A DNA stretch of 53,882 bases, taken from Syntrophorhabdaceae bacterium (GTDB lineage: Bacteria > Desulfobacterota > Syntrophorhabdia > Syntrophorhabdales > Syntrophorhabdaceae). The stretch is from the NCBI GenBank assembly GCA_035541755.1, contig DATKMQ010000003.1, positions 1 through 53,882 on the forward strand, read 5' to 3'. The translations under genes and the position numbers were made by a program. The first letter of the stretch is position 1. The number at the start of each line of letters is the position of its first letter. The notes under the pieces are model-generated. The model was given only the letters and a program-made list of their open reading frames with translations, was not told the origin of the DNA and ran no database searches. Shown piece after piece: positions 1 through 53,882 of the stretch.

Positions 1-1280
1 TACATCTTAACACGGCTCTCCACCGGGACGCTATCAACACCCTTGAGATACTTTTTGAGCAGATCGCCCACCTCCGGGTTCTCGAAATCCCTGTCAGAGG
101 GCAGATCGGCCACATACCCGCCGCACGCATCGACCATCAGCCTCGTGGCCTCGGCCATCTCCTTACCCTCGTGAAGCTTGGAGGCATTGGCAAGCACGGT
201 ATCGATGAAATATGTGCCTGAAGGTTGCTTTTTCCCTTCGTAAGAAGAGGCGAGGCAACACCCATAGAGCGTTTCGGCACGGTGAATCATATCGATAACC
301 TTTTGTTTCAGGTGGCCGGCCATGCTGGTTCCGTTGTAGTCCATCATGGTGAGGGCCGTACCGATCATGCAATCGATCTTCCCTGATTTGCACCCGCCAT
401 GGCTCTGGCGATGAAGCGAGGAGAACTTAACAACCATATCAGATGCAAATTCCGTTTCGCCGCACATGAAGACCCTCTCCCACGGGACAAAAACGTCGTC
501 GAAGATGAGTGTGGGACAGTATTTCGAATAGTAGACATTGCCGATATCGCAGCCATCGAGCTCCCGCATGTCAAGGGTAGATCTTCCCACCACGTGTATC
601 AAACCTTTGGTGTCAGCGGGCACGGCGAAAGACACGGAGTAATCGGTATCAGCCTTGCCCATGGCCCGGGTGGGAAGCACGATGATTTCGTGCGAGGAAA
701 GCGAGCCGGTTTGATGTGATTTGGCCCCGCGCACGACGATTCCATCGTTTCGCTTTTCAACTACACGGAGAAACATGTCTTTATCCACCTGCTCGTTCGG
801 ATTGAGCGAACGATCACCCTTCACATCGGTGACGCCGGCATTGCCGGTCAGGTCATTTTTCTGCATGTGTTTAAGAAATTCCAGGAAATTTTTATTGTAA
901 TTGGTTCCGTACTTCTGATCGATATCGTAGGTCACAATAGCGAGACTGGACAAGCAGTCCAGGCCCGTACACCGCTGATGGCATGTGCCCACATAGTTAG
1001 CAACCTTCCGGTTGACCTTCACCCGTGCCACCAGGTCTTCAATACTCGCCGGCGGCAGGGTAAATCGGCTCACCGGTTCGTTAATGAGAGGACTCATGGT
1101 GACCATGAGATCACGGTTCTCAGGCATATTGGCCAGTTCATATGTCGCCGCCGTGGCCTCAATGCCGGCCCGAATACGTGGATTGTCCACCACGCTTTCG
1201 ATCCGTTTCCCGAACATGTATGCGGTGGGCTTGAGCGCCCTGATCGACTCGATATATTCTTCTTTTGTTTTGACACCCAT
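1..1280 (-). CDS. 4-hydroxybutyryl-CoA dehydratase-like Fe-S/FAD enzyme (partial, C-terminus off the left edge)
   Basis: About 426 residues are present; the reading frame is open to the left edge, so the C-terminus is missing (AbfD of Clostridium aminobutyricum is about 490 residues). The family dehydrates 4-hydroxybutyryl-CoA to crotonyl-CoA with an unusual [4Fe-4S] cluster and FAD. The cluster ligands are visible: C100 and C104 in TCHQRC, H290, and C297 in HRQSHGGC, matching C99, C103, H292 and C299 of AbfD. This separates it from the related HpaB monooxygenases, which lack the cluster. The substrate-site HQTG motif (T191) is also present. By an alignment from memory, AbfD Glu257 is Cys255 here and Tyr296 is His294, so the substrate may differ. 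The ATG at 1280 has AGGAGG just upstream. It lies 38 bases downstream of the GntR gene, probably in the same operon. Confidence 0.85.
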   Translation of the reverse strand, partial: MGVKTKEEYIESIRALKPTAYMFGKRIESVVDNPRIRAGIEATAATYELANMPENRDLMVTMSPLINEPVSRFTLPPASIEDLVARVKVNRKVANYVGTCHQRCTGLDCLSSLAIVTYDIDQKYGTNYNKNFLEFLKHMQKNDLTGNAGVTDVKGDRSLNPNEQVDKDMFLRVVEKRNDGIVVRGAKSHQTGSLSSHEIIVLPTRAMGKADTDYSVSFAVPADTKGLIHVVGRSTLDMRELDGCDIGNVYYSKYCPTLIFDDVFVPWERVFMCGETEFASDMVVKFSSLHRQSHGGCKSGKIDCMIGTALTMMDYNGTSMAGHLKQKVIDMIHRAETLYGCCLASSYEGKKQPSGTYFIDTVLANASKLHEGKEMAEATRLMVDACGGYVADLPSDRDFENPEVGDLLKKYLKGVDSVPVESRVKM

Positions 1281-1318
1281 CCTGAACCTCCTTACCGTAA
1301 GATAAATTTTGCGTGAGT

Positions 1319-2020
1319 TTAGAACTCGGTCCGTTCCTGTTCCGCCAGCATTTTCCTGATGCTCGACATGACCTGCACCTTTACATTCGTCAGGTGGTTC
1401 TTGAGCACCGTCCTTGCCCTTTCAAGACTGCGCAGCGCCACGGCATCATATATCTCCTGATGCGCCTGATCGGTCGATTTTAATGAAGCCATAGGGAAGT
1501 AGTTGCCTCCGTACTTGAGAAACAACATATCAAATACGTTTTGTAACAGGCGTACCTGGGTCCCCTTCCCCGATAACGAGGCAAGGGTCATGTGAAACTC
1601 CCTGTTTTTGAAGAGCCGTTCTTTCAGGTAAAACTCTCTTTCGGCCGAAAGATGGGCCTCAAGCGCGAGTTTAAGTTCCCCGAGACCTTTCTTGTCGATA
1701 CGCTGGATCGTGGCAGCGATGAGCGACGGCTCAACAAGCTCCCTCAGTTCGTAGAGTTCTTCAATCTCCTTGATACTGAATGGCGCCATGGAATAGCCCC
1801 GGTTCGGCTCGTGCTGGACGAACCCCTGGAGTTCAAGCCATTTAAGGGCCTGAATAATCGGGGTCGGACTCAGCTCAAGCTTCTCAGCAAGGTCCCTGTA
1901 TGCGATTCTTTGGCCGGGCACCAGTTCCTTGTTGTAAAGCATGTGGCGAATCTTGTGATAGGCAATCTGGCTGGAGTCTTCCTTCTGCTTTGTTGTTTTT
2001 GAGGTTTTTCGCTCTGTCAT
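1319..2020 (-). CDS. GntR-family transcriptional regulator (FadR/FCD type)
   Basis: This 233-residue protein has an N-terminal winged helix (about residues 17-85, including ELSPTPIIQALKWLELQGFV) and an all-helical FCD ligand-binding domain (about 90-220). FCD regulators usually sense small carboxylic acids or acyl-CoAs and repress neighbouring catabolic genes. It sits between the dehydratase-like gene, which it probably precedes in one transcript, and a divergent CoA-ligase operon, so local control by a pathway acid is likely. The helix-turn-helix carries SPTP where many relatives have SRTP. No convincing palindromic operator was found, only AT-rich DNA. There is no clear ribosome-binding site before the ATG at 2020, and the candidate promoter would start transcription almost exactly there. 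Confidence 0.85.
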   Translation of the reverse strand: MTERKTSKTTKQKEDSSQIAYHKIRHMLYNKELVPGQRIAYRDLAEKLELSPTPIIQALKWLELQGFVQHEPNRGYSMAPFSIKEIEELYELRELVEPSLIAATIQRIDKKGLGELKLALEAHLSAEREFYLKERLFKNREFHMTLASLSGKGTQVRLLQNVFDMLFLKYGGNYFPMASLKSTDQAHQEIYDAVALRSLERARTVLKNHLTNVKVQVMSSIRKMLAEQERTEF

Positions 2021-2026
2021 GGAATC

Positions 2027-2055
2027 AGTCTACATCAATTAAATCACAAATGCAA
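2027..2055 (-). promoter_or_regulatory. Candidate sigma70 promoter of the GntR gene
   Basis: On the minus strand TTGCAT (2055-2050) and TAGACT (2032-2027) are separated by 17 bases. A start about 7 bases downstream would coincide with the ATG at 2020, giving a leaderless message, which fits the missing ribosome-binding site. The -10 is not ideal, so this is a moderate call. Confidence 0.4.
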
Positions 2056-2272
2056 TTTATTTTTTTAATTATCATAAACTATTTTGGCGGGCGCTTCGGC
2101 GTACCTCGGTCGCCGTGCTTCACTCCCTGAGAGCCATGCGTAGATCATCGCCTAATACTTCCGCACTTATGATCTGTACGGCCTCTTATATCAACAGTAC
2201 CTGAAACAGTAGCCGCCTGCTCTCTTAACCCCACCGATAATTTACAATATAATTGGATATATAATTTTACCA

Positions 2273-2301
2273 TTGACTTATTGCCCCTCGGATTTTATAA
2301 T
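2273..2301 (+). promoter_or_regulatory. Sigma70-type promoter of the CoA-ligase operon
   Basis: TTGACT (2273-2278) and TATAAT (2296-2301) are spaced by exactly 17 bases, close to consensus. The predicted start is near 2308, giving a leader of about 65 bases before the ATG at 2373. AT-rich DNA directly upstream (2240-2270) could serve as an UP element or regulator site. The rest of the 2021-2372 intergenic stretch shows no gene. Confidence 0.7.
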
Positions 2302-2372
2302 TCACCGGGTATGTGAATACGAGCTCCACATGCGCCCTTAAAATCATCATTGAACAAGGAACGGGTGTTACC

Positions 2373-3512
2373 ATGAGACTGCACGAATATGAGGCATTAG
2401 ACATCTTTGAAGAGAACGGCATTCCGGTCCCCCGCCGGGGGGTGGCAGGGACCATGCACGAGGCCCTTCACATAGCAGGAGAAATAGGTTATCCCGTCAT
2501 GCTCAAGGCGCAGGTCCTCGTTGGGGGACGCGGCCTTTCCGGCGGGATCAAAATCGCTTCCACCCCTGATCAGTTAAAGGAAGTCGCCGAATCGCTTCTC
2601 GGCTCGGACATAAAGGGATTTCCCGTGCACAAGATCCTCGTCTGTGAAAAAGTCGAGATCGCGCAGGAGTTGTACCTCGGTATAACCGTAGACGGATATT
2701 CGGGCAAACCGGTGATCGTTGTCAGCACCGAGGGGGGCGTGCTCATCGAGGAGACGGCAAGGACATCTCCGGAAAAGATTGCGGCAATTCACATCGAACC
2801 ATCCTTCGGCTACTATCCATATCGGGCACGCACACTCCTCAAGATGCTCGGTCTCAAGCAGCAGCTTATCACCTCGTGGACAGATGTGATCGGCCAACTA
2901 TACAATGTGGCGGAACGCTACGAGGCGCTCATTGCCGAGATAAATCCACTGGCTGTGCTAACGAGTGGCAGACTGCTCGCCGTTGACGCTGTTTTGGAGG
3001 TGGACGATTCGGCGCTATCGAGAATCCGCTTCCCCTTACCGGATCGCGTGGACCGGATCGAGAATCCGCTTGAGCGCCGAGGCAGAGAGATCGGGGTGAC
3101 TTATGTGGACCTCGACGGAGATATTGGCATCATCTCATCCGGCGCCGGCCTCGGCATGGCCTCCATGGATATCATCGGCGAAAAGATGAGACCGGCCAAT
3201 TTCCTTGAGACGGGAGGAGGTATTACCGCCGATCTGCTTTACCGTTGCATGGAACTCGTCATGATGAAACCAGGACTTAAGGCCATATTCATCAACGTAT
3301 ATGGCGGCATCAACCCCATCCATGAAGGAGCAAAAGGGGTTGTTCGCTACATTGAGGAGCATGGTCTGAAAATTCCCATCGTTGCCAAAGCGCTCGGAAA
3401 CAGGGAGCAGGAGACCTGGGAGATATTCCGGTCCGGCGGAGTGCACGTGGTCACCGAAGCGGCCACAGAGAAGGCTGTGCAGCGTCTATACGAACTTGTC
3501 GGAGAGGTTTAA
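2373..3512 (+). CDS. Succinate/dicarboxylate-CoA ligase (ADP-forming), beta subunit
   Basis: This 379-residue SucC-family protein has an N-terminal ATP-grasp domain beginning MRLHEYEAL, the nucleotide-binding KAQVLVGGRG segment, and a C-terminal CoA-ligase domain with NVYGGINP. With the alpha subunit it makes an acyl-CoA from a carboxylate, CoA and ATP, or runs backwards for substrate-level phosphorylation. Close family members act on succinate, malate (MtkA), itaconate and related diacids, and sequence alone does not choose between them. The ATG at 2373 is preferred over an upstream in-frame codon because it gives the family N-terminus and follows AAGGAA. The next gene starts 3 bases after the stop. 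Placement beside acyl-CoA dehydrogenases rather than TCA genes argues for a catabolic, substrate-specific ligase. Confidence 0.85.
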   Translation: MRLHEYEALDIFEENGIPVPRRGVAGTMHEALHIAGEIGYPVMLKAQVLVGGRGLSGGIKIASTPDQLKEVAESLLGSDIKGFPVHKILVCEKVEIAQELYLGITVDGYSGKPVIVVSTEGGVLIEETARTSPEKIAAIHIEPSFGYYPYRARTLLKMLGLKQQLITSWTDVIGQLYNVAERYEALIAEINPLAVLTSGRLLAVDAVLEVDDSALSRIRFPLPDRVDRIENPLERRGREIGVTYVDLDGDIGIISSGAGLGMASMDIIGEKMRPANFLETGGGITADLLYRCMELVMMKPGLKAIFINVYGGINPIHEGAKGVVRYIEEHGLKIPIVAKALGNREQETWEIFRSGGVHVVTEAATEKAVQRLYELVGEV

Positions 3513-3514
3513 TA

Positions 3515-4387
3515 ATGAGCATATTGATTGATGATTCAACCCGAGTGATTGTGCAGGGCATAACAGGCCGTATCGGAAGCACCCAGACGCACTGGATGCT
3601 CGACTATGGAACAAAGGTGGTCGGAGGCGTAACCCCGGGCAAAGGCGGCTCCATAGTCGAGGGGGTGCCTGTATTCGACAGCGTCATGGAGGCGGTAAAG
3701 GACACGGGGGCTAACGCGTCTGTTTTCTTCGTCCCCGCGGCCTTCGTCCTCGATGCCTTTCTCGAAACCATAGACGCCGGGATTAAGCTCATCGTCATTG
3801 TTCCCGAACATATTCCTGTAAAGGATGTGGTAAAGATGCGCAATTACGCTATTGAGAAAGGCGTATTTGCGCTGGGGCCCACGACCCCAGGAATCCTCGT
3901 GCCTGGAAAAGGAAAAATGGGCATCATGCCAGCCTCACTCTTTGCACCCGGCAGGGTGGGCATCATCTCACGAAGCGGTACCCTCTCCTATGAATTCGCC
4001 GGCATCCTCTCAGAAAACCATGTGGGTCAGAGTACCGTGGTCGGCATGGGCGCCGATCCCGTGGTCTTAAGAAACCTCGCGGACATCCTCGAGCTCTTTG
4101 AGGAAGACGAGGGCACCGACGCGGTGATCGTCGTCGGAGAAGTGGGCGGAGAGCAGGAAGAGAAAGCCGCAGGCTTCATCTCGAGAAAGATGACCAAACC
4201 GGTGGCCGCGTACATCGCCGGACGTCACTCTCCACAGGGTAAACGGATGGGCCACGCCGGGGCTATTGTGCGTGGCGCATCAGGTTCGGTCGGCGGTAAA
4301 CAAGAGGCGCTCGAGGCAGCAGGCGTGGAGGTGCTTGAAAGCCCCGTACATGTGTCTGTCTGGGCAAAAAAACACAACCTGCAATAA
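3515..4387 (+). CDS. Succinate/dicarboxylate-CoA ligase (ADP-forming), alpha subunit
   Basis: This 290-residue SucD-family protein has a CoA-binding Rossmann domain (VQGITGRIG near residue 14; YGTKVVGGVTPGKGG) followed by the ligase domain with the phosphorylated histidine in GHAGAI (about residue 247) and GASGSVGGKQ. The length is normal. It starts 3 bases after the beta subunit stop, and translational coupling is likely. The pair would activate the pathway acid or recover ATP from its CoA ester. The gene converges with an acyl-CoA dehydrogenase; 162 bases lie between them without an obvious strong terminator. Confidence 0.87.
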   Translation: MSILIDDSTRVIVQGITGRIGSTQTHWMLDYGTKVVGGVTPGKGGSIVEGVPVFDSVMEAVKDTGANASVFFVPAAFVLDAFLETIDAGIKLIVIVPEHIPVKDVVKMRNYAIEKGVFALGPTTPGILVPGKGKMGIMPASLFAPGRVGIISRSGTLSYEFAGILSENHVGQSTVVGMGADPVVLRNLADILELFEEDEGTDAVIVVGEVGGEQEEKAAGFISRKMTKPVAAYIAGRHSPQGKRMGHAGAIVRGASGSVGGKQEALEAAGVEVLESPVHVSVWAKKHNLQ

Positions 4388-4549
4388 AAGAAGCTTCGAC
4401 TGCGGTTTAGCCTTTAGCGCCGTTCTTTGCGCGTGGATCCCATTGGTAGCTCAGCTGAGAGAATCCAAGGTCCATACGACCAGTATGTGCATCGCAGTGT
4501 GTCAAATGCCCGATTTCTGGCGTCTATCTGTCTGTCCCCGCACCGGTTT

Positions 4550-5698
4550 TTACGGGTTCAATCCCAGGTTTCGGGCAATAATGAGCTTCATAATCTCCGT
4601 GGTGCCTGCAAGGATCGACAAGGCCCGCACATCCCGGTAAATCCTGCTGATCCGGTATTCTTCCATATACCCGTATCCGCCGTGAAGCTGCAGCGCCTGA
4701 TAGGCAACACGGTTCACCATCTCACCAAGGAATGCCTTTGCCATGGAGACCCTCTTGGGGTCTATATTCTCACCTCTCACGTACTCGGCCACAAGTGTTT
4801 CCAGAAAGGTGCGACCCACTTCAATATCGGTTGCCATCTCGGCAAGCTTGAAGGCGTTATGCTGGAAATCGCCGATGGGTTTTTTGAAGGCTTCCCTCAC
4901 CTTTGCGTATTCAAGGCCCTCTTTAAAAGCCAATTCCGCCATGGCCTGACATTTAACGCACACCTCAAGCCGCTCTCTGGCAAGCTTCTCCATCATATAT
5001 TTGAAGCCTTTTCCTTCCTCACCGAGAAGGTTACTCGCCGGCACTTTGCAATCCTCAAACGCGAGCTCCGCCGTATCCTGGGAGTCCTGGCCCAGCTTAT
5101 GAAGCTTTCGCCGGGTAAACCCGGGTGTGTCGCCGTCTATTGCAATCATGCTGATACCCTTCTGACCCGTGGGTGATTCTATCTTGCACGCAGCAATGAC
5201 AAGGTCAGTATTTATGCCGTTCGTTATGAAGGTCTTCTGACCGTTAATGATATAATGGTCACCATCCTTTACCGCCCGTGTGCGAATCGATGCAAGGTCC
5301 GACCCTGCGTCGGGTTCGGTAAGGCCGATGGCCAGTATGGTCTCTCCTGATGCGGCCTTTGGCAGTATCCTCTTTTTCAGCTCCTCTGTTCCATATGAGA
5401 ACAGATACGGCGCTGCGACGTCGCTGTGGAGGGGCGCCCCCACGCTGAATCCGTCTCCCCAGGCCAGTTCCTCGTTCACTATGAGAAGAGAATAGCGGGC
5501 GTCCACATCCATCCCGCCGTACTCTTCGGGAAGCCATGGACACAAGAAGCCCTGCTTACCCATTTTCAGGAACAGTTCGCGCGGAACGATCCCTGCTTTA
5601 TCCCACTCTTCCCGATGCGGTGTTATCTCTTTTGCTACGAATTTCCTCACAACTTTCCTGAAATCGCTGTAATCCCTGTTCTCTTCAAAAAGCGGCAT
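4550..5698 (-). CDS. Acyl-CoA dehydrogenase (LCAD/isovaleryl-type catalytic Glu)
   Basis: A standard-length (382 residues) FAD acyl-CoA dehydrogenase that introduces an alpha,beta double bond and passes electrons to ETF. Visible motifs are LTEPDAGSD (127-135), the flavin-contact INGQKTFITNG (151-161), and the C-terminal LHGGYGY and AGTTEIM. The residue at the MCAD catalytic Glu position is Ala364, but Glu242 in ARERLE sits where isovaleryl-CoA and long-chain acyl-CoA dehydrogenases keep their base, so this enzyme looks active. AGGAGG precedes the ATG. It is the only one of the three acyl-CoA dehydrogenases here on the minus strand, and it is divergent from the sigma54-driven operon across a 750-base gap. 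The chain length and branching of its substrate cannot be told. Confidence 0.88.
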   Translation of the reverse strand: MPLFEENRDYSDFRKVVRKFVAKEITPHREEWDKAGIVPRELFLKMGKQGFLCPWLPEEYGGMDVDARYSLLIVNEELAWGDGFSVGAPLHSDVAAPYLFSYGTEELKKRILPKAASGETILAIGLTEPDAGSDLASIRTRAVKDGDHYIINGQKTFITNGINTDLVIAACKIESPTGQKGISMIAIDGDTPGFTRRKLHKLGQDSQDTAELAFEDCKVPASNLLGEEGKGFKYMMEKLARERLEVCVKCQAMAELAFKEGLEYAKVREAFKKPIGDFQHNAFKLAEMATDIEVGRTFLETLVAEYVRGENIDPKRVSMAKAFLGEMVNRVAYQALQLHGGYGYMEEYRISRIYRDVRALSILAGTTEIMKLIIARNLGLNP

Positions 5699-6393
5699 AT
5701 TCCTTTTCCTCCTCGTTTATCATTGTATCTTCTCTTGATCTTGACTTTGTCTTTTTTTTGGGTGAATACCGAAACACGAGAAAGTCAATCGATCTGTTTC
5801 TCTTGCGTTTTTGCTGCCCTTCGTCCGCACACCAAATGAAGAGCATGCAGATATCTGTTACATCTCAGGCACGGGTCACTATTCACTTTTAATGTCCTCT
5901 CGTCCCGACCGCCTCAAGAACAATTACATGATAATACGACACAGTCACCGAATAAAGTCAAAGAAAATAATATTGCCGCCGTTCATCATGCTGAAAAAGA
6001 TTGATGGCCACCACCTCATTCCTCGGCTCTTTCGTCCTTCATTGACGCGCTGGAGGTTAATGTTCAGAATGTGGATCCTCCGTCTTATCCGGATTCCCGC
6101 ATCGGTTGAGCGACTGAACTTCATCTCCTCTTCCGCCCTGATCCGGAGTGATACAATATGGATGGAGAGCCCTCTTTCCACAGAGCAACGTCAGGAATGA
6201 ACCGGGTCACAATGGCAATATTTCATGATTAATGACTAAATATCACGATTATTATCCCGTCGTCCGAACGCCGGTTCGAGACAAAGCAGTCGAGCTTCGA
6301 GAGAGTGCTCTGTACCGTGGACCTATTTTGGCTTTTCATTTCAGATGATTATAACGTTGTGAGAGGCAATAACTTTATGATAACCTCGACTCA
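5699..6393. other. Long intergenic region between divergent acyl-CoA dehydrogenase genes
   Basis: No convincing gene is seen; the short open frames here show no recognisable protein family and lack good ribosome-binding sites. The stretch should hold the promoter of the minus-strand dehydrogenase and the upstream activator sites expected for the sigma54 promoter at its right end. One small inverted repeat, CGAAC-GCCG-GTTCG near 6266-6280, is a possible protein-binding site. Confidence 0.5.
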
Positions 6394-6409
6394 TGGCATA
6401 CTTCTTGCC
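6394..6409 (+). promoter_or_regulatory. Sigma54 (RpoN) -24/-12 promoter
   Basis: TGGCATACTTCTTGCC has the GG and GC dinucleotides exactly 10 bases apart, close to the TGGCAC-N5-TTGC consensus. The expected start is about 6420, giving a leader of about 30 bases before the AAAGGGAGG ribosome-binding site and the ATG at 6451. It would place the acyl-CoA dehydrogenase/ETF/mutase run under an enhancer-binding activator, which is not encoded in the window. Confidence 0.65.
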
Positions 6410-6450
6410 TCATATCAGGAAAAACTTAGCAAAAAGGGAGGATCGCGCGC

Positions 6451-7725
6451 ATGATAGATTTTAACCTGCCTTACCTAAACGAGGAACAAAAAAGTCTGGC
6501 CATGCTCATGAAGGATTTCTGCACGAGGGAAGTTGACCTCAAAACCTTGAATGAGATCGCAGATCAGACAATCCCGGCAAATGCCACGAGCGCGGACCTG
6601 AGGGCCCGCATGCCATGGGATTTAGTTGCCAAAGCACATGATGCGGGACTGAGGCAAATAACGGCCCCGGCCGAATACGGCGGCGGAGGCTACGAAGAAG
6701 ATCATCTCGCCCAGGGTGCCATGGCCGAGATGGCCGGGTATATGGGCGGCCAGTTCGGCAGACTCATGACTATAACGTGGAAACAGCTCGCCGCTTTCGC
6801 ATACGCGCCCAAAGACATCGCAAAAGAGGTGCTGGACGATTTCATGAAAGACAAGAAGACCATGATGGGAGCTTCCATCACTGAGCCGAACAGCGGGAGT
6901 GATTTCCTCATGCCCTATGACGAGCCAGGAGCAACAGGCCAGTATTTGGCGCGTAAAGAGAAAGACGAATGGGTCTTTAACGGGGACAAGATGTTCTGTA
7001 CCGCCGGAGGTGTTTCTAATTATCTCACGGTCATGGCACGGACAGATCCCAAAGGTCCCATCACCAAATCCGTGACTCAGTTCGTCATCGACACACGCCT
7101 GCCGGGGTGGTCGGTCGCCCGCGTAAATGATATGATGGGCAACGAACTCGTGACAAACGTGCAGATGCATTTCGAGAATTACAGGATCCCCGACAGATAC
7201 CGGGTGAGCCCGGTGAATGGAGCCTTTGATGTCATGAAGTCGCGCCTCGCCGGCAAATCCCTCCACATGTTTGCCGTCCTCGGATGGGCTGAGAGGACAT
7301 GGGAAGACATGAAAGAATACGCCATGGCGAGAATTCAGGGCGGCAAGCCGATTATTCAACACAGCAACGTTGGCACACTCATATCGGAGACCGATTGCCT
7401 GTTACGGACCACAAAGCTCCTTCTGTATCAAGATGCCTGGGAGTGGCACAACGTGGGACAGGGTCAGATGAGAGATGTGCTCGGATGGTACTATATTAAC
7501 TGGTATATCAAGAAGGTGCTCATGCGCATTATCGAAGCGGGTCTCGAGGTGTACGGCGGTATGGCGCCTCAAAAAGAACTCACCTTCGAGCACTGGGTTC
7601 GTGTGCATCTCAGTATTCTGCACGGCGGATCGACTGGCCTCTTAAGCCTGGTAAAAGCAGCCAACATCATGGCAAAGGCCGGGCAACCTTCGGCTCGCGC
7701 AGCGGACGCCCTGCAGGAGTCGTAA
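6451..7725 (+). CDS. Divergent acyl-CoA dehydrogenase-family protein lacking the usual catalytic Glu
   Basis: At 424 residues it is longer than the usual 380. The fold is recognisable from ITEPNSGSDF (143-152), the flavin-contact segment FNGDKMFCTAGG, and a C-terminal helical domain. By alignment the catalytic Glu is absent at both known sites: His391 replaces the MCAD residue (LHGGST) and Ser264 replaces the helix-G residue (KSRLAG). It may use another base or carry out a different reaction. It is the first gene after the sigma54 promoter and lies directly upstream of etfBA, so electron transfer to ETF is likely. The start is supported by AAAGGGAGG. The substrate is unknown. Confidence 0.8.
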   Translation: MIDFNLPYLNEEQKSLAMLMKDFCTREVDLKTLNEIADQTIPANATSADLRARMPWDLVAKAHDAGLRQITAPAEYGGGGYEEDHLAQGAMAEMAGYMGGQFGRLMTITWKQLAAFAYAPKDIAKEVLDDFMKDKKTMMGASITEPNSGSDFLMPYDEPGATGQYLARKEKDEWVFNGDKMFCTAGGVSNYLTVMARTDPKGPITKSVTQFVIDTRLPGWSVARVNDMMGNELVTNVQMHFENYRIPDRYRVSPVNGAFDVMKSRLAGKSLHMFAVLGWAERTWEDMKEYAMARIQGGKPIIQHSNVGTLISETDCLLRTTKLLLYQDAWEWHNVGQGQMRDVLGWYYINWYIKKVLMRIIEAGLEVYGGMAPQKELTFEHWVRVHLSILHGGSTGLLSLVKAANIMAKAGQPSARAADALQES

Positions 7726-7753
7726 GCCCCGTTGATCGGGTTTTACAGGTAAC

Positions 7754-7824
7754 CGGAGGGTAGCGCCGAGCAAAAGCCATAGGCCCTCCGAGACAGGGGC
7801 TCACACAGCCTGTCATTTCTTTTC
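7754..7824 (+). other. Two RNA hairpins between the acyl-CoA dehydrogenase gene and etfB
   Basis: CGGAGGG (7754-7760) pairs with CCCTCCG (7784-7790). Directly after it, GACAGG (7792-7797) pairs with CCTGTC (7809-7814) and is followed by the T-rich ATTTCTTTTC. The second resembles a weak intrinsic terminator and may partly uncouple etfBA from the gene before it, or mark an RNA processing site. No folding calculation was done. Confidence 0.4.
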
Positions 7825-7835
7825 GGAGAATGATT

Positions 7836-8636
7836 ATGAACATTATCGTATGTGTGAAAGAGATAGCCGATCCAGAAGCCCCCGCGGATTCCTTCAGGCT
7901 CGACCCTGAAAACAAGGTGCTCGCGACCTCGCCCAAGGTCCTGAGGGTCATCAATCCTTTCGATGAACAGGCTGTCGAAGCCGCCCTCAGGATAAAAGAC
8001 GCGGTTGGTGCCAGGGTTACGACCCTTGCCCTCGGTAAAGGCCTTGATCGAGTGGTCGTGAAGAAACCGCTCTTCATGGGCGCGGACGAACTCATCCTTC
8101 TCGAGGACGATGCCTTTGCAGGAGGAGACAGCTGGTCGACGGTCCTCGCTCTCTCCTCAGCCATCAAGAAGATCGGGAGCTACGATCTTATCCTGTGTGG
8201 CAGACAGGCCGCAGACTGGAACGCGGGCCAGGTCGGTTCCGGCATAGCGGAGATGTTGAAGCTTCCGAGCGTGACGGTGGCTAGAAAGATTGAGATAGTG
8301 GACAAAAAGGCCAGGGTGGAAAGGGTGACCGCCGATGGCTACGAGGTTGTCGAAGTCAGCCTGCCAGCCGTGATCACCGTAAGCAATGAGATCGGTCAGG
8401 CGCGATATCCCGCAATCCAGAATATCAGAACGGCAAATAAAATACAGCCGCTTGTCTGGAAACCGTCAGACATCGGTCTTGATGCTTCAGACGTGGGCGC
8501 CAAAGGGAGAAAGCTTACAATCCTGAAACTCTTCCAACCGGTATCCGAGGGGATATGCGCGATCATGGAAGGAGAGACCCAGCAGGAAATGGCCGAAAAC
8601 CTGGCCCTAACCCTGAGAAAAGAGAAGATACTGTAA
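7836..8636 (+). CDS. etfB: Electron transfer flavoprotein, beta subunit
   Basis: This 266-residue EtfB-family protein starts MNIIVCVKEI. With EtfA it forms the soluble FAD/AMP electron carrier that accepts electrons from acyl-CoA dehydrogenases. Family features include NPFDEQAVEAALRIKD in the first third and the conserved CGRQAADWNAGQVGSGIAE (about residues 123-141). An ATG at 7830 is also in frame, but GGAG at 7825-7828 is only one base from it and seven from the ATG at 7836, so the latter is chosen. The pair sits between an acyl-CoA dehydrogenase and an FMN/Fe-S oxidoreductase, suggesting it links the two. Whether it bifurcates electrons is not decidable by eye. Confidence 0.9.
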   Translation: MNIIVCVKEIADPEAPADSFRLDPENKVLATSPKVLRVINPFDEQAVEAALRIKDAVGARVTTLALGKGLDRVVVKKPLFMGADELILLEDDAFAGGDSWSTVLALSSAIKKIGSYDLILCGRQAADWNAGQVGSGIAEMLKLPSVTVARKIEIVDKKARVERVTADGYEVVEVSLPAVITVSNEIGQARYPAIQNIRTANKIQPLVWKPSDIGLDASDVGAKGRKLTILKLFQPVSEGICAIMEGETQQEMAENLALTLRKEKIL

Positions 8637-8655
8637 TTCAAAGGTGGTGTTCGAT

Positions 8656-9645
8656 ATGGCTGATTGCAAAGATGTCGTGATTTACGGTGAGACGAGAGAT
8701 GGAAAAATCTCTGCCATTACCAAAGAATTGCTCGGGGGGGCGCGAAAGCTGGCCGACGATCTGGGTGAGGCGCTCATCGTCATGTTCATCGGCGGCGGGA
8801 TAACGGAGGCTGCCCGTGAAGCCATGTCCTTAGGCGCAGACAGGGTCTATGTAGTAGACCACCCGGAACTCGCGTTCTACCGGACGGAACTCTATATGTC
8901 GGCAGCGTCAACCATTATAGAAAAGCAAAACCCGCGTTTTCTCATTTTCGGCCACACTGATGTGGGCGCTGATCTTGGCCCTCGCCTCGCATTCAACCTC
9001 AATACGACCATTGCGACAGACTGCATCGAATTGTCTGTCGAGCCTGACACAAAGTCTCTTTTACGAACAAAACCGGTGTATGGAGGTCTTGCTTTAGCCA
9101 CCTATACAAGTGAAGGCTTCCCTCAGATGGCTACAGTCAGATCGAAATCTTTGACGCCTGCCGAACATATGGAGCGAAACGGGGAATTCATATCTGTTGA
9201 TTGGAATTACGATTCATCGGCGTCGCGTATATCTGTTCTTGAAAAAGTGGTTGAGGCCGTAAGCGGCGTCAAACTTGAAGACGCCGAGGTGATCGTATCC
9301 GGCGGCAGAGGCATCGGAGATTCCGAGGGATTCAAACAACTGGAGGAAGCGGCAAGATTCCTGAAGGGCGCGCTCGGCGCCTCCCGGGTTGCCTGTGACA
9401 ACGGGTGGGTACCGACCACCATACAGGTTGGCATTACCGGCAAGATCGTAGCCCCCAGACTCTATCTTGCCGTGGGCATTTCCGGTGCAAGCCAACATAT
9501 GTCAGGCTGCTCTCGGTCCAAGACTATCATAGCCATCAACAGGGATCCGGCGGCCGCCATTTTCAAACAGGCCCAGTTCGGCGTGGTGGGCGATTGGAAA
9601 GTCGTTCTGCCCATCTTCATCGAGAAACTAAAAAGTTTAGAGTAA
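8656..9645 (+). CDS. etfA: Electron transfer flavoprotein, alpha subunit
   Basis: This 329-residue EtfA-family protein has an N-terminal alpha/beta domain and the C-terminal FAD domain with SGGRGIGD, the DNGWVP segment, [11 protein letters not shown] and [11 protein letters not shown]. In that block Ser replaces the more usual Ile of GAIQH. Two GTG codons at 8644 and 8647 are in frame, but AAGGTGG at 8641-8647 is correctly spaced from the ATG at 8656, which I take as the start. It follows etfB by 19 bases and is followed after 4 bases by the flavin oxidoreductase gene, so the three are very likely co-transcribed. Confidence 0.9.
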
Positions 9646-9649
9646 ACGG

Positions 9650-10769
9650 GATGAACCAGCTGTTCGAACGGACAGAGATAAACGGCATGAAATTGGAGAA
9701 TCGTTTCGTAAGATCGGCCACCGTTGATAACGGCGCTGAATCGGGATTCGTATCGAACAAGCAGATCCAATACTTTTCGGAACTCGCTGCGGGAGGGGTT
9801 GGTTTGATCGTAACAGGTATGACATGCGTCCATGCCGCCGATCAGATCCGGCCTGTTCAGAACTCCATAGCAGACGATAAGTACATTCCGGCGTACAAAA
9901 AACTGACCGCGTCAGTACACAGCCGTGGGGCGAAGATCGCCCTTCAACTCGTTCATTCCGGCAGGCAGAGGGGCAAATGGCTCGGGCAGGCAGACGGCTA
10001 TGCCCTGGCTCCTTCTGTAATCGAACATGATCCCTTTTTTACTGGAGCGACCTATCGGGCCGCGACCGAAGAAGAGCTTCTCGAGATCATAGTCGCTTTT
10101 GGAAATGCTGCCCGAAGAGCCAGGGAAGCCGGTTTCGACGCCGTACAAATTCACGGCGCCCACGCATTCCTCTTGAGTCAGTTTTTATCTCCACATGCGA
10201 ATCGACGAGACGATGCCTGGGGCGGCTCCCTTGAGAACCGGCTCCGCCTGCATCGTGAGATTTACAAGACGGTGAGAGGCCGCGTGGGTAACGATTATCC
10301 CGTGCTCATCAAACTCGGCGTTCAGGACGGCTTTCCATACGGTCTTGATTTCTCGGAAGGCAAGAAGGCCGCTTTAGCCCTGGCCGAGCTGGGGTTCGAC
10401 GCGCTGGAAATTAGTCAGGGACTACGAGGCGAGATCTTTGAAGGGACCGAATATCGGACAGACATAGATAGACCCGATCGAGAGGCTTATTTCCGGCGGT
10501 GGTGCGTTGAAGTCAAGACACAAGTCGCCGTGCCCGTCATGATGGTCGGTGGTTTGAGGAACCCTGTATTTATGAAAGAGATCATCGAAAAAGGCGAAGC
10601 CGATTATATCTCACTATGTCGGCCGTTTATCAGGGAACCACACATAATCAATGACTGGCAACAGGGTGATCTGCATCGCGCCCGTTGCATATCCTGTAAC
10701 AGATGTATTGAGGCATTGAACATAGGAGATTTCCTTCATTGTCCTCAGATCACATATAACAAGGGTTGA
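9650..10769 (+). CDS. Old-yellow-enzyme family FMN oxidoreductase with C-terminal Fe-S motif, no FAD domain
   Basis: This 372-residue TIM-barrel protein belongs to the NADH:flavin oxidoreductase family: NGMKLENRFVRSAT at the N-terminus, IHGAHAFLLSQFLSP with the catalytic His pair region (about residue 170), and GGSLENRLRL. It ends in a cysteine cluster C-x2-C-x2-C-x11-C (RCISCNRC...HCP). Enoate and 2,4-dienoyl-CoA reductases have C-x2-C-x3-C-x11-C and then a FAD/NAD domain; here the protein stops after the cluster. It therefore probably receives electrons from a separate carrier, with the adjacent ETF or the ferredoxin-flavodoxin at 22482 as candidates. Likely role: reduction (or oxidation) of an alpha,beta-unsaturated acid or acyl-CoA of the pathway. 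Confidence 0.82.
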
Positions 10770-10782
10770 GAGAGGAACACTC

Positions 10783-11229
10783 ATGAACGATTTCGAGACG
10801 GCAGAAGGTACTTTGGTCACCGGCGTTATAGGAGAGGACGTGCATATCATGGGGATTAGAATTGTCGAGCATGCTTTGAGACAGGCCGGTTTCCGGGTAG
10901 TTCCTCTGGGAGCGCAGGTATCTCAAGAGCAGTTCATAGAAGCGGCTATTGAAACGAATGCAGACGCCCTTCTCATTTCATCGCTCGGTGGCCACGCTTC
11001 AATTCTCGTACCCGGGCTTCGGGAGAAATGCGATGAAGCAGGGTTGAAACAAATCCTCCTCTACCTCGGGGGGCAGCTTGTCATCCGTGAATCCAGTTGG
11101 GAAGATTCGGAGAATGCGTTCAAGGAAATGGGATTCGACAGGGTCTATCCGCCGGACGTTAAGCTCTCCCAGGTCATCGCCGACCTCGAAGCCGACTGCA
11201 GGAGGAAAAGGAGTGCCCGTGGACTTTAG
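10783..11229 (+). CDS. B12-binding small subunit of a glutamate-mutase-like enzyme (S/GlmS type)
   Basis: This 148-residue Rossmann-like cobalamin-binding protein resembles methylaspartate mutase subunit S (137 residues in Clostridium). The base-off/His-on signature is complete: D19-x-H21-x2-G24 (H21 would ligate cobalt), SSL near residue 62, and GG in YLGGQLVI. Together with an E subunit it forms the adenosylcobalamin-dependent carbon-skeleton mutase. A clear ribosome-binding site precedes it (GAGAGGAAC). Its last 11 bases overlap the GTG start of the E1 gene, so the two are translationally coupled. The organisation S-E1-L-E2 differs from the usual S-L-E. No methylaspartase gene is present nearby, arguing against ordinary glutamate fermentation. 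Confidence 0.88.
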   Translation: MNDFETAEGTLVTGVIGEDVHIMGIRIVEHALRQAGFRVVPLGAQVSQEQFIEAAIETNADALLISSLGGHASILVPGLREKCDEAGLKQILLYLGGQLVIRESSWEDSENAFKEMGFDRVYPPDVKLSQVIADLEADCRRKRSARGL

Positions 11230-12667
11230 AAATAAACGGATGACCGAAAAAGAGTTTATGCGGATGAGACAGGAAGTGCTTGCCACCTGGCCTGCCGCTT
11301 CAAACGTGGACCTGGATGAGGCTGTGGCGTTTCATAAGAGCCTTCCTTCGCACAAGAATTTCGCTCTGACATTGTTGGAGGCACGGAAGAATAGAAGGAC
11401 CCTCATCCGCTCCGAATCCGGAGTTCCTGATCTGGAGGAGTTCACCAGGTATCTGCTCTTTCTCCAAAATGAAGGAGAGATCGATCTCCTGGGAACCATG
11501 GTAGACAGCATGACACGAAATCAAAAGTACAGGGACGCCGAATTGGGCCTGAAAAAAAGTCTTGAAACGGGAAGATGGGTCATCAATGGATTCCCTATGG
11601 TCGCATATCGCATAACGGATATACGGAGGATAATAGAAAGCGTTGACCGCCCCGTCATGATTCGGGGTATCTCGCCCGATTACAGACTGATTGACGAGAT
11701 CGGGTTTGCGGGAGGACATACCGGTACTTCTGGCAACCCGCTCAATGCGTTCTGTCAATATTCGAGTTCGATGCCTTTGGAGACGGTGATCACGAATTTT
11801 CAGTATGTCTACAGGCTTATGGGTCACTATGCTGACCGAGGAGTTCCCTTAACCGCGTCTGTGGCAGGAGGCTTCGCCATACTATGTCCTTTCAGCGTTC
11901 TCATAGCAGGGGCCATCGTCGACTCCTTAATCGCAGCAGAACAGGGCGTGGTGAATATTAGTCTTGCGGTGAATACTCAGGGAAATCTCGTTCAGGACGT
12001 CGCGGCCATGATCACGGCTCGCAAGATGCTCGAGCTTTATCTTAACGCCAATGGGTACCATGATGTCCAGGTGACCCTCAACTGCACCAATTGGTCGGGA
12101 AGATTTCCCGAAGACATATTCGCCGCCTGCAGTATCATCGCGCTGGGCGTTATTGCCGCCATAGCGAGTAACAGCGAGATCGCCACGGTCAAAACGATCG
12201 AAGAAGCAAAAAGCATACCTAAGAAGGAAGCCAATGCGGCAAGCGTCAGGCTTGCAAAGACATTGATCACCATGTCTCGGGGCCAGGTCCTGAAGCTCAA
12301 CGAAAAGGAGGTTAAAGAAGAAGCGGCCATCCTTGAGACGGAAACACGATTAATTGTCGACAAAATCATCGATATGGGCAATGGCGACGTGGTGAAGGGC
12401 GAAATCAAGGCGATCGAGTCAGGCGCTTTCGATGTTCCTTTTTCCACGAGCCGGTTCGTTCCGTGCAGGGTCAAGGGCATCAGGGATGCGCAGGGTATGG
12501 TGCGGTATTTCGATCATGGAAACCTCCCCCTGAGCAGGGAACTGGTGGCTTTCCACAAAGAGAAGGTGGCGGAAAGGCAAGGGGCCGCAGGAAACGCCCT
12601 CGATTACCAGACAATTGCCGATGACCTCTCGGCGATCAGCAAGGGGTTGCTTAGAGGCGATGCGTAG
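11219..12667 (+). CDS. Glutamate-mutase-like catalytic subunit, first copy (E1)
   Basis: At 482 residues it matches Clostridium GlmE (483) without gaps through the first 200 positions. The GTG at 11219 is chosen because VDFRNKRMT aligns with the GlmE start MELKNKKWT and AGGAG lies at 11208-11212. Compared with GlmE active-site numbering (recalled), Arg100 (TR), Arg149 (IRG) and Tyr181 are kept, as are Lys326 and Glu330 (K325 and E329 here), which contact adenosylcobalamin. Arg66 is Glu66 (with an Arg at 64), Glu171, which holds the substrate amino group, is Ser171, and Tyr177 is Ala177. It looks like an active radical B12 mutase E subunit whose substrate is not glutamate, perhaps a diacid without an amino group. 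A second copy follows MutL. Confidence 0.88.
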   Translation: MDFRNKRMTEKEFMRMRQEVLATWPAASNVDLDEAVAFHKSLPSHKNFALTLLEARKNRRTLIRSESGVPDLEEFTRYLLFLQNEGEIDLLGTMVDSMTRNQKYRDAELGLKKSLETGRWVINGFPMVAYRITDIRRIIESVDRPVMIRGISPDYRLIDEIGFAGGHTGTSGNPLNAFCQYSSSMPLETVITNFQYVYRLMGHYADRGVPLTASVAGGFAILCPFSVLIAGAIVDSLIAAEQGVVNISLAVNTQGNLVQDVAAMITARKMLELYLNANGYHDVQVTLNCTNWSGRFPEDIFAACSIIALGVIAAIASNSEIATVKTIEEAKSIPKKEANAASVRLAKTLITMSRGQVLKLNEKEVKEEAAILETETRLIVDKIIDMGNGDVVKGEIKAIESGAFDVPFSTSRFVPCRVKGIRDAQGMVRYFDHGNLPLSRELVAFHKEKVAERQGAAGNALDYQTIADDLSAISKGLLRGDA

Positions 12668-12696
12668 GGAATTCGTATTATCCGGGGAAGGCTATA

Positions 12697-14115
12697 GTGT
12701 CTGAAGTTGGTATATTCGTAGATTTCGGCAGCACCTTTACCAAGGTCGTGGCCATGGACATCGATCACGAAGAGGTTATAGGCGCGGGCAAATCGCCCAG
12801 TACGGTCAAGACGGATATTACCGTCGGCCTGAGCCATGCGCTTGACCAGTTGCAACTTCCAGACGGCCAGACCGCTAAAGGATCGAATATCAGATTGGCC
12901 TGCAGTAGCGCGGCCGGTGGTTTGCGTCTCGTTGTCATCGGGCTTGTTCCGAGCCTCTCGATGAACGCAGGAAGACTGTCGGCATTGGGAGCCGGAGCCA
13001 AACTCATTGGCGCTTATTCCTACAAGTTGAACCAATCGGAGATTAATGATATAGAGCGATTGTCGCCAGACATCGTACTCCTCGTCGGTGGCACGGACGG
13101 GGGCAATGAAGAAGTGATCATCCACAACGCGAAGGTTTTGGCCTCATCAAACCTGGATACTCCTGTGGTCGTCGCTGGTAATAAAAGTTGTGCCGACCAC
13201 GTCAAAAGGCTATTGGAATCGGGCTCGAGGCACGTGGCTGTCGTAGACAACGTCCTGGGAGAACTCGACAAACTGAATGTGGAACCGAGCAGACGGGCTA
13301 TCAGGGAAATCTTCATGGAGAGGATAATCCGGGCGAAAGGTTTGGATAAGGCGAACCATTTTATTGACGGGATCATCATGCCAACGCCCATGGCTGTGCT
13401 CAAGGCCGCTGAGCTGATGTCCCAGGGCCACGGCGATGAAGAAGGGCTGGGTGAACTCATGGTCGTGGACATCGGCGGAGCTACAACCGACATTCACTCC
13501 GTGGCCAAGGGAGACCCAAAGAACCATGAAGTTATGAAAAGAGGCATACCGGAGCCGTTCGCGAAGAGGACGGTTGAAGGCGATCTGGGAATCAGGTATA
13601 ACGCACTGTCAATTCTGGAGGACGCGGGATTAGAACACGTCGCCTCGAGTATTTGCTACCGCGGATCGTCGGCAGAACTCGAAAGAAGGATTAGGTACCT
13701 CACCGAGCATACCGAATACGTGCCAAGCGATGAGCCCGATCGCCTGCTCGACGCGGGGCTGGCTCGGGCGGCAACGGAGATAGCTGTAGAGAGGCATGCA
13801 GGACGGTTGGAAGAGGTCTATTCTCCTCACGGAGCCATGTACGTTCAGCTCGGCAAGGACCTGACTGAAGTCAAGCATGTCATCGGCACCGGAGGCATCT
13901 TCGCCTATGGACAAAATGCGTTTCCCATACTCGAAGGCGCCCTTTTCTCCGCACAGCGTCCATTTTCTTTGAAACCGAAGTCTCCCGATTTTCTGATTGA
14001 CAGGAGCTATATCCTTTTTGCCGTGGGGCTACTTGGTGAGCAGGCGCCACGGGCAGCGCTGAGGATAGGGAAGAAATACCTCAACAAACAGCTTGTATAT
14101 GGTGCTTTTGGGTGA
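12697..14115 (+). CDS. MutL/GlmL-type chaperone or reactivase of the B12 mutase
   Basis: This 472-residue ASKHA-fold ATPase of the glutamate mutase L family begins near VDFGSTFTKVV (phosphate loop 1) and has VDIGGATTDIHS (about residue 257) and GTGGIFAYG. Such proteins are encoded between or beside mutase subunits and are thought to assist assembly or reactivation of the B12 enzyme. Length is typical (about 460). It starts with GTG at 12697 behind GGGGAAG. It separates the two E-subunit genes, with a 29-base gap before it and 19 bases after it to the ATG of E2. Confidence 0.88.
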   Translation: MSEVGIFVDFGSTFTKVVAMDIDHEEVIGAGKSPSTVKTDITVGLSHALDQLQLPDGQTAKGSNIRLACSSAAGGLRLVVIGLVPSLSMNAGRLSALGAGAKLIGAYSYKLNQSEINDIERLSPDIVLLVGGTDGGNEEVIIHNAKVLASSNLDTPVVVAGNKSCADHVKRLLESGSRHVAVVDNVLGELDKLNVEPSRRAIREIFMERIIRAKGLDKANHFIDGIIMPTPMAVLKAAELMSQGHGDEEGLGELMVVDIGGATTDIHSVAKGDPKNHEVMKRGIPEPFAKRTVEGDLGIRYNALSILEDAGLEHVASSICYRGSSAELERRIRYLTEHTEYVPSDEPDRLLDAGLARAATEIAVERHAGRLEEVYSPHGAMYVQLGKDLTEVKHVIGTGGIFAYGQNAFPILEGALFSAQRPFSLKPKSPDFLIDRSYILFAVGLLGEQAPRAALRIGKKYLNKQLVYGAFG

Positions 14116-14134
14116 GCAGAAGAGGCCGGTTGGG

Positions 14135-15562
14135 ATGATACGTAACCGAAAGATGGGAGATGAATTCTGGGCGGAGAGAAAAGAAGTACTCGCCGAGTGG
14201 CCGACCGGCAAAGAGGTGGACCTTGACGAGGCGGTGGCATACCACAAATCCATGCCGCCTGAGAAGGTATGGTCAACGCGTCTTACTCGAGCAAGGCAGA
14301 ACGGTGAAACGCTTCTTATCACCGGCATGGGCCACACAACCATAGAGCAGCAGATCAAGCTGCTTCAGACAGTGGAACCGGTTGCCGATATTCTCGGAAC
14401 ATCACCCGACAGTCTGACGCGGGCTCATCATTTCCATGTCATCCAAAAAGAAATAGAAAGATCGCTCCAATTAGGGATCTCTACCCTCAACGGGTTTCCC
14501 ATTGTCAACCACGGTGTCATGGGAATACGAAAGCTTATTAATGCCATTTCCAAACCGATTCAACTCCGCTATGGCGCTCCCGATATGAGGATAATCAACG
14601 AGATAGCTTATGCTGGAGGATATACGGCCGACTCGGGCGACGGCCTCTACAATTTCTGGAACATGAATTCCAAAGAGCCTATCGAAAAGGTCCTGGCCAA
14701 TCACCAGTACCTTCACAGGCTTATCGGCATTTACGAGGAGAGAGGAGCGCCGATCAGCGCATCGGTGCTGGGTCTGTATGGATGCGGGATACCGCCAAGT
14801 CTGAACATCGCCGCCCAGCTAACACAAGTCCTCATGATGGCCGAACAGGGAGTAAAAGAGATCGTTTTTCATCACCATGCGCACGGAAACCTGGCGCAGG
14901 ATATAGCCGGCGTTCGTGCCTTCTATAAACTTGTCGGCTATTACCTCGAAACACTGGGCTACACAGGCATGAGGTTCAACACCAATGCCGGGCTCGCCCT
15001 TGCCAAGTATCCCCATGATGTGGGAGGATCTTATATGGTCGTCGCATTCAACTGTCTTCTCGCACGGCTCTGCGGCGCCCAGATAGTCGACGTACGAACC
15101 ATATCGGAAGCCAAGACCATCCCTTCTGCACAGGACATTTTTGTTACGTTCGAAGCCGGGAGAATGGCGGTTAACCTCTTCAAAAACCAGGGCGTCGCGG
15201 CGGATGAGGAGCTTGTAGCCGACGAACAGACTATGATTGAAATGGAGGTTCGATCCATTCTCGACCGCGTCTTCGATCTCGGTGACGGCGATGTGGTGAT
15301 CGGCACCCTCAAGGCCGTGGAACAGGGCGTACTCGACAATCCGTTCAGTAGCCACAACTCCGTGGCCTGTAAGGTTATGGGAATCAAAGACGACAGAGGC
15401 GCCGTAAGGTATCTCGACCACGGCAACCTGCCTTTCGGCAGGGAAATCATCGAGTTTCATAAAGAGAGGATATCCCGAAGAGAAAAACTAAGTGGACGAA
15501 AAGCAGACTATGAGACGGTAGTCGAAGATCTGTCTGCGATCGCAAGAGGAGGGCTTCTATGA
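14135..15562 (+). CDS. Glutamate-mutase-like catalytic subunit, second divergent copy (E2)
   Basis: This 475-residue protein is homologous to E1 and GlmE along its whole length. The ATG at 14135 is chosen over an upstream TTG because AGAAGAGG lies eight bases before it and the N-terminus then matches the family. Arg96 and Arg145 correspond to GlmE Arg100 and Arg149. The Arg66 position is Ile62, Glu171 is Ser167, Tyr177 is Asn173, Tyr181 is Met177, and the cofactor-contact Lys326 is Arg (in VRTISEA) while Glu330 is kept. It is more altered around the substrate and cofactor than E1. It may be the second half of an E1-E2 heterodimer sharing the one S subunit, or a separate mutase for another substrate. 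Confidence 0.87.
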   Translation: MIRNRKMGDEFWAERKEVLAEWPTGKEVDLDEAVAYHKSMPPEKVWSTRLTRARQNGETLLITGMGHTTIEQQIKLLQTVEPVADILGTSPDSLTRAHHFHVIQKEIERSLQLGISTLNGFPIVNHGVMGIRKLINAISKPIQLRYGAPDMRIINEIAYAGGYTADSGDGLYNFWNMNSKEPIEKVLANHQYLHRLIGIYEERGAPISASVLGLYGCGIPPSLNIAAQLTQVLMMAEQGVKEIVFHHHAHGNLAQDIAGVRAFYKLVGYYLETLGYTGMRFNTNAGLALAKYPHDVGGSYMVVAFNCLLARLCGAQIVDVRTISEAKTIPSAQDIFVTFEAGRMAVNLFKNQGVAADEELVADEQTMIEMEVRSILDRVFDLGDGDVVIGTLKAVEQGVLDNPFSSHNSVACKVMGIKDDRGAVRYLDHGNLPFGREIIEFHKERISRREKLSGRKADYETVVEDLSAIARGGLL

Positions 15563-15622
15563 TGGTGATCACAACCTCGTCCATCCGGCAACCGGGGAAC
15601 AAAAAGAGAATGGAGGGCTAAT

Positions 15623-17002
15623 ATGAGTGTTATTGCCGAGATGGTAAAAAACGTTGTAGAAACCCCTTTTGAGGCCTTCGATGCAACAATCGTTGAGAGG
15701 GCTCGAGATCGGGTCATCGATGCCCTGGGCTGTCTGATAGCAGGTTCACGGGCATCAGGTTGCTCTATGATAGGCGATCTGATACGCGAGTGGGGAGGCA
15801 AGAAAGAGAGTACGATCCTTGTACAAGGGGGCAAAGTGCCCGCTCACAATGCAGCCCTCGTAAACAGCGTCATGACGAGGTCCTATGACTTTGAACCGAC
15901 CGGTGCTTATGTGGAGGGTAAGAGTACTCCCGCCCACCTGAGCGGCACAACCGTGCCCACCGCCATTACGGTCGCGGAGCAGCACTCCGCAGATGGAAAA
16001 GAGCTCCTCACGGCCCTTATCCTCGGGGACGATCTCGCCTCGAGAATCATCGCCGCCTCAAATCTCAACATCGACTCCGGTTTTGATTGTACGGGGACCA
16101 TTAATGCGTTTGGCGCCGCGGCCATAGCCGGACGGATCGCGCGTCTGAAAGAGTACGAAATGCTTCACGCCTTTGGAATCGTGCTCAACCAGTTTGCCGG
16201 TTCATTTCAAAATATCTTTGACGGAGTACATTCCTTCAAACTGCCGCAGGGGCTTTCCGCACAGGCAGGGATATTTTCAACCGCCCTTGCCGCAAAGGGG
16301 TTCACAGGGATTCGGGACCCTCTGCTCAGCAAGTACGGATACTTTTCCCTCTATTGCAAAAGTTACCAGCTTGAAGTACTCACACGCCGCCTGGGGGAGG
16401 AATTCTATGCAGACTACACCTGCAAACCCTATCCCTGCTGCCGCTCGAATCACGCGGCTATTGACTGCGTCCTGGAATTGAATAAGACAAACCACATTGA
16501 TCCGGATGATATTGATGAAATCGTCGTGGATATCACGCCCACAGCTCATGATTTTGCCGTGGGCCAGCCTTTCAAGATCAGAGATGTCCCCCAGATCGAT
16601 GCCGCGTTCAACCTCCAGTATACCGTGGCTAACGCGCTGCTGAGAAAGGACGTAAAACTGGAGCACTTTGCTGAAGAGCTCGTCCGGGACCCGAGCATCG
16701 CCGATCTTATCAACAAAATAAGACTCACCGCCACAATTCCTTCAAGCAAGCCCCTTGGGGCAAAGGTCATAATACGAATGAAGCAGGGGATCGAATTGAT
16801 CAGGGAGGTCGATATGCCGAGAGGCAACGGCATACTTACACCTCTTGCCTCCGCTGAAATACGAAAGAAATTTCTTGATAACGTCGCCTTCTCCGGGACG
16901 ATTTCTCTGGAAAATGGAGAAAAAGTACTCAGTCTGCTCGAAAGATTGGAGGAAGTCAACGACGTCAATGAGATAATCAGTCTACTGGTGCCCCGACAAT
17001 GA
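15623..17002 (+). CDS. MmgE/PrpD family protein (2-methylcitrate dehydratase / cis-aconitate decarboxylase superfamily)
   Basis: This 459-residue protein of normal family length starts at ATG 15623 behind GGAGGG. Visible family features are the N-terminal helical domain with RARDRVIDALGCLIAG (about 26-41), the RSYDFEPTG segment, HLSGTTVPTAI (about 109-119), and the KPYPCCRSNHA motif (about 272-282) before the C-terminal lid domain. Known members dehydrate 2-methylcitrate, decarboxylate cis-aconitate to itaconate, or isomerise/epimerise related polycarboxylates. In this cluster it likely hydrates, dehydrates or decarboxylates a di- or tricarboxylate near the B12 mutase step. It follows E2 after 60 bases. 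Confidence 0.85.
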   Translation: MSVIAEMVKNVVETPFEAFDATIVERARDRVIDALGCLIAGSRASGCSMIGDLIREWGGKKESTILVQGGKVPAHNAALVNSVMTRSYDFEPTGAYVEGKSTPAHLSGTTVPTAITVAEQHSADGKELLTALILGDDLASRIIAASNLNIDSGFDCTGTINAFGAAAIAGRIARLKEYEMLHAFGIVLNQFAGSFQNIFDGVHSFKLPQGLSAQAGIFSTALAAKGFTGIRDPLLSKYGYFSLYCKSYQLEVLTRRLGEEFYADYTCKPYPCCRSNHAAIDCVLELNKTNHIDPDDIDEIVVDITPTAHDFAVGQPFKIRDVPQIDAAFNLQYTVANALLRKDVKLEHFAEELVRDPSIADLINKIRLTATIPSSKPLGAKVIIRMKQGIELIREVDMPRGNGILTPLASAEIRKKFLDNVAFSGTISLENGEKVLSLLERLEEVNDVNEIISLLVPRQ

Positions 17003-17093
17003 ACAAGGACTTCATGGAAAAAGTGGCCTTGGAGGTTTTTCGGCGCCCGGCCCAAGACAGATGTTGAACCCATGACGGAGGCATGACAGAAAC

Positions 17094-18254
17094 ATGGATT
17101 TCAAACTCACTTATGAACAAGAGGCCATCCAAAAAGCCGCGCAGGAGTTCGCCAAGGGCGAGTTCGACAGGGACCTTGCCCTCGAACACGAAAAGACCCA
17201 CACGTTTCCCTATGAAATATGGAGGAAGGCCTGCGAACTCGGTTTTGTGGGCATTCACTACCCCGAAGAATATGGAGGCCAGGGTTACGGCGTGCTGGAA
17301 AACGCTCTCGTGACGGAGGCCTTTTGCCGACAAGATTCCGGGCTGGGCATGGCCTTGAGCGCAGCCGACTCATCAGCAGAGATGATTCTCCGCCACGGCA
17401 CCAAAGAACAGAAGGAAAAATACTTAACCGCCGTGGCCCAGGGTAGTGCCCTGTCAAGCGGCGCCTTCACCGAGCCGGACCACGGCAGTGACATTACTTG
17501 TCTCAGCACAACGGCTGTGAAAAATGGCGAAGAGTTCATCTTAAACGGCACAAAGACCTTCATCACAAACGGACCGGTTAGTGCCTTCGTTATCGTTCTC
17601 TGTCAAACAGACCCCGACGCGAAGCCCACTTACCGGGGCCAGTCGGCCGTTATCGTCGATCAGGGCACACAGGGGTTCACTGCCTCTGACATCGGGGAGA
17701 AAATGGGCAACAGGATGGTCCCGACCGGAGAGCTTTCTTTCAACGAGGTGAGAGTCCCTAAATCGAGCCTCCTGGGGCAAGAAAACAGAGGCTTCTATCA
17801 GGCAATGGAACTCTTCGAAGAGATGCGGATTGAGGTAGCGGCTCAATCTTTAGGAATAGCTGAGGGGGCTTTCGACCGGGCGTTGACCCATATGAAGGAG
17901 AGAAAACAATTCGGCAGAAGACTCGAGGAATTTCAGACTATTCAGCACAAACTGGCCGATATGGTGATCAAGATAGAAACGGCGAGGCTCGTTGTCTATC
18001 GTGCCGCATGGAATCTCGATCAGGGGATAGTCGATCCCAAACTCACCTCCGTGGCCAAGGCGTATGCAAGTCGCGCGGCCGTTGAAGTAGCCGACGAAGC
18101 GATCCAGATCCACGGAGGATACGGCTACATGCTGGAATACGAAGTCGAGAGGTTCTATCGGGACGCACGGTTGGCGGGAATCTACGGCGGAACGAACGAA
18201 ATCCAAAAGAATATTATTGCAAATTCGCTGCTTAAGAGATTCAACAGGGGTTAA
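17094..18254 (+). CDS. Acyl-CoA dehydrogenase (third copy, non-canonical base)
   Basis: This 386-residue acyl-CoA dehydrogenase has FTEPDHGSD (125-133), LNGTKTFITNG, RKQFGRRLEEFQ, IHGGYGY and YGGTNEIQ. Gly365 replaces the MCAD catalytic Glu and Met244 occupies the helix-G site of isovaleryl-CoA dehydrogenase, although Glu242 and Glu243 are adjacent. Asp81 (CRQDSG) might act as the base, as an Asp in this region has been proposed for the cyclohexanecarboxyl-CoA dehydrogenases of syntrophs; that comparison is from memory. The gene follows the PrpD-family gene after 91 bases and precedes the transporter genes. It presumably feeds the EtfAB encoded upstream. Confidence 0.87.
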   Translation: MDFKLTYEQEAIQKAAQEFAKGEFDRDLALEHEKTHTFPYEIWRKACELGFVGIHYPEEYGGQGYGVLENALVTEAFCRQDSGLGMALSAADSSAEMILRHGTKEQKEKYLTAVAQGSALSSGAFTEPDHGSDITCLSTTAVKNGEEFILNGTKTFITNGPVSAFVIVLCQTDPDAKPTYRGQSAVIVDQGTQGFTASDIGEKMGNRMVPTGELSFNEVRVPKSSLLGQENRGFYQAMELFEEMRIEVAAQSLGIAEGAFDRALTHMKERKQFGRRLEEFQTIQHKLADMVIKIETARLVVYRAAWNLDQGIVDPKLTSVAKAYASRAAVEVADEAIQIHGGYGYMLEYEVERFYRDARLAGIYGGTNEIQKNIIANSLLKRFNRG

Positions 18255-18301
18255 GGCGCTTATGATCAGGTGGCGCAATCCATACGGGAGGTAGCAATAA
18301 A

Positions 18302-18772
18302 GTGAAGAAGGAAAATCTCATTGTTACGTGCTTTTGGCTAGCACTGGGCGTTTTTGTCGTATCCTATTCCTACAGATTGGGTCTTGGGCAAATCCACACT
18401 CCGGGCCCAGGGCTATTCCCCTTTGCCGTTGGGGGCCTCTTTATACTGCTTTCTTTGTTTAAGCTTTTGGTCGCATTGGTCAAGAAAGTTAAGGATGATG
18501 AGGAGCAAAAGACAGGCGTGTCGGCACTTAACGTGGGCAAACTATGCCTGGTTGTAGCTTCCCTTTTCGCTTACGGCATACTTTTAGAGCCGCTCGGTTA
18601 TATTATCACCACCTTCTTCATTATGGCCGTCCTGTTCTTTGCATCGGGCTATAAGAGCTGGTCTAAAGCACTCGGCTACTCGGCCATCGTAGTCGTCGCA
18701 ACTTATTTCATGTTCACGTATCTCGGTACGCGGTTTCCCCCTGGCGTTCTCCGGTATTTTGGTATGTATTGA
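18302..18772 (+). CDS. tctB: Tripartite tricarboxylate transporter, small membrane subunit TctB
   Basis: This 156-residue protein has four predicted membrane segments (about 8-25, 38-58, 78-98 and 105-145), a typical size and layout for TctB. It starts with GTG at 18302 behind GGGAGG. Together with TctA (next gene) and a TctC binding protein it forms a secondary transporter for tri- or dicarboxylates and other acids. The tctA start lies 19 bases downstream of its stop. Confidence 0.85.
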   Translation: MKKENLIVTCFWLALGVFVVSYSYRLGLGQIHTPGPGLFPFAVGGLFILLSLFKLLVALVKKVKDDEEQKTGVSALNVGKLCLVVASLFAYGILLEPLGYIITTFFIMAVLFFASGYKSWSKALGYSAIVVVATYFMFTYLGTRFPPGVLRYFGMY

Positions 18773-18791
18773 TCTTTCCCGAGGAGGAAGA

Positions 18792-20306
18792 ATGGACATA
18801 TTCGGCGGTCTGCTTTCCGGTTTTCATAACGTGTTTCAGCCTCAAGTGCTGTTCTACTGCTTCGTGGGTGTATTCATAGGGACCCTTGTGGGCGTGCTTC
18901 CAGGCATCGGCCCGGTTGGCGCCATGTCGATTCTTCTGCCTTCGACCTTTGGCCTGCCCCCGGCCACCTCCATCATTATGCTTGCCGGTATTTATTACGG
19001 AGCACAGTACGGCGGCTCAACAACCTCTATCCTCGTAAACATTCCTGGAGAGGCTTCTTCGGTCGTCACCTGCATCGACGGGTACCAAATGGCCAAGCGA
19101 GGCCGAGCCGGTCCAGCCCTCGGCATATCTGCTTTCGGATCCTTTATCGGGGGAACGTTCAGTATTATCGCGCTTATGTTCCTCGTTTATCCTCTCGCCG
19201 GTGTGGCCGTTAAATTTGGCCCCCCCGAGTTCTTTGCCCTGATGTGTCTTGCCATGACCGTCCTCACCTATCTGACAAGCGGATCGGTCATCAATGCGGT
19301 TTTTATGGTACTTCTCGGGCTGATCCTCGGCGTCGTAGGTATGGACCCTATTTCCGGCATGCCCCGTTTTGTCTTTGGGTGTACGACCCTTCTTGACGGG
19401 GTGGGCATGGTGCCCGTGGTGATGGGCCTGTTCGGCATCGCTGAAGTGCTCACCAACCTCGACGAATCCCAGGGAAAAGTCATGTTCCAAACCAGAGTAA
19501 AAGACCTCTTCCCGAATCTGCAAGACTGGAAGAGGTCTATCGGTCCTATATGGCGAGCGTCGGTCATGGGTTTCTTTCTTGGCATTCTCCCCGGTGGCGG
19601 CGCAGCCATGTCTACCTTTCTCTCCTATACAACAGAGAAGAGACTTTCCAAGCACCCCGAGGAGTTCGGTCATGGCGCTATCGAAGGTGTTGCAGGACCT
19701 GAAACGGCGAACAATGCCGCGGCAGGCGGGGCCTTCGTGCCGCTACTTGCCCTGGGAATTCCTCCAACGGCGATCATGGCGCTTCTCTTGGGGGCGCTCG
19801 TGATTCACGGCGTGACCCCTGGGCCTCTGCTTCTTTCCCAGCATCCCGAGATATTCTGGGGTGTCGTTGCCAGCATGTACATAGGAAACGTTATGTTGCT
19901 CGGGCTCAATCTTCCTCTTATCGGTATGTGGGTGAAGGTGTTGAAGATACCTTACAGGCTCCTCATGCCACTCATCCTTTTGTGCTGTCTGATCGGCTCA
20001 TATGCGGAAAATGAGAGCGGTATGAGCATTGTCATCATGGTCATTTTCGGCGTTGTCGGCTATATATTACGAAAATTTCACTTCGAATCGGCCCCTCTGA
20101 TTTTAGCGTTCATCCTGGGACCTATTATGGAGACGAATTTCCGTAATTCTTTGATCATGTCCGATGGGAGTTTCGCTATTTTCGTCACAAAACCCATTTC
20201 GCTCATACTGCTCATCATCTCAGCGCTTCTGTTCATGTCCACGGGCTTCTCGACGTATCGCAAGACGAAAACTAAGGTCATAGACGAATCTGAGAGTGAG
20301 GGATAG
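18792..20306 (+). CDS. tctA: Tripartite tricarboxylate transporter, large permease subunit TctA
   Basis: This 504-residue polytopic membrane protein has the two family signatures: GVLPGIGPVGAMS near residue 35 and GILPGGGAAMSTFLSYTTEK near residue 262, each probably lining the transport path. The ATG at 18792 is chosen because GAGGAGG lies at 18780-18786; an upstream in-frame codon would overlap tctB. The order TctB-TctA-TctC-TctC is typical apart from the doubled binding protein. Substrate specificity lies mainly with the periplasmic subunits and cannot be assigned, but the neighbours suggest an organic polycarboxylate. Confidence 0.92.
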   Translation: MDIFGGLLSGFHNVFQPQVLFYCFVGVFIGTLVGVLPGIGPVGAMSILLPSTFGLPPATSIIMLAGIYYGAQYGGSTTSILVNIPGEASSVVTCIDGYQMAKRGRAGPALGISAFGSFIGGTFSIIALMFLVYPLAGVAVKFGPPEFFALMCLAMTVLTYLTSGSVINAVFMVLLGLILGVVGMDPISGMPRFVFGCTTLLDGVGMVPVVMGLFGIAEVLTNLDESQGKVMFQTRVKDLFPNLQDWKRSIGPIWRASVMGFFLGILPGGGAAMSTFLSYTTEKRLSKHPEEFGHGAIEGVAGPETANNAAAGGAFVPLLALGIPPTAIMALLLGALVIHGVTPGPLLLSQHPEIFWGVVASMYIGNVMLLGLNLPLIGMWVKVLKIPYRLLMPLILLCCLIGSYAENESGMSIVIMVIFGVVGYILRKFHFESAPLILAFILGPIMETNFRNSLIMSDGSFAIFVTKPISLILLIISALLFMSTGFSTYRKTKTKVIDESESEG

Positions 20307-20382
20307 ATAGGGTATACCATTAGAAAAAAAGTTATAATCAACGTAGGCAATGTAACCAAAGAAAACCATAAGGGAGGTAACC

Positions 20383-21366
20383 ATGAGAAAAAAATCCTTG
20401 ATCGGCCTTGTACTCGTTGTAGCGTTTGCTCTCTGCCTCGGCCTAGATATGGCCAAACCAGTCTGGGCTCAACAAAAATTTCCATCTCGACCCATAACAA
20501 TCTTCGTCACCTTTGCGCCCGGCGGTATCTCCGACATCACCGCGCGCATCTGGGCGCGATTCATGGAGAAATATCTCCCTGGAGCCACAGTGGTGGTTGA
20601 CCATAAACCCGGTGGTGGAGGCGTCGTGGGTTACACCTTTGTTGCCAACGCCCGGCCCGATGGGTACACGCTTTTGAATTCCGGCGACTTCTTCACTCCT
20701 ATTCTGGAAGGAACAGCCACTTACAAAGTCGAGGATCTGGCTGTCATTGCTCAGGTTGCTCTCAACGGATGCGTCTTGGCCGTAGGTCCAGACGCGCCAT
20801 GGAAGACCTTCCAGGAATTTGTGGATTACGCAAAGAAGAATCCTGGCGCTAAGTGGGCGCATCAGGGGGTCGGCACCTCGGTCTATTTCAGAACGCAGAA
20901 CCTCAATAAACAGGCCGGATTGAAATTGATCGGCGTACCCATGAAAGGAGATTCGGAGATCATTTCGGCCCTTCTCGGAAAACACGTGGCCATAGGCAGT
21001 CTAAGTGCGGGCATGGCAAAAGCCCAGGCAGACGCCGGTAAACTGCGGATCCTTTTCAGCTTCGACCAGGCCAAGGGGTTCGGACTCGATCCTTCTCTCC
21101 CGTATATGGCCACAATGTTCCCTAATGCTCCGGATATTGAGGTCGGACTCTATCTCGTAGCCCCCAAGAACACCCCCAAGGACGTTATGGACATTTTAGA
21201 GAAGACCCTGGAAAAGATGACGAAAGATCCGGAGTTTATTTCCGAAACCATGAGAATCAATCAGATGGTGAGCTTTGTTCCCGGCAAGGTCGTTATGGAA
21301 CAAAGGATACCCAAGAAGATGGAACTTGTACGGTCCATTATGAAGGAGGAAGGCCTCATTAAATAG
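20383..21366 (+). CDS. tctC: TctC-type periplasmic solute-binding protein (first copy)
   Basis: This 327-residue Bug/TctC family protein has a Sec signal peptide (MRKKS, hydrophobic core, WAQQ cleavage region near residue 31). It carries the family features ARIWARFMEKYLPGATVVVDHKPGGGG and ANARPDGYTLLNSG. It delivers the acid to TctAB. GGGAGG lies before the ATG. A TATAAT at 20333-20338 in the 76-base gap after tctA might provide a separate promoter that raises binding-protein levels, but its -35 is poor. Confidence 0.9.
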   Translation: MRKKSLIGLVLVVAFALCLGLDMAKPVWAQQKFPSRPITIFVTFAPGGISDITARIWARFMEKYLPGATVVVDHKPGGGGVVGYTFVANARPDGYTLLNSGDFFTPILEGTATYKVEDLAVIAQVALNGCVLAVGPDAPWKTFQEFVDYAKKNPGAKWAHQGVGTSVYFRTQNLNKQAGLKLIGVPMKGDSEIISALLGKHVAIGSLSAGMAKAQADAGKLRILFSFDQAKGFGLDPSLPYMATMFPNAPDIEVGLYLVAPKNTPKDVMDILEKTLEKMTKDPEFISETMRINQMVSFVPGKVVMEQRIPKKMELVRSIMKEEGLIK

Positions 21367-21490
21367 GGCCACGCCATGTTCCGCTACAGGAGGCCGATAC
21401 TTATGTGCCGCCGCTAATGCCTGTTCTCGAACGCGCAGCGCATGCTATGACTCGCACGGGTCTTACCCATGGTATGGAGGAATTGAGACT

Positions 21491-22453
21491 ATGATAAAGA
21501 AGATGATCTTCGGTATTCTGATTTTGGTGCTCATGGCTGGCCTGCTTTGCGGGAGCCTACGGGCGCAACAGAAATATCCTGCCCATCAGATTGAGATCCT
21601 TTGCGGTTTTGCACCGGGGACCGGTCCTGACATCCTCAATCGTATCCTCGCTCATCACCTCGAAAAACAGCTCGGCGTCACCGTTGTGCCCGTGAACAAG
21701 ACCGGAGGTGGTGGTGTGGTGGCGATCACCACAGAAGCCACCGCCCGCCCGGACGGTTACACCATTCTCAATACAGGGGACTATATCATCCCTGTGCTTA
21801 CCGGGCAGGCCGGTTACGCTATCGAAGATTTGCGCGTCGCCGCCCAAGTCGCCCTGAACGGGACGGTTCTCATCGTCCCGGCCGATTCTCCCTGGAGGAC
21901 CTTTCAGGATTTTATGGACTACGCTAAGAAAAACCCTGGGATCAAATACTGTCATCCGGGGGTTGGGACCATGGCTGCTATGAGAATGGAAAACATGAAC
22001 AGACAGGGCGGGCTTAAACTCATAGGTGTCCCCGTTCAGGAGGTGGTTGCCTCGGTCCTGGGAAAACATGTGCCTATCGGCCTCACCAGCAATGCCACGG
22101 CAAAACCTCTGGTGGAAGCAGGAAAAATTAGGATCCTTTTCAGTTTTGACCCGGCCAAAGATTTCGGGCTCGATCCTTCAATCCCGGACTTCACAAAGGT
22201 CTTTGGCAAGGACGTGCCTGACATCGAAGTGGCTACCTACCTGGCTGTTCAGGCAAAAACTCCTCCGGAAATCGTCACGGTTCTCGAGAGGGCAATAGAA
22301 AATATCTCGAAAGATCCGGAATTTGTCAATGAACTTATGAGGAACAATTTCAGGGCGAGTTTCGCCCCCGGCAAGGTGGTCATGGAACAAAAGATTCCCA
22401 AGAAACTCACTCTCATAAAGGCTATCTTGCAGACCGCCGCGCCTGCTAAATAG
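21491..22453 (+). CDS. tctC: TctC-type periplasmic solute-binding protein (second copy)
   Basis: This 320-residue paralogue of the gene before it has a signal peptide (MIKKM, hydrophobic core, RAQQ near residue 28) and the same landmarks, KTGGGG and ATARPDGYTILNTG. The two proteins share long stretches (for example VVMEQ-IPKK near the C-terminus) and probably arose by duplication. With only one TctAB pair here, the second binding protein may widen the substrate range. AGGAATT precedes the ATG. The 124-base gap before it shows no gene. Confidence 0.9.
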   Translation: MIKKMIFGILILVLMAGLLCGSLRAQQKYPAHQIEILCGFAPGTGPDILNRILAHHLEKQLGVTVVPVNKTGGGGVVAITTEATARPDGYTILNTGDYIIPVLTGQAGYAIEDLRVAAQVALNGTVLIVPADSPWRTFQDFMDYAKKNPGIKYCHPGVGTMAAMRMENMNRQGGLKLIGVPVQEVVASVLGKHVPIGLTSNATAKPLVEAGKIRILFSFDPAKDFGLDPSIPDFTKVFGKDVPDIEVATYLAVQAKTPPEIVTVLERAIENISKDPEFVNELMRNNFRASFAPGKVVMEQKIPKKLTLIKAILQTAAPAK

Positions 22454-22481
22454 ACGGTGAAACCATGCCTGGCCTGAGACT

Positions 22482-23387
22482 ATGAAATCGATCATTCTCT
22501 ATTTTTCCCAATCGGGAAACACGGCAAAAGTGGCCCGCGCCATCCGCACGGGCGTAAGCAAGATTGCACGACGGTGCGACATAGCGGTCCTCCCGCACGC
22601 AGATATGAGAAGTCTTGAGAGCTACGATTTAATTGGCGTGGGAAGCCCCGTATGGAATGGGGTGCCCCTCCATGTGAAACGCTTTGTCGATGCCCTGCCC
22701 CGACTCACGGGCAAACATACGTTCACGTTCTGCACCCACGGAACAGTATACGTGCGTTTTTTTCCGACCATGGTAAGGCTCCTCATGAAAAAGGGCCTGG
22801 TGGTCGTGGGAACCGGTCATTGGTACGGGAGTGTGAACCACCCTCTTTTTCCTAAACCCTACTTAACCGATGGCCATCCTGATGAGATAGACTTGACCGA
22901 AGCCGAACGCTTCGGCGAAAGCATGGTGGAGATCAGCGAGCGGATTGCGGCCGGCGAGACCGGTCTCATCCCCGCTGTTCCCCCCATGCCGCCGCCGAGG
23001 ACGTTGAAGAGGCCCATGGCCCACATGAAATTCCACACCCAAAAGTGCAGATATCCTGAGTGCACACTGTGTATGGAGCACTGCCGCCTAAGGGTCATCG
23101 ATCTGTCGGTCTCGCCCCCTATTTTTCCCAGCAAATGTCAGCCCTGCTATTTCTGCGAAATGATCTGTCCTACGGGGGCGATAGAAATCGATTACCAGGC
23201 CGACTCCCTGCTCGAGACGGGCCGGGCAAGAAGTATGTTCGTTGATGCCCTTGGTGAAGCCGAAGCCCAGGGTCGATTCCGGAGATTGATTCCCAGGGAA
23301 CAGATCGGCTGGACCACCCCATTCTACAAGGTTTATGATAAGCATCCACGCTACGTGATTCCCGAAAACGATTATGAAGCGGAGTGA
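22482..23387 (+). CDS. Flavodoxin-ferredoxin fusion (EFR1-type electron carrier)
   Basis: This 301-residue protein has an N-terminal flavodoxin-like domain with the FMN phosphate loop SQSGNTAKVA (residues 10-19) and GSPVWNGVPLHVKRF. Its C-terminal domain has two cysteine groups for [4Fe-4S] clusters: CRYPECTLCMEHC (about 187-199) and CQPCYFCEMICP (about 219-230). It is likely a cytoplasmic low-potential electron carrier. The gene starts 28 bases after tctC and is followed after 15 bases by the enoate/dienoyl-CoA reductase-like gene, so it may supply that enzyme or the FMN/Fe-S protein at 9650. Confidence 0.83.
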   Translation: MKSIILYFSQSGNTAKVARAIRTGVSKIARRCDIAVLPHADMRSLESYDLIGVGSPVWNGVPLHVKRFVDALPRLTGKHTFTFCTHGTVYVRFFPTMVRLLMKKGLVVVGTGHWYGSVNHPLFPKPYLTDGHPDEIDLTEAERFGESMVEISERIAAGETGLIPAVPPMPPPRTLKRPMAHMKFHTQKCRYPECTLCMEHCRLRVIDLSVSPPIFPSKCQPCYFCEMICPTGAIEIDYQADSLLETGRARSMFVDALGEAEAQGRFRRLIPREQIGWTTPFYKVYDKHPRYVIPENDYEAE

Positions 23388-23402
23388 TTTGGCCCGGCGC
23401 AT

Positions 23403-25421
23403 ATGAGACATATCTATAAAGATAAAACGGGTGACCACTATCGCAAACTCTTTGAGCCGATAAATATCGGTAAAATCACCCTGAAGAACAGGATAGCCAT
23501 GGCGCCCATGGGGCTTTTAGGACTCACCGATCGAGAAGGAAATCCATCACCTCGTGCCATCGATTACTATATGGAACGGGCTCGCGGCGGGGTCGGCCTC
23601 ATCATCACCGGACTCTTTAAAGTGGAGAATAAGATCGATGTATCCAGGCCATATATGACGCTTATCAGCCATTCTTCTCTCGGTCCCCTGGGCGAGCTTG
23701 GCGAGGCCGTGCACGCCCTCGGCGCAAAGATTTTTATCCAATTAACAGCGGGGTTCGGACGTGTTTCAAGGACACCCACTGCCTTCGGTCAACCCGTTTC
23801 AGCATCTGCGGTTGCGCACTACTCCGATCCTTCGGTCACATGTCGATCTCTTTCCACGGAAGAAGTCGAAATTATCGTCCGGGCTTTTGGTGATGCCGCG
23901 GAAACAGTCGCCACAGCCGGCATGGACGGCATCGAGTTACATGGTCATGAAGGATATCTGCTTGATCAGTTTACCACGGCCCTTTGGAACCAGCGCGTGG
24001 ACAGATACGGCGGGAGTCTTAAAGCAAGGCTCACGTTTCCCATCGAGATAGTGCAGGAAATCAAAAAGCGGATCGGCAATGAATTCCCCGTGGTCTACCG
24101 ATTCGGGCTCAAACATTTCATAAAGGGGCCTAACAGGAGTGCCTTCAAAGGAGAGGATTTCGTTGAGCAGGGACGCGACCTTGATGAAGGCGTTAAGATG
24201 GCCCGGCTTTTACAAGGCTCGGGCTTTGACGCGCTCCATGTCGATGCGGGGTCATACGATAGCTGGTATTGGGCTCACCCTCCGATTTATCAAGAACACG
24301 GCTGTATGATAGAAATGGCGGCATCTGCCAAGCAGGCAGTCAGCATCCCTGTCATCGCCGTGGGCAGGTTGGAAAGTCCCGATGTAGCCGAACAGACGCT
24401 AGCATCAGGAAAGGCTGACATTATAGCCCTTGGCAGAGGACTGCTCGCCGAACCGCGTTGGCCCATGATCGTACGGGAAAACAGAAATGAAGACTTGAGA
24501 CCGTGCATCGGATGCCACGATGGGTGCATGGGCAGGTTCTCGACCTTTCGGCCGCTCTGTTGCACGGTGAATCCGGCCGTGGGAAGGGAAAGAGAGTATC
24601 AACTCACTCCAGCCAACACACAAAAAAAAGTTGTTGTAGTCGGCGGTGGAATGGCGGGTATGGAGGCAGCGAGGGCGGCCGCCATCAGGGGCCATTCCAT
24701 AACACTCTACGAAAAGAGTGAGCGCCTTGGCGGGCATGTGATCGAGGCGGCGGTGCCGGAATTCAAAAAGGATCTGAAAAGACTCATCGAGTGGTATGAG
24801 ACGCAACTGAAGAAACTTGATATCGAGATACGACTTGGAATAGAGGCCACCGAACAAGACGTCCTGGAACACAATCCCGATGCGGCGCTCGTCGCTACCG
24901 GATCGGATCACGTCATGCCCGACTTACCGGGCATAGAGAACCGGCAAGTAGTCACGTGCACCGAGCTGCTTGCCGGTAGAAGTACTGCCCATGGCGCAGT
25001 CGTGGTGATAGGCGGCGGGCTTATGGGGTGTGAGACCGCTCTGTGGCTCGCCCAACAGGGCTTAAACGTATCTGTGGTGGAAATGCTGCCGGAGCTCATG
25101 CCGGATGTTCTTCATGCGATACCCCGCATGAACAGGATCATGCTGCTCGATCTCATGACCGCCCATGGCGTCAAAACAATAACGGGCGCAGAGGTTCAGG
25201 AAATAGCCTGTAACAGCGTTATGATCGCCCGAGCATCATTCGAAAAGAACGAGGTTCCAGCCCAGACTGTTGTGATCGCGACAGGCATGCAGCCCCGGGA
25301 TGGTCTGTATAGAGCCCTCAACAACAAAATCGCACACCTCTATGCATTGGGAGACTGTAGGGAGCCGAGAAACATAACCGGGGCAATCTGGGACGGATAT
25401 GAAGTGGGTCGCACCATATGA
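23403..25421 (+). CDS. FMN/[4Fe-4S]/FAD oxidoreductase of the enoate reductase / 2,4-dienoyl-CoA reductase family
   Basis: At 672 residues this is the full three-part enzyme: an FMN-binding TIM barrel (about 12-350, IELHGHEGYLLDQF and RYGGSLKARL), the Fe-S motif CIGCHDGC followed by a further cysteine at RPLCC (about 365-385), and a FAD/NAD(P) domain with VVVVGGGMAGMEAARA (about 407-422) and a second dinucleotide fold VVVIGGGLMGCETALW. Relatives reduce 2-enoates or 2,4-dienoyl-CoAs with NAD(P)H. It closes the plus-strand run with the EFR1-type carrier. Its exact substrate is unknown. The FMN domain is paralogous to the single-domain protein at 9650. Confidence 0.87.
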   Translation: MRHIYKDKTGDHYRKLFEPINIGKITLKNRIAMAPMGLLGLTDREGNPSPRAIDYYMERARGGVGLIITGLFKVENKIDVSRPYMTLISHSSLGPLGELGEAVHALGAKIFIQLTAGFGRVSRTPTAFGQPVSASAVAHYSDPSVTCRSLSTEEVEIIVRAFGDAAETVATAGMDGIELHGHEGYLLDQFTTALWNQRVDRYGGSLKARLTFPIEIVQEIKKRIGNEFPVVYRFGLKHFIKGPNRSAFKGEDFVEQGRDLDEGVKMARLLQGSGFDALHVDAGSYDSWYWAHPPIYQEHGCMIEMAASAKQAVSIPVIAVGRLESPDVAEQTLASGKADIIALGRGLLAEPRWPMIVRENRNEDLRPCIGCHDGCMGRFSTFRPLCCTVNPAVGREREYQLTPANTQKKVVVVGGGMAGMEAARAAAIRGHSITLYEKSERLGGHVIEAAVPEFKKDLKRLIEWYETQLKKLDIEIRLGIEATEQDVLEHNPDAALVATGSDHVMPDLPGIENRQVVTCTELLAGRSTAHGAVVVIGGGLMGCETALWLAQQGLNVSVVEMLPELMPDVLHAIPRMNRIMLLDLMTAHGVKTITGAEVQEIACNSVMIARASFEKNEVPAQTVVIATGMQPRDGLYRALNNKIAHLYALGDCREPRNITGAIWDGYEVGRTI

Positions 25422-25466
25422 TCGGCACACGGAGAGGGTGGGATGGTCCGCATGGTAATAAAAAAG

Positions 25467-25540
25467 CTCCCCGGGCAGGACTCGAACCTGCAACCTACTG
25501 GTTAACAGCCAGCCGCTACTGCCGATTGAGCTACCGGGGA
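25467..25540 (-). tRNA. tRNA-Asn (anticodon GTT)
   Basis: The minus strand from 25540 to 25467 folds as a tRNA: a 7-base acceptor stem TCCCCGG/CCGGGGA with discriminator G, D-arm TAGCTCAATCGGCAG, anticodon stem CTGG/CCAG enclosing CTGTTAA (anticodon GTT), and T-arm GCAGG-TTCGAGT-CCTGC. CCA is not encoded. A run of six T residues after GC directly downstream would end transcription. It lies alone between plus-strand catabolic genes. Confidence 0.95.
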
Positions 25541-25550
25541 ACGGTGTATA

Positions 25551-25580
25551 AATAAACTACAAAAAGATACTTCATGTCAA
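25551..25580 (-). promoter_or_regulatory. Promoter of the tRNA-Asn gene
   Basis: On the minus strand TTGACA (25580-25575) is followed after 18 bases by TTTATT (25556-25551), so transcription would start a few bases before the mature tRNA 5' end at 25540. The -35 is perfect; the -10 matches four of six positions. Confidence 0.6.
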
Positions 25581-25649
25581 GGATTAGGTGGTGCAAAGCA
25601 ATTCCATTATATGGCCGAACTTGGTTAAAGTAAGAAAGGAACTTCTTTT

Positions 25650-26738
25650 ATGAGTTTCTCACTGAACGAACGCGATCGACGTTACGAAGCCATCAGGAGG
25701 CTCATGCGAGAGGCCGGCCTCGATAATCTCGTCATCGTCGGACGCGACAGCCATACAGCTCGGGGCAATCTACGATATGTGAGTAACCACGGGGTCAACT
25801 TTGGTGAACAGTACTGCCTGTTCCCTGTCGATTCAGACCCTGTCTTTCTCGGATCGCCTATCGCATCTTCCCATGTGCGACGGGCCGGATGGATTCATGA
25901 TTGTGTGGATGTTACGGGCGATTCGGCGCGCGTCATAGAGGAGATTTCCCGTCGCAGCCATGGCGATTCTTTAGGATTGGTAGGCATACAGCACCTGCCC
26001 GTTCCACTCTATTTATCTTTGAGAGAGGCATTCCCCCGCAGAATAGTTGATTCCATATCGATCTTCAAACAGTTGCGTCTTGTCAAAAGTCAGGAGGAAA
26101 TCGCGACGATCAGAGACTCAGCTACCATTGCCGACAGGGCGTACGCCGCTGTCCGGGAGACATTGCAGGCAGGAATAAGTGATTACGAGATTTACGGAGA
26201 GGTAAGCAGGGTTATACACAGCATGGGCTGCGAATACTCAATGAATTTTATAGATGGGGAGGCAGCAAAGATAAACTTTTTCTATCCGGTGGGCAACGTG
26301 CTCCGCGCTGACAGCACCCTGGCCCTGGAGATCACCCCTTCCCGTGAGGGCTATTATGCACAGCTAACGGTGACAATCCCCGTCACAGAATATCCCGCCC
26401 ACATCGAACCGTTACTTCCGGTGTGGCGCGAAGCGTTGGATGCTGGAGTTGCTTTTTTGAAACCAGGGATAAAGGCAGACAAAATAGATCGCGTGGTAAC
26501 TGAAGTAGTCCACAAACACGGCTATACAAGCCCACTTCGTGCAGGACACGGCATAGGGCTTGATGCGCTCGAATTCTTCTCGTTTTCAGCAACTGACAAC
26601 ACCGAGCTCATGCCGGGAATGACAGTGGCGTTTCATCCATGTATCGCTACTCAACCCGGACAAGACGGTATCGGTATGGGATATACGTATCTTATCACCG
26701 ATGAAGGAGCGGAAAAATTAAGCCAGGTTACCATCTGA
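25650..26738 (+). CDS. M24/creatinase-fold protein with lost metal ligands
   Basis: This 362-residue protein has the two-domain layout of M24B proteins: an N-terminal creatinase-like domain (1-140) and a pita-bread catalytic domain (145-360). It resembles Xaa-Pro dipeptidase, but four of the five metal ligands are replaced by alignment: E227 and Q238 for the two Asp, H329 (VAFHP for the usual ExG), and G344 for the last Glu. Only H300 (AGHGIGLD) remains. It is therefore probably not a metallopeptidase. It could be a creatinase-like, metal-free hydrolase or lyase acting on a small molecule. It sits between the tRNA and an exported flavoprotein gene. Confidence 0.8.
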   Translation: MSFSLNERDRRYEAIRRLMREAGLDNLVIVGRDSHTARGNLRYVSNHGVNFGEQYCLFPVDSDPVFLGSPIASSHVRRAGWIHDCVDVTGDSARVIEEISRRSHGDSLGLVGIQHLPVPLYLSLREAFPRRIVDSISIFKQLRLVKSQEEIATIRDSATIADRAYAAVRETLQAGISDYEIYGEVSRVIHSMGCEYSMNFIDGEAAKINFFYPVGNVLRADSTLALEITPSREGYYAQLTVTIPVTEYPAHIEPLLPVWREALDAGVAFLKPGIKADKIDRVVTEVVHKHGYTSPLRAGHGIGLDALEFFSFSATDNTELMPGMTVAFHPCIATQPGQDGIGMGYTYLITDEGAEKLSQVTI

Positions 26739-26820
26739 GCCCTCGATCGGGAGAAACCCGTAGAAGGCTGCAGACCTTAAATCGAATAACCCTTTTTAGG
26801 GACAACACAAGGAGGAGACG

Positions 26821-28332
26821 ATGAAAACCAACAAGTTCCTAATGATGCTGGCCGCGGGTTTGTTCGTCCTTTGTGCGGCAGGCGCGACAAATGGTCAGAC
26901 CTTGAAGACAGACGTAGTCGTTATCGGCGCCGGCGGCTCGGGAATGATGGCGGCGCTTGCAGCTGCCGAGAATGGAGCAAGGGTAACTGTCTTTGAGGCC
27001 AAATCAAATCCAGGAGGCACGAGCAATTTTCCCATGGGGATCTTCGCCGTAGAAAGTAAAATGCAAAAAGAAAGAGGTATTACTCTTTCCCGGGATGAGG
27101 CCTTTAATATGATGATGGAATATAATCACTATATGGGCAATGCAAGATTGATTAGAGCATTCATCGACAAGTCGCCCGACACAATTGAGTGGATGCAGAA
27201 ACAGGGGGTTGAGTTCACCGAACCCTCGACCACAATGCCCGGAGCTCCCCGCACATGGCACCTTATCAAGGGGCGCGGGGGCGCAATGATGAAGGCGCTT
27301 GTAGCCAAAGCAAAGGAAAAAGGCATCGATATCCACTTGAATGCGCCCGTAAAGAGGATTCTCAAGGAACAGGACAGAATTACCGGGGTAATCGCGGAAG
27401 AGGGCGGGAAGACTCTTGAGGTAAATGCCCGGGCAGTCATTATTGCTACCGGTGGATATGGCGGCAACAGGGACTGGGTAAAGAAATATGCCGGTTTTCA
27501 GATAGGAGTTGACATGTTCCCAAGGGTTGATGTGGGCCTTATGGGGGATGGACTTCAAATGGCATGGGATGTCGGAGCCGCTCAAGAAGGAATGGGCCTT
27601 GTTGAAATTGAGTACTGGCTCCCCGGGTCGGGCCTTGACGGAACCCAGCTCCTTATCCTCATCCGTCAGCCTTATCTTTGGGTTAACCTGCTGGGCCTGC
27701 GCTTTGGAAACGAAGAAACCATGGTCCTCAATAGCCCATTTGCGGGAAATGCGCTGGCAAAGCAAAAAGGGAGGCATTGTTACCTTGTCTTTGACGAGGA
27801 CACGAAAAACTACATGGAGACGAAAGGCTTCGACCGAGGCGCGAGCAACGTGGGCGGTGTGGCCGGTGACAGGCTCGCCAATCTGGAAGCCCAGATAAAG
27901 AGCGCCACGGAAAAGGGAAACAAGAACCTTTTCATCGCAAGCTCTCTTGAAGACCTGGCAAACAAAACCGGCATGAAGCTGGAAGCGTTGAAAACTACGA
28001 TCAACGAATATAACGGGTTTGCGGCAAAAAAGAAAGACGATCAGTTCGCGAAGAACCCGCTCTATCTCCGGCCCGTAAGAACGGCTCCTTTTTATGCACT
28101 CAGAATCTATCCCACGATGCTGGGTACTCTCGGCGGCATAAAGGTCAATGAAAAATTGGAAGTGATGAATAAAGATTTTGACGTGATTCCCGGTCTATAT
28201 GCGGTAGGGAATAACGTCGGGGTAATGTATGGCGATACCTACAGCTTTGCTATACCGGGAACATCCCTCGGTTTTGCCGTAAATTCGGGACGCATGGCAG
28301 GGGAGAACGCGGCAAAATACGTCAGGAGGTAA
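26821..28332 (+). CDS. Exported FAD-binding fumarate-reductase-type flavoprotein
   Basis: This 503-residue protein has a Sec-type signal peptide (MKTNKF, hydrophobic core, NGQT near residue 26), then VVVIGAGGSGMMAALAAAENGA, the FAD-binding motif (about 32-53). It continues with PGGTSNFPMG and a C-terminal FAD cap with IPGLYAVGNNVG. There is no heme-binding CxxCH, unlike flavocytochrome c3. The region that in fumarate reductases holds the hydride-relay and carboxylate-binding Arg (NRLGG) reads FAIPGTSLGFAV, so the substrate is probably not fumarate itself. It likely oxidises or reduces an organic acid in the periplasm with a separate electron carrier. GGAGGAG precedes the ATG. Confidence 0.82.
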   Translation: MKTNKFLMMLAAGLFVLCAAGATNGQTLKTDVVVIGAGGSGMMAALAAAENGARVTVFEAKSNPGGTSNFPMGIFAVESKMQKERGITLSRDEAFNMMMEYNHYMGNARLIRAFIDKSPDTIEWMQKQGVEFTEPSTTMPGAPRTWHLIKGRGGAMMKALVAKAKEKGIDIHLNAPVKRILKEQDRITGVIAEEGGKTLEVNARAVIIATGGYGGNRDWVKKYAGFQIGVDMFPRVDVGLMGDGLQMAWDVGAAQEGMGLVEIEYWLPGSGLDGTQLLILIRQPYLWVNLLGLRFGNEETMVLNSPFAGNALAKQKGRHCYLVFDEDTKNYMETKGFDRGASNVGGVAGDRLANLEAQIKSATEKGNKNLFIASSLEDLANKTGMKLEALKTTINEYNGFAAKKKDDQFAKNPLYLRPVRTAPFYALRIYPTMLGTLGGIKVNEKLEVMNKDFDVIPGLYAVGNNVGVMYGDTYSFAIPGTSLGFAVNSGRMAGENAAKYVRR

Positions 28333-28636
28333 TCTTTAAACCCCATAGGCCTGGCTAAGCCGGCTTAACGAGGGAGGATCACCAGGTAGACTATTCGTGT
28401 CGCGTTGTGGCATGCCGTGAGTGCTCACTTAGGCGAGTCATTGCAGGAGGTTAGACTATATCTTTATCATGGTCTCTCGTGGAACATGATTACAAATGGA
28501 ATAGACACCGACAACATCAATTTGGATTGAGACAGAGGGGCGTGAGATGGTTATCAAAGCACGGCGCTTATCGCGAGCCTGAGTTAAGAGGACGAGACTC
28601 ATCCCGACAACCCGACACAATGAAAACGTAACGTAC
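28333..28636. other. Intergenic region without a gene
   Basis: About 300 bases between the flavoprotein and MFS genes. It holds a palindrome TAAGCCGGCTTA near 28354-28366, a possible operator or part of a terminator. No convincing promoter or RNA was recognised. Confidence 0.4.
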
Positions 28637-29791
28637 GTGACGCTCTTCGCCGTCGTCTTTGCGGTTTCTCTTGGCTTTTCAATGGTCAGCCCTTTCTTGC
28701 CGCTCTACCTGAAAGACGTGGGGAGCGGCGGCTTAGGTATTGCCGTTCTTTATTTTTCATATGGCTTGACCAGGCTTCTCTTGTCGCCCGTGGGCGGAAG
28801 TTTGTCCGACAGCGCTAACAGGCATACTCTCATTGTCATGGGACTCACTATTTATTGTCTGGTTGCCCTGGGGTACCTCTTTCTTTCCTGGAACCTCGTT
28901 TCCTGGACAATTCTTTTTATATTCCAGGGCACGGCAGCGGCATTGGTGCGTCCGCTGGCCTTAGCCTCAATTGCCGATTTTGTCCCCAGAAATCGTGAAG
29001 GGACTTCCATGGGCACCTTTGATATCTCTTTCTATATAGCCATGGGTGTTGGGCCCATATTGGGAGGACTTGCGAGAGACCGCTTCGGAATACAGACTGT
29101 CTTTGGCTGTCTTTTCTTCCTCTGTGTTTTATCCTTATTCCTCAGTATTCTGTACGTTTCCGATTTTTCCGCTGCGGGCAGGCCTTCACACGACAAAACC
29201 TTTCGGACCGCTTTTCAAAATAGACGGCTTCTTGGCCTCGCATCATTCATCTTCACCCGTTCTCTCGGCATAACCGTCAGTGCCGTATTTCTGCCTATTC
29301 TGTTGAGTGATCTCAAGTTTAGCGGGCTTAAGATCGGCACAATAATGGCCGTTGGAACGATCTTCACAGTACTATTTTTGCGACCATTCGGAAAGATATG
29401 CGACAGGTTGGATCGCGAGACAATTACAAAGGCCGGCGGCATTTGCGTGGCCCTGATGACATGTTCTCTTCCTTGGGCCAAGACATTCTGGCACTTTGCT
29501 TTTTTGTGCGCGGGAATCGGCGTGTGCAGCGCTTTGACCATCCCGGCCACTGCTGCCCTCCTTGTGGAAGAAGGTCGTTTTCACGGAATGGGCTTGACAA
29601 TCGGGTTTTTTAATTCCGCTATGAACCTCGGACTGCTTGTTGGCCCGCTCCTGGGAGGGGTCCTTATGAACAGCTCTTCCCTGTCCTCAATCTTCTATGT
29701 GGCCGGTTTAATGGGTGTTGCGGGGATAGTATGTTTCACTGTGCTTTTTCAAAATAGCGTCTCTATCAAAAATGAAGTCTCCGGAGCATGA
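28637..29791 (+). CDS. Major facilitator superfamily transporter
   Basis: This 384-residue integral membrane protein has about 12 hydrophobic segments and the MFS cytoplasmic loop signature after the second segment (GGSLSDSANRHTLIV, about 54-68). The start is a GTG at 28637 without an obvious ribosome-binding site. An ATG 17 bases earlier hits a stop after three codons, and the first membrane segment begins at once, so the start is uncertain but no longer form is seen. Substrate unknown; its place at the end of the catabolic island suggests import or export of a pathway acid. It converges with tyrS, 36 bases away. Confidence 0.82.
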   Translation: MTLFAVVFAVSLGFSMVSPFLPLYLKDVGSGGLGIAVLYFSYGLTRLLLSPVGGSLSDSANRHTLIVMGLTIYCLVALGYLFLSWNLVSWTILFIFQGTAAALVRPLALASIADFVPRNREGTSMGTFDISFYIAMGVGPILGGLARDRFGIQTVFGCLFFLCVLSLFLSILYVSDFSAAGRPSHDKTFRTAFQNRRLLGLASFIFTRSLGITVSAVFLPILLSDLKFSGLKIGTIMAVGTIFTVLFLRPFGKICDRLDRETITKAGGICVALMTCSLPWAKTFWHFAFLCAGIGVCSALTIPATAALLVEEGRFHGMGLTIGFFNSAMNLGLLVGPLLGGVLMNSSSLSSIFYVAGLMGVAGIVCFTVLFQNSVSIKNEVSGA

Positions 29792-29827
29792 TGCACTCCT
29801 TGGCCCCGAGACTCTCCGTGGAATGCC

Positions 29828-31039
29828 TCACTGTCCTTGGATGATCACCTTCTTGAATTTCCTTTTCCCAACCTTGATGATCAATTCTTCACCGGCGGGC
29901 ACGTCGTCGGATTTCACCTTCTCGCTGTTGATAGAAACACCGCCTTGAGCGATCATGCGCTTGCCCTCCGAGGTGGATGAGACCATGCCAAGGTTCACGA
30001 GAAGCTTAGGGAGCCACTTCTCCACCGCTGCGCTCTCTACCCTCACAACTTCGATGTCGTCCGGTACTTCCTTGTCCCTGAACGTTTTTTCAAAGTTCTG
30101 ATGAGCCGCTTCGGCTGCTTGAGCGTTGTGAAATCTCGTAATGATCTCCTTTGCCAGCCTTACCTTTGCATCTTTCGGGTGCACAGTACCGGAGCGTATC
30201 CCCTCCTTGAGACTCTTGAGATCTTCCAGGGTGATGTCACTTAGGAGTTCATAGTACTTGAGCATGAGCTCATCCGATATGGACATGAGTTTGCCGAACA
30301 TCGCTTGAGCCGGTTCATCGATGCCCACGTAGTTCCCATAGCTTTTGCTCATCTTGTTCACGCCGTCCGTGCCTTCAAGCAGGGGCACCGTGACGATACA
30401 CTGAGATTCCTGACCATAAGCCCTCTGGATCTCGCGACCTACAAAGAGATTAAAAATCTGGTCATGACCGCCGAGCTCTACGTCAGTCTTGAGCGCGACC
30501 GAATCGTAGCCCTGAACCAGGGGATAGAGGAATTCGTGGATACTGATGGGAAGGTTATTTTGATAACGATTACGGAAGTCTTCCCGTTCCATCATTCGGG
30601 CCATGGTGTACTGTGCGCAAAGCCTGATCATGTCGGCGGCATTCATTGCTTCGAACCACTCACTGTTGAATCTCATTTCCGTGGTCTTGGAGTCGAGGAT
30701 TTTGAAGCCCTGCTCCTTATATGTCTCGGCATTAGCGAGTAGTGTCTCTTTGGATATCTGGGGTCGCGTTTCTATCCTGCCCGTAGGATCACCTATCAAC
30801 CCGGTAAAGTCGCCGATCAGAAAAATCGCCGTATGTCCGAGGTCTTGAAATTGTTTTAGTTTTTGAAGGACGACCGTGTGGCCGAGATGTAAATCCGGGG
30901 CTGTGGGATCAAGACCAAGCTTGACCCTGAGGGGCTTGTTCTGCTCCCTCGAACGTATGAGTTTTTTCCGCAACTCTTCTTCATTGACGAGGTCTACGGC
31001 TCCCCGCTTTATTATCTCCATCTGGCGATCAATATCCAT
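29828..31039 (-). CDS. tyrS: Tyrosyl-tRNA synthetase
   Basis: This protein of about 403 residues charges tRNA-Tyr. Class I signatures are HLGH (HIGH motif, residues 51-54 from this start) and KMSKS (about residue 230). A C-terminal S4 RNA-binding domain ends at residue 403. The longest frame starts with a GTG at 31060; ATG codons at 31051 and 31039 are alternatives. I prefer 31039 because GGGG lies seven bases before it and the protein then starts close to other TyrS N-termini. It is the last gene of the minus-strand run, just after ymdB. Confidence 0.93.
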
Positions 31040-31073
31040 GCAAGACCCCATCTTTGCCACGTAGTACCGAGGA

Positions 31074-31853
31074 CTACACCATCTTTTCTTTCACTCTGTC
31101 GATCTTGAGACATTTTCTGCTCAACGGATCGATAGTTACACGCACGCCCTGAACCTCCACATCATCCTTTCCCACTTCGAATTTATGAGGTATCTGGGTA
31201 ATGAATTTCTGCAGAACACCTTCCTTGGCCATACCGATTACGGAATCGGTCGGTCCTGTCATACCTGCATCGGTGATATAACCCGTTCCTCCGGGCAGTA
31301 TCCTCTCATCGGAAGTCTGCACGTGGGTATGGGTCCCAAATAACGCGGAGACCCTGCCATCGAGAAACCATCCCATGGCAATCTTCTCCGAGGTGGCTTC
31401 GGCATGGAAATCTACGATTATGGGCGTCCCTTTCCTGTCGCTTTTTTCGAGGAATTCGTCGATAACGCGAAATGGGCAATCCAGGGGTTCCATGAAAACC
31501 CGGCCTTCAATATTAACCACACACAGGGATATGTCGTTCTTTTTGATAACGGTGTATCCAAAGCCCGGATTCCCCCGGGGATAGTTGAGAGGACGGACCA
31601 CGCGATGCTCCTCCATGAGAAACGGGACCATTTCTTTCTTTTTCCACACGTGGTTTCCTGTGGTGATGGCATCTACACCGCCTTCCAGGATCTCGATGGC
31701 CGTAGAAGGGGTAATCCCTATACCACCTGCGAGATTCTCCCCGTTGATGATGACAAAATCGACATGTATGGTTTTCAGGTAGCGAATGACAGCTCCCCGT
31801 CCGGGTTTGCCGATCACATCGCCCAGAAACAGGACATCGAGACTACTTGGCAT
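31074..31853 (-). CDS. ymdB: YmdB-type metallophosphoesterase
   Basis: This 259-residue member of the TIGR00282 metallophosphoesterase family has metal-binding motifs [12 protein letters not shown] (residues 8-19), INGENLAGG (35-43), TTGNHVWKK (60-68), [10 protein letters not shown] (about 148-157) and GTHTHVQT (about 174-181). In Bacillus the family acts as a phosphodiesterase on cyclic nucleotides. It overlaps the end of rny by 11 bases, a common pairing with RNase Y, so both are probably produced together. Confidence 0.9.
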
Positions 31854-33396
31854 ATTCCACTGACCTTGTCTCTCTAATCACAACAACCTTTATCTGCCCC
31901 GGATAGGAAAGGTCTGTCTCGATCTTCTTGGCAATATCTTTCGACAGCAGGACAATATTCTCGTCACTCGTCTTTTCGCTATTCACGACGATGCGTATTT
32001 CCCTGCCGGCCTGTATGGCATATGATTTCTCCACCCCCTGGAAACCGTTGGCGATGCGCTCTAATTCGTCCAGGCGCTTGATGTAGGTCTCCAGCATCTC
32101 TCGTCTCGCTCCAGGCCGCGCTCCGGATAGTGCGTCAGCCGCCTGAACGATCACGTCAAGCAGGTTCACTACCTCCACGTCTTCGTGATGGGCAAGTACG
32201 GCGTGGATGATGTCTTCGGATTCGCCGTGTTTCCTCGCCAGGTCGGCGCCGATGGTAGCGTGAGAGCCTTCGATCTCATGGTCCACCGCTTTCCCGATAT
32301 CATGGAGTAACCCGGCCCGTTTTGCCTCTTTCACATTGACTTTGAGTTCCGCGGCTATGGCCCCGCATATGAATGCGACCTCCAGAGAATGCTGGTAAAT
32401 ATTCTGCGCATAGCTGCTCCTGAACTTAAGCCTGCCCAACAGTTTCACCATTTCGGGGTGAACATTGTGAATCCCGAGATCAAAGACCGCCTGTTCTCCG
32501 GCCTCTTTGATCTTTTCTTCCATTTCTTGTGCAACTTTGGAAACTATCTCTTCAATCCTGGCCGGATGTATGCGACCGTCGCTGATAAGCCTCTCTATGG
32601 CGATGCGGGCCACTTCCCTCCTCACGGGATTGAAGCAGGAGAGAATCACGGCTTCCGGTGTGTCATCAATAATAATATCAACTCCCGTCGCCGCCTCTAG
32701 GGCACGAATGTTACGGCCTTCGCGGCCGATGATACGCCCCTTCATCTCTTCATTGGGAAGGGCAACGACCGACACGGTATCTTCCCCCACATAATCGCCG
32801 GCATATCGCTGGATCGCAAAAGCTATGATCTCCTTGGCCTTCTTGTCGGCCTTTTCCTTGGCTTCTTCCTCAATCTTTTTTATAATTTTCATGGCTTCGT
32901 ACTTGGCTTCGTCTTCAAGCGCCTGGATAAGCATCTTCTTGGCTTCCTCGGCGGTCATGCCCGATATCTTTTCAAGACGCTCTTTCTGCTGTACGATATA
33001 CGATTCATAGTCCCTTATTTTCGTGTCGAGATAAGACTGCTTGCCTGAGACTTCCCTCTCTTTCTTGCCTAACTCATCCTCTTTCTTGTCCAGGGAATCG
33101 AGTTTCTTATCAATATTCGACTCTTTCTGCGATAGACGTCTCTCTGAGTTCTGCATCTCGAGCCTTCTCGACTTCACTTCTTGCTCCAGTTCGTTCCTCG
33201 CCTGGAGCACAATATCCTTTGCCTGGATCGATGCCTCCCGGGTCATCACGTCCGACTCCTTCTTGGCATCTTCCAGGATCTTCTTGCCTATCTTCTCGTA
33301 CTCGCCGATCTTTTTCTTCTGCACCAGCCTGGCCAGAACAAACCCGACGAAAAGCGCCACAACGAAGCTTATGATTGTCAGTATTAGCGTATCCAA
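31843..33396 (-). CDS. rny: Ribonuclease Y
   Basis: This 517-residue membrane-anchored endoribonuclease has an N-terminal membrane helix (residues 4-24), a long charged coiled coil (about 30-200), a KH domain with [15 protein letters not shown] (about 218-232), and an HD domain with [15 protein letters not shown]. It begins mRNA decay. The start is a TTG at 33396 behind GGGGG; that Shine-Dalgarno lies in the arm of a 9-bp hairpin. The length is that of Bacillus RNase Y (520). Confidence 0.95.
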
Positions 33397-33401
33397 GATA
33401 C

Positions 33402-33431
33402 CCCCTAAATCTATCTTAAATTATTTAGGGG
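33402..33431 (-). promoter_or_regulatory. Hairpin covering the rny Shine-Dalgarno
   Basis: On the minus strand CCCCTAAAT (33431-33423) can pair with ATTTAGGGG (33410-33402) around a 12-base loop. The second arm runs into the GGGGG ribosome-binding site (33405-33401) of the TTG start at 33396. A related TTTTAGGGG about 130 bases upstream (33560-33552) could compete for the first arm. Translation control of rny is an inference. Confidence 0.5.
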
Positions 33432-33547
33432 TTACAATGATAAGGAGGCAAAGAGAAAATACGGCGGTCTACCAACACCTGTTAGATTTCATTGTATACC
33501 ACCGTATAACATAATCAATATGTATGTCAAATCTCTATATCCTTAAA

Positions 33548-33712
33548 CATTACCCCTAAAATATAAAGCCCCGCAAGTGCCGTGTAAACAGTACGTCTTG
33601 AACCTCGATGTTAAGTGGGCGCCATTTTGTCGTATCAGGCTTCTCACTTAAAAAGTGAGCGTGCACACCACGACAAGATACGGCTCCCCGCACTGAGGTG
33701 TTGGCTCTAAGC
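33548..33712 (-). ncRNA. ssrS: 6S RNA (RNA polymerase-binding regulatory RNA)
   Basis: The minus strand downstream of zapA contains a block very like the centre of bacterial 6S RNA: GCACGCTCAC-loop-GTGAGAAGCC (around 33662-33637), then ACGACA, and GAGGTTCAAG (around 33605-33596). In E. coli 6S RNA the corresponding order is GCATGCTCGG, CGAGAAGCC, GACGACA and CCTTGAACC. TTGTCGT/ACGACAA and AGCCGT/ACGGC pairs support a long rod with a central bubble. The neighbourhood (zapA just before) is the conserved genomic location in many Proteobacteria. Ends are approximate, within 15 bases or so. 6S RNA binds sigma70 RNA polymerase and adjusts transcription during slow growth. Confidence 0.78.
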
Positions 33713-34012
33713 CTACCATTTATCACGTGCACCGCAGGGAACATCTATTGCTTCGAAATCTTCGAACTTTTTTATCAGTCGAAGTGTTCTTCCCTCAAAT
33801 TTCTCTGCCTGTTTCTTCATCTCAAGATACTCGTCCGTAATCTCCATCATGGCCATGATGACCGCGTTTAACGTGTTCACTATCCCGTACCTGTCAATCA
33901 CATGGTCAATTTTATCGTGTACATACATAGCATCTCTTTTTATCCTGTCTTCATCTTCTCCGACAAAGGTAAACGGTTGTTTCAGTATGGTTACTTCAAC
34001 CTTTTTCTCCAT
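33713..34012 (-). CDS. zapA: Cell division protein ZapA
   Basis: This 99-residue protein starts KKVEVTILKQPFTFVGEDE, the ZapA beta-hairpin region, followed by a helix and a C-terminal coiled coil (about 60-92). ZapA binds FtsZ and bundles its filaments at midcell. The pairing with 6S RNA immediately downstream and a ZapB-like gene 15 bases upstream supports the call. Confidence 0.85.
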   Translation of the reverse strand: MEKKVEVTILKQPFTFVGEDEDRIKRDAMYVHDKIDHVIDRYGIVNTLNAVIMAMMEITDEYLEMKKQAEKFEGRTLRLIKKFEDFEAIDVPCGARDKW

Positions 34013-34027
34013 CGCACCCTCTGAATA

Positions 34028-34282
34028 CTAAATTTCAACTCTTTCTACTTTTTCGAGAATCTTTGTCACCTTCTCGATAAGCAATTCCCTCTCATTTGCT
34101 ATCTCAGCTATTTTCTTCTGTACGTCCCTGTCACTCGTCTCAACGGAAGCGATTTTAGCCTTGAGTGTTTCATTCTCGGCCTTCATCGCCTTGTAACCCT
34201 CAATGAGCCGGTCAATTCTTTCTTCCAGTTCTTCTACACGGTTTTCGCTAATTATTTCTCTATTTATGCTGAAAATTTCCAT
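34028..34282 (-). CDS. Small coiled-coil protein, ZapB-like
   Basis: An 84-residue protein that is almost wholly coiled coil, with heptads through VEELEERIDRLIEGYKAM and ENETLKAKI. Size, composition and position next to zapA match ZapB-type division proteins, which form filaments linking ZapA to the chromosome. Sequence similarity of coiled coils is weak evidence, so the name rests mainly on context. It starts 6 bases after the prfB stop. Confidence 0.65.
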   Translation of the reverse strand: MEIFSINREIISENRVEELEERIDRLIEGYKAMKAENETLKAKIASVETSDRDVQKKIAEIANERELLIEKVTKILEKVERVEI

Positions 34283-34288
34283 ATCTAT

Positions 34289-35408
34289 TTAATTATCATA
34301 CCTTTTCTGGTCAAAAGTCAAGTATAAAAGGTAAGATTTAATAAAACCATCGATATTCCCGTCAAGAACGGCCTCCGCATTGTGCTCTTCATGTTTGGTG
34401 CGGTGATCTTTGATAAGTTTATACGGATGTAATACATATGAGCGTATTTGGCTTCCCCACGCTATATCCTTCTTCTCCCTGTTCAGAGAATCTAACTTCT
34501 CCTCCTGCTTCTTTTTTTCGAGTTCGTACAAACGGGATTTGAGAATCGCCATAGCTATAGCCCTGTTTTTGTGCTGAGACCGCTCATTCTGGCATTGCAC
34601 CACGATACCCGTGGGGATGTGGGTGATGCGTATGGCCGATTCGGTCCTGTTCACATGCTGTCCGCCGGGCCCGCTGGAACGGAACGTGTCCACACGCAGG
34701 TCTTCTTCCTTTATGGCCACTTGAATATCCTCGGAAATCTCCGGATAGGCATAAAACGACGCGAACGATGTGTGGCGCCGGTTGTTGGCATCAAAGGGAG
34801 AAACGCGGACCAGCCTGTGGATGCCCGCCTCACACTTCAAATATCCGTAAGCATGCTTTCCGCGCACGATAAAGGTAACATTCTTGATCCCCGCCTCTTC
34901 ACCAGGCAAGAGGTCCACAACCTGTGTTTCAAACCCCTTTCTTTCCGCCCACTTGAGGTACATCCTGAGCAGCATCTCGACCCAGTCCTGGGCCTCAGTG
35001 CCCCCCGCGCCGGAATTGATGTACACAATCGCATTGCCTTCATCGTTTTCGCCGCTCAGCATCCGTTCGATTTCATAGGTTTCGAGAGATTCGTCCAGGG
35101 CGGCTACAAGCGAATCGAGCTCCTCCAGGTCTTTGGCATCCCCGGTTTCTTTCACAAGATCGCTCAAGATGAGTACCTCTTCCAGGTCTTTTTCTTTCTT
35201 CTCCCAGCTTTCGATTTCTCCCTGAATTCTCGATCTCTCTTTGAGCGTCTTCTGGGCCTGTTCCTGATTTTCCCAGAAGGCCGCCTGTGAAATCTCCGAA
35301 TCTAACTCGCCGAGTTTTTTGTTGAGGCCTTCGAGGTCAAAGATAGCCTCGTAACGAGCCTATTCTTTGCTGCAGGTTATCGATCCTGCTTTTGGTTTCA
35401 TCTAACAT
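34289..35408 (-). CDS. prfB: Peptide chain release factor 2, made by programmed +1 frameshift
   Basis: The first 23 codons run from ATG at 35408 to an in-frame TGA at 35339-35337 in the conserved context TAT CTT TGA C. Slipping one base forward reads GAC and continues for about 349 residues to 34289, for about 372 residues in all. RF2 releases proteins at UAA and UGA, and the internal UGA makes its synthesis self-limiting. Visible motifs are the stop-codon-recognising SPF (RVSPFDANN) and the peptidyl-release GGQ (SSGPGGQHVNR). A purine-rich CGAGG lies shortly before the shift site where E. coli has AGGGGG. It lies 57 bases downstream of the isocitrate dehydrogenase gene. Confidence 0.95.
35336..35350 (-). 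promoter_or_regulatory. prfB +1 frameshift site
   Basis: On the minus strand GAGGCTATCTTTGAC contains the slippery CTT followed by TGA (35339-35337) and C, the RF2 autoregulation signal. The poor termination context TGAC and the upstream GAGG favour the shift when RF2 is scarce. Confidence 0.93.
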
Positions 35409-35465
35409 GGTCTTTCTTCCTTTCCGTTCTTTCCGTTTCCATTGAAACAGAATTTCCTCGTATGT

Positions 35466-36602
35466 TTACAAACGTTTTGCAACCTCATCTCCGAACCGAG
35501 AGCAGCTGACCGGACGCTGATCTTTAAGCTGACGGGCAAGGTCGTAGGTCACAATCCCGTCACGTATGGTGTTCTCTATTGCCTTTTCTATAAGGAATGC
35601 GGCCTGATCGCAGCCCATATGCCGAAACATCATGGCGCCCGACAGTATGAGGGATGCGGGATTGACCACATCTTTGCCTGCATATTTGGGCGCGCTCCCG
35701 TGGGTGGGTTCGAATATGGCCACGTCATCGCCGATATTGGCGCCGGGCGCCACGCCAAGGCCTCCGACAAGCGCTGCGCACGTATCTGAGAGATAATCTC
35801 CGTTCAGATTGGGGCATAGCAGGATATCATATTCCTCAGGCTTCATTATGATTTGCATAAACATATTGTCGGCGATACGGTCATTGAAGAGAATCTTGTT
35901 GTCCTCTCCATTCACACTGATTCTATCCGGATAAGCGCGAGCAATCTCGTATGCCCATTCGCGGAAAGCGCCTTCCGTGTACTTCATGATATTGCCTTTA
36001 TGTACCACGGTTATGGACCTTCTCCGGTGCTTGATCGCGTAATCGATAACCCATTTTGTGAAACGGACCGTGCCAGTTTTGCTCATCGGTTTTATGCCGA
36101 GGCCCGTATCCGAAGGCAGGGTCACGCTCATCTCGTCCTTCAGGAAACCGATAAGAGCTCGCGCTTGAGAAGTGCCCTCTTTCCATTCGATCCCCCGGTA
36201 GAGGTCCTCGGTATTCTCTCTGAAGATGATGAGGTCCACCTTCTCGGGCTCTTTCAGCGGACTCGGCAACCCCTTGAAGTACCGGATGGGACGCATGCAC
36301 ACATAGAGGTCGAATATCTGCCTGAGATAGACATTGACACTCCGGAATCCGCCCCCCACAGGTGTTGTCAGAGGCCCCTTGATGGCTATTTTATGCTCTC
36401 GAACGACCTTAAGCGTCTCATCAGGCACAAGCTCTTCTTTTCTTTCGAGGGCCTTGAGCCCTGCGATCACCGTCAACCATTCTATTCTCTGCTCTCCCCC
36501 TGTGGCCTTGAGAAAGGCCTCTTCGAAAATCCCTCTGGATGCGGCCCAGATATCATCCCCTGTGCCGTCTCCTGCTATATAAGGTATCTTTACAACCTTC
36601 AT
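35466..36602 (-). CDS. icd: Isocitrate dehydrogenase (NADP or NAD type, icd family)
   Basis: A beta-decarboxylating dehydrogenase of about 378 residues that converts isocitrate to 2-oxoglutarate. Visible are IAGDGTGDDIW at the N-terminus, the substrate-binding segment GGFRSVNVYLRQIFDLYVC, the Icd-type IFRENTEDLYRGIEW (rather than isopropylmalate dehydrogenase), and PTHGSAPKYAGKDVVNP near the C-terminus. The ATG at 36602 shares its A with the stop of the preceding gene (TGATG), a coupled start; a TTG one codon earlier is also possible. It is the third step of a citrate synthase-aconitase-isocitrate dehydrogenase set that would make 2-oxoglutarate for glutamate. Confidence 0.9.
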   Translation of the reverse strand: MKVVKIPYIAGDGTGDDIWAASRGIFEEAFLKATGGEQRIEWLTVIAGLKALERKEELVPDETLKVVREHKIAIKGPLTTPVGGGFRSVNVYLRQIFDLYVCMRPIRYFKGLPSPLKEPEKVDLIIFRENTEDLYRGIEWKEGTSQARALIGFLKDEMSVTLPSDTGLGIKPMSKTGTVRFTKWVIDYAIKHRRRSITVVHKGNIMKYTEGAFREWAYEIARAYPDRISVNGEDNKILFNDRIADNMFMQIIMKPEEYDILLCPNLNGDYLSDTCAALVGGLGVAPGANIGDDVAIFEPTHGSAPKYAGKDVVNPASLILSGAMMFRHMGCDQAAFLIEKAIENTIRDGIVTYDLARQLKDQRPVSCSRFGDEVAKRL

Positions 36603-37099
36603 CAAATCTGCAGTCCTCCACGCTTCTTTATATAACGGTCCAGTCCACCTTCTCGGAGGATGTCTCGCATTATGGCAGGCAGCGCAGAAAACGTCTTTTC
36701 CTTACCTGTCGTGTGATCGATCAGGATTCCCTCATCGAGTCGTATCTCCAGTTCATCTCCCTCACCTATATCGTCCGCAGGACAGATGATGGCTGCAAGC
36801 CCCACATTGATAGCATTTCTGTAAAAGATTCTCGCAAAAGAATCGGCCACTACCGCATCAATGCCGGCCATTTTGATGATAAGAGGGGCATGCTCCCTGC
36901 TTGAGCCTAAACCGAAGTTCTTGCCGCCCACCACGATGTCACCGGCGCGAATCTTCTGATAGAATTGCGGCGAAATGTCTTCGAATACGTGTTTCTTCAA
37001 TTCCTCAAGATTGGACCGTAGATGGTAGAATCTCCCGGGAATAATATGGTCGGTAGTGATGCCGTCACCGAACTTCCATGCAGCCCCTCGCAAGACCAT
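36602..37099 (-). CDS. Aconitase/isopropylmalate dehydratase family, small subunit
   Basis: A 165-residue LeuD-fold swivel domain with [19 protein letters not shown] at the start and [14 protein letters not shown] near residue 59. It pairs with the large subunit just upstream. LeuCD-family enzymes isomerise hydroxy acids. Because this pair lies between a citrate-synthase-type enzyme and isocitrate dehydrogenase, and no leuA or leuB is nearby, it most likely works as the aconitase of the operon; isopropylmalate isomerase remains possible. Start and stop overlap both neighbours through TGATG. Confidence 0.85.
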
Positions 37100-38358
37100 C
37101 AGGTTACCTCCCGCGGGTCTGCCAACTCCCCCTTGATGGCGCTTGCCGCTGCCGTTGCCGGTGAGGCGAGAATAATCGCGCTCTCAGGATTTCCCATCCT
37201 TCCCAAGAAATTCCTGTTCGAAGTAGATACGCAGGTCTCCTCATCCCCCAGAACCCCAAGATGGATACCGATGCACGGCCCGCATCCCGGCGGTATGATC
37301 AGGGCGCCGGCTTCAACGAGGATGGAAAGGACGCCCTCTTTCATGGCCTCATAATAGGCTGCCCGTGAGGCGGGGCCCACAATAAGCCTTACATCGCGGT
37401 GTTTCTTTCTTCCTTTGAGCACGGACGCGGCCACTCTTAAGTCCCCTATTCTGCCGTTGGTACATGATCCGATGAAGACCTGTTGTACGGCAATCCCTTT
37501 TGTGTCCGGGTCATCAATGCTCTTTGCGCGGTCAACCTGGTGCGGCAGGCTCACCATCGGCGCTATTTCTTTAACATCTATCTCAAGGGTCTTCTCATAG
37601 TCCGCATCTTCATCGGGAAGTATCTCCACGAAGGCGCTACCTCTCCCCGACCGTTTGAGGAAAAGGCGCGTCATATCGTCGGACGGGAACAGGCCGCATT
37701 TCGCCCCGGCTTCAACAGCCATATTGGCAATAGTCATCCTGTCTTCCACATCCATATGTCTCACCGTCTCGCCAAAATATTCCATGGATTTATACGTGGC
37801 CCCGTCAGAACCAATCATGCCGATGATTTTGAGAATAAGATCCTTGGCATAGACACCCCGGGGGAACTCACCTTGAAGCACAAACCTAAAACTCTCCGGG
37901 ACCCTCATCCAGGTCTTTCCCAACCCCATGGCAACTGCCACATCCGTGGATCCCATGCCCGTGGAAAAGGCGCCAAGCGCCCCTCCCGTGCAGCTATGAG
38001 AGTCCGCCCCGATCAGTATCTCTCCCGGCAACAAAACCTGCTCGGACATGATCTGATGACATATGCCCTCACCCACATCGCTCACATTGGCGCCGAACTC
38101 CCTGGCAAATTCCTTGATGATCCGGTGATCGTTGGAAAGCTCCTGTCGGGGGCTTGGCGACGCGTGATCTATGAAGAAGGTGACCCTCTTTCCGTCAAAA
38201 ATCCTCTGGAATCCCATCTGTCTGAATCTCTGGATAGCGAGCGGCGCGGTACCATCTTGCAGAAGAATCCGATCGATATCGATGACGGCATATTCGCCCC
38301 GTCTCAAGCTCGCCCCTGCACGAGCGCTGAGGATCTTCTCCGCTAAAGTCTGACCCAT
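37099..38358 (-). CDS. Aconitase/isopropylmalate dehydratase family, large subunit
   Basis: A 419-residue LeuC/homoaconitase-type protein that binds a [4Fe-4S] cluster: the Cys in FIGSCTNGR (about residue 295) and the pair in GCGPCIGIH (about 354-362). [19 protein letters not shown] (about 120-138) is the substrate-cluster region. It forms the two-subunit hydro-lyase with the next gene. The inferred role is citrate to isocitrate, from operon context. It starts 3 bases after the synthase gene. Confidence 0.87.
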
Positions 38359-38361
38359 AAA

Positions 38362-40182
38362 TCACTCAACCTCTGCCTTGGTTAAGTCTTCGAAGCGTAT
38401 GTCGAAGCCAAGCACACCCACGATCTCTCCGGTCTCGTCCCGGATCGGGCCGGAAACCGTCACACAGAGAGCCCCTGTAATTCTTGATGAATACATGTTG
38501 GTGGCGCTGATCTTGCCGTTCTTCATGGGGTTGATAAACCAATCCCTGTCTGAAAAATCCTCATGAAGACCGATTTGCGCGTACTTCGCCCTGTCCACGA
38601 CCTGGGTGATATTCTTGGTAATCTTGATACCTTCGCCGTTCACGATATAGGCAAACTGGATAAAAGGATACTCTTCCACGATGTTCTTGAGGATTTCTTC
38701 CTGGTTCACAGGCTTCATGCTCTTGATTGCCGCATCTTCGATATATCGTTCCATGAGGTGGGCAGCCATATCGTAGGCCCGCTTTTTGATGAGCTCGAAT
38801 TCGGACACAAAGATCTCAGGGATATGGAGCCTCGCCTGGTGCTCAATCTCCTCTTCTGATATGTTCGTCACCCTTCCTTCATCGTACTGTTTCAGGACCC
38901 ATTTGTTGATCTTCGCTATACCCGGATGCGTCTTCTCCACCCTGTCCTCGTCGACCAAGGCGAAGTGCGAGTTGATCCAGTGGGCGACGCCCGCAAGGCC
39001 CGATTTATCGGTGATATTCACGGCAAGCGGTCTCTTCAAGATTTTGCTCGTGTCAAACGACGAATAGATCTCTTCATTTTTGATCATACCATCAATATGA
39101 ACGCCTGCGGAGGTGGCGTTGAAATCAAGACCGATGAAGGGCTGGTTCTTCGGTACATGATGGCCCAGCTCCTTTTCAAAATAGTTTCTGATCTCCGTGA
39201 TGACGGTCGTATCAACACCGTTGTCCTCACCGGTAAGACCTATATACTCCATAATGAGTCCCTCGATAGGAACATTGCCTGTCCTCTCTCCGATACCGAG
39301 GAGTGTGCCGTTGACGTACTGACATCCGTAAAGCCATGCGCTGACACTATTGATGAGGACCTTGTAGAAATCATTGTGGCCGTGCCATTCCAGGTAACCC
39401 GAAGGGACTCCCGCGTCGTCGATCATGGCGCGGATAATCTTTCCGATGGATCTGGGTATTGCGGATCCCGGGTAGGTAATGCCCAGGCCGAGCGTGTCGC
39501 AGAGCCGTATTTTCACCGGTATCTTGGCTTCCTCAGACATGCTCATGAGCGCCTGAGCGAAGGGCACACAAAATCCGTAAATATCGGCCCTCGTTATATC
39601 CTCGAAATGGCATCTCGGGATAATGCCGAGGTCGAGCGTGCTCTCAACGATCTTCAAGTAATCCTTAAACACCTGAGACCTTGACTTACCGAATTTGAGA
39701 AAGATGTGGTAGTCGGAAGCGCTTGTCAAAATACCCGTTTCCTTGAGACCCACATTTTTGACCAGTTGCAGATCGTTCTTATTAGCCCTGATCCAGCCCG
39801 TTATCTCGGGGTACCGATACCCCTTCTCAAGGCACCTCTCTATGGCCTCTTTGTCTTTATCGGAATAAAGGAAGAATTCGGACTGGTGAATGACGCCGTT
39901 CGGCCCGCTTAAGCGATGGAGGAAATCGAAAAGGTCCTCTATCTGCTGCGGCGTAAACGGCGGCCTTGATTGCTGCCCGTCTCTAAACGTTGTATCAGTA
40001 ATGTAAATCTCCTCGGGCGGATCGATGAGTTCGATCTTGTGATCGAACTTAACCCTGCACATCTCGTCGTAGGGAAATATCTCCCGATAAAACTCAGGTG
40101 CATCAACGTCGATGAGCGGGTAGCTTGCACGTTTAGTGACATTCTTAAAGATAAAACCTTTGCCTTTCTCTTCCTTCTTCAA
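38362..40182 (-). CDS. Re-citrate synthase-like HMGL-family enzyme with C-terminal Cache-type domain
   Basis: This 606-residue protein has two parts. Residues about 50-460 are a DRE-TIM barrel of the isopropylmalate/homocitrate synthase family (ITDTTFRDGQQSRPP near 60; EWHGHNDFYKVL near 269; GERTGNVPIEGL). With aconitase and isocitrate dehydrogenase genes downstream it most likely is a Re-face citrate synthase, the oxygen-tolerant alternative known from Clostridium kluyveri and several Desulfobacterota. Residues about 490-606 form a PAS/Cache-like domain (FIQFAYIVNGEG, FSDRDWF, GVLGFDIRFEDL), normally an extracellular ligand sensor in chemoreceptors, here in a soluble enzyme. It may be an allosteric site. 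There is no membrane helix. Confidence 0.8.
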   Translation of the reverse strand: MKKEEKGKGFIFKNVTKRASYPLIDVDAPEFYREIFPYDEMCRVKFDHKIELIDPPEEIYITDTTFRDGQQSRPPFTPQQIEDLFDFLHRLSGPNGVIHQSEFFLYSDKDKEAIERCLEKGYRYPEITGWIRANKNDLQLVKNVGLKETGILTSASDYHIFLKFGKSRSQVFKDYLKIVESTLDLGIIPRCHFEDITRADIYGFCVPFAQALMSMSEEAKIPVKIRLCDTLGLGITYPGSAIPRSIGKIIRAMIDDAGVPSGYLEWHGHNDFYKVLINSVSAWLYGCQYVNGTLLGIGERTGNVPIEGLIMEYIGLTGEDNGVDTTVITEIRNYFEKELGHHVPKNQPFIGLDFNATSAGVHIDGMIKNEEIYSSFDTSKILKRPLAVNITDKSGLAGVAHWINSHFALVDEDRVEKTHPGIAKINKWVLKQYDEGRVTNISEEEIEHQARLHIPEIFVSEFELIKKRAYDMAAHLMERYIEDAAIKSMKPVNQEEILKNIVEEYPFIQFAYIVNGEGIKITKNITQVVDRAKYAQIGLHEDFSDRDWFINPMKNGKISATNMYSSRITGALCVTVSGPIRDETGEIVGVLGFDIRFEDLTKAEVE

Positions 40183-40197
40183 GCAGACCTCCGCTTG

Positions 40198-41955
40198 TCA
40201 GCGACCTTCTGTGATGTGCTTTATCTTCAGTTCGTTTAACTGCTTCTGTCCAACCTTCGAAGGAGCGCCGGTTAAAAGACAGGTGCCTTTCTGGGTTTTG
40301 GGGAATGGAATCACATCGCGAATACTTTCCAGCCCGAGAAGCATCATGAGTATCCGATCGAAACCGAAAGCTATGCCGCCGTGCGGCGGGGCGCCCATTT
40401 CCAGGGCCTCAAGCAAGAACCCGAACTTCTCCTCGGCCTCTTGCTCTTTGATATTGAGGAGCCGAAAAATTTCCCTCTGCTCGTCCATCCTGTGATTTCT
40501 GATACTCCCGCCGCCGATCTCCACACCGTTAAGCACCATATCGTAGGCATTGGCAAGGATCCCCCCATAATCGCCCTGATAACCTCTTATCGATTGCTTG
40601 GGCGACGTGAAAGGGTGGTGCCGGGCTACAAATCGTTTCTCCTCCTCACTGTATTCGAGAAGAGGGAAATCTATGACCCAGAGGAATTTGTCCTTGTCGC
40701 GGTCGATGAGATCAAACTTCTCACCAAGATGCAATCTCAACCTCCCCATAATATCGTTCACCTTGCCCCGCTTGTCTGCCATCATGAACAAAACATCTCC
40801 GGCCGAAAGTCCAAGTGTCGCCTCCATCCGGCTCTTTTCATCATCCTTCAAGTATTTCGCTATAGGCGATTGCAGGCCTTCCGTATCCTTGCGCATCCAG
40901 ATGAGACCGCCCGCGCCCATGTCTTTGGCTGCATCCACAGTGGTGTCAAGGTCTTTTCTCGAAAGCGTTTTACCGGAGAGGACCATGGCCTTGATCACAC
41001 CCCCTTCGGCGAGGGTCTTTTGAAACACACCGAACTCGGTATCTCTAAATATGTCGGTGATTTCAACGAGAGGCAGGCCGAAGCGCAGATCGGGCTTGTC
41101 CGTGCCGTAGCGCTCCGTGGCCTCGGTATAACTCATTCTCGGAAAAGGCACCTCGGGGGGATTCACCCCTTTTAACGCCTCATAGAGCGCAATGGCAAGG
41201 CCCTCGCTCAATCGCATCACATCCTCTCGTTCCACAAAACTCATTTCGATATCGATCTGGGTGAACTCAGGCTGCCTGTCGGCCCTCAGATCTTCGTCTC
41301 TGAAGCAACGGGCAATCTGAAAATACCGTTCAAAACCACCTATCATAAGCATCTGTTTGTAGAGCTGGGGCGACTGCGGCAGCGCATAAAACGTGCCCGC
41401 ATTGAGCCGACTCGGAACAATGAAATCCCGCGCACCCTCGGGCGTGCTCTTGGTAAGAAAGGGGGTTTCAAATTCATAGAAACCCTGCACCGTGAGATAA
41501 TCCCTCGTGGTCTTGTACGCCTTGCTCCTCTCGATAAAGATCTTCTTCATCTCAGGCCGACGCATATCCAGATACCGGTACTTAAGTCTGATGGACTCGC
41601 CGATGCCTTCTTCATCAAGCTGGAAAGGCAGAGGCTTACACGTATTGAGGACTTCAAAAGAGCGGACATATACCTCTATCTGGCCCGTAGGTATGTTGAG
41701 GTTCTCCGTCTCGGGAGGCCTTTTCTCGACCCTGCCGAGGATTTTCAAGACATATTCAGGCTTTATGTCTCCTGCCTTCTCATGAGCTTCTTTGGCTATC
41801 TCAGGGGAAAAGACAACCTGGACCACACCCGTGACATCACGCAGATCGACAAAAATGAGGCCTCCATGGTCCCTCCTTCTGAAAACCCAGCCTGAGAGCG
41901 CCAATTCCTTCCCGATGTCATCCTTTGTCACAAATCCGCAGTATTTATCTCTCAC
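40198..41955 (-). CDS. aspS: Aspartyl-tRNA synthetase (bacterial type)
   Basis: This 585-residue class II synthetase has an N-terminal OB-fold anticodon domain (1-105), the catalytic core with motif 2 (RCFRDEDLRADRQPEFTQIDIEMSF), the inserted GAD domain that marks bacterial AspRS, and motif 3 (GIAFGFDRILMM). The start is a GTG at 41955 behind AAGGGG. Whether it also charges tRNA-Asn was not determined. It is the first gene after the promoter at 41983-42012 and 15 bases ahead of the citrate-synthase-like gene. Confidence 0.96.
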   Translation of the reverse strand: MRDKYCGFVTKDDIGKELALSGWVFRRRDHGGLIFVDLRDVTGVVQVVFSPEIAKEAHEKAGDIKPEYVLKILGRVEKRPPETENLNIPTGQIEVYVRSFEVLNTCKPLPFQLDEEGIGESIRLKYRYLDMRRPEMKKIFIERSKAYKTTRDYLTVQGFYEFETPFLTKSTPEGARDFIVPSRLNAGTFYALPQSPQLYKQMLMIGGFERYFQIARCFRDEDLRADRQPEFTQIDIEMSFVEREDVMRLSEGLAIALYEALKGVNPPEVPFPRMSYTEATERYGTDKPDLRFGLPLVEITDIFRDTEFGVFQKTLAEGGVIKAMVLSGKTLSRKDLDTTVDAAKDMGAGGLIWMRKDTEGLQSPIAKYLKDDEKSRMEATLGLSAGDVLFMMADKRGKVNDIMGRLRLHLGEKFDLIDRDKDKFLWVIDFPLLEYSEEEKRFVARHHPFTSPKQSIRGYQGDYGGILANAYDMVLNGVEIGGGSIRNHRMDEQREIFRLLNIKEQEAEEKFGFLLEALEMGAPPHGGIAFGFDRILMMLLGLESIRDVIPFPKTQKGTCLLTGAPSKVGQKQLNELKIKHITEGR

Positions 41956-41982
41956 TCTCTACCCCTTTCAAAAAAGTCTATA

Positions 41983-42012
41983 ATTATATATGGTTTAGCC
42001 CCTACAAGTCAA
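41983..42012 (-). promoter_or_regulatory. Sigma70-type promoter of the aspS operon
   Basis: On the minus strand TTGACT (42012-42007) is followed after 18 bases by TATAAT (41988-41983). It would start transcription near 41976, about 20 bases before the GTG of aspS. No other equally good promoter was noticed down to tyrS, so much of the minus-strand run could depend on it. Confidence 0.65.
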
Positions 42013-42235
42013 GGCCCGTATTAAAGCCGATGCTCGACTCCCTTAATGATCCTTGATTTTTTTCATGCGGCCAATTTAGAATGGTTCTATATACTCTGAC
42101 CGGCTCGGCGTATCCTGGAGCACGCCCAAACACGCACTATTGGTGCCGGCTAGACCGTTCGTTGCAGGGATCGTGCACCACGGACATTTTCCTCGGGATC
42201 GCGCTCAGGGCTTTCAATCAAGAAGGAGGACCGCC

Positions 42236-43201
42236 ATGGCAAGACAGGGACGAAAGATCAGGTGGGGCATACTCGGCTACGCCAGGATAGCGCGGATGAA
42301 CGTCATTCCCGCCATCCTCAGATCGTCCAATGCTGAGTTCTACGCTCTTGCATCACGCGAGACGGCAAAACTTGAGGAATGTGCCAAGGCCTATCCGGTT
42401 GCACGAACCTATGAAGGCTACGACCTGTTGCTCGATGATCCGCATGTCGAAGCCGTATATATCCCGCTGCCAAACGCCCTTCACAAGGAATGGACCATAA
42501 AGGCCGCCCGAAAGGGAAAACATGTGCTCTGTGAAAAACCCGTGGCGCTCAAGGTCTCCGAGTGCGAAGAGATGATCCGCGTCTGCAAGGAGCAGCACGT
42601 AAAATTCATGGAAGCCTTCATGTATCGCTACACTGACCGCGTAAGAAAAGCGGAGCAGGTCCTTGCGAGCGGAGAATTAGGTGAAATAAAGTATATCAAT
42701 TCGTGCTTCAGGTTTCTTCTTCTCAATCCTGCTTCAATAAAACTGATTCCCCGCCTGGGAGGCGGTTCTTTGTACGACGTAGGCTGCTACCCCGTCAACT
42801 TCATCGGCATGATAACCGGTGAGGATCCTCAATCCGTTGCGGCCTCCTCCGTTCAAGACTGTGGTGTTGACGTGATGCTTTCTGCGGTTCTTACGTATCG
42901 CTCTGGCATCATTGCCACGCTCCACTGCGGATTCAACGCATACCAGAGCATATACTCCGAAATTGTCGGTACAAAAGGGGCGCTTCAAGTCCCTGATACG
43001 TTCCTCGATGACCCCGGGTATATCACACTGAGAACGGATTCGGGCACTCGCAAAATACGCGTGGCAAGAAGCGACCGCTACAGGCACGAAATTGAAGATT
43101 TTTCCCGGGCGATTGCACACGGCGGCGAACCCCGGTTGAGTCAGGATGAGACCAGACGAAACGCCGCCGTGATAGACAAAATTTACGGGGCGATCAAATA
43201 G
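42236..43201 (+). CDS. Gfo/Idh/MocA family NAD(P)-dependent dehydrogenase
   Basis: This 321-residue protein has an N-terminal Rossmann domain starting KIRWGILGYARIARMNVIPA, the family EKP motif (CEKPVALK, about residues 98-105) and a C-terminal alpha/beta substrate domain with GGGSLYDVGCYPVNF. Relatives oxidise or reduce sugars, inositols and sugar acids. The ATG at 42236 is chosen over longer frames because AAGGAGG lies at 42223-42229. It converges with uxaC with only 2 bases between the stops, and the neighbouring hexuronate operon suggests a sugar-acid substrate. The 280-base gap before it shows only the aspS promoter. Confidence 0.87.
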   Translation: MARQGRKIRWGILGYARIARMNVIPAILRSSNAEFYALASRETAKLEECAKAYPVARTYEGYDLLLDDPHVEAVYIPLPNALHKEWTIKAARKGKHVLCEKPVALKVSECEEMIRVCKEQHVKFMEAFMYRYTDRVRKAEQVLASGELGEIKYINSCFRFLLLNPASIKLIPRLGGGSLYDVGCYPVNFIGMITGEDPQSVAASSVQDCGVDVMLSAVLTYRSGIIATLHCGFNAYQSIYSEIVGTKGALQVPDTFLDDPGYITLRTDSGTRKIRVARSDRYRHEIEDFSRAIAHGGEPRLSQDETRRNAAVIDKIYGAIK

Positions 43202-43203
43202 AG

Positions 43204-44607
43204 TTATGGGAACCGAAAGTATGATGCAGCATTGTGGTAACAGATGTCTCTAACCATACCGCCAAGAAGCTCCAAATCGTTTGGAGCCTCCCCGTCTTCT
43301 ACCCACTCTCCGATCAAATTGCACAGGATCCTTCTGAAATATTCGTGGCGGGCGTAGGACATGAAGCTCCTCGAGTCTGTAAGCATACCCACAAATCTGC
43401 TCAAAAGCCCAAGGTTGGCAAGAGCGGTTATCTGGCGGACCATACCGTCTTTCTGATCGTTAAACCACCAGGCTGAGCCAAACTGCAGCTTGCCGGGTAT
43501 ATTCCCACCTTGAAAGCAGCCTATGATACACGCCAGCATCTCGTTGTCCCTTGGGTTAAGACAGTAGAGTATGGTTCTCGGCAACTCATCCGTGTAATCG
43601 AGTGCGTCGAGCACCCCGGTTAGGTCTTCTGCGAAACTGAAGTCCCCTATGGCGTCAAAGCCCGTATCAGGCCCTAAAACCCTCATCATCCGCCTGTTCG
43701 TATTTCGTATGGCGCCCATATGCATCTGCATGACCCAACCTTTCTTTGCATATTCTCTGCCCACAAACAGGACGAGATACGTTTTGTACTTTTTCACTTC
43801 TATCTCAGTGAGCGCTTGACCCCGAAGCGCCTTATCAAAGGCGTGGGCGGCCTCTTTTTCGGAACTCTCAGTATACACTACAGGATCAAGCGCATGGTCG
43901 GCTGCCCTGCATCCTGCGTCGTGGAAGAACTGGATTTGTTTGACCAGGGCCCCTTGCAAAGTGCCAAAATCATTGATGCTCACCTTTGCCGCACTCTCCA
44001 GTTTTGCCAGGTACTCGCGAAAACCGTCTTTCTCTATGCCTAAGGCCTTATCCGGCCTGAAAGCGGGAAAAACCTTTACGTCAAATCTCTCGTCCAGAGC
44101 TATAGCCCGATGATATTCGAGCGCATCCGCAGGGTCGTCCGTGGTACAGATCACCTTCACCCGCGAGCGCCTGATCAAGTCTCTCGCCGATAACCGGCCG
44201 GAGGTGAGTACCTCGTTACACCGTTCCCATATTTCTTCCGCCGTCTCGGGTGAAAGCAGCGTGTCGATAGCAAAATATCGTTTAAGCTCAAGATGCGTCC
44301 AGTGATACAGGGGGTTCCCTATGCACCGCGGTATGGTATAGGCCCAACTTAAGAACTTCTCTTTATCTGAAGCATCCCCTGTGATACATCTCTCTTCCAC
44401 GCCGTTACTCCTCATGGCACGCCATTTATAATGGTCACCTCCGAGCCACAATTCGGCGATGTTCCTATACTTCTTGTCCTCCGCTATTTCTCTGGGATTC
44501 AGGTGGCAGTGGTAATCGATGATAGGCATGTCTTTCGCATGATCATGGTAAAGTGCTTCAGCCGTCTTATTGTTCAAGAGAAAGTTTTCATCCATAAATG
44601 CTTTCAT
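43204..44607 (-). CDS. uxaC: Glucuronate/galacturonate isomerase
   Basis: This 467-residue enzyme (E. coli UxaC is 470) isomerises D-galacturonate to tagaturonate and D-glucuronate to fructuronate. Recognisable are IIDYHCHLNPREIAEDK at the N-terminus (metal-binding HCH), CTTDDP near residue 150, and MQMHMGAIRN (about 287-296). The ATG at 44607 is preferred to 44625 because GGGAGGC is correctly placed before it. Last gene of the hexuronate operon. Confidence 0.94.
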   Translation of the reverse strand: MKAFMDENFLLNNKTAEALYHDHAKDMPIIDYHCHLNPREIAEDKKYRNIAELWLGGDHYKWRAMRSNGVEERCITGDASDKEKFLSWAYTIPRCIGNPLYHWTHLELKRYFAIDTLLSPETAEEIWERCNEVLTSGRLSARDLIRRSRVKVICTTDDPADALEYHRAIALDERFDVKVFPAFRPDKALGIEKDGFREYLAKLESAAKVSINDFGTLQGALVKQIQFFHDAGCRAADHALDPVVYTESSEKEAAHAFDKALRGQALTEIEVKKYKTYLVLFVGREYAKKGWVMQMHMGAIRNTNRRMMRVLGPDTGFDAIGDFSFAEDLTGVLDALDYTDELPRTILYCLNPRDNEMLACIIGCFQGGNIPGKLQFGSAWWFNDQKDGMVRQITALANLGLLSRFVGMLTDSRSFMSYARHEYFRRILCNLIGEWVEDGEAPNDLELLGGMVRDICYHNAASYFRFP

Positions 44608-44631
44608 CGCAAGCCTCCCGCCCAAGCTTTA

Positions 44632-46143
44632 TCACAGCGTCACGCCCTGCTTAAAGATGGCGATTTCCCTGTAACCGTTTTCCTCGTTTTTTGTCCTTAA
44701 TTCGCCGGAGGCCACCTTTACCACGAAACCGAACAACTCATGTTTCAGATGGTCCGCATCTTCACCCGTCAAAAGCCGGCCTGCGTCAAAGTCGATCCAA
44801 TTTCCCTTGTGCTGAGACAGCTCTCTATTTGTTGAGATTTTGATGGTGGGAACGGGCGCCCCGAGCGGTGTTCCGCGTCCCGTAGTGAACAGGATTACAT
44901 GTGCGCCGGCTGCCGTCAATGCGGTGCAGGCCACAATATCGTTGCCCGGACCTGCGAGCAGGTTGAGACCTTCCGTTTTTACCCTCTCACCGTATTGAAG
45001 CACATCTACAACCGGCTCTGTGCCGCCCTTCTCAATACACCCCAGTGATTTTTCTTCCAGGGTCGAAATGCCACCCTTCTTATTCCCCGGAGAGGGGTTC
45101 TCGTATACTTCCTGACCGTGGCTGAGGTAATATTCCTTAAACCCATTGATGAGGCTCACGGTCTTATCGAAGATCTCCCGGCTCACGCATCGATCCATGA
45201 GCCTCTTCTCGGCCCCGAACATTTCGGGTACCTCCGTGAGAATGCCCGTTCCACCTCGCCGAATCAGCATATCCGAAAACTCGCCTACGAGCGGATTTGC
45301 CGTAATTCCCGAAAAGGCGTCGGAGCCGCCGCACTTAAGCCCCACAACGAGCTTCGAAACGTCACAGGGTTGCCTCACGAATGTCTGCGCATAACGCGCC
45401 AACTCGCCAAGCAGCTTAACTCCGTGTTCCATCTCGTCATCAACGTCCTGGCAAACCATGAATTTGACCCGCTCTCGGTCGTAGTCCCCCAGTACCTTTT
45501 TGAACTCGTCGATATTGTTGTTCTCACAACCAAGTCCCAATACAAGCACCCCCGCCGCATTGGGGTGTTTCGTAAGCTGAGCCAGTATCTTTTGGGTGTT
45601 CCTGTGGTCCTCTCCGAGCTGGGAACAACCATAGGGGTGCGTATAGGCAAATAGGCCGTCCGTCAGCCCCGCCAACCGCACATTTGCCTCTTTCGCGAGA
45701 TTCTCCGAGGTCTTATTCACGCACCCCACCGTATTGATGATCCATATCTCGTTTCTTATGCCGACTTGTCCATCTTTCCTCACGTAGCCCGCGAACTCTC
45801 GCGGCTGAGTTGCGGTCTCAGGGTTTGCCGCGCGGCCCTTTTTGTTTACCGGTGTGTAACGATACTGTTCGAGGCCTTTGAGGTTAGTCTTGACGTTGTG
45901 GGTATGAACATGCTCCCCCGCCGAAATATTTACCACAGCACGGCCCATGGGGAACCCGTACTTTATGATGTCCCTGCCTTGTGCGAGATTCTCGAGGGCT
46001 ATCTTGTGACCACTCTCCACGTCCTCTCTTGCGACAAGCTGATACTTGCCGATCGTAAGCGCCTCACCGGCTGCGATACGCGCGAGTGCCACGGCTACAT
46101 TATCCTTGGCATTAATCATAAGTAGCTTGCCGGCTCTTATCAC
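44632..46143 (-). CDS. uxaA: Altronate dehydratase
   Basis: This 503-residue UxaA dehydrates D-altronate to 2-keto-3-deoxygluconate, using Fe(II) in known members. The small N-terminal SAF domain (about 1-90, DNVAVALARIAAGE, GHKIALENLA) and the large C-terminal domain (GYVRKDGQVGIRNE, GLKCGGSDAFSGITANP, RGTPLGAPVPTIK) are both complete. The GTG at 46143 gives the E. coli-like N-terminal strand; ATG at 46119 is an alternative. uxaB ends 14 bases upstream. Confidence 0.94.
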   Translation of the reverse strand: MIRAGKLLMINAKDNVAVALARIAAGEALTIGKYQLVAREDVESGHKIALENLAQGRDIIKYGFPMGRAVVNISAGEHVHTHNVKTNLKGLEQYRYTPVNKKGRAANPETATQPREFAGYVRKDGQVGIRNEIWIINTVGCVNKTSENLAKEANVRLAGLTDGLFAYTHPYGCSQLGEDHRNTQKILAQLTKHPNAAGVLVLGLGCENNNIDEFKKVLGDYDRERVKFMVCQDVDDEMEHGVKLLGELARYAQTFVRQPCDVSKLVVGLKCGGSDAFSGITANPLVGEFSDMLIRRGGTGILTEVPEMFGAEKRLMDRCVSREIFDKTVSLINGFKEYYLSHGQEVYENPSPGNKKGGISTLEEKSLGCIEKGGTEPVVDVLQYGERVKTEGLNLLAGPGNDIVACTALTAAGAHVILFTTGRGTPLGAPVPTIKISTNRELSQHKGNWIDFDAGRLLTGEDADHLKHELFGFVVKVASGELRTKNEENGYREIAIFKQGVTL

Positions 46144-46157
46144 TATAGTGTCTCCGG

Positions 46158-47705
46158 TTAAGAATTGCCTCGCGCCAGCACCTGTTCCAGGGTGGCACCA
46201 ATGCCGTGGTCAACGATCCCTGCGAGATATCTCACTGCCGCGCGAGTAAGACCCGGAACAGTATTCAGGTCGAACCCCCATATACTGGCCCTTGACATCA
46301 CGGCTAAAGCCAATTCATTGAGGTTCATGCGCGCATGCTCGTATCTCTTCCAGACGTCACGAAACAGCTCGAGTACGTCCTCGTCGTCATTGATATCGTA
46401 AGGGTTAGTGCCCTGGCCACCTGTTGAGCGCGAGCCTTTTAGCGCGTGTCCGGTTATCTCGGTACCTCTGTAGAAGGCGATCAGGGCGGCAAGTGAAAAC
46501 GTGAGGGCCTCCGGTATGGCGCCTTTGCGGGCCACATATTCCGTGATTGACGGAAGGACCCGCGTCTTAAATTTCGAGGTCGAGTTCAGTGAAATGCTCA
46601 AAAGATAGTGCTTGATGAAAGGATTGGCAAACCGTTCGGATACGGTCCTCGCGAAATCAAGCAATTCATTCTCGGGCATGTCGAGGGTGGGGATGATCTC
46701 CTCGTACAGACCCTTTTCCATAAACCTCCTTACGAGAGGATCGTCCATGCACTCCTTAACCGTATTAAGACCATACAGGTACGCCGCGAGAACTGTCATG
46801 GTATGGGCGCCGTTAAGAATTCTGACCTTCCTCGTCCTGTAGGGGGTCATGTCATCAGTCCAGATCACGTTCAAACGGGCCTCACTTAGCGGCAGTTCTT
46901 TGGCGAACCTCTTATCACCTTCAATAACCCACAGATGGAACACCTCACCCGTATCGAGCAGTTTGTCTTCGTATCCAAGTTCTTCAGTGATGCCCTGCGC
47001 TTCCTCCCTGGGATAGCCGGTCACGATCCGGTCCACCAGTGAGTTGAGAAAATAGTTCGCTGTCGTCAACCAGTTGATGAATGCTTCCTCGTACCCCCAC
47101 TGCCTTGACAGCCTGAGCACCGCTTCCTTGAGCACATCTCCGTTCCTGTCGATAAGCTCACACGGGATGATAACGAGTCCGCGCTCCGGGTCTCCCACAA
47201 ACGCCTCAAAACGCCGGTGAAGCAGCACCGTGAGCTTACCCGGATACGAATGAGGCGGCCTGTCAGTTGGTCTGTCTTTCTCTGAATAGACGATCCCGGC
47301 CTCAGTCGTATTGGAGATGACGAACCTCAAATCCGGGCTCTCGGCTATACTCATGTACGACTCAAAATCCGTATAGGGATTGAGTGCCCGTGTAACCGAG
47401 CAGACGATGCTTTTCTCTTCAACAATCATTCCATCCCTAATCCCTCTCAAGTAAAGCGTATACAAGCCGTTCTGGATGTTGAGCGTTTCTGCAAGGCCCG
47501 TAGGGATCGGCTGCACTACGGCAACGCCCCCGTTGAAAAGCCCTTGCTCATTCATCCTGTCAACCATCCAGTCGACAAAACCCCTGAGAAAATTACCTTC
47601 GCCGAATTGTACTATCCTTTCAGGTAGATTCCTTTTTTCGTGTACGTTCAAATCTTTGGGTAGTTGAACCTTGGAGTTAACGAGGCTGGCGTTAAGCTGT
47701 TTCAT
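46158..47705 (-). CDS. uxaB: Tagaturonate reductase (altronate oxidoreductase)
   Basis: This 515-residue member of the mannitol dehydrogenase family (E. coli UxaB is 483) reduces tagaturonate to altronate with NADH. Landmarks are VQFGEGNFLRGFVDWM (nucleotide fold), ISNTTEAGIVY, and the catalytic KVRILNGAHTMTVLAAYL helix (about 296-313). Fructuronate reductase is the closest alternative, but adjacency to uxaA supports UxaB. The N-terminus carries an extra 20 or so residues. Confidence 0.92.
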   Translation of the reverse strand: MKQLNASLVNSKVQLPKDLNVHEKRNLPERIVQFGEGNFLRGFVDWMVDRMNEQGLFNGGVAVVQPIPTGLAETLNIQNGLYTLYLRGIRDGMIVEEKSIVCSVTRALNPYTDFESYMSIAESPDLRFVISNTTEAGIVYSEKDRPTDRPPHSYPGKLTVLLHRRFEAFVGDPERGLVIIPCELIDRNGDVLKEAVLRLSRQWGYEEAFINWLTTANYFLNSLVDRIVTGYPREEAQGITEELGYEDKLLDTGEVFHLWVIEGDKRFAKELPLSEARLNVIWTDDMTPYRTRKVRILNGAHTMTVLAAYLYGLNTVKECMDDPLVRRFMEKGLYEEIIPTLDMPENELLDFARTVSERFANPFIKHYLLSISLNSTSKFKTRVLPSITEYVARKGAIPEALTFSLAALIAFYRGTEITGHALKGSRSTGGQGTNPYDINDDEDVLELFRDVWKRYEHARMNLNELALAVMSRASIWGFDLNTVPGLTRAAVRYLAGIVDHGIGATLEQVLARGNS

Positions 47706-47839
47706 GACGTGTGTCCCCTATGTGTGAGAGGTCTGATCACCCCCCGCTTAAGTTCTCTGCATACCGGAAAGTAGCGCCACCTCTTGGAGATGCGCACCTT
47801 ACCAATTTAGCGCACACACGGGAATATATCAACACGGCT

Positions 47840-48163
47840 CTATTTGAGAAAATCTTCTCTTTGCGGCGTGAAAACGTCGAGTATCACAGAATCCTCAAGG
47901 GCTCTCACGCCGTGTACCATATCCGGGGGCACATAATAGGAATCCCCGGCCTTCAAAACATATTTCTCAGCATCTATGGTAAATTCGAAGGTTCCCCGAA
48001 CAATGTAGCTGATCTGTTCGTGAGGATGGGCGTGCAGCGCCCCTATAGCCCCTTTTTGAAACGTTACCTCGACCGTCATAAGCTTTCCCGCTGATGCAAG
48101 TATCTTTCTCTCTACACCGTTCCCTACATTCTCCGATGCTATAGAACTATGAATAAAGACCAT
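47840..48163 (-). CDS. kdgF: Small cupin protein, KdgF-like
   Basis: A 107-residue single-domain cupin with the metal motif HAHPHEQISYIVRG (about residues 44-57) and a second motif around PPDMVHGV. KdgF proteins convert unsaturated uronates from pectin or alginate breakdown to linear ketouronates. The match in length and in the SYIVRGTFEF region is good, and its place between the TRAP transporter and uxaB fits. That would let the operon accept unsaturated as well as saturated galacturonate. Confidence 0.8.
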   Translation of the reverse strand: MVFIHSSIASENVGNGVERKILASAGKLMTVEVTFQKGAIGALHAHPHEQISYIVRGTFEFTIDAEKYVLKAGDSYYVPPDMVHGVRALEDSVILDVFTPQREDFLK

Positions 48164-48270
48164 GTTTCACCTCATTCATGGAGAGTTTGTTCCAGTTATT
48201 GCACCTTAGCCGGCTTCCTTCTTCATCCGGCTTAAGCTCTAATGAAAGCAGTTTCAAGCTACGCCTGTTA

Positions 48271-49587
48271 TCACATAAAGTGGAACAGGCGGGGCAGGTA
48301 TGCAACTATCTCAGGGAGATACGTTACGATCATGAGCACCACGACCAGCGTGAGATAGAGCGGGACCATGCTCCTCGTCAGCTTGTCTATCCTGATGTCT
48401 CCTATCGCGCAACCCACATACAGCGCTGAGCCAACCGGCGGCGTCAAAAGACCGATGCCGAGGTTAAGCATCATGATCACACCGAAGTGGACCGGATGGA
48501 CGCCGAAGGCGACAACAGCAGGCAAAAGGATGGGCGTACAAATCAGGATAAGGGGCGCCATGTCCATAATACATCCCAAAAATAGGAGCAGGATGTTTAT
48601 CCAGAGAAGCAGCATGTTCTTGTCCGATGTGAGAGATAGTATTATATCGGTTATTTTCTTTGGAACCTGCAACTGGGCAAGGATATATCCAAAGGCACTC
48701 GCCGTGGCGATGAGACTCATGACCATGGCAAGGGTCTTGGTGGTCTTAAACAAGACACTTTTGAACTGACTGAAAGGGGCTTCGCGGTATACGAAAAATG
48801 TGATGATGAAGGCATAGACAACGGCCACAGCCGATGATTCAGCCGCGGTGAAGACCCCTGAAAGAATCCCCACGAGAATAATAAGCGCCGTCAAAAGGCC
48901 AAGAAAGGCGTGTCTGAATGTCTTGAGCAAAAGGAGAAAAGAGAACTTATTGCCCTTGGGATACTTGCGCACGACGGCCAGAATGTAGCTTGAGATAATA
49001 AGACATGCCGCAAGAACAACGCCGGGGACAATCCCCGCCAGAAAAAGAGCCCCCACAGAGGCGCCGCCTCCGATGGTGCCGGCTGCGATTGAATAGAGGA
49101 TCATATTATGGCTCGGCGGAACGAGAACTCCCTCAACGGCCGCGGAAATGGTGATTCCGACCGCGTAATCGTTATCGTAGCCTTTGTTTCTCATCATGGG
49201 AATCATGATCGCGCCTATGGCTGAAACGTCAGCCACACATGAGCCGCTCACGCCCCCGAAAAACATACAGGCAAGCACGTCAACCATAGCAAGGCCGCCT
49301 CGAACGCGCCCTACAAGGGCGTTAGCAAAACCGACCATCCGCTGGGAAATCCCTCCCTGGCTCATGATCTCACCCGCGAGAATGAAAAGCGGGATCGTGA
49401 GCAGCGCCATGGACTGAACGCCCTTGGCCATGCTTTGGGCGAGCGCCATGATGGGAAGGTGCATGTAAACGGCGGCTGCGATAGAGGAAAGAATAAGGGA
49501 AAATGCGATGGGGACCCTGATGATCATGAATGCCGCAAATGAACTGAACAGGATCGCTATAGCTACGCCTTCACTGTAATGATGCAT
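48271..49587 (-). CDS. dctM: TRAP transporter large permease subunit (DctM)
   Basis: A 438-residue protein with about 12 membrane segments and family motifs: AGEIMSQGGIS (about 71-81), FGGVSGSCVADVSAIG near residue 110, and GLLTPPVGSALYVGCAIG (about 371-388). It carries out sodium-driven uptake with DctQ and the DctP binding protein. It overlaps the end of dctQ by 17 bases. Given the downstream uxa genes the substrate is probably a hexuronate. Confidence 0.93.
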   Translation of the reverse strand: MHHYSEGVAIAILFSSFAAFMIIRVPIAFSLILSSIAAAVYMHLPIMALAQSMAKGVQSMALLTIPLFILAGEIMSQGGISQRMVGFANALVGRVRGGLAMVDVLACMFFGGVSGSCVADVSAIGAIMIPMMRNKGYDNDYAVGITISAAVEGVLVPPSHNMILYSIAAGTIGGGASVGALFLAGIVPGVVLAACLIISSYILAVVRKYPKGNKFSFLLLLKTFRHAFLGLLTALIILVGILSGVFTAAESSAVAVVYAFIITFFVYREAPFSQFKSVLFKTTKTLAMVMSLIATASAFGYILAQLQVPKKITDIILSLTSDKNMLLLWINILLLFLGCIMDMAPLILICTPILLPAVVAFGVHPVHFGVIMMLNLGIGLLTPPVGSALYVGCAIGDIRIDKLTRSMVPLYLTLVVVLMIVTYLPEIVAYLPRLFHFM

Positions 49588-50101
49588 CTTTGTCCCCCTG
49601 GCCTAAAAAAATGGTGTCGAGATATTCAGGACCTTTCGACCTCTGAAGAAAATTTTCAACGGACGTATATATGACGAGCAGCCCACTCACCGGAATGAAA
49701 ACATATTCTGTGTAAGAAGGCCATTCGGTTGCTGCAAGCGTTGAATATGTACCGATTCTACAAAGTGCAATGCCAAAGTAGACGAAGGTCACTCCGAAAA
49801 TAAACGTAAATACATCGACGATGCGCGCCACGATTTTGGTCTGAACCTTGTCCGGGAGAAAGGACAGAACAAAATCTATCGCAATATGAATCTTCTTGCG
49901 CACCCCCACGGCGAGGGCAATGAAGGTAAACCAGATCATGAGGATGAGGCTCACCTCGTCAGCCCAGAAGATGCTAAAATTCAGAAGGTACCTGCAGAAG
50001 ACATCGGCAAAAATCAGAATCGTCATAATAATGAGCATACCGAAGGCCGCCCATGTGAGCCCTGCAAATATCCTGTCAAAGACGTACTTGATCCCGTTCA
50101 T
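49571..50101 (-). CDS. dctQ: TRAP transporter small permease subunit (DctQ)
   Basis: A 176-residue protein with four membrane segments (about 14-36, 48-66, 88-108, 128-148) and the family segment FWADEVSLILMIWFTFIA. It associates with DctM. It lies between dctP (68 bases upstream) and dctM (overlapping). Confidence 0.9.
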   Translation of the reverse strand: MNGIKYVFDRIFAGLTWAAFGMLIIMTILIFADVFCRYLLNFSIFWADEVSLILMIWFTFIALAVGVRKKIHIAIDFVLSFLPDKVQTKIVARIVDVFTFIFGVTFVYFGIALCRIGTYSTLAATEWPSYTEYVFIPVSGLLVIYTSVENFLQRSKGPEYLDTIFLGQGDKDASLQ

Positions 50102-50169
50102 GTCTTTACCTCGGCATTGTTCTTAAGGAAGGGCCGGGCGAGCCGGCCCCCTGTTTTTGATTGCTTATC

Positions 50170-51159
50170 CTACTTTACATCCTGGATCTTCTTGATCAGA
50201 TCGGCATATTCTTTGTAATCGGCATAGATGGGCTGAACGGCCTTCTGGAACTCGCCCAAGGTCTTCGCGTCAAGATAAGTGATCTTGCAGCCCGCCGCCT
50301 TGGCCTTCTCTTCGTTTACCTTCTCTGATTCCGCCCATTTTTTCTTCTGGAACTCTACCGCGTCTTTGGCCGACTTGCTAATAATATCAAGATCGGCCTT
50401 TGACAGGTTTGCAAAGTTCTTCTTGCTCCCGATGAGGATTTCGGGAACCCGTGTATGTCCGTCCACGGTGTAGAATTTTGCCACCTGGTAGTGGCTGAAG
50501 GAGATGTACGACGGCCAGTTATTTTCGGCGCCGTCGATAACGTTCGTCTGAAGGGCTGAATACACATCGCCTGTGGCCATCGGGGTCGGAGAGGCGCCGA
50601 GCGCTTTGACCAGGTCCATCATGAGTTTCGCTTCCTGAACACGGATCTTGAGCCCCTTGAGGTCGGCAAGGCTCTTAATCTCTCTTTTTGAATTGTAGAA
50701 GCTCCGTGCACCCGCGTCATAATATGCGAGGCCCACAAGGTTTGCCTTATCGACGGATTTCAACAAGTCCTGACCGATAGGACCGGAGAGAACCTTCCAC
50801 ATGTGGTTGGAATCGCGATAGATGTAAGGGAGCGAGAGAACATTGAGCTCCTTGGCAAACTGCAATACCGGCGCCAGGCTTATACGGGCAAAATCGATGG
50901 CGCCCATCTGAACTTGCTCCACAACCGCCTTCTCGTCACCGCCCAGCTGACCGCCAGGGTACACGGTGACATTGATGCGGCCGCCCGTGCGCTCCTTGAC
51001 GAGACGGGCGAACTCTTCATCTCCGAGCTCAGTGGGATAACCCTTGGGATGGATTTCAGCGAGCTTGAGCTCAATCGTATCAGCTGCAAAAGCAATACTG
51101 ATATGGCCTACGACAGCCAAAAATACAGCAGCCAATAAAATAATCAGACCTTTTTTCAT
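50170..51159 (-). CDS. dctP: TRAP transporter solute-binding protein (DctP)
   Basis: A 329-residue periplasmic protein with a signal peptide (MKKGL, hydrophobic core, AFA-A near residue 25). Family features are FARLVKERTGGRINVTVYPGGQLGGDEKAVVEQVQMGAIDF (shown in parts), KGLKIRVQE with the carboxylate-binding Arg (about 172), and VIDGAENNWPSY near residue 210. It is the first gene of the hexuronate operon and has a strong ribosome-binding site (AGGAGGAGG). TATAAT at 51198-51193 is a likely -10, with a poor -35. The 210-base gap upstream shows no gene. Confidence 0.93.
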   Translation of the reverse strand: MKKGLIILLAAVFLAVVGHISIAFAADTIELKLAEIHPKGYPTELGDEEFARLVKERTGGRINVTVYPGGQLGGDEKAVVEQVQMGAIDFARISLAPVLQFAKELNVLSLPYIYRDSNHMWKVLSGPIGQDLLKSVDKANLVGLAYYDAGARSFYNSKREIKSLADLKGLKIRVQEAKLMMDLVKALGASPTPMATGDVYSALQTNVIDGAENNWPSYISFSHYQVAKFYTVDGHTRVPEILIGSKKNFANLSKADLDIISKSAKDAVEFQKKKWAESEKVNEEKAKAAGCKITYLDAKTLGEFQKAVQPIYADYKEYADLIKKIQDVK

Positions 51160-51369
51160 TTCCTCCTCCTTGTCTAAGTTTGGTTATTATGTATTATAGC
51201 CGTTCCGCTATGCGAAACCGTGCTTCAAATAACGAAACTATGTACAATCATGAATCATATTGGACAAAATTGCAACATAATTTTTATCTGCCCTGAGACA
51301 GGCAAGAGAACCAATTTCCCACCTGAGCTACCCTGTACGTCAGCCCCTTGCTACCGGAGAGCAGTTGCC

Positions 51370-52368
51370 TTAAGGGTCTGTCACGCATTCTCCGCTGTAA
51401 ATACTGAGAATGCGATCCATTTCGCGGTTCACTGACTCATCGATACGCCGGCGTGCCCTATCTTCCCGGAACCATGCCACTGTTCTGCGTACGCCCTCGT
51501 TGAAGGAGATCGTCGCTTCAAAGTCGGGCACAAAGTTCTTGATCTTGCTGTTGTCAAAGACAAGGCTCCAGGTCTTGTCGCCCAGCAGATTCGCTGACAG
51601 CTGCGGCGCCACCTGGGAGATGAAGTCTGAGGAGATATGCACGATTCTAGCCTCGGTTCCCAATTCCTGAGCTATGGTTTCATAGATTTGGTTCCAGGTA
51701 AGGACCTCGTCGGAAGTGATGTGGAAGGCCTCCCCCACGGCGCAAGCGTTTCCCAGAAGGCCGAGAAACCCTCGCGCAAAGTCGTCCGCGTGCGTCACAA
51801 CGAAGAGGGACGAGCCGTCGCCGTGAGCGATGATCGGATGGCCATCGAGTATTCGCTGGGCGAGCGTATAACAGCCCTTCCCCCCGATAGCGATGGGAAA
51901 GTTGCGATCATAGGTTAGAGAAGGACGCACAATCGTGGCGGGGAAACCTTGCTCACGGTATGCTTGCATCAGACGCTCTTCGCAGGTAATTTTGCCGCGG
52001 GCATATTCCGAGTACGGATTGCTAAGCGGGGTTAACTCTGTGATGAGATAAGAGGCCGGCGGCCTTTGATAAGCTGATGCGGAGCTGATGAAGACGTACT
52101 GCCCGACCCGGTCCTTAAACAGGGCCACGTCGCGGTCTATATCACCCGGAGCATATGCGATCCAATCAACCACCACATCAAATTTCTTACCCTCAAGAAC
52201 TGCGTAAAGGTCCCCGGTTCTATTTATATCCGCAGCTAGATGCGTACTTCCGGCCGGATGAAGCTCGGACCCTCGATTGAGCGCGGAGAGTTCAAATCCT
52301 CTGTCAATGGCCTGCCGGCTCACCGCCCTACTAATCACGCCCGTGCCGCCTATAAAGAGCACTTTCAC
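51370..52368 (-). CDS. NAD-dependent epimerase/dehydratase (extended SDR)
   Basis: This 332-residue protein starts KVLFIGGTGVISRAV, an N-terminal NAD(P)-binding fold, and has the SDR Y-x3-K catalytic pair in EYARGK (about 127-132). The GTG at 52368 is chosen because GGGGAGG lies seven bases before it; a longer frame adds an unlikely Arg-rich stretch. Members interconvert nucleotide sugars or oxidise sugars. It lies near galT and could be a UDP-sugar epimerase, but it is short of the features that would fix the substrate. Confidence 0.83.
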   Translation of the reverse strand: MKVLFIGGTGVISRAVSRQAIDRGFELSALNRGSELHPAGSTHLAADINRTGDLYAVLEGKKFDVVVDWIAYAPGDIDRDVALFKDRVGQYVFISSASAYQRPPASYLITELTPLSNPYSEYARGKITCEERLMQAYREQGFPATIVRPSLTYDRNFPIAIGGKGCYTLAQRILDGHPIIAHGDGSSLFVVTHADDFARGFLGLLGNACAVGEAFHITSDEVLTWNQIYETIAQELGTEARIVHISSDFISQVAPQLSANLLGDKTWSLVFDNSKIKNFVPDFEATISFNEGVRRTVAWFREDRARRRIDESVNREMDRILSIYSGECVTDP

Positions 52369-52467
52369 AATCGAGCCTCCCCTGCATCTCCAGTGTCGAA
52401 CGCACCGACGACGCAAGGGTCACCGGCGATATCAGTATTGTGGGAGATATCGTTTACCGATTGTCGT

Positions 52468-53484
52468 CTAATCCCCCGGAAATTCATAGCCAACATCCCT
52501 TAAGAACCTCGCACTCTCCTCGGGTAGAGCCGTATTGATATACATACCCGTACCGAGTTCGAAACCGGCGGTCTGTGTGATCCTCGGGATGACCGATATA
52601 TACCAGTGGAAATACTTAGAATCGCTTTCTCTCGTGGACAACGATCGGATCACATAATTAAAATCAGGATTATCCAGTCCCACGTACATTCGACGAAGCA
52701 CATCTCTCAAAATACCGGCGAGCCCTTTGATCTCATCCTCACTTATGCATCCGTAACAGGCGCAGTGTCGCTTGGGAAAAATCCAGGTGTGGAAGGGTGA
52801 ATGGGCCGCATAGGGGATAAACGCCACAAAAGATGCATTCTCGCTCACGATCCGCACTTTTTCATTCATCTCTCCATACATATACGTGCAATAGAGGCAT
52901 TCCCCAAAATTCACATAATAGTAATTTCTCCGGGCCTCCTCGAGCCTCGTCATCACCTGCCCGGGGAATACCGGCGTACCCACAATTTGGGAATGCGGAT
53001 GCTCAAGGGAGGTTCCCGCCCCAATGCCGTGGTTCTTGAAGATGATCACGTGTTCCACGCGCGGGTCTTCATAGAAGGCAATGAGGCGATCCCTGTATCC
53101 GGCGAGGACCCGCTCCATCTGATGGACAGACAAAAGCGCCGTCGTCTTATTGTGCTCAGGCGTCTCAATAATGACCTCATGACGACCCACGCCCGAAATG
53201 ACCTGCTTGAAATCTACCTTCTCTTTTCTTACGTCCCCCTCCGGAGATAAGGCCGAGAATTTGTTCAAAACCGATCTCACGGACCAGGCCCCGTCCGGGC
53301 TCGTTAAGCGGAATGTTTCTGTAGGCGTATCGGTCTCGTTACCAGGACAAAAGGGGCAGGAAGCCACATATGCGGGCAGCTCTTTGCTCTGCCTCTTTTG
53401 AGCGAAATCTTCCGGCCTTTTCGCCCGCTCCGCCGAGACGATGACCCAGTCTCCGGTAATATGGTTTAATCGGACCTCAGACAT
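52468..53484 (-). CDS. galT: Galactose-1-phosphate uridylyltransferase
   Basis: A 338-residue HIT-superfamily enzyme that exchanges UDP between UDP-glucose and galactose-1-phosphate. Visible are the zinc-binding CPFC (residues 43-46), the catalytic histidine motif EHPHSQIVG (about 160-168), and a second histidine region SPFHTWIFPKRHCACY. Length is typical. It stands divergent from a UDP-sugar pyrophosphorylase-like gene. Confidence 0.93.
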   Translation of the reverse strand: MSEVRLNHITGDWVIVSAERAKRPEDFAQKRQSKELPAYVASCPFCPGNETDTPTETFRLTSPDGAWSVRSVLNKFSALSPEGDVRKEKVDFKQVISGVGRHEVIIETPEHNKTTALLSVHQMERVLAGYRDRLIAFYEDPRVEHVIIFKNHGIGAGTSLEHPHSQIVGTPVFPGQVMTRLEEARRNYYYVNFGECLYCTYMYGEMNEKVRIVSENASFVAFIPYAAHSPFHTWIFPKRHCACYGCISEDEIKGLAGILRDVLRRMYVGLDNPDFNYVIRSLSTRESDSKYFHWYISVIPRITQTAGFELGTGMYINTALPEESARFLRDVGYEFPGD

Positions 53485-53682
53485 TCTTCACCACAATGTA
53501 CCCGCCCATACTACACCTACTGCTCCTAGATATTAAGATAAAAACAAAGGCTTCACAATAGGAAAAGATGGCCATTTCTCATGCCACGTGCACCTCGAAT
53601 TATTCTACTATTATGTCGTCGATAAATCATTTATAATGATGAGCGATAGTTGCCTTACAAAATCTATCAGGACAGGTTCAAC

Positions 53683-53882
53683 ATGAACGAAAAAGACCTC
53701 CTCGAGCTACTCACCCTTAACGGGCAGAAATCCCTCATAAACCACTATGAGCGGCTCGATCCGAGCCAGCGAAAGGCTTTCCTGACTAACCTTCAGGAGC
53801 TTAATCTCAAACTTGTCTTTGAGCTTCATAAGAGATTTTCCGCTGAGGACTGCGTGGCAACGATACAACGTGATATCGCCAA
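53683..53882 (+). CDS. UDP-sugar pyrophosphorylase family protein (partial, N-terminus only)
   Basis: About 66 residues run from the ATG at 53683 to the right edge. The all-helical start (NGQKSLINHYERLDPSQR, NLQELNL) resembles the N-terminal helical domain of eukaryote-like UDP-glucose/UDP-N-acetylglucosamine pyrophosphorylases. The catalytic domain is outside the window, so the call rests on the N-terminus and on galT next door. A TATAAT near 53630 may belong to its promoter. Confidence 0.65.
   Translation, partial: MNEKDLLELLTLNGQKSLINHYERLDPSQRKAFLTNLQELNLKLVFELHKRFSAEDCVATIQRDIA

Follow-up and report, generated by a model that had tools for sequence, protein, structure and literature searches.

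A glutamate-mutase-like B12 locus with two catalytic subunits that lack glutamate-recognition residues in a Syntrophorhabdaceae bacterium

A locus in the draft genome of a Syntrophorhabdaceae bacterium combines one B12-binding subunit (S) and one MutL protein (L) with two different GlmE-like catalytic subunits (E1 and E2), raising the question of which reaction this system catalyzes and what role each E subunit has in it. The window analyzed here is the whole 53,882-nucleotide stretch of contig DATKMQ010000003.1 (C3) of this genome, which has a size of 3.85 Mb and a completeness of 95.8%. S, E1, L, and E2 are arranged head to tail (10783-15562), overlapping or 19-29 bases apart, and are genuine genes within an operon that starts with an acyl-CoA dehydrogenase/electron transfer flavoprotein (ETF) set and reaches as far as the genes for an MmgE/PrpD protein and a TctABC transporter (Table 1). 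The first-pass annotation of this DNA had described the locus as one B12-binding subunit, one MutL, and two different E subunits, and the profile matches and gene coordinates agree. S scores above the curated NCBIfam cut-off for methylaspartate mutase S, and L above that for GlmL. Against TIGR01503 (NCBIfam, cut-off of 390 bits), E1 scores above the cut-off (424) and E2 just below it (387.7). The second of the two TctC copies is 53% identical to the first.

Table 1 Features of the operon and its surroundings in the window. L044 is a locus of Deltaproteobacteria bacterium bin73 (CP070673.1).
Feature	Position	Strand	Evidence
Succinate-CoA-ligase-like beta and alpha subunits, possibly same pathway	2313..4387	+	
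Further acyl-CoA dehydrogenase	4550-5698	minus	
ACAD_a, divergent acyl-CoA dehydrogenase, first gene of the operon	6451..7725	+	Pfam Acyl-CoA_dh domains; 78% identical and syntenic in L044
Electron transfer flavoprotein beta (EtfB)	7830..8636	+	71% identical in L044
Electron transfer flavoprotein alpha (EtfA)	8644..9645	+	66% identical in L044
Short OYE-family oxidoreductase, start approximate	9630..10769	+	No counterpart in L044
S, B12-binding sigma subunit, DVHIMG (DxHxxG) motif	10783..11229	+	NF002612/TIGR01501 above cut-off; motif; S tree
E1, GlmE-like catalytic subunit, GTG start about 11219	11219..12667	+	PF06368, E=7e-126
L, MutL/GlmL, probable reactivase	12697..14115	+	NF040745, 607 bits vs cut-off 475
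E2, GlmE-like catalytic subunit	14135..15562	+	PF06368, E=8e-112
MmgE/PrpD-family protein, probable downstream hydratase, dehydratase, decarboxylase or epimerase	15623..17002	+	PF03972 and PF19305
ACAD_b, acyl-CoA dehydrogenase	17094..18254	+	
TctB, TctA, two TctC: tripartite tricarboxylate transporter, probable uptake system	18302..22453	+	TctC by Pfam; TctB/TctA from size, order, sequence

Both E subunits aligned to GlmE of Clostridium cochlearium (1cb7) along almost their entire length and with few gaps, as had been claimed, with identities of 37% for E1 (E about 1e-102) and 38% for E2 (E about 1e-100). The structural comparison with GlmE that the first-pass annotation had proposed was run on AlphaFold (AF2) models, and those of E1 and E2 (mean pLDDT of 92.7 and 94.0, respectively) matched 1cb7 with TM scores of 0.98 at 1.2 A and 0.96 at 1.7 A. 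The system resembles the glutamate mutase GlmES/MutES of C. cochlearium (1cb7, 1ccw, 6h9e) in fold (TM 0.96-0.98), in its separate S and E genes with a linked MutL, and in keeping Arg100, Arg149, Glu330, and the S motif. However, it differs from C. cochlearium GlmES in its sequence (37-38% identity), in the replacement of R66, E171, Y177, and H150, in the presence of two E genes, and in its MmgE/PrpD and acyl-CoA dehydrogenase/ETF neighbors, with no methylaspartase. A set of 36 GlmE sequences (35 linked to methylaspartase plus 1cb7) shares 130 strictly invariant positions, of which 59% are kept in E1 and 52% in E2.

In the GlmE structure, the glycyl carboxylate is held by R66 and R149, the glycyl amine by E171, and the acrylate part by R100 and Y177 (PMC9545868), which bears out the earlier statement that Glu171 holds the substrate amino group. 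In GlmE (1cb7) numbering, R100 and R149 are retained in both E1 and E2 and R66 is gone, so that the arginine claw R66/R100/R149 is incomplete. Position 66 is Glu in E1, as first read, and Gly in E2, not the Ile originally reported, which is at position 64. Both subunits have Ser at position 171, and at position 177 E1 has Ala and E2 has Asn; these replacements, conserved in orthologues, and the two retained arginines had been read correctly before. A Tyr at position 177 of E2, produced by a local gap in HMMER, was rejected because the multiple alignment, gapless in this region, places Asn at this position in each of the three E2 orthologues. The reported Arg of E2 in place of Lys326 also stands; it recurs in the C167 group of E subunits, and E1 has Lys. 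Further positions that the first-pass annotation did not mention are 150 (His in GlmE; Gly in E1, Tyr in E2), 181 (Tyr in GlmE and E1, Met in E2), 291 (His in GlmE; Thr in E1, Gly in E2), and 294 (Met in GlmE; Ser in E1, Leu in E2). R100 and E330 are present in E1, E2, and 13/13 members of their clade.

The orthologues in L044 and in a second locus, L045 (Zod_Metabat.1361), carry the same residue signatures, with Glu or Asp at position 66 and Ala or Ser at position 177 in E1. These signatures recur, and none of the five substrate-contact positions varies among the 36 GlmE sequences, so the residue changes are not due to chance. The first-pass annotation had named equivalents of Arg66 and Glu171 elsewhere in the pocket as evidence against its reading. 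Arg64 of E1 is a conserved gain two residues from the lost Arg66 and, judging from the alignment, could be a displaced carboxylate anchor; no obvious substitute for Glu171 or Tyr177 is conserved in both E1 and E2. The conserved Asp/Glu at position 66 of E1 could bind a cation, or an amine placed differently.

E subunits and their neighborhoods were gathered from 70 named loci of a contig collection, plasmids, and relatives of the source genome. A first scan of the contig collection with E1 alone returned no relative, and the 70 loci come from the subsequent alignment-based scan. Orthologue counts are lower bounds, as the contig scan used two short patterns and covered draft genomes, some loci having masked bases. 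The full set R66/R100/R149/E171/Y177 was found in 35/35 E subunits with a nearby methylaspartase gene versus 0/48 without one, so that residue set and linkage agree in 83/83 sequences; as these are mutually related, a Fisher value for them should not be read as a probability. The methylaspartase-linked E subunits included in a maximum-likelihood tree form one clade (support 100/100), and pairwise identities among the 35 linked sequences and 1cb7 are as low as 50%. The remaining E genes fall into several groups, each with its own conserved pocket. Loci L111 and L112, whose E-like starts run into masked bases, were omitted, and L106 was not counted as a two-E locus because its apparent E genes are pieces of 245 and 296 residues in a stretch with masked bases.

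No methylaspartate ammonia-lyase gene was found within the window, in line with the earlier remark that none is nearby, and no convincing one was found in the whole genome. Its best PF07476 match is a 20%-identical enolase-superfamily protein, and this MAAL_C match was rejected as a methylaspartase. The earlier view that E1 and E2 have lost amino-acid recognition is therefore supported by the absence of R66, E171, and Y177 and by the tracking of intact residues with methylaspartase linkage. No relevant account of divergent glutamate mutases turned up in a search of open-access papers.

The source genome contains six E genes at five loci, four GlmS-type B12 genes adjoining E, and two complete MutL genes, and E genes are absent from most of its nearest relatives. 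The full glutamate residue set is not encoded by any of the six, and by these residues the label 'methylaspartate mutase' is probably wrong for all six. Loss of the full set is wider than first thought, extending to four other E subunits here and many elsewhere.

Orthologues of E1 were found in at least two other genomes, with 65% and 50-51% identity. The search for loci with two linked E genes suggested by the first-pass annotation thus recovered L044, in which eight genes (ACAD_a-EtfB-EtfA-S-E1-L-E2-MmgE/PrpD) are syntenic at 63-78% identity, and L045, with the order E1-S-E2. L044 differs from the window in having no short OYE gene and in its downstream transporter, which is of the ABC type instead of TctABC. 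Another arrangement, E-S-E-S-L in G420, was rejected as the same system, since its two E subunits, 84% alike, are closest to those of the C167 type, indicating a recent duplication. The three E1 sequences form one clade (support 100/98), and E2 belongs to a clade of eight (100/100) that includes E2-type subunits standing alone with their own S (C152, L046, L047, L048, and L049); this placement shows that E1 did not arise by recent duplication of E2. Each of the three genomes that carry a two-E locus has a single E2-type locus as well. Relative to L044, dN was 0.25 for E1, 0.23 for E2, 0.25 for L, and 0.26 for MmgE/PrpD (dS was saturated, so dN/dS is not given), and by this comparison E1 and E2 are both constrained, like L and MmgE/PrpD.

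MmgE/PrpD genes adjoin E genes of the E1/E2 clade in the window, L044, L049, and C143, the window protein being 63% identical to that in L044, 53% to a fragment in L049, and 42% to that beside C143. More distant MmgE/PrpD subfamilies adjoin the E genes of the C167 group and of a betaproteobacterial group. E2-type loci also carry an AprA-like, fumarate-reductase-type flavoprotein (C152, and upstream in L044), as well as a small ferredoxin resembling AprB (C152, L049, and L044). These partner genes suggest that free acids undergo redox and hydration steps. The closest solved structure to the window MmgE/PrpD is a Bacillus subtilis protein labelled IRG1, IDS-epimerase and cis-aconitate decarboxylase. 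However, in the aligned active-site segment, the window protein has Cys where solved cis-aconitate decarboxylases have His, a position that we take to be catalytic, and because of this departure it points to no specific acid.

Considering the lost residues, the association of intact residues with methylaspartase, and the conservation of the changes in orthologues, the S/E1/L/E2 system is very probably not a glutamate mutase. We favor, with a probability of about 0.6, an adenosylcobalamin (AdoCbl) skeleton mutase of GlmES descent acting on a free dicarboxylate with no alpha-amino group. By analogy with glutamate mutase, B12 would lie between S, with its DxHxxG motif, and the TIM barrel of E, generating the 5'-deoxyadenosyl radical, and L would reactivate the enzyme. 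Arg100 and Arg149 may each bind one carboxylate, and their retention fits a diacid; with the alpha-amino site (Glu171) and its neighbors gone, the substrate would most likely be a free C5-C7 dicarboxylate. Fragmentation-recombination requires a group that stabilizes the migrating radical, which makes an unsaturated acid of the 2-methyleneglutarate/3-methylitaconate type or a hydroxy acid likelier than plain glutarate, and the enzyme would interconvert linear and branched forms. TctABC would import the acid, and MmgE/PrpD and acyl-CoA dehydrogenase/ETF would act before or after the mutase.

Such chemistry has a precedent in 2-methyleneglutarate mutase, which carries out the AdoCbl-dependent rearrangement of a non-amino dicarboxylate during nicotinate fermentation in Eubacterium barkeri; the likeness to the window system would be one of reaction type. 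A typical partner in the 2-methyleneglutarate pathway is a PrpF-like methylitaconate isomerase, and no PF04303 match was found in the source genome. The methylmalonyl-CoA mutase family (MCM, 2-hydroxyisobutyryl-CoA mutase, IcmF) shares the combination of TIM barrel and B12, a remote fold match (TMq about 0.5). Unlike the window system, that family uses CoA ester substrates and has another domain order, with about 12% identity.

Other substrates would require the pocket to be read differently. The database models name S, L, and E1 methylaspartate mutase, and Arg64 of E1 lies close to the lost anchor, as would be expected if compensating residues preserved glutamate mutase activity in a pathway without methylaspartase. 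However, the five contact positions are invariant in methylaspartase-linked GlmE and 1cb7 despite their divergence, the genome has no convincing methylaspartase, and no residue conserved in both E subunits is an obvious replacement for Glu171 or Tyr177, making this reading highly improbable. Slightly less improbable is a substrate that is another amino acid or amine, its cation bound by the acidic residue 66 of E1 instead of Glu171; this would account for Glu/Asp at position 66 in 3/3 E1 sequences and for Asp66 in C143, but E2 has Gly there, and the MmgE/PrpD, acyl-CoA dehydrogenase/ETF, and TctABC neighbors suggest organic acids.

The proposed non-amino dicarboxylate mutase leaves a choice of how its two E subunits work. 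They are most likely catalytic subunits of different specificity sharing one S and one L. Within this reading there is nearly an even chance that E1 and E2 take turns on the shared S and catalyze two separate rearrangements of related acids, either in succession or as alternatives, as their pockets differ clade-specifically at positions 66, 150, 177, 181, 291, 294, and 326, and these differences are mostly conserved in orthologues. The first-pass annotation had considered an E1-E2 heterodimer, which as an obligate E1E2S2 complex would have one composite specificity or one regulatory subunit, and from sequence alone both arrangements carry the same expectation. A single S gene for two E genes and the adjacency of an E2-type gene to all three E1-clade members found are consistent with the heterodimer. 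However, five loci have an E2-type subunit and S but lack E1, for which reason we do not favor the heterodimer, and neither E1 nor E2 looks like a dead partner, both keeping R100, R149, and E330 and evolving equally slowly. We consider the heterodimer possible but rather unlikely.

To our knowledge, few AdoCbl-dependent skeleton rearrangements of free acids are known. We tentatively place the window system, as an AdoCbl mutase with two catalytic subunits and an undescribed reaction on a non-amino dicarboxylate, among GlmE-like enzymes that have altered pockets and no methylaspartase, fall into eight or more sequence groups, and would make up an unrecognized set of B12 skeleton mutases annotated as glutamate mutase. 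The E subunit family carries a single annotated function, and the split between methylaspartase-linked and other E genes provides a simple residue test for misannotation (R66/R149/E171/Y177). This split points to several unassigned B12 reactions, and since several loci carry pathway genes, these reactions are directly testable.

Several loci encoded GlmE-like catalytic subunits (E) with pockets altered in the glutamate-recognition set (R66, R100, R149, E171 and Y177; Clostridium cochlearium GlmE numbering, 1cb7). E systems with L149/S150/L171 were found in Alpha- and Gammaproteobacteria and in Desulfobacterota, the phylum of the window (L092, L094-L096, L098-L102, L109; L036-L038). No methylaspartase, the pathway partner of glutamate mutase, was found near these genes, several of which were adjoined by succinate-CoA-ligase-like genes. 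The E subunits of L056 and L058 (Acetomicrobium, Syntrophobacterales) had a further distinct pocket, K149/N171/F177, and were likewise found with no methylaspartase. In five loci (L069, L081, L085, L090 and L040), the GlmE-like domain was naturally fused to a C-terminal B12-binding S domain in proteins of 639-644 aa, where Pro171 and Trp177 took the places of Glu and Tyr. L081 and L040 encoded identical fusion proteins.

The E subunits of a second conserved cluster, which contained two or three CaiB-type CoA transferases, retained R66/R100/R149 and had Ser or Ala at position 171. A type I CoA transferase was also present in L022 and L083. Another genome of the window's family (L150) had the gene order E-S-E-S-L (L, MutL/GlmL), its two E genes being 84% alike and each followed by its own S.

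Coordinates of features in the window and compared loci
Feature	Locus	Coordinates
CaiB-type CoA transferases, crotonase, MmgE/PrpD, S, E (second conserved cluster)	L022; also L068, L083	3935-15523 (L022)
E-S-E-S-L	L150	G420:C38:1-5160
MmgE/PrpD	window	15623-17002
FAD_binding_2 flavoprotein, possible signal peptide	window	26821-28332
AprA-like flavoprotein and/or AprB-like ferredoxin region	L025	11164-13791
same	L044	1-1888
same	L049	223-1007

The window MmgE/PrpD protein differed from its solved relatives in two ways: in an aligned segment of the active site it had Cys instead of their His, and its Lys segment was displaced. The top match of the window flavoprotein was vinyl phenol reductase, but its score of 361 bits did not reach the cut-off (600). 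At loci with E2-type genes, members of the clade of the window's second E subunit, an AprA-like flavoprotein (L025, L044) and an AprB-like ferredoxin (L025, L044 and L049) adjoined or lay upstream of the S-E2-type genes.
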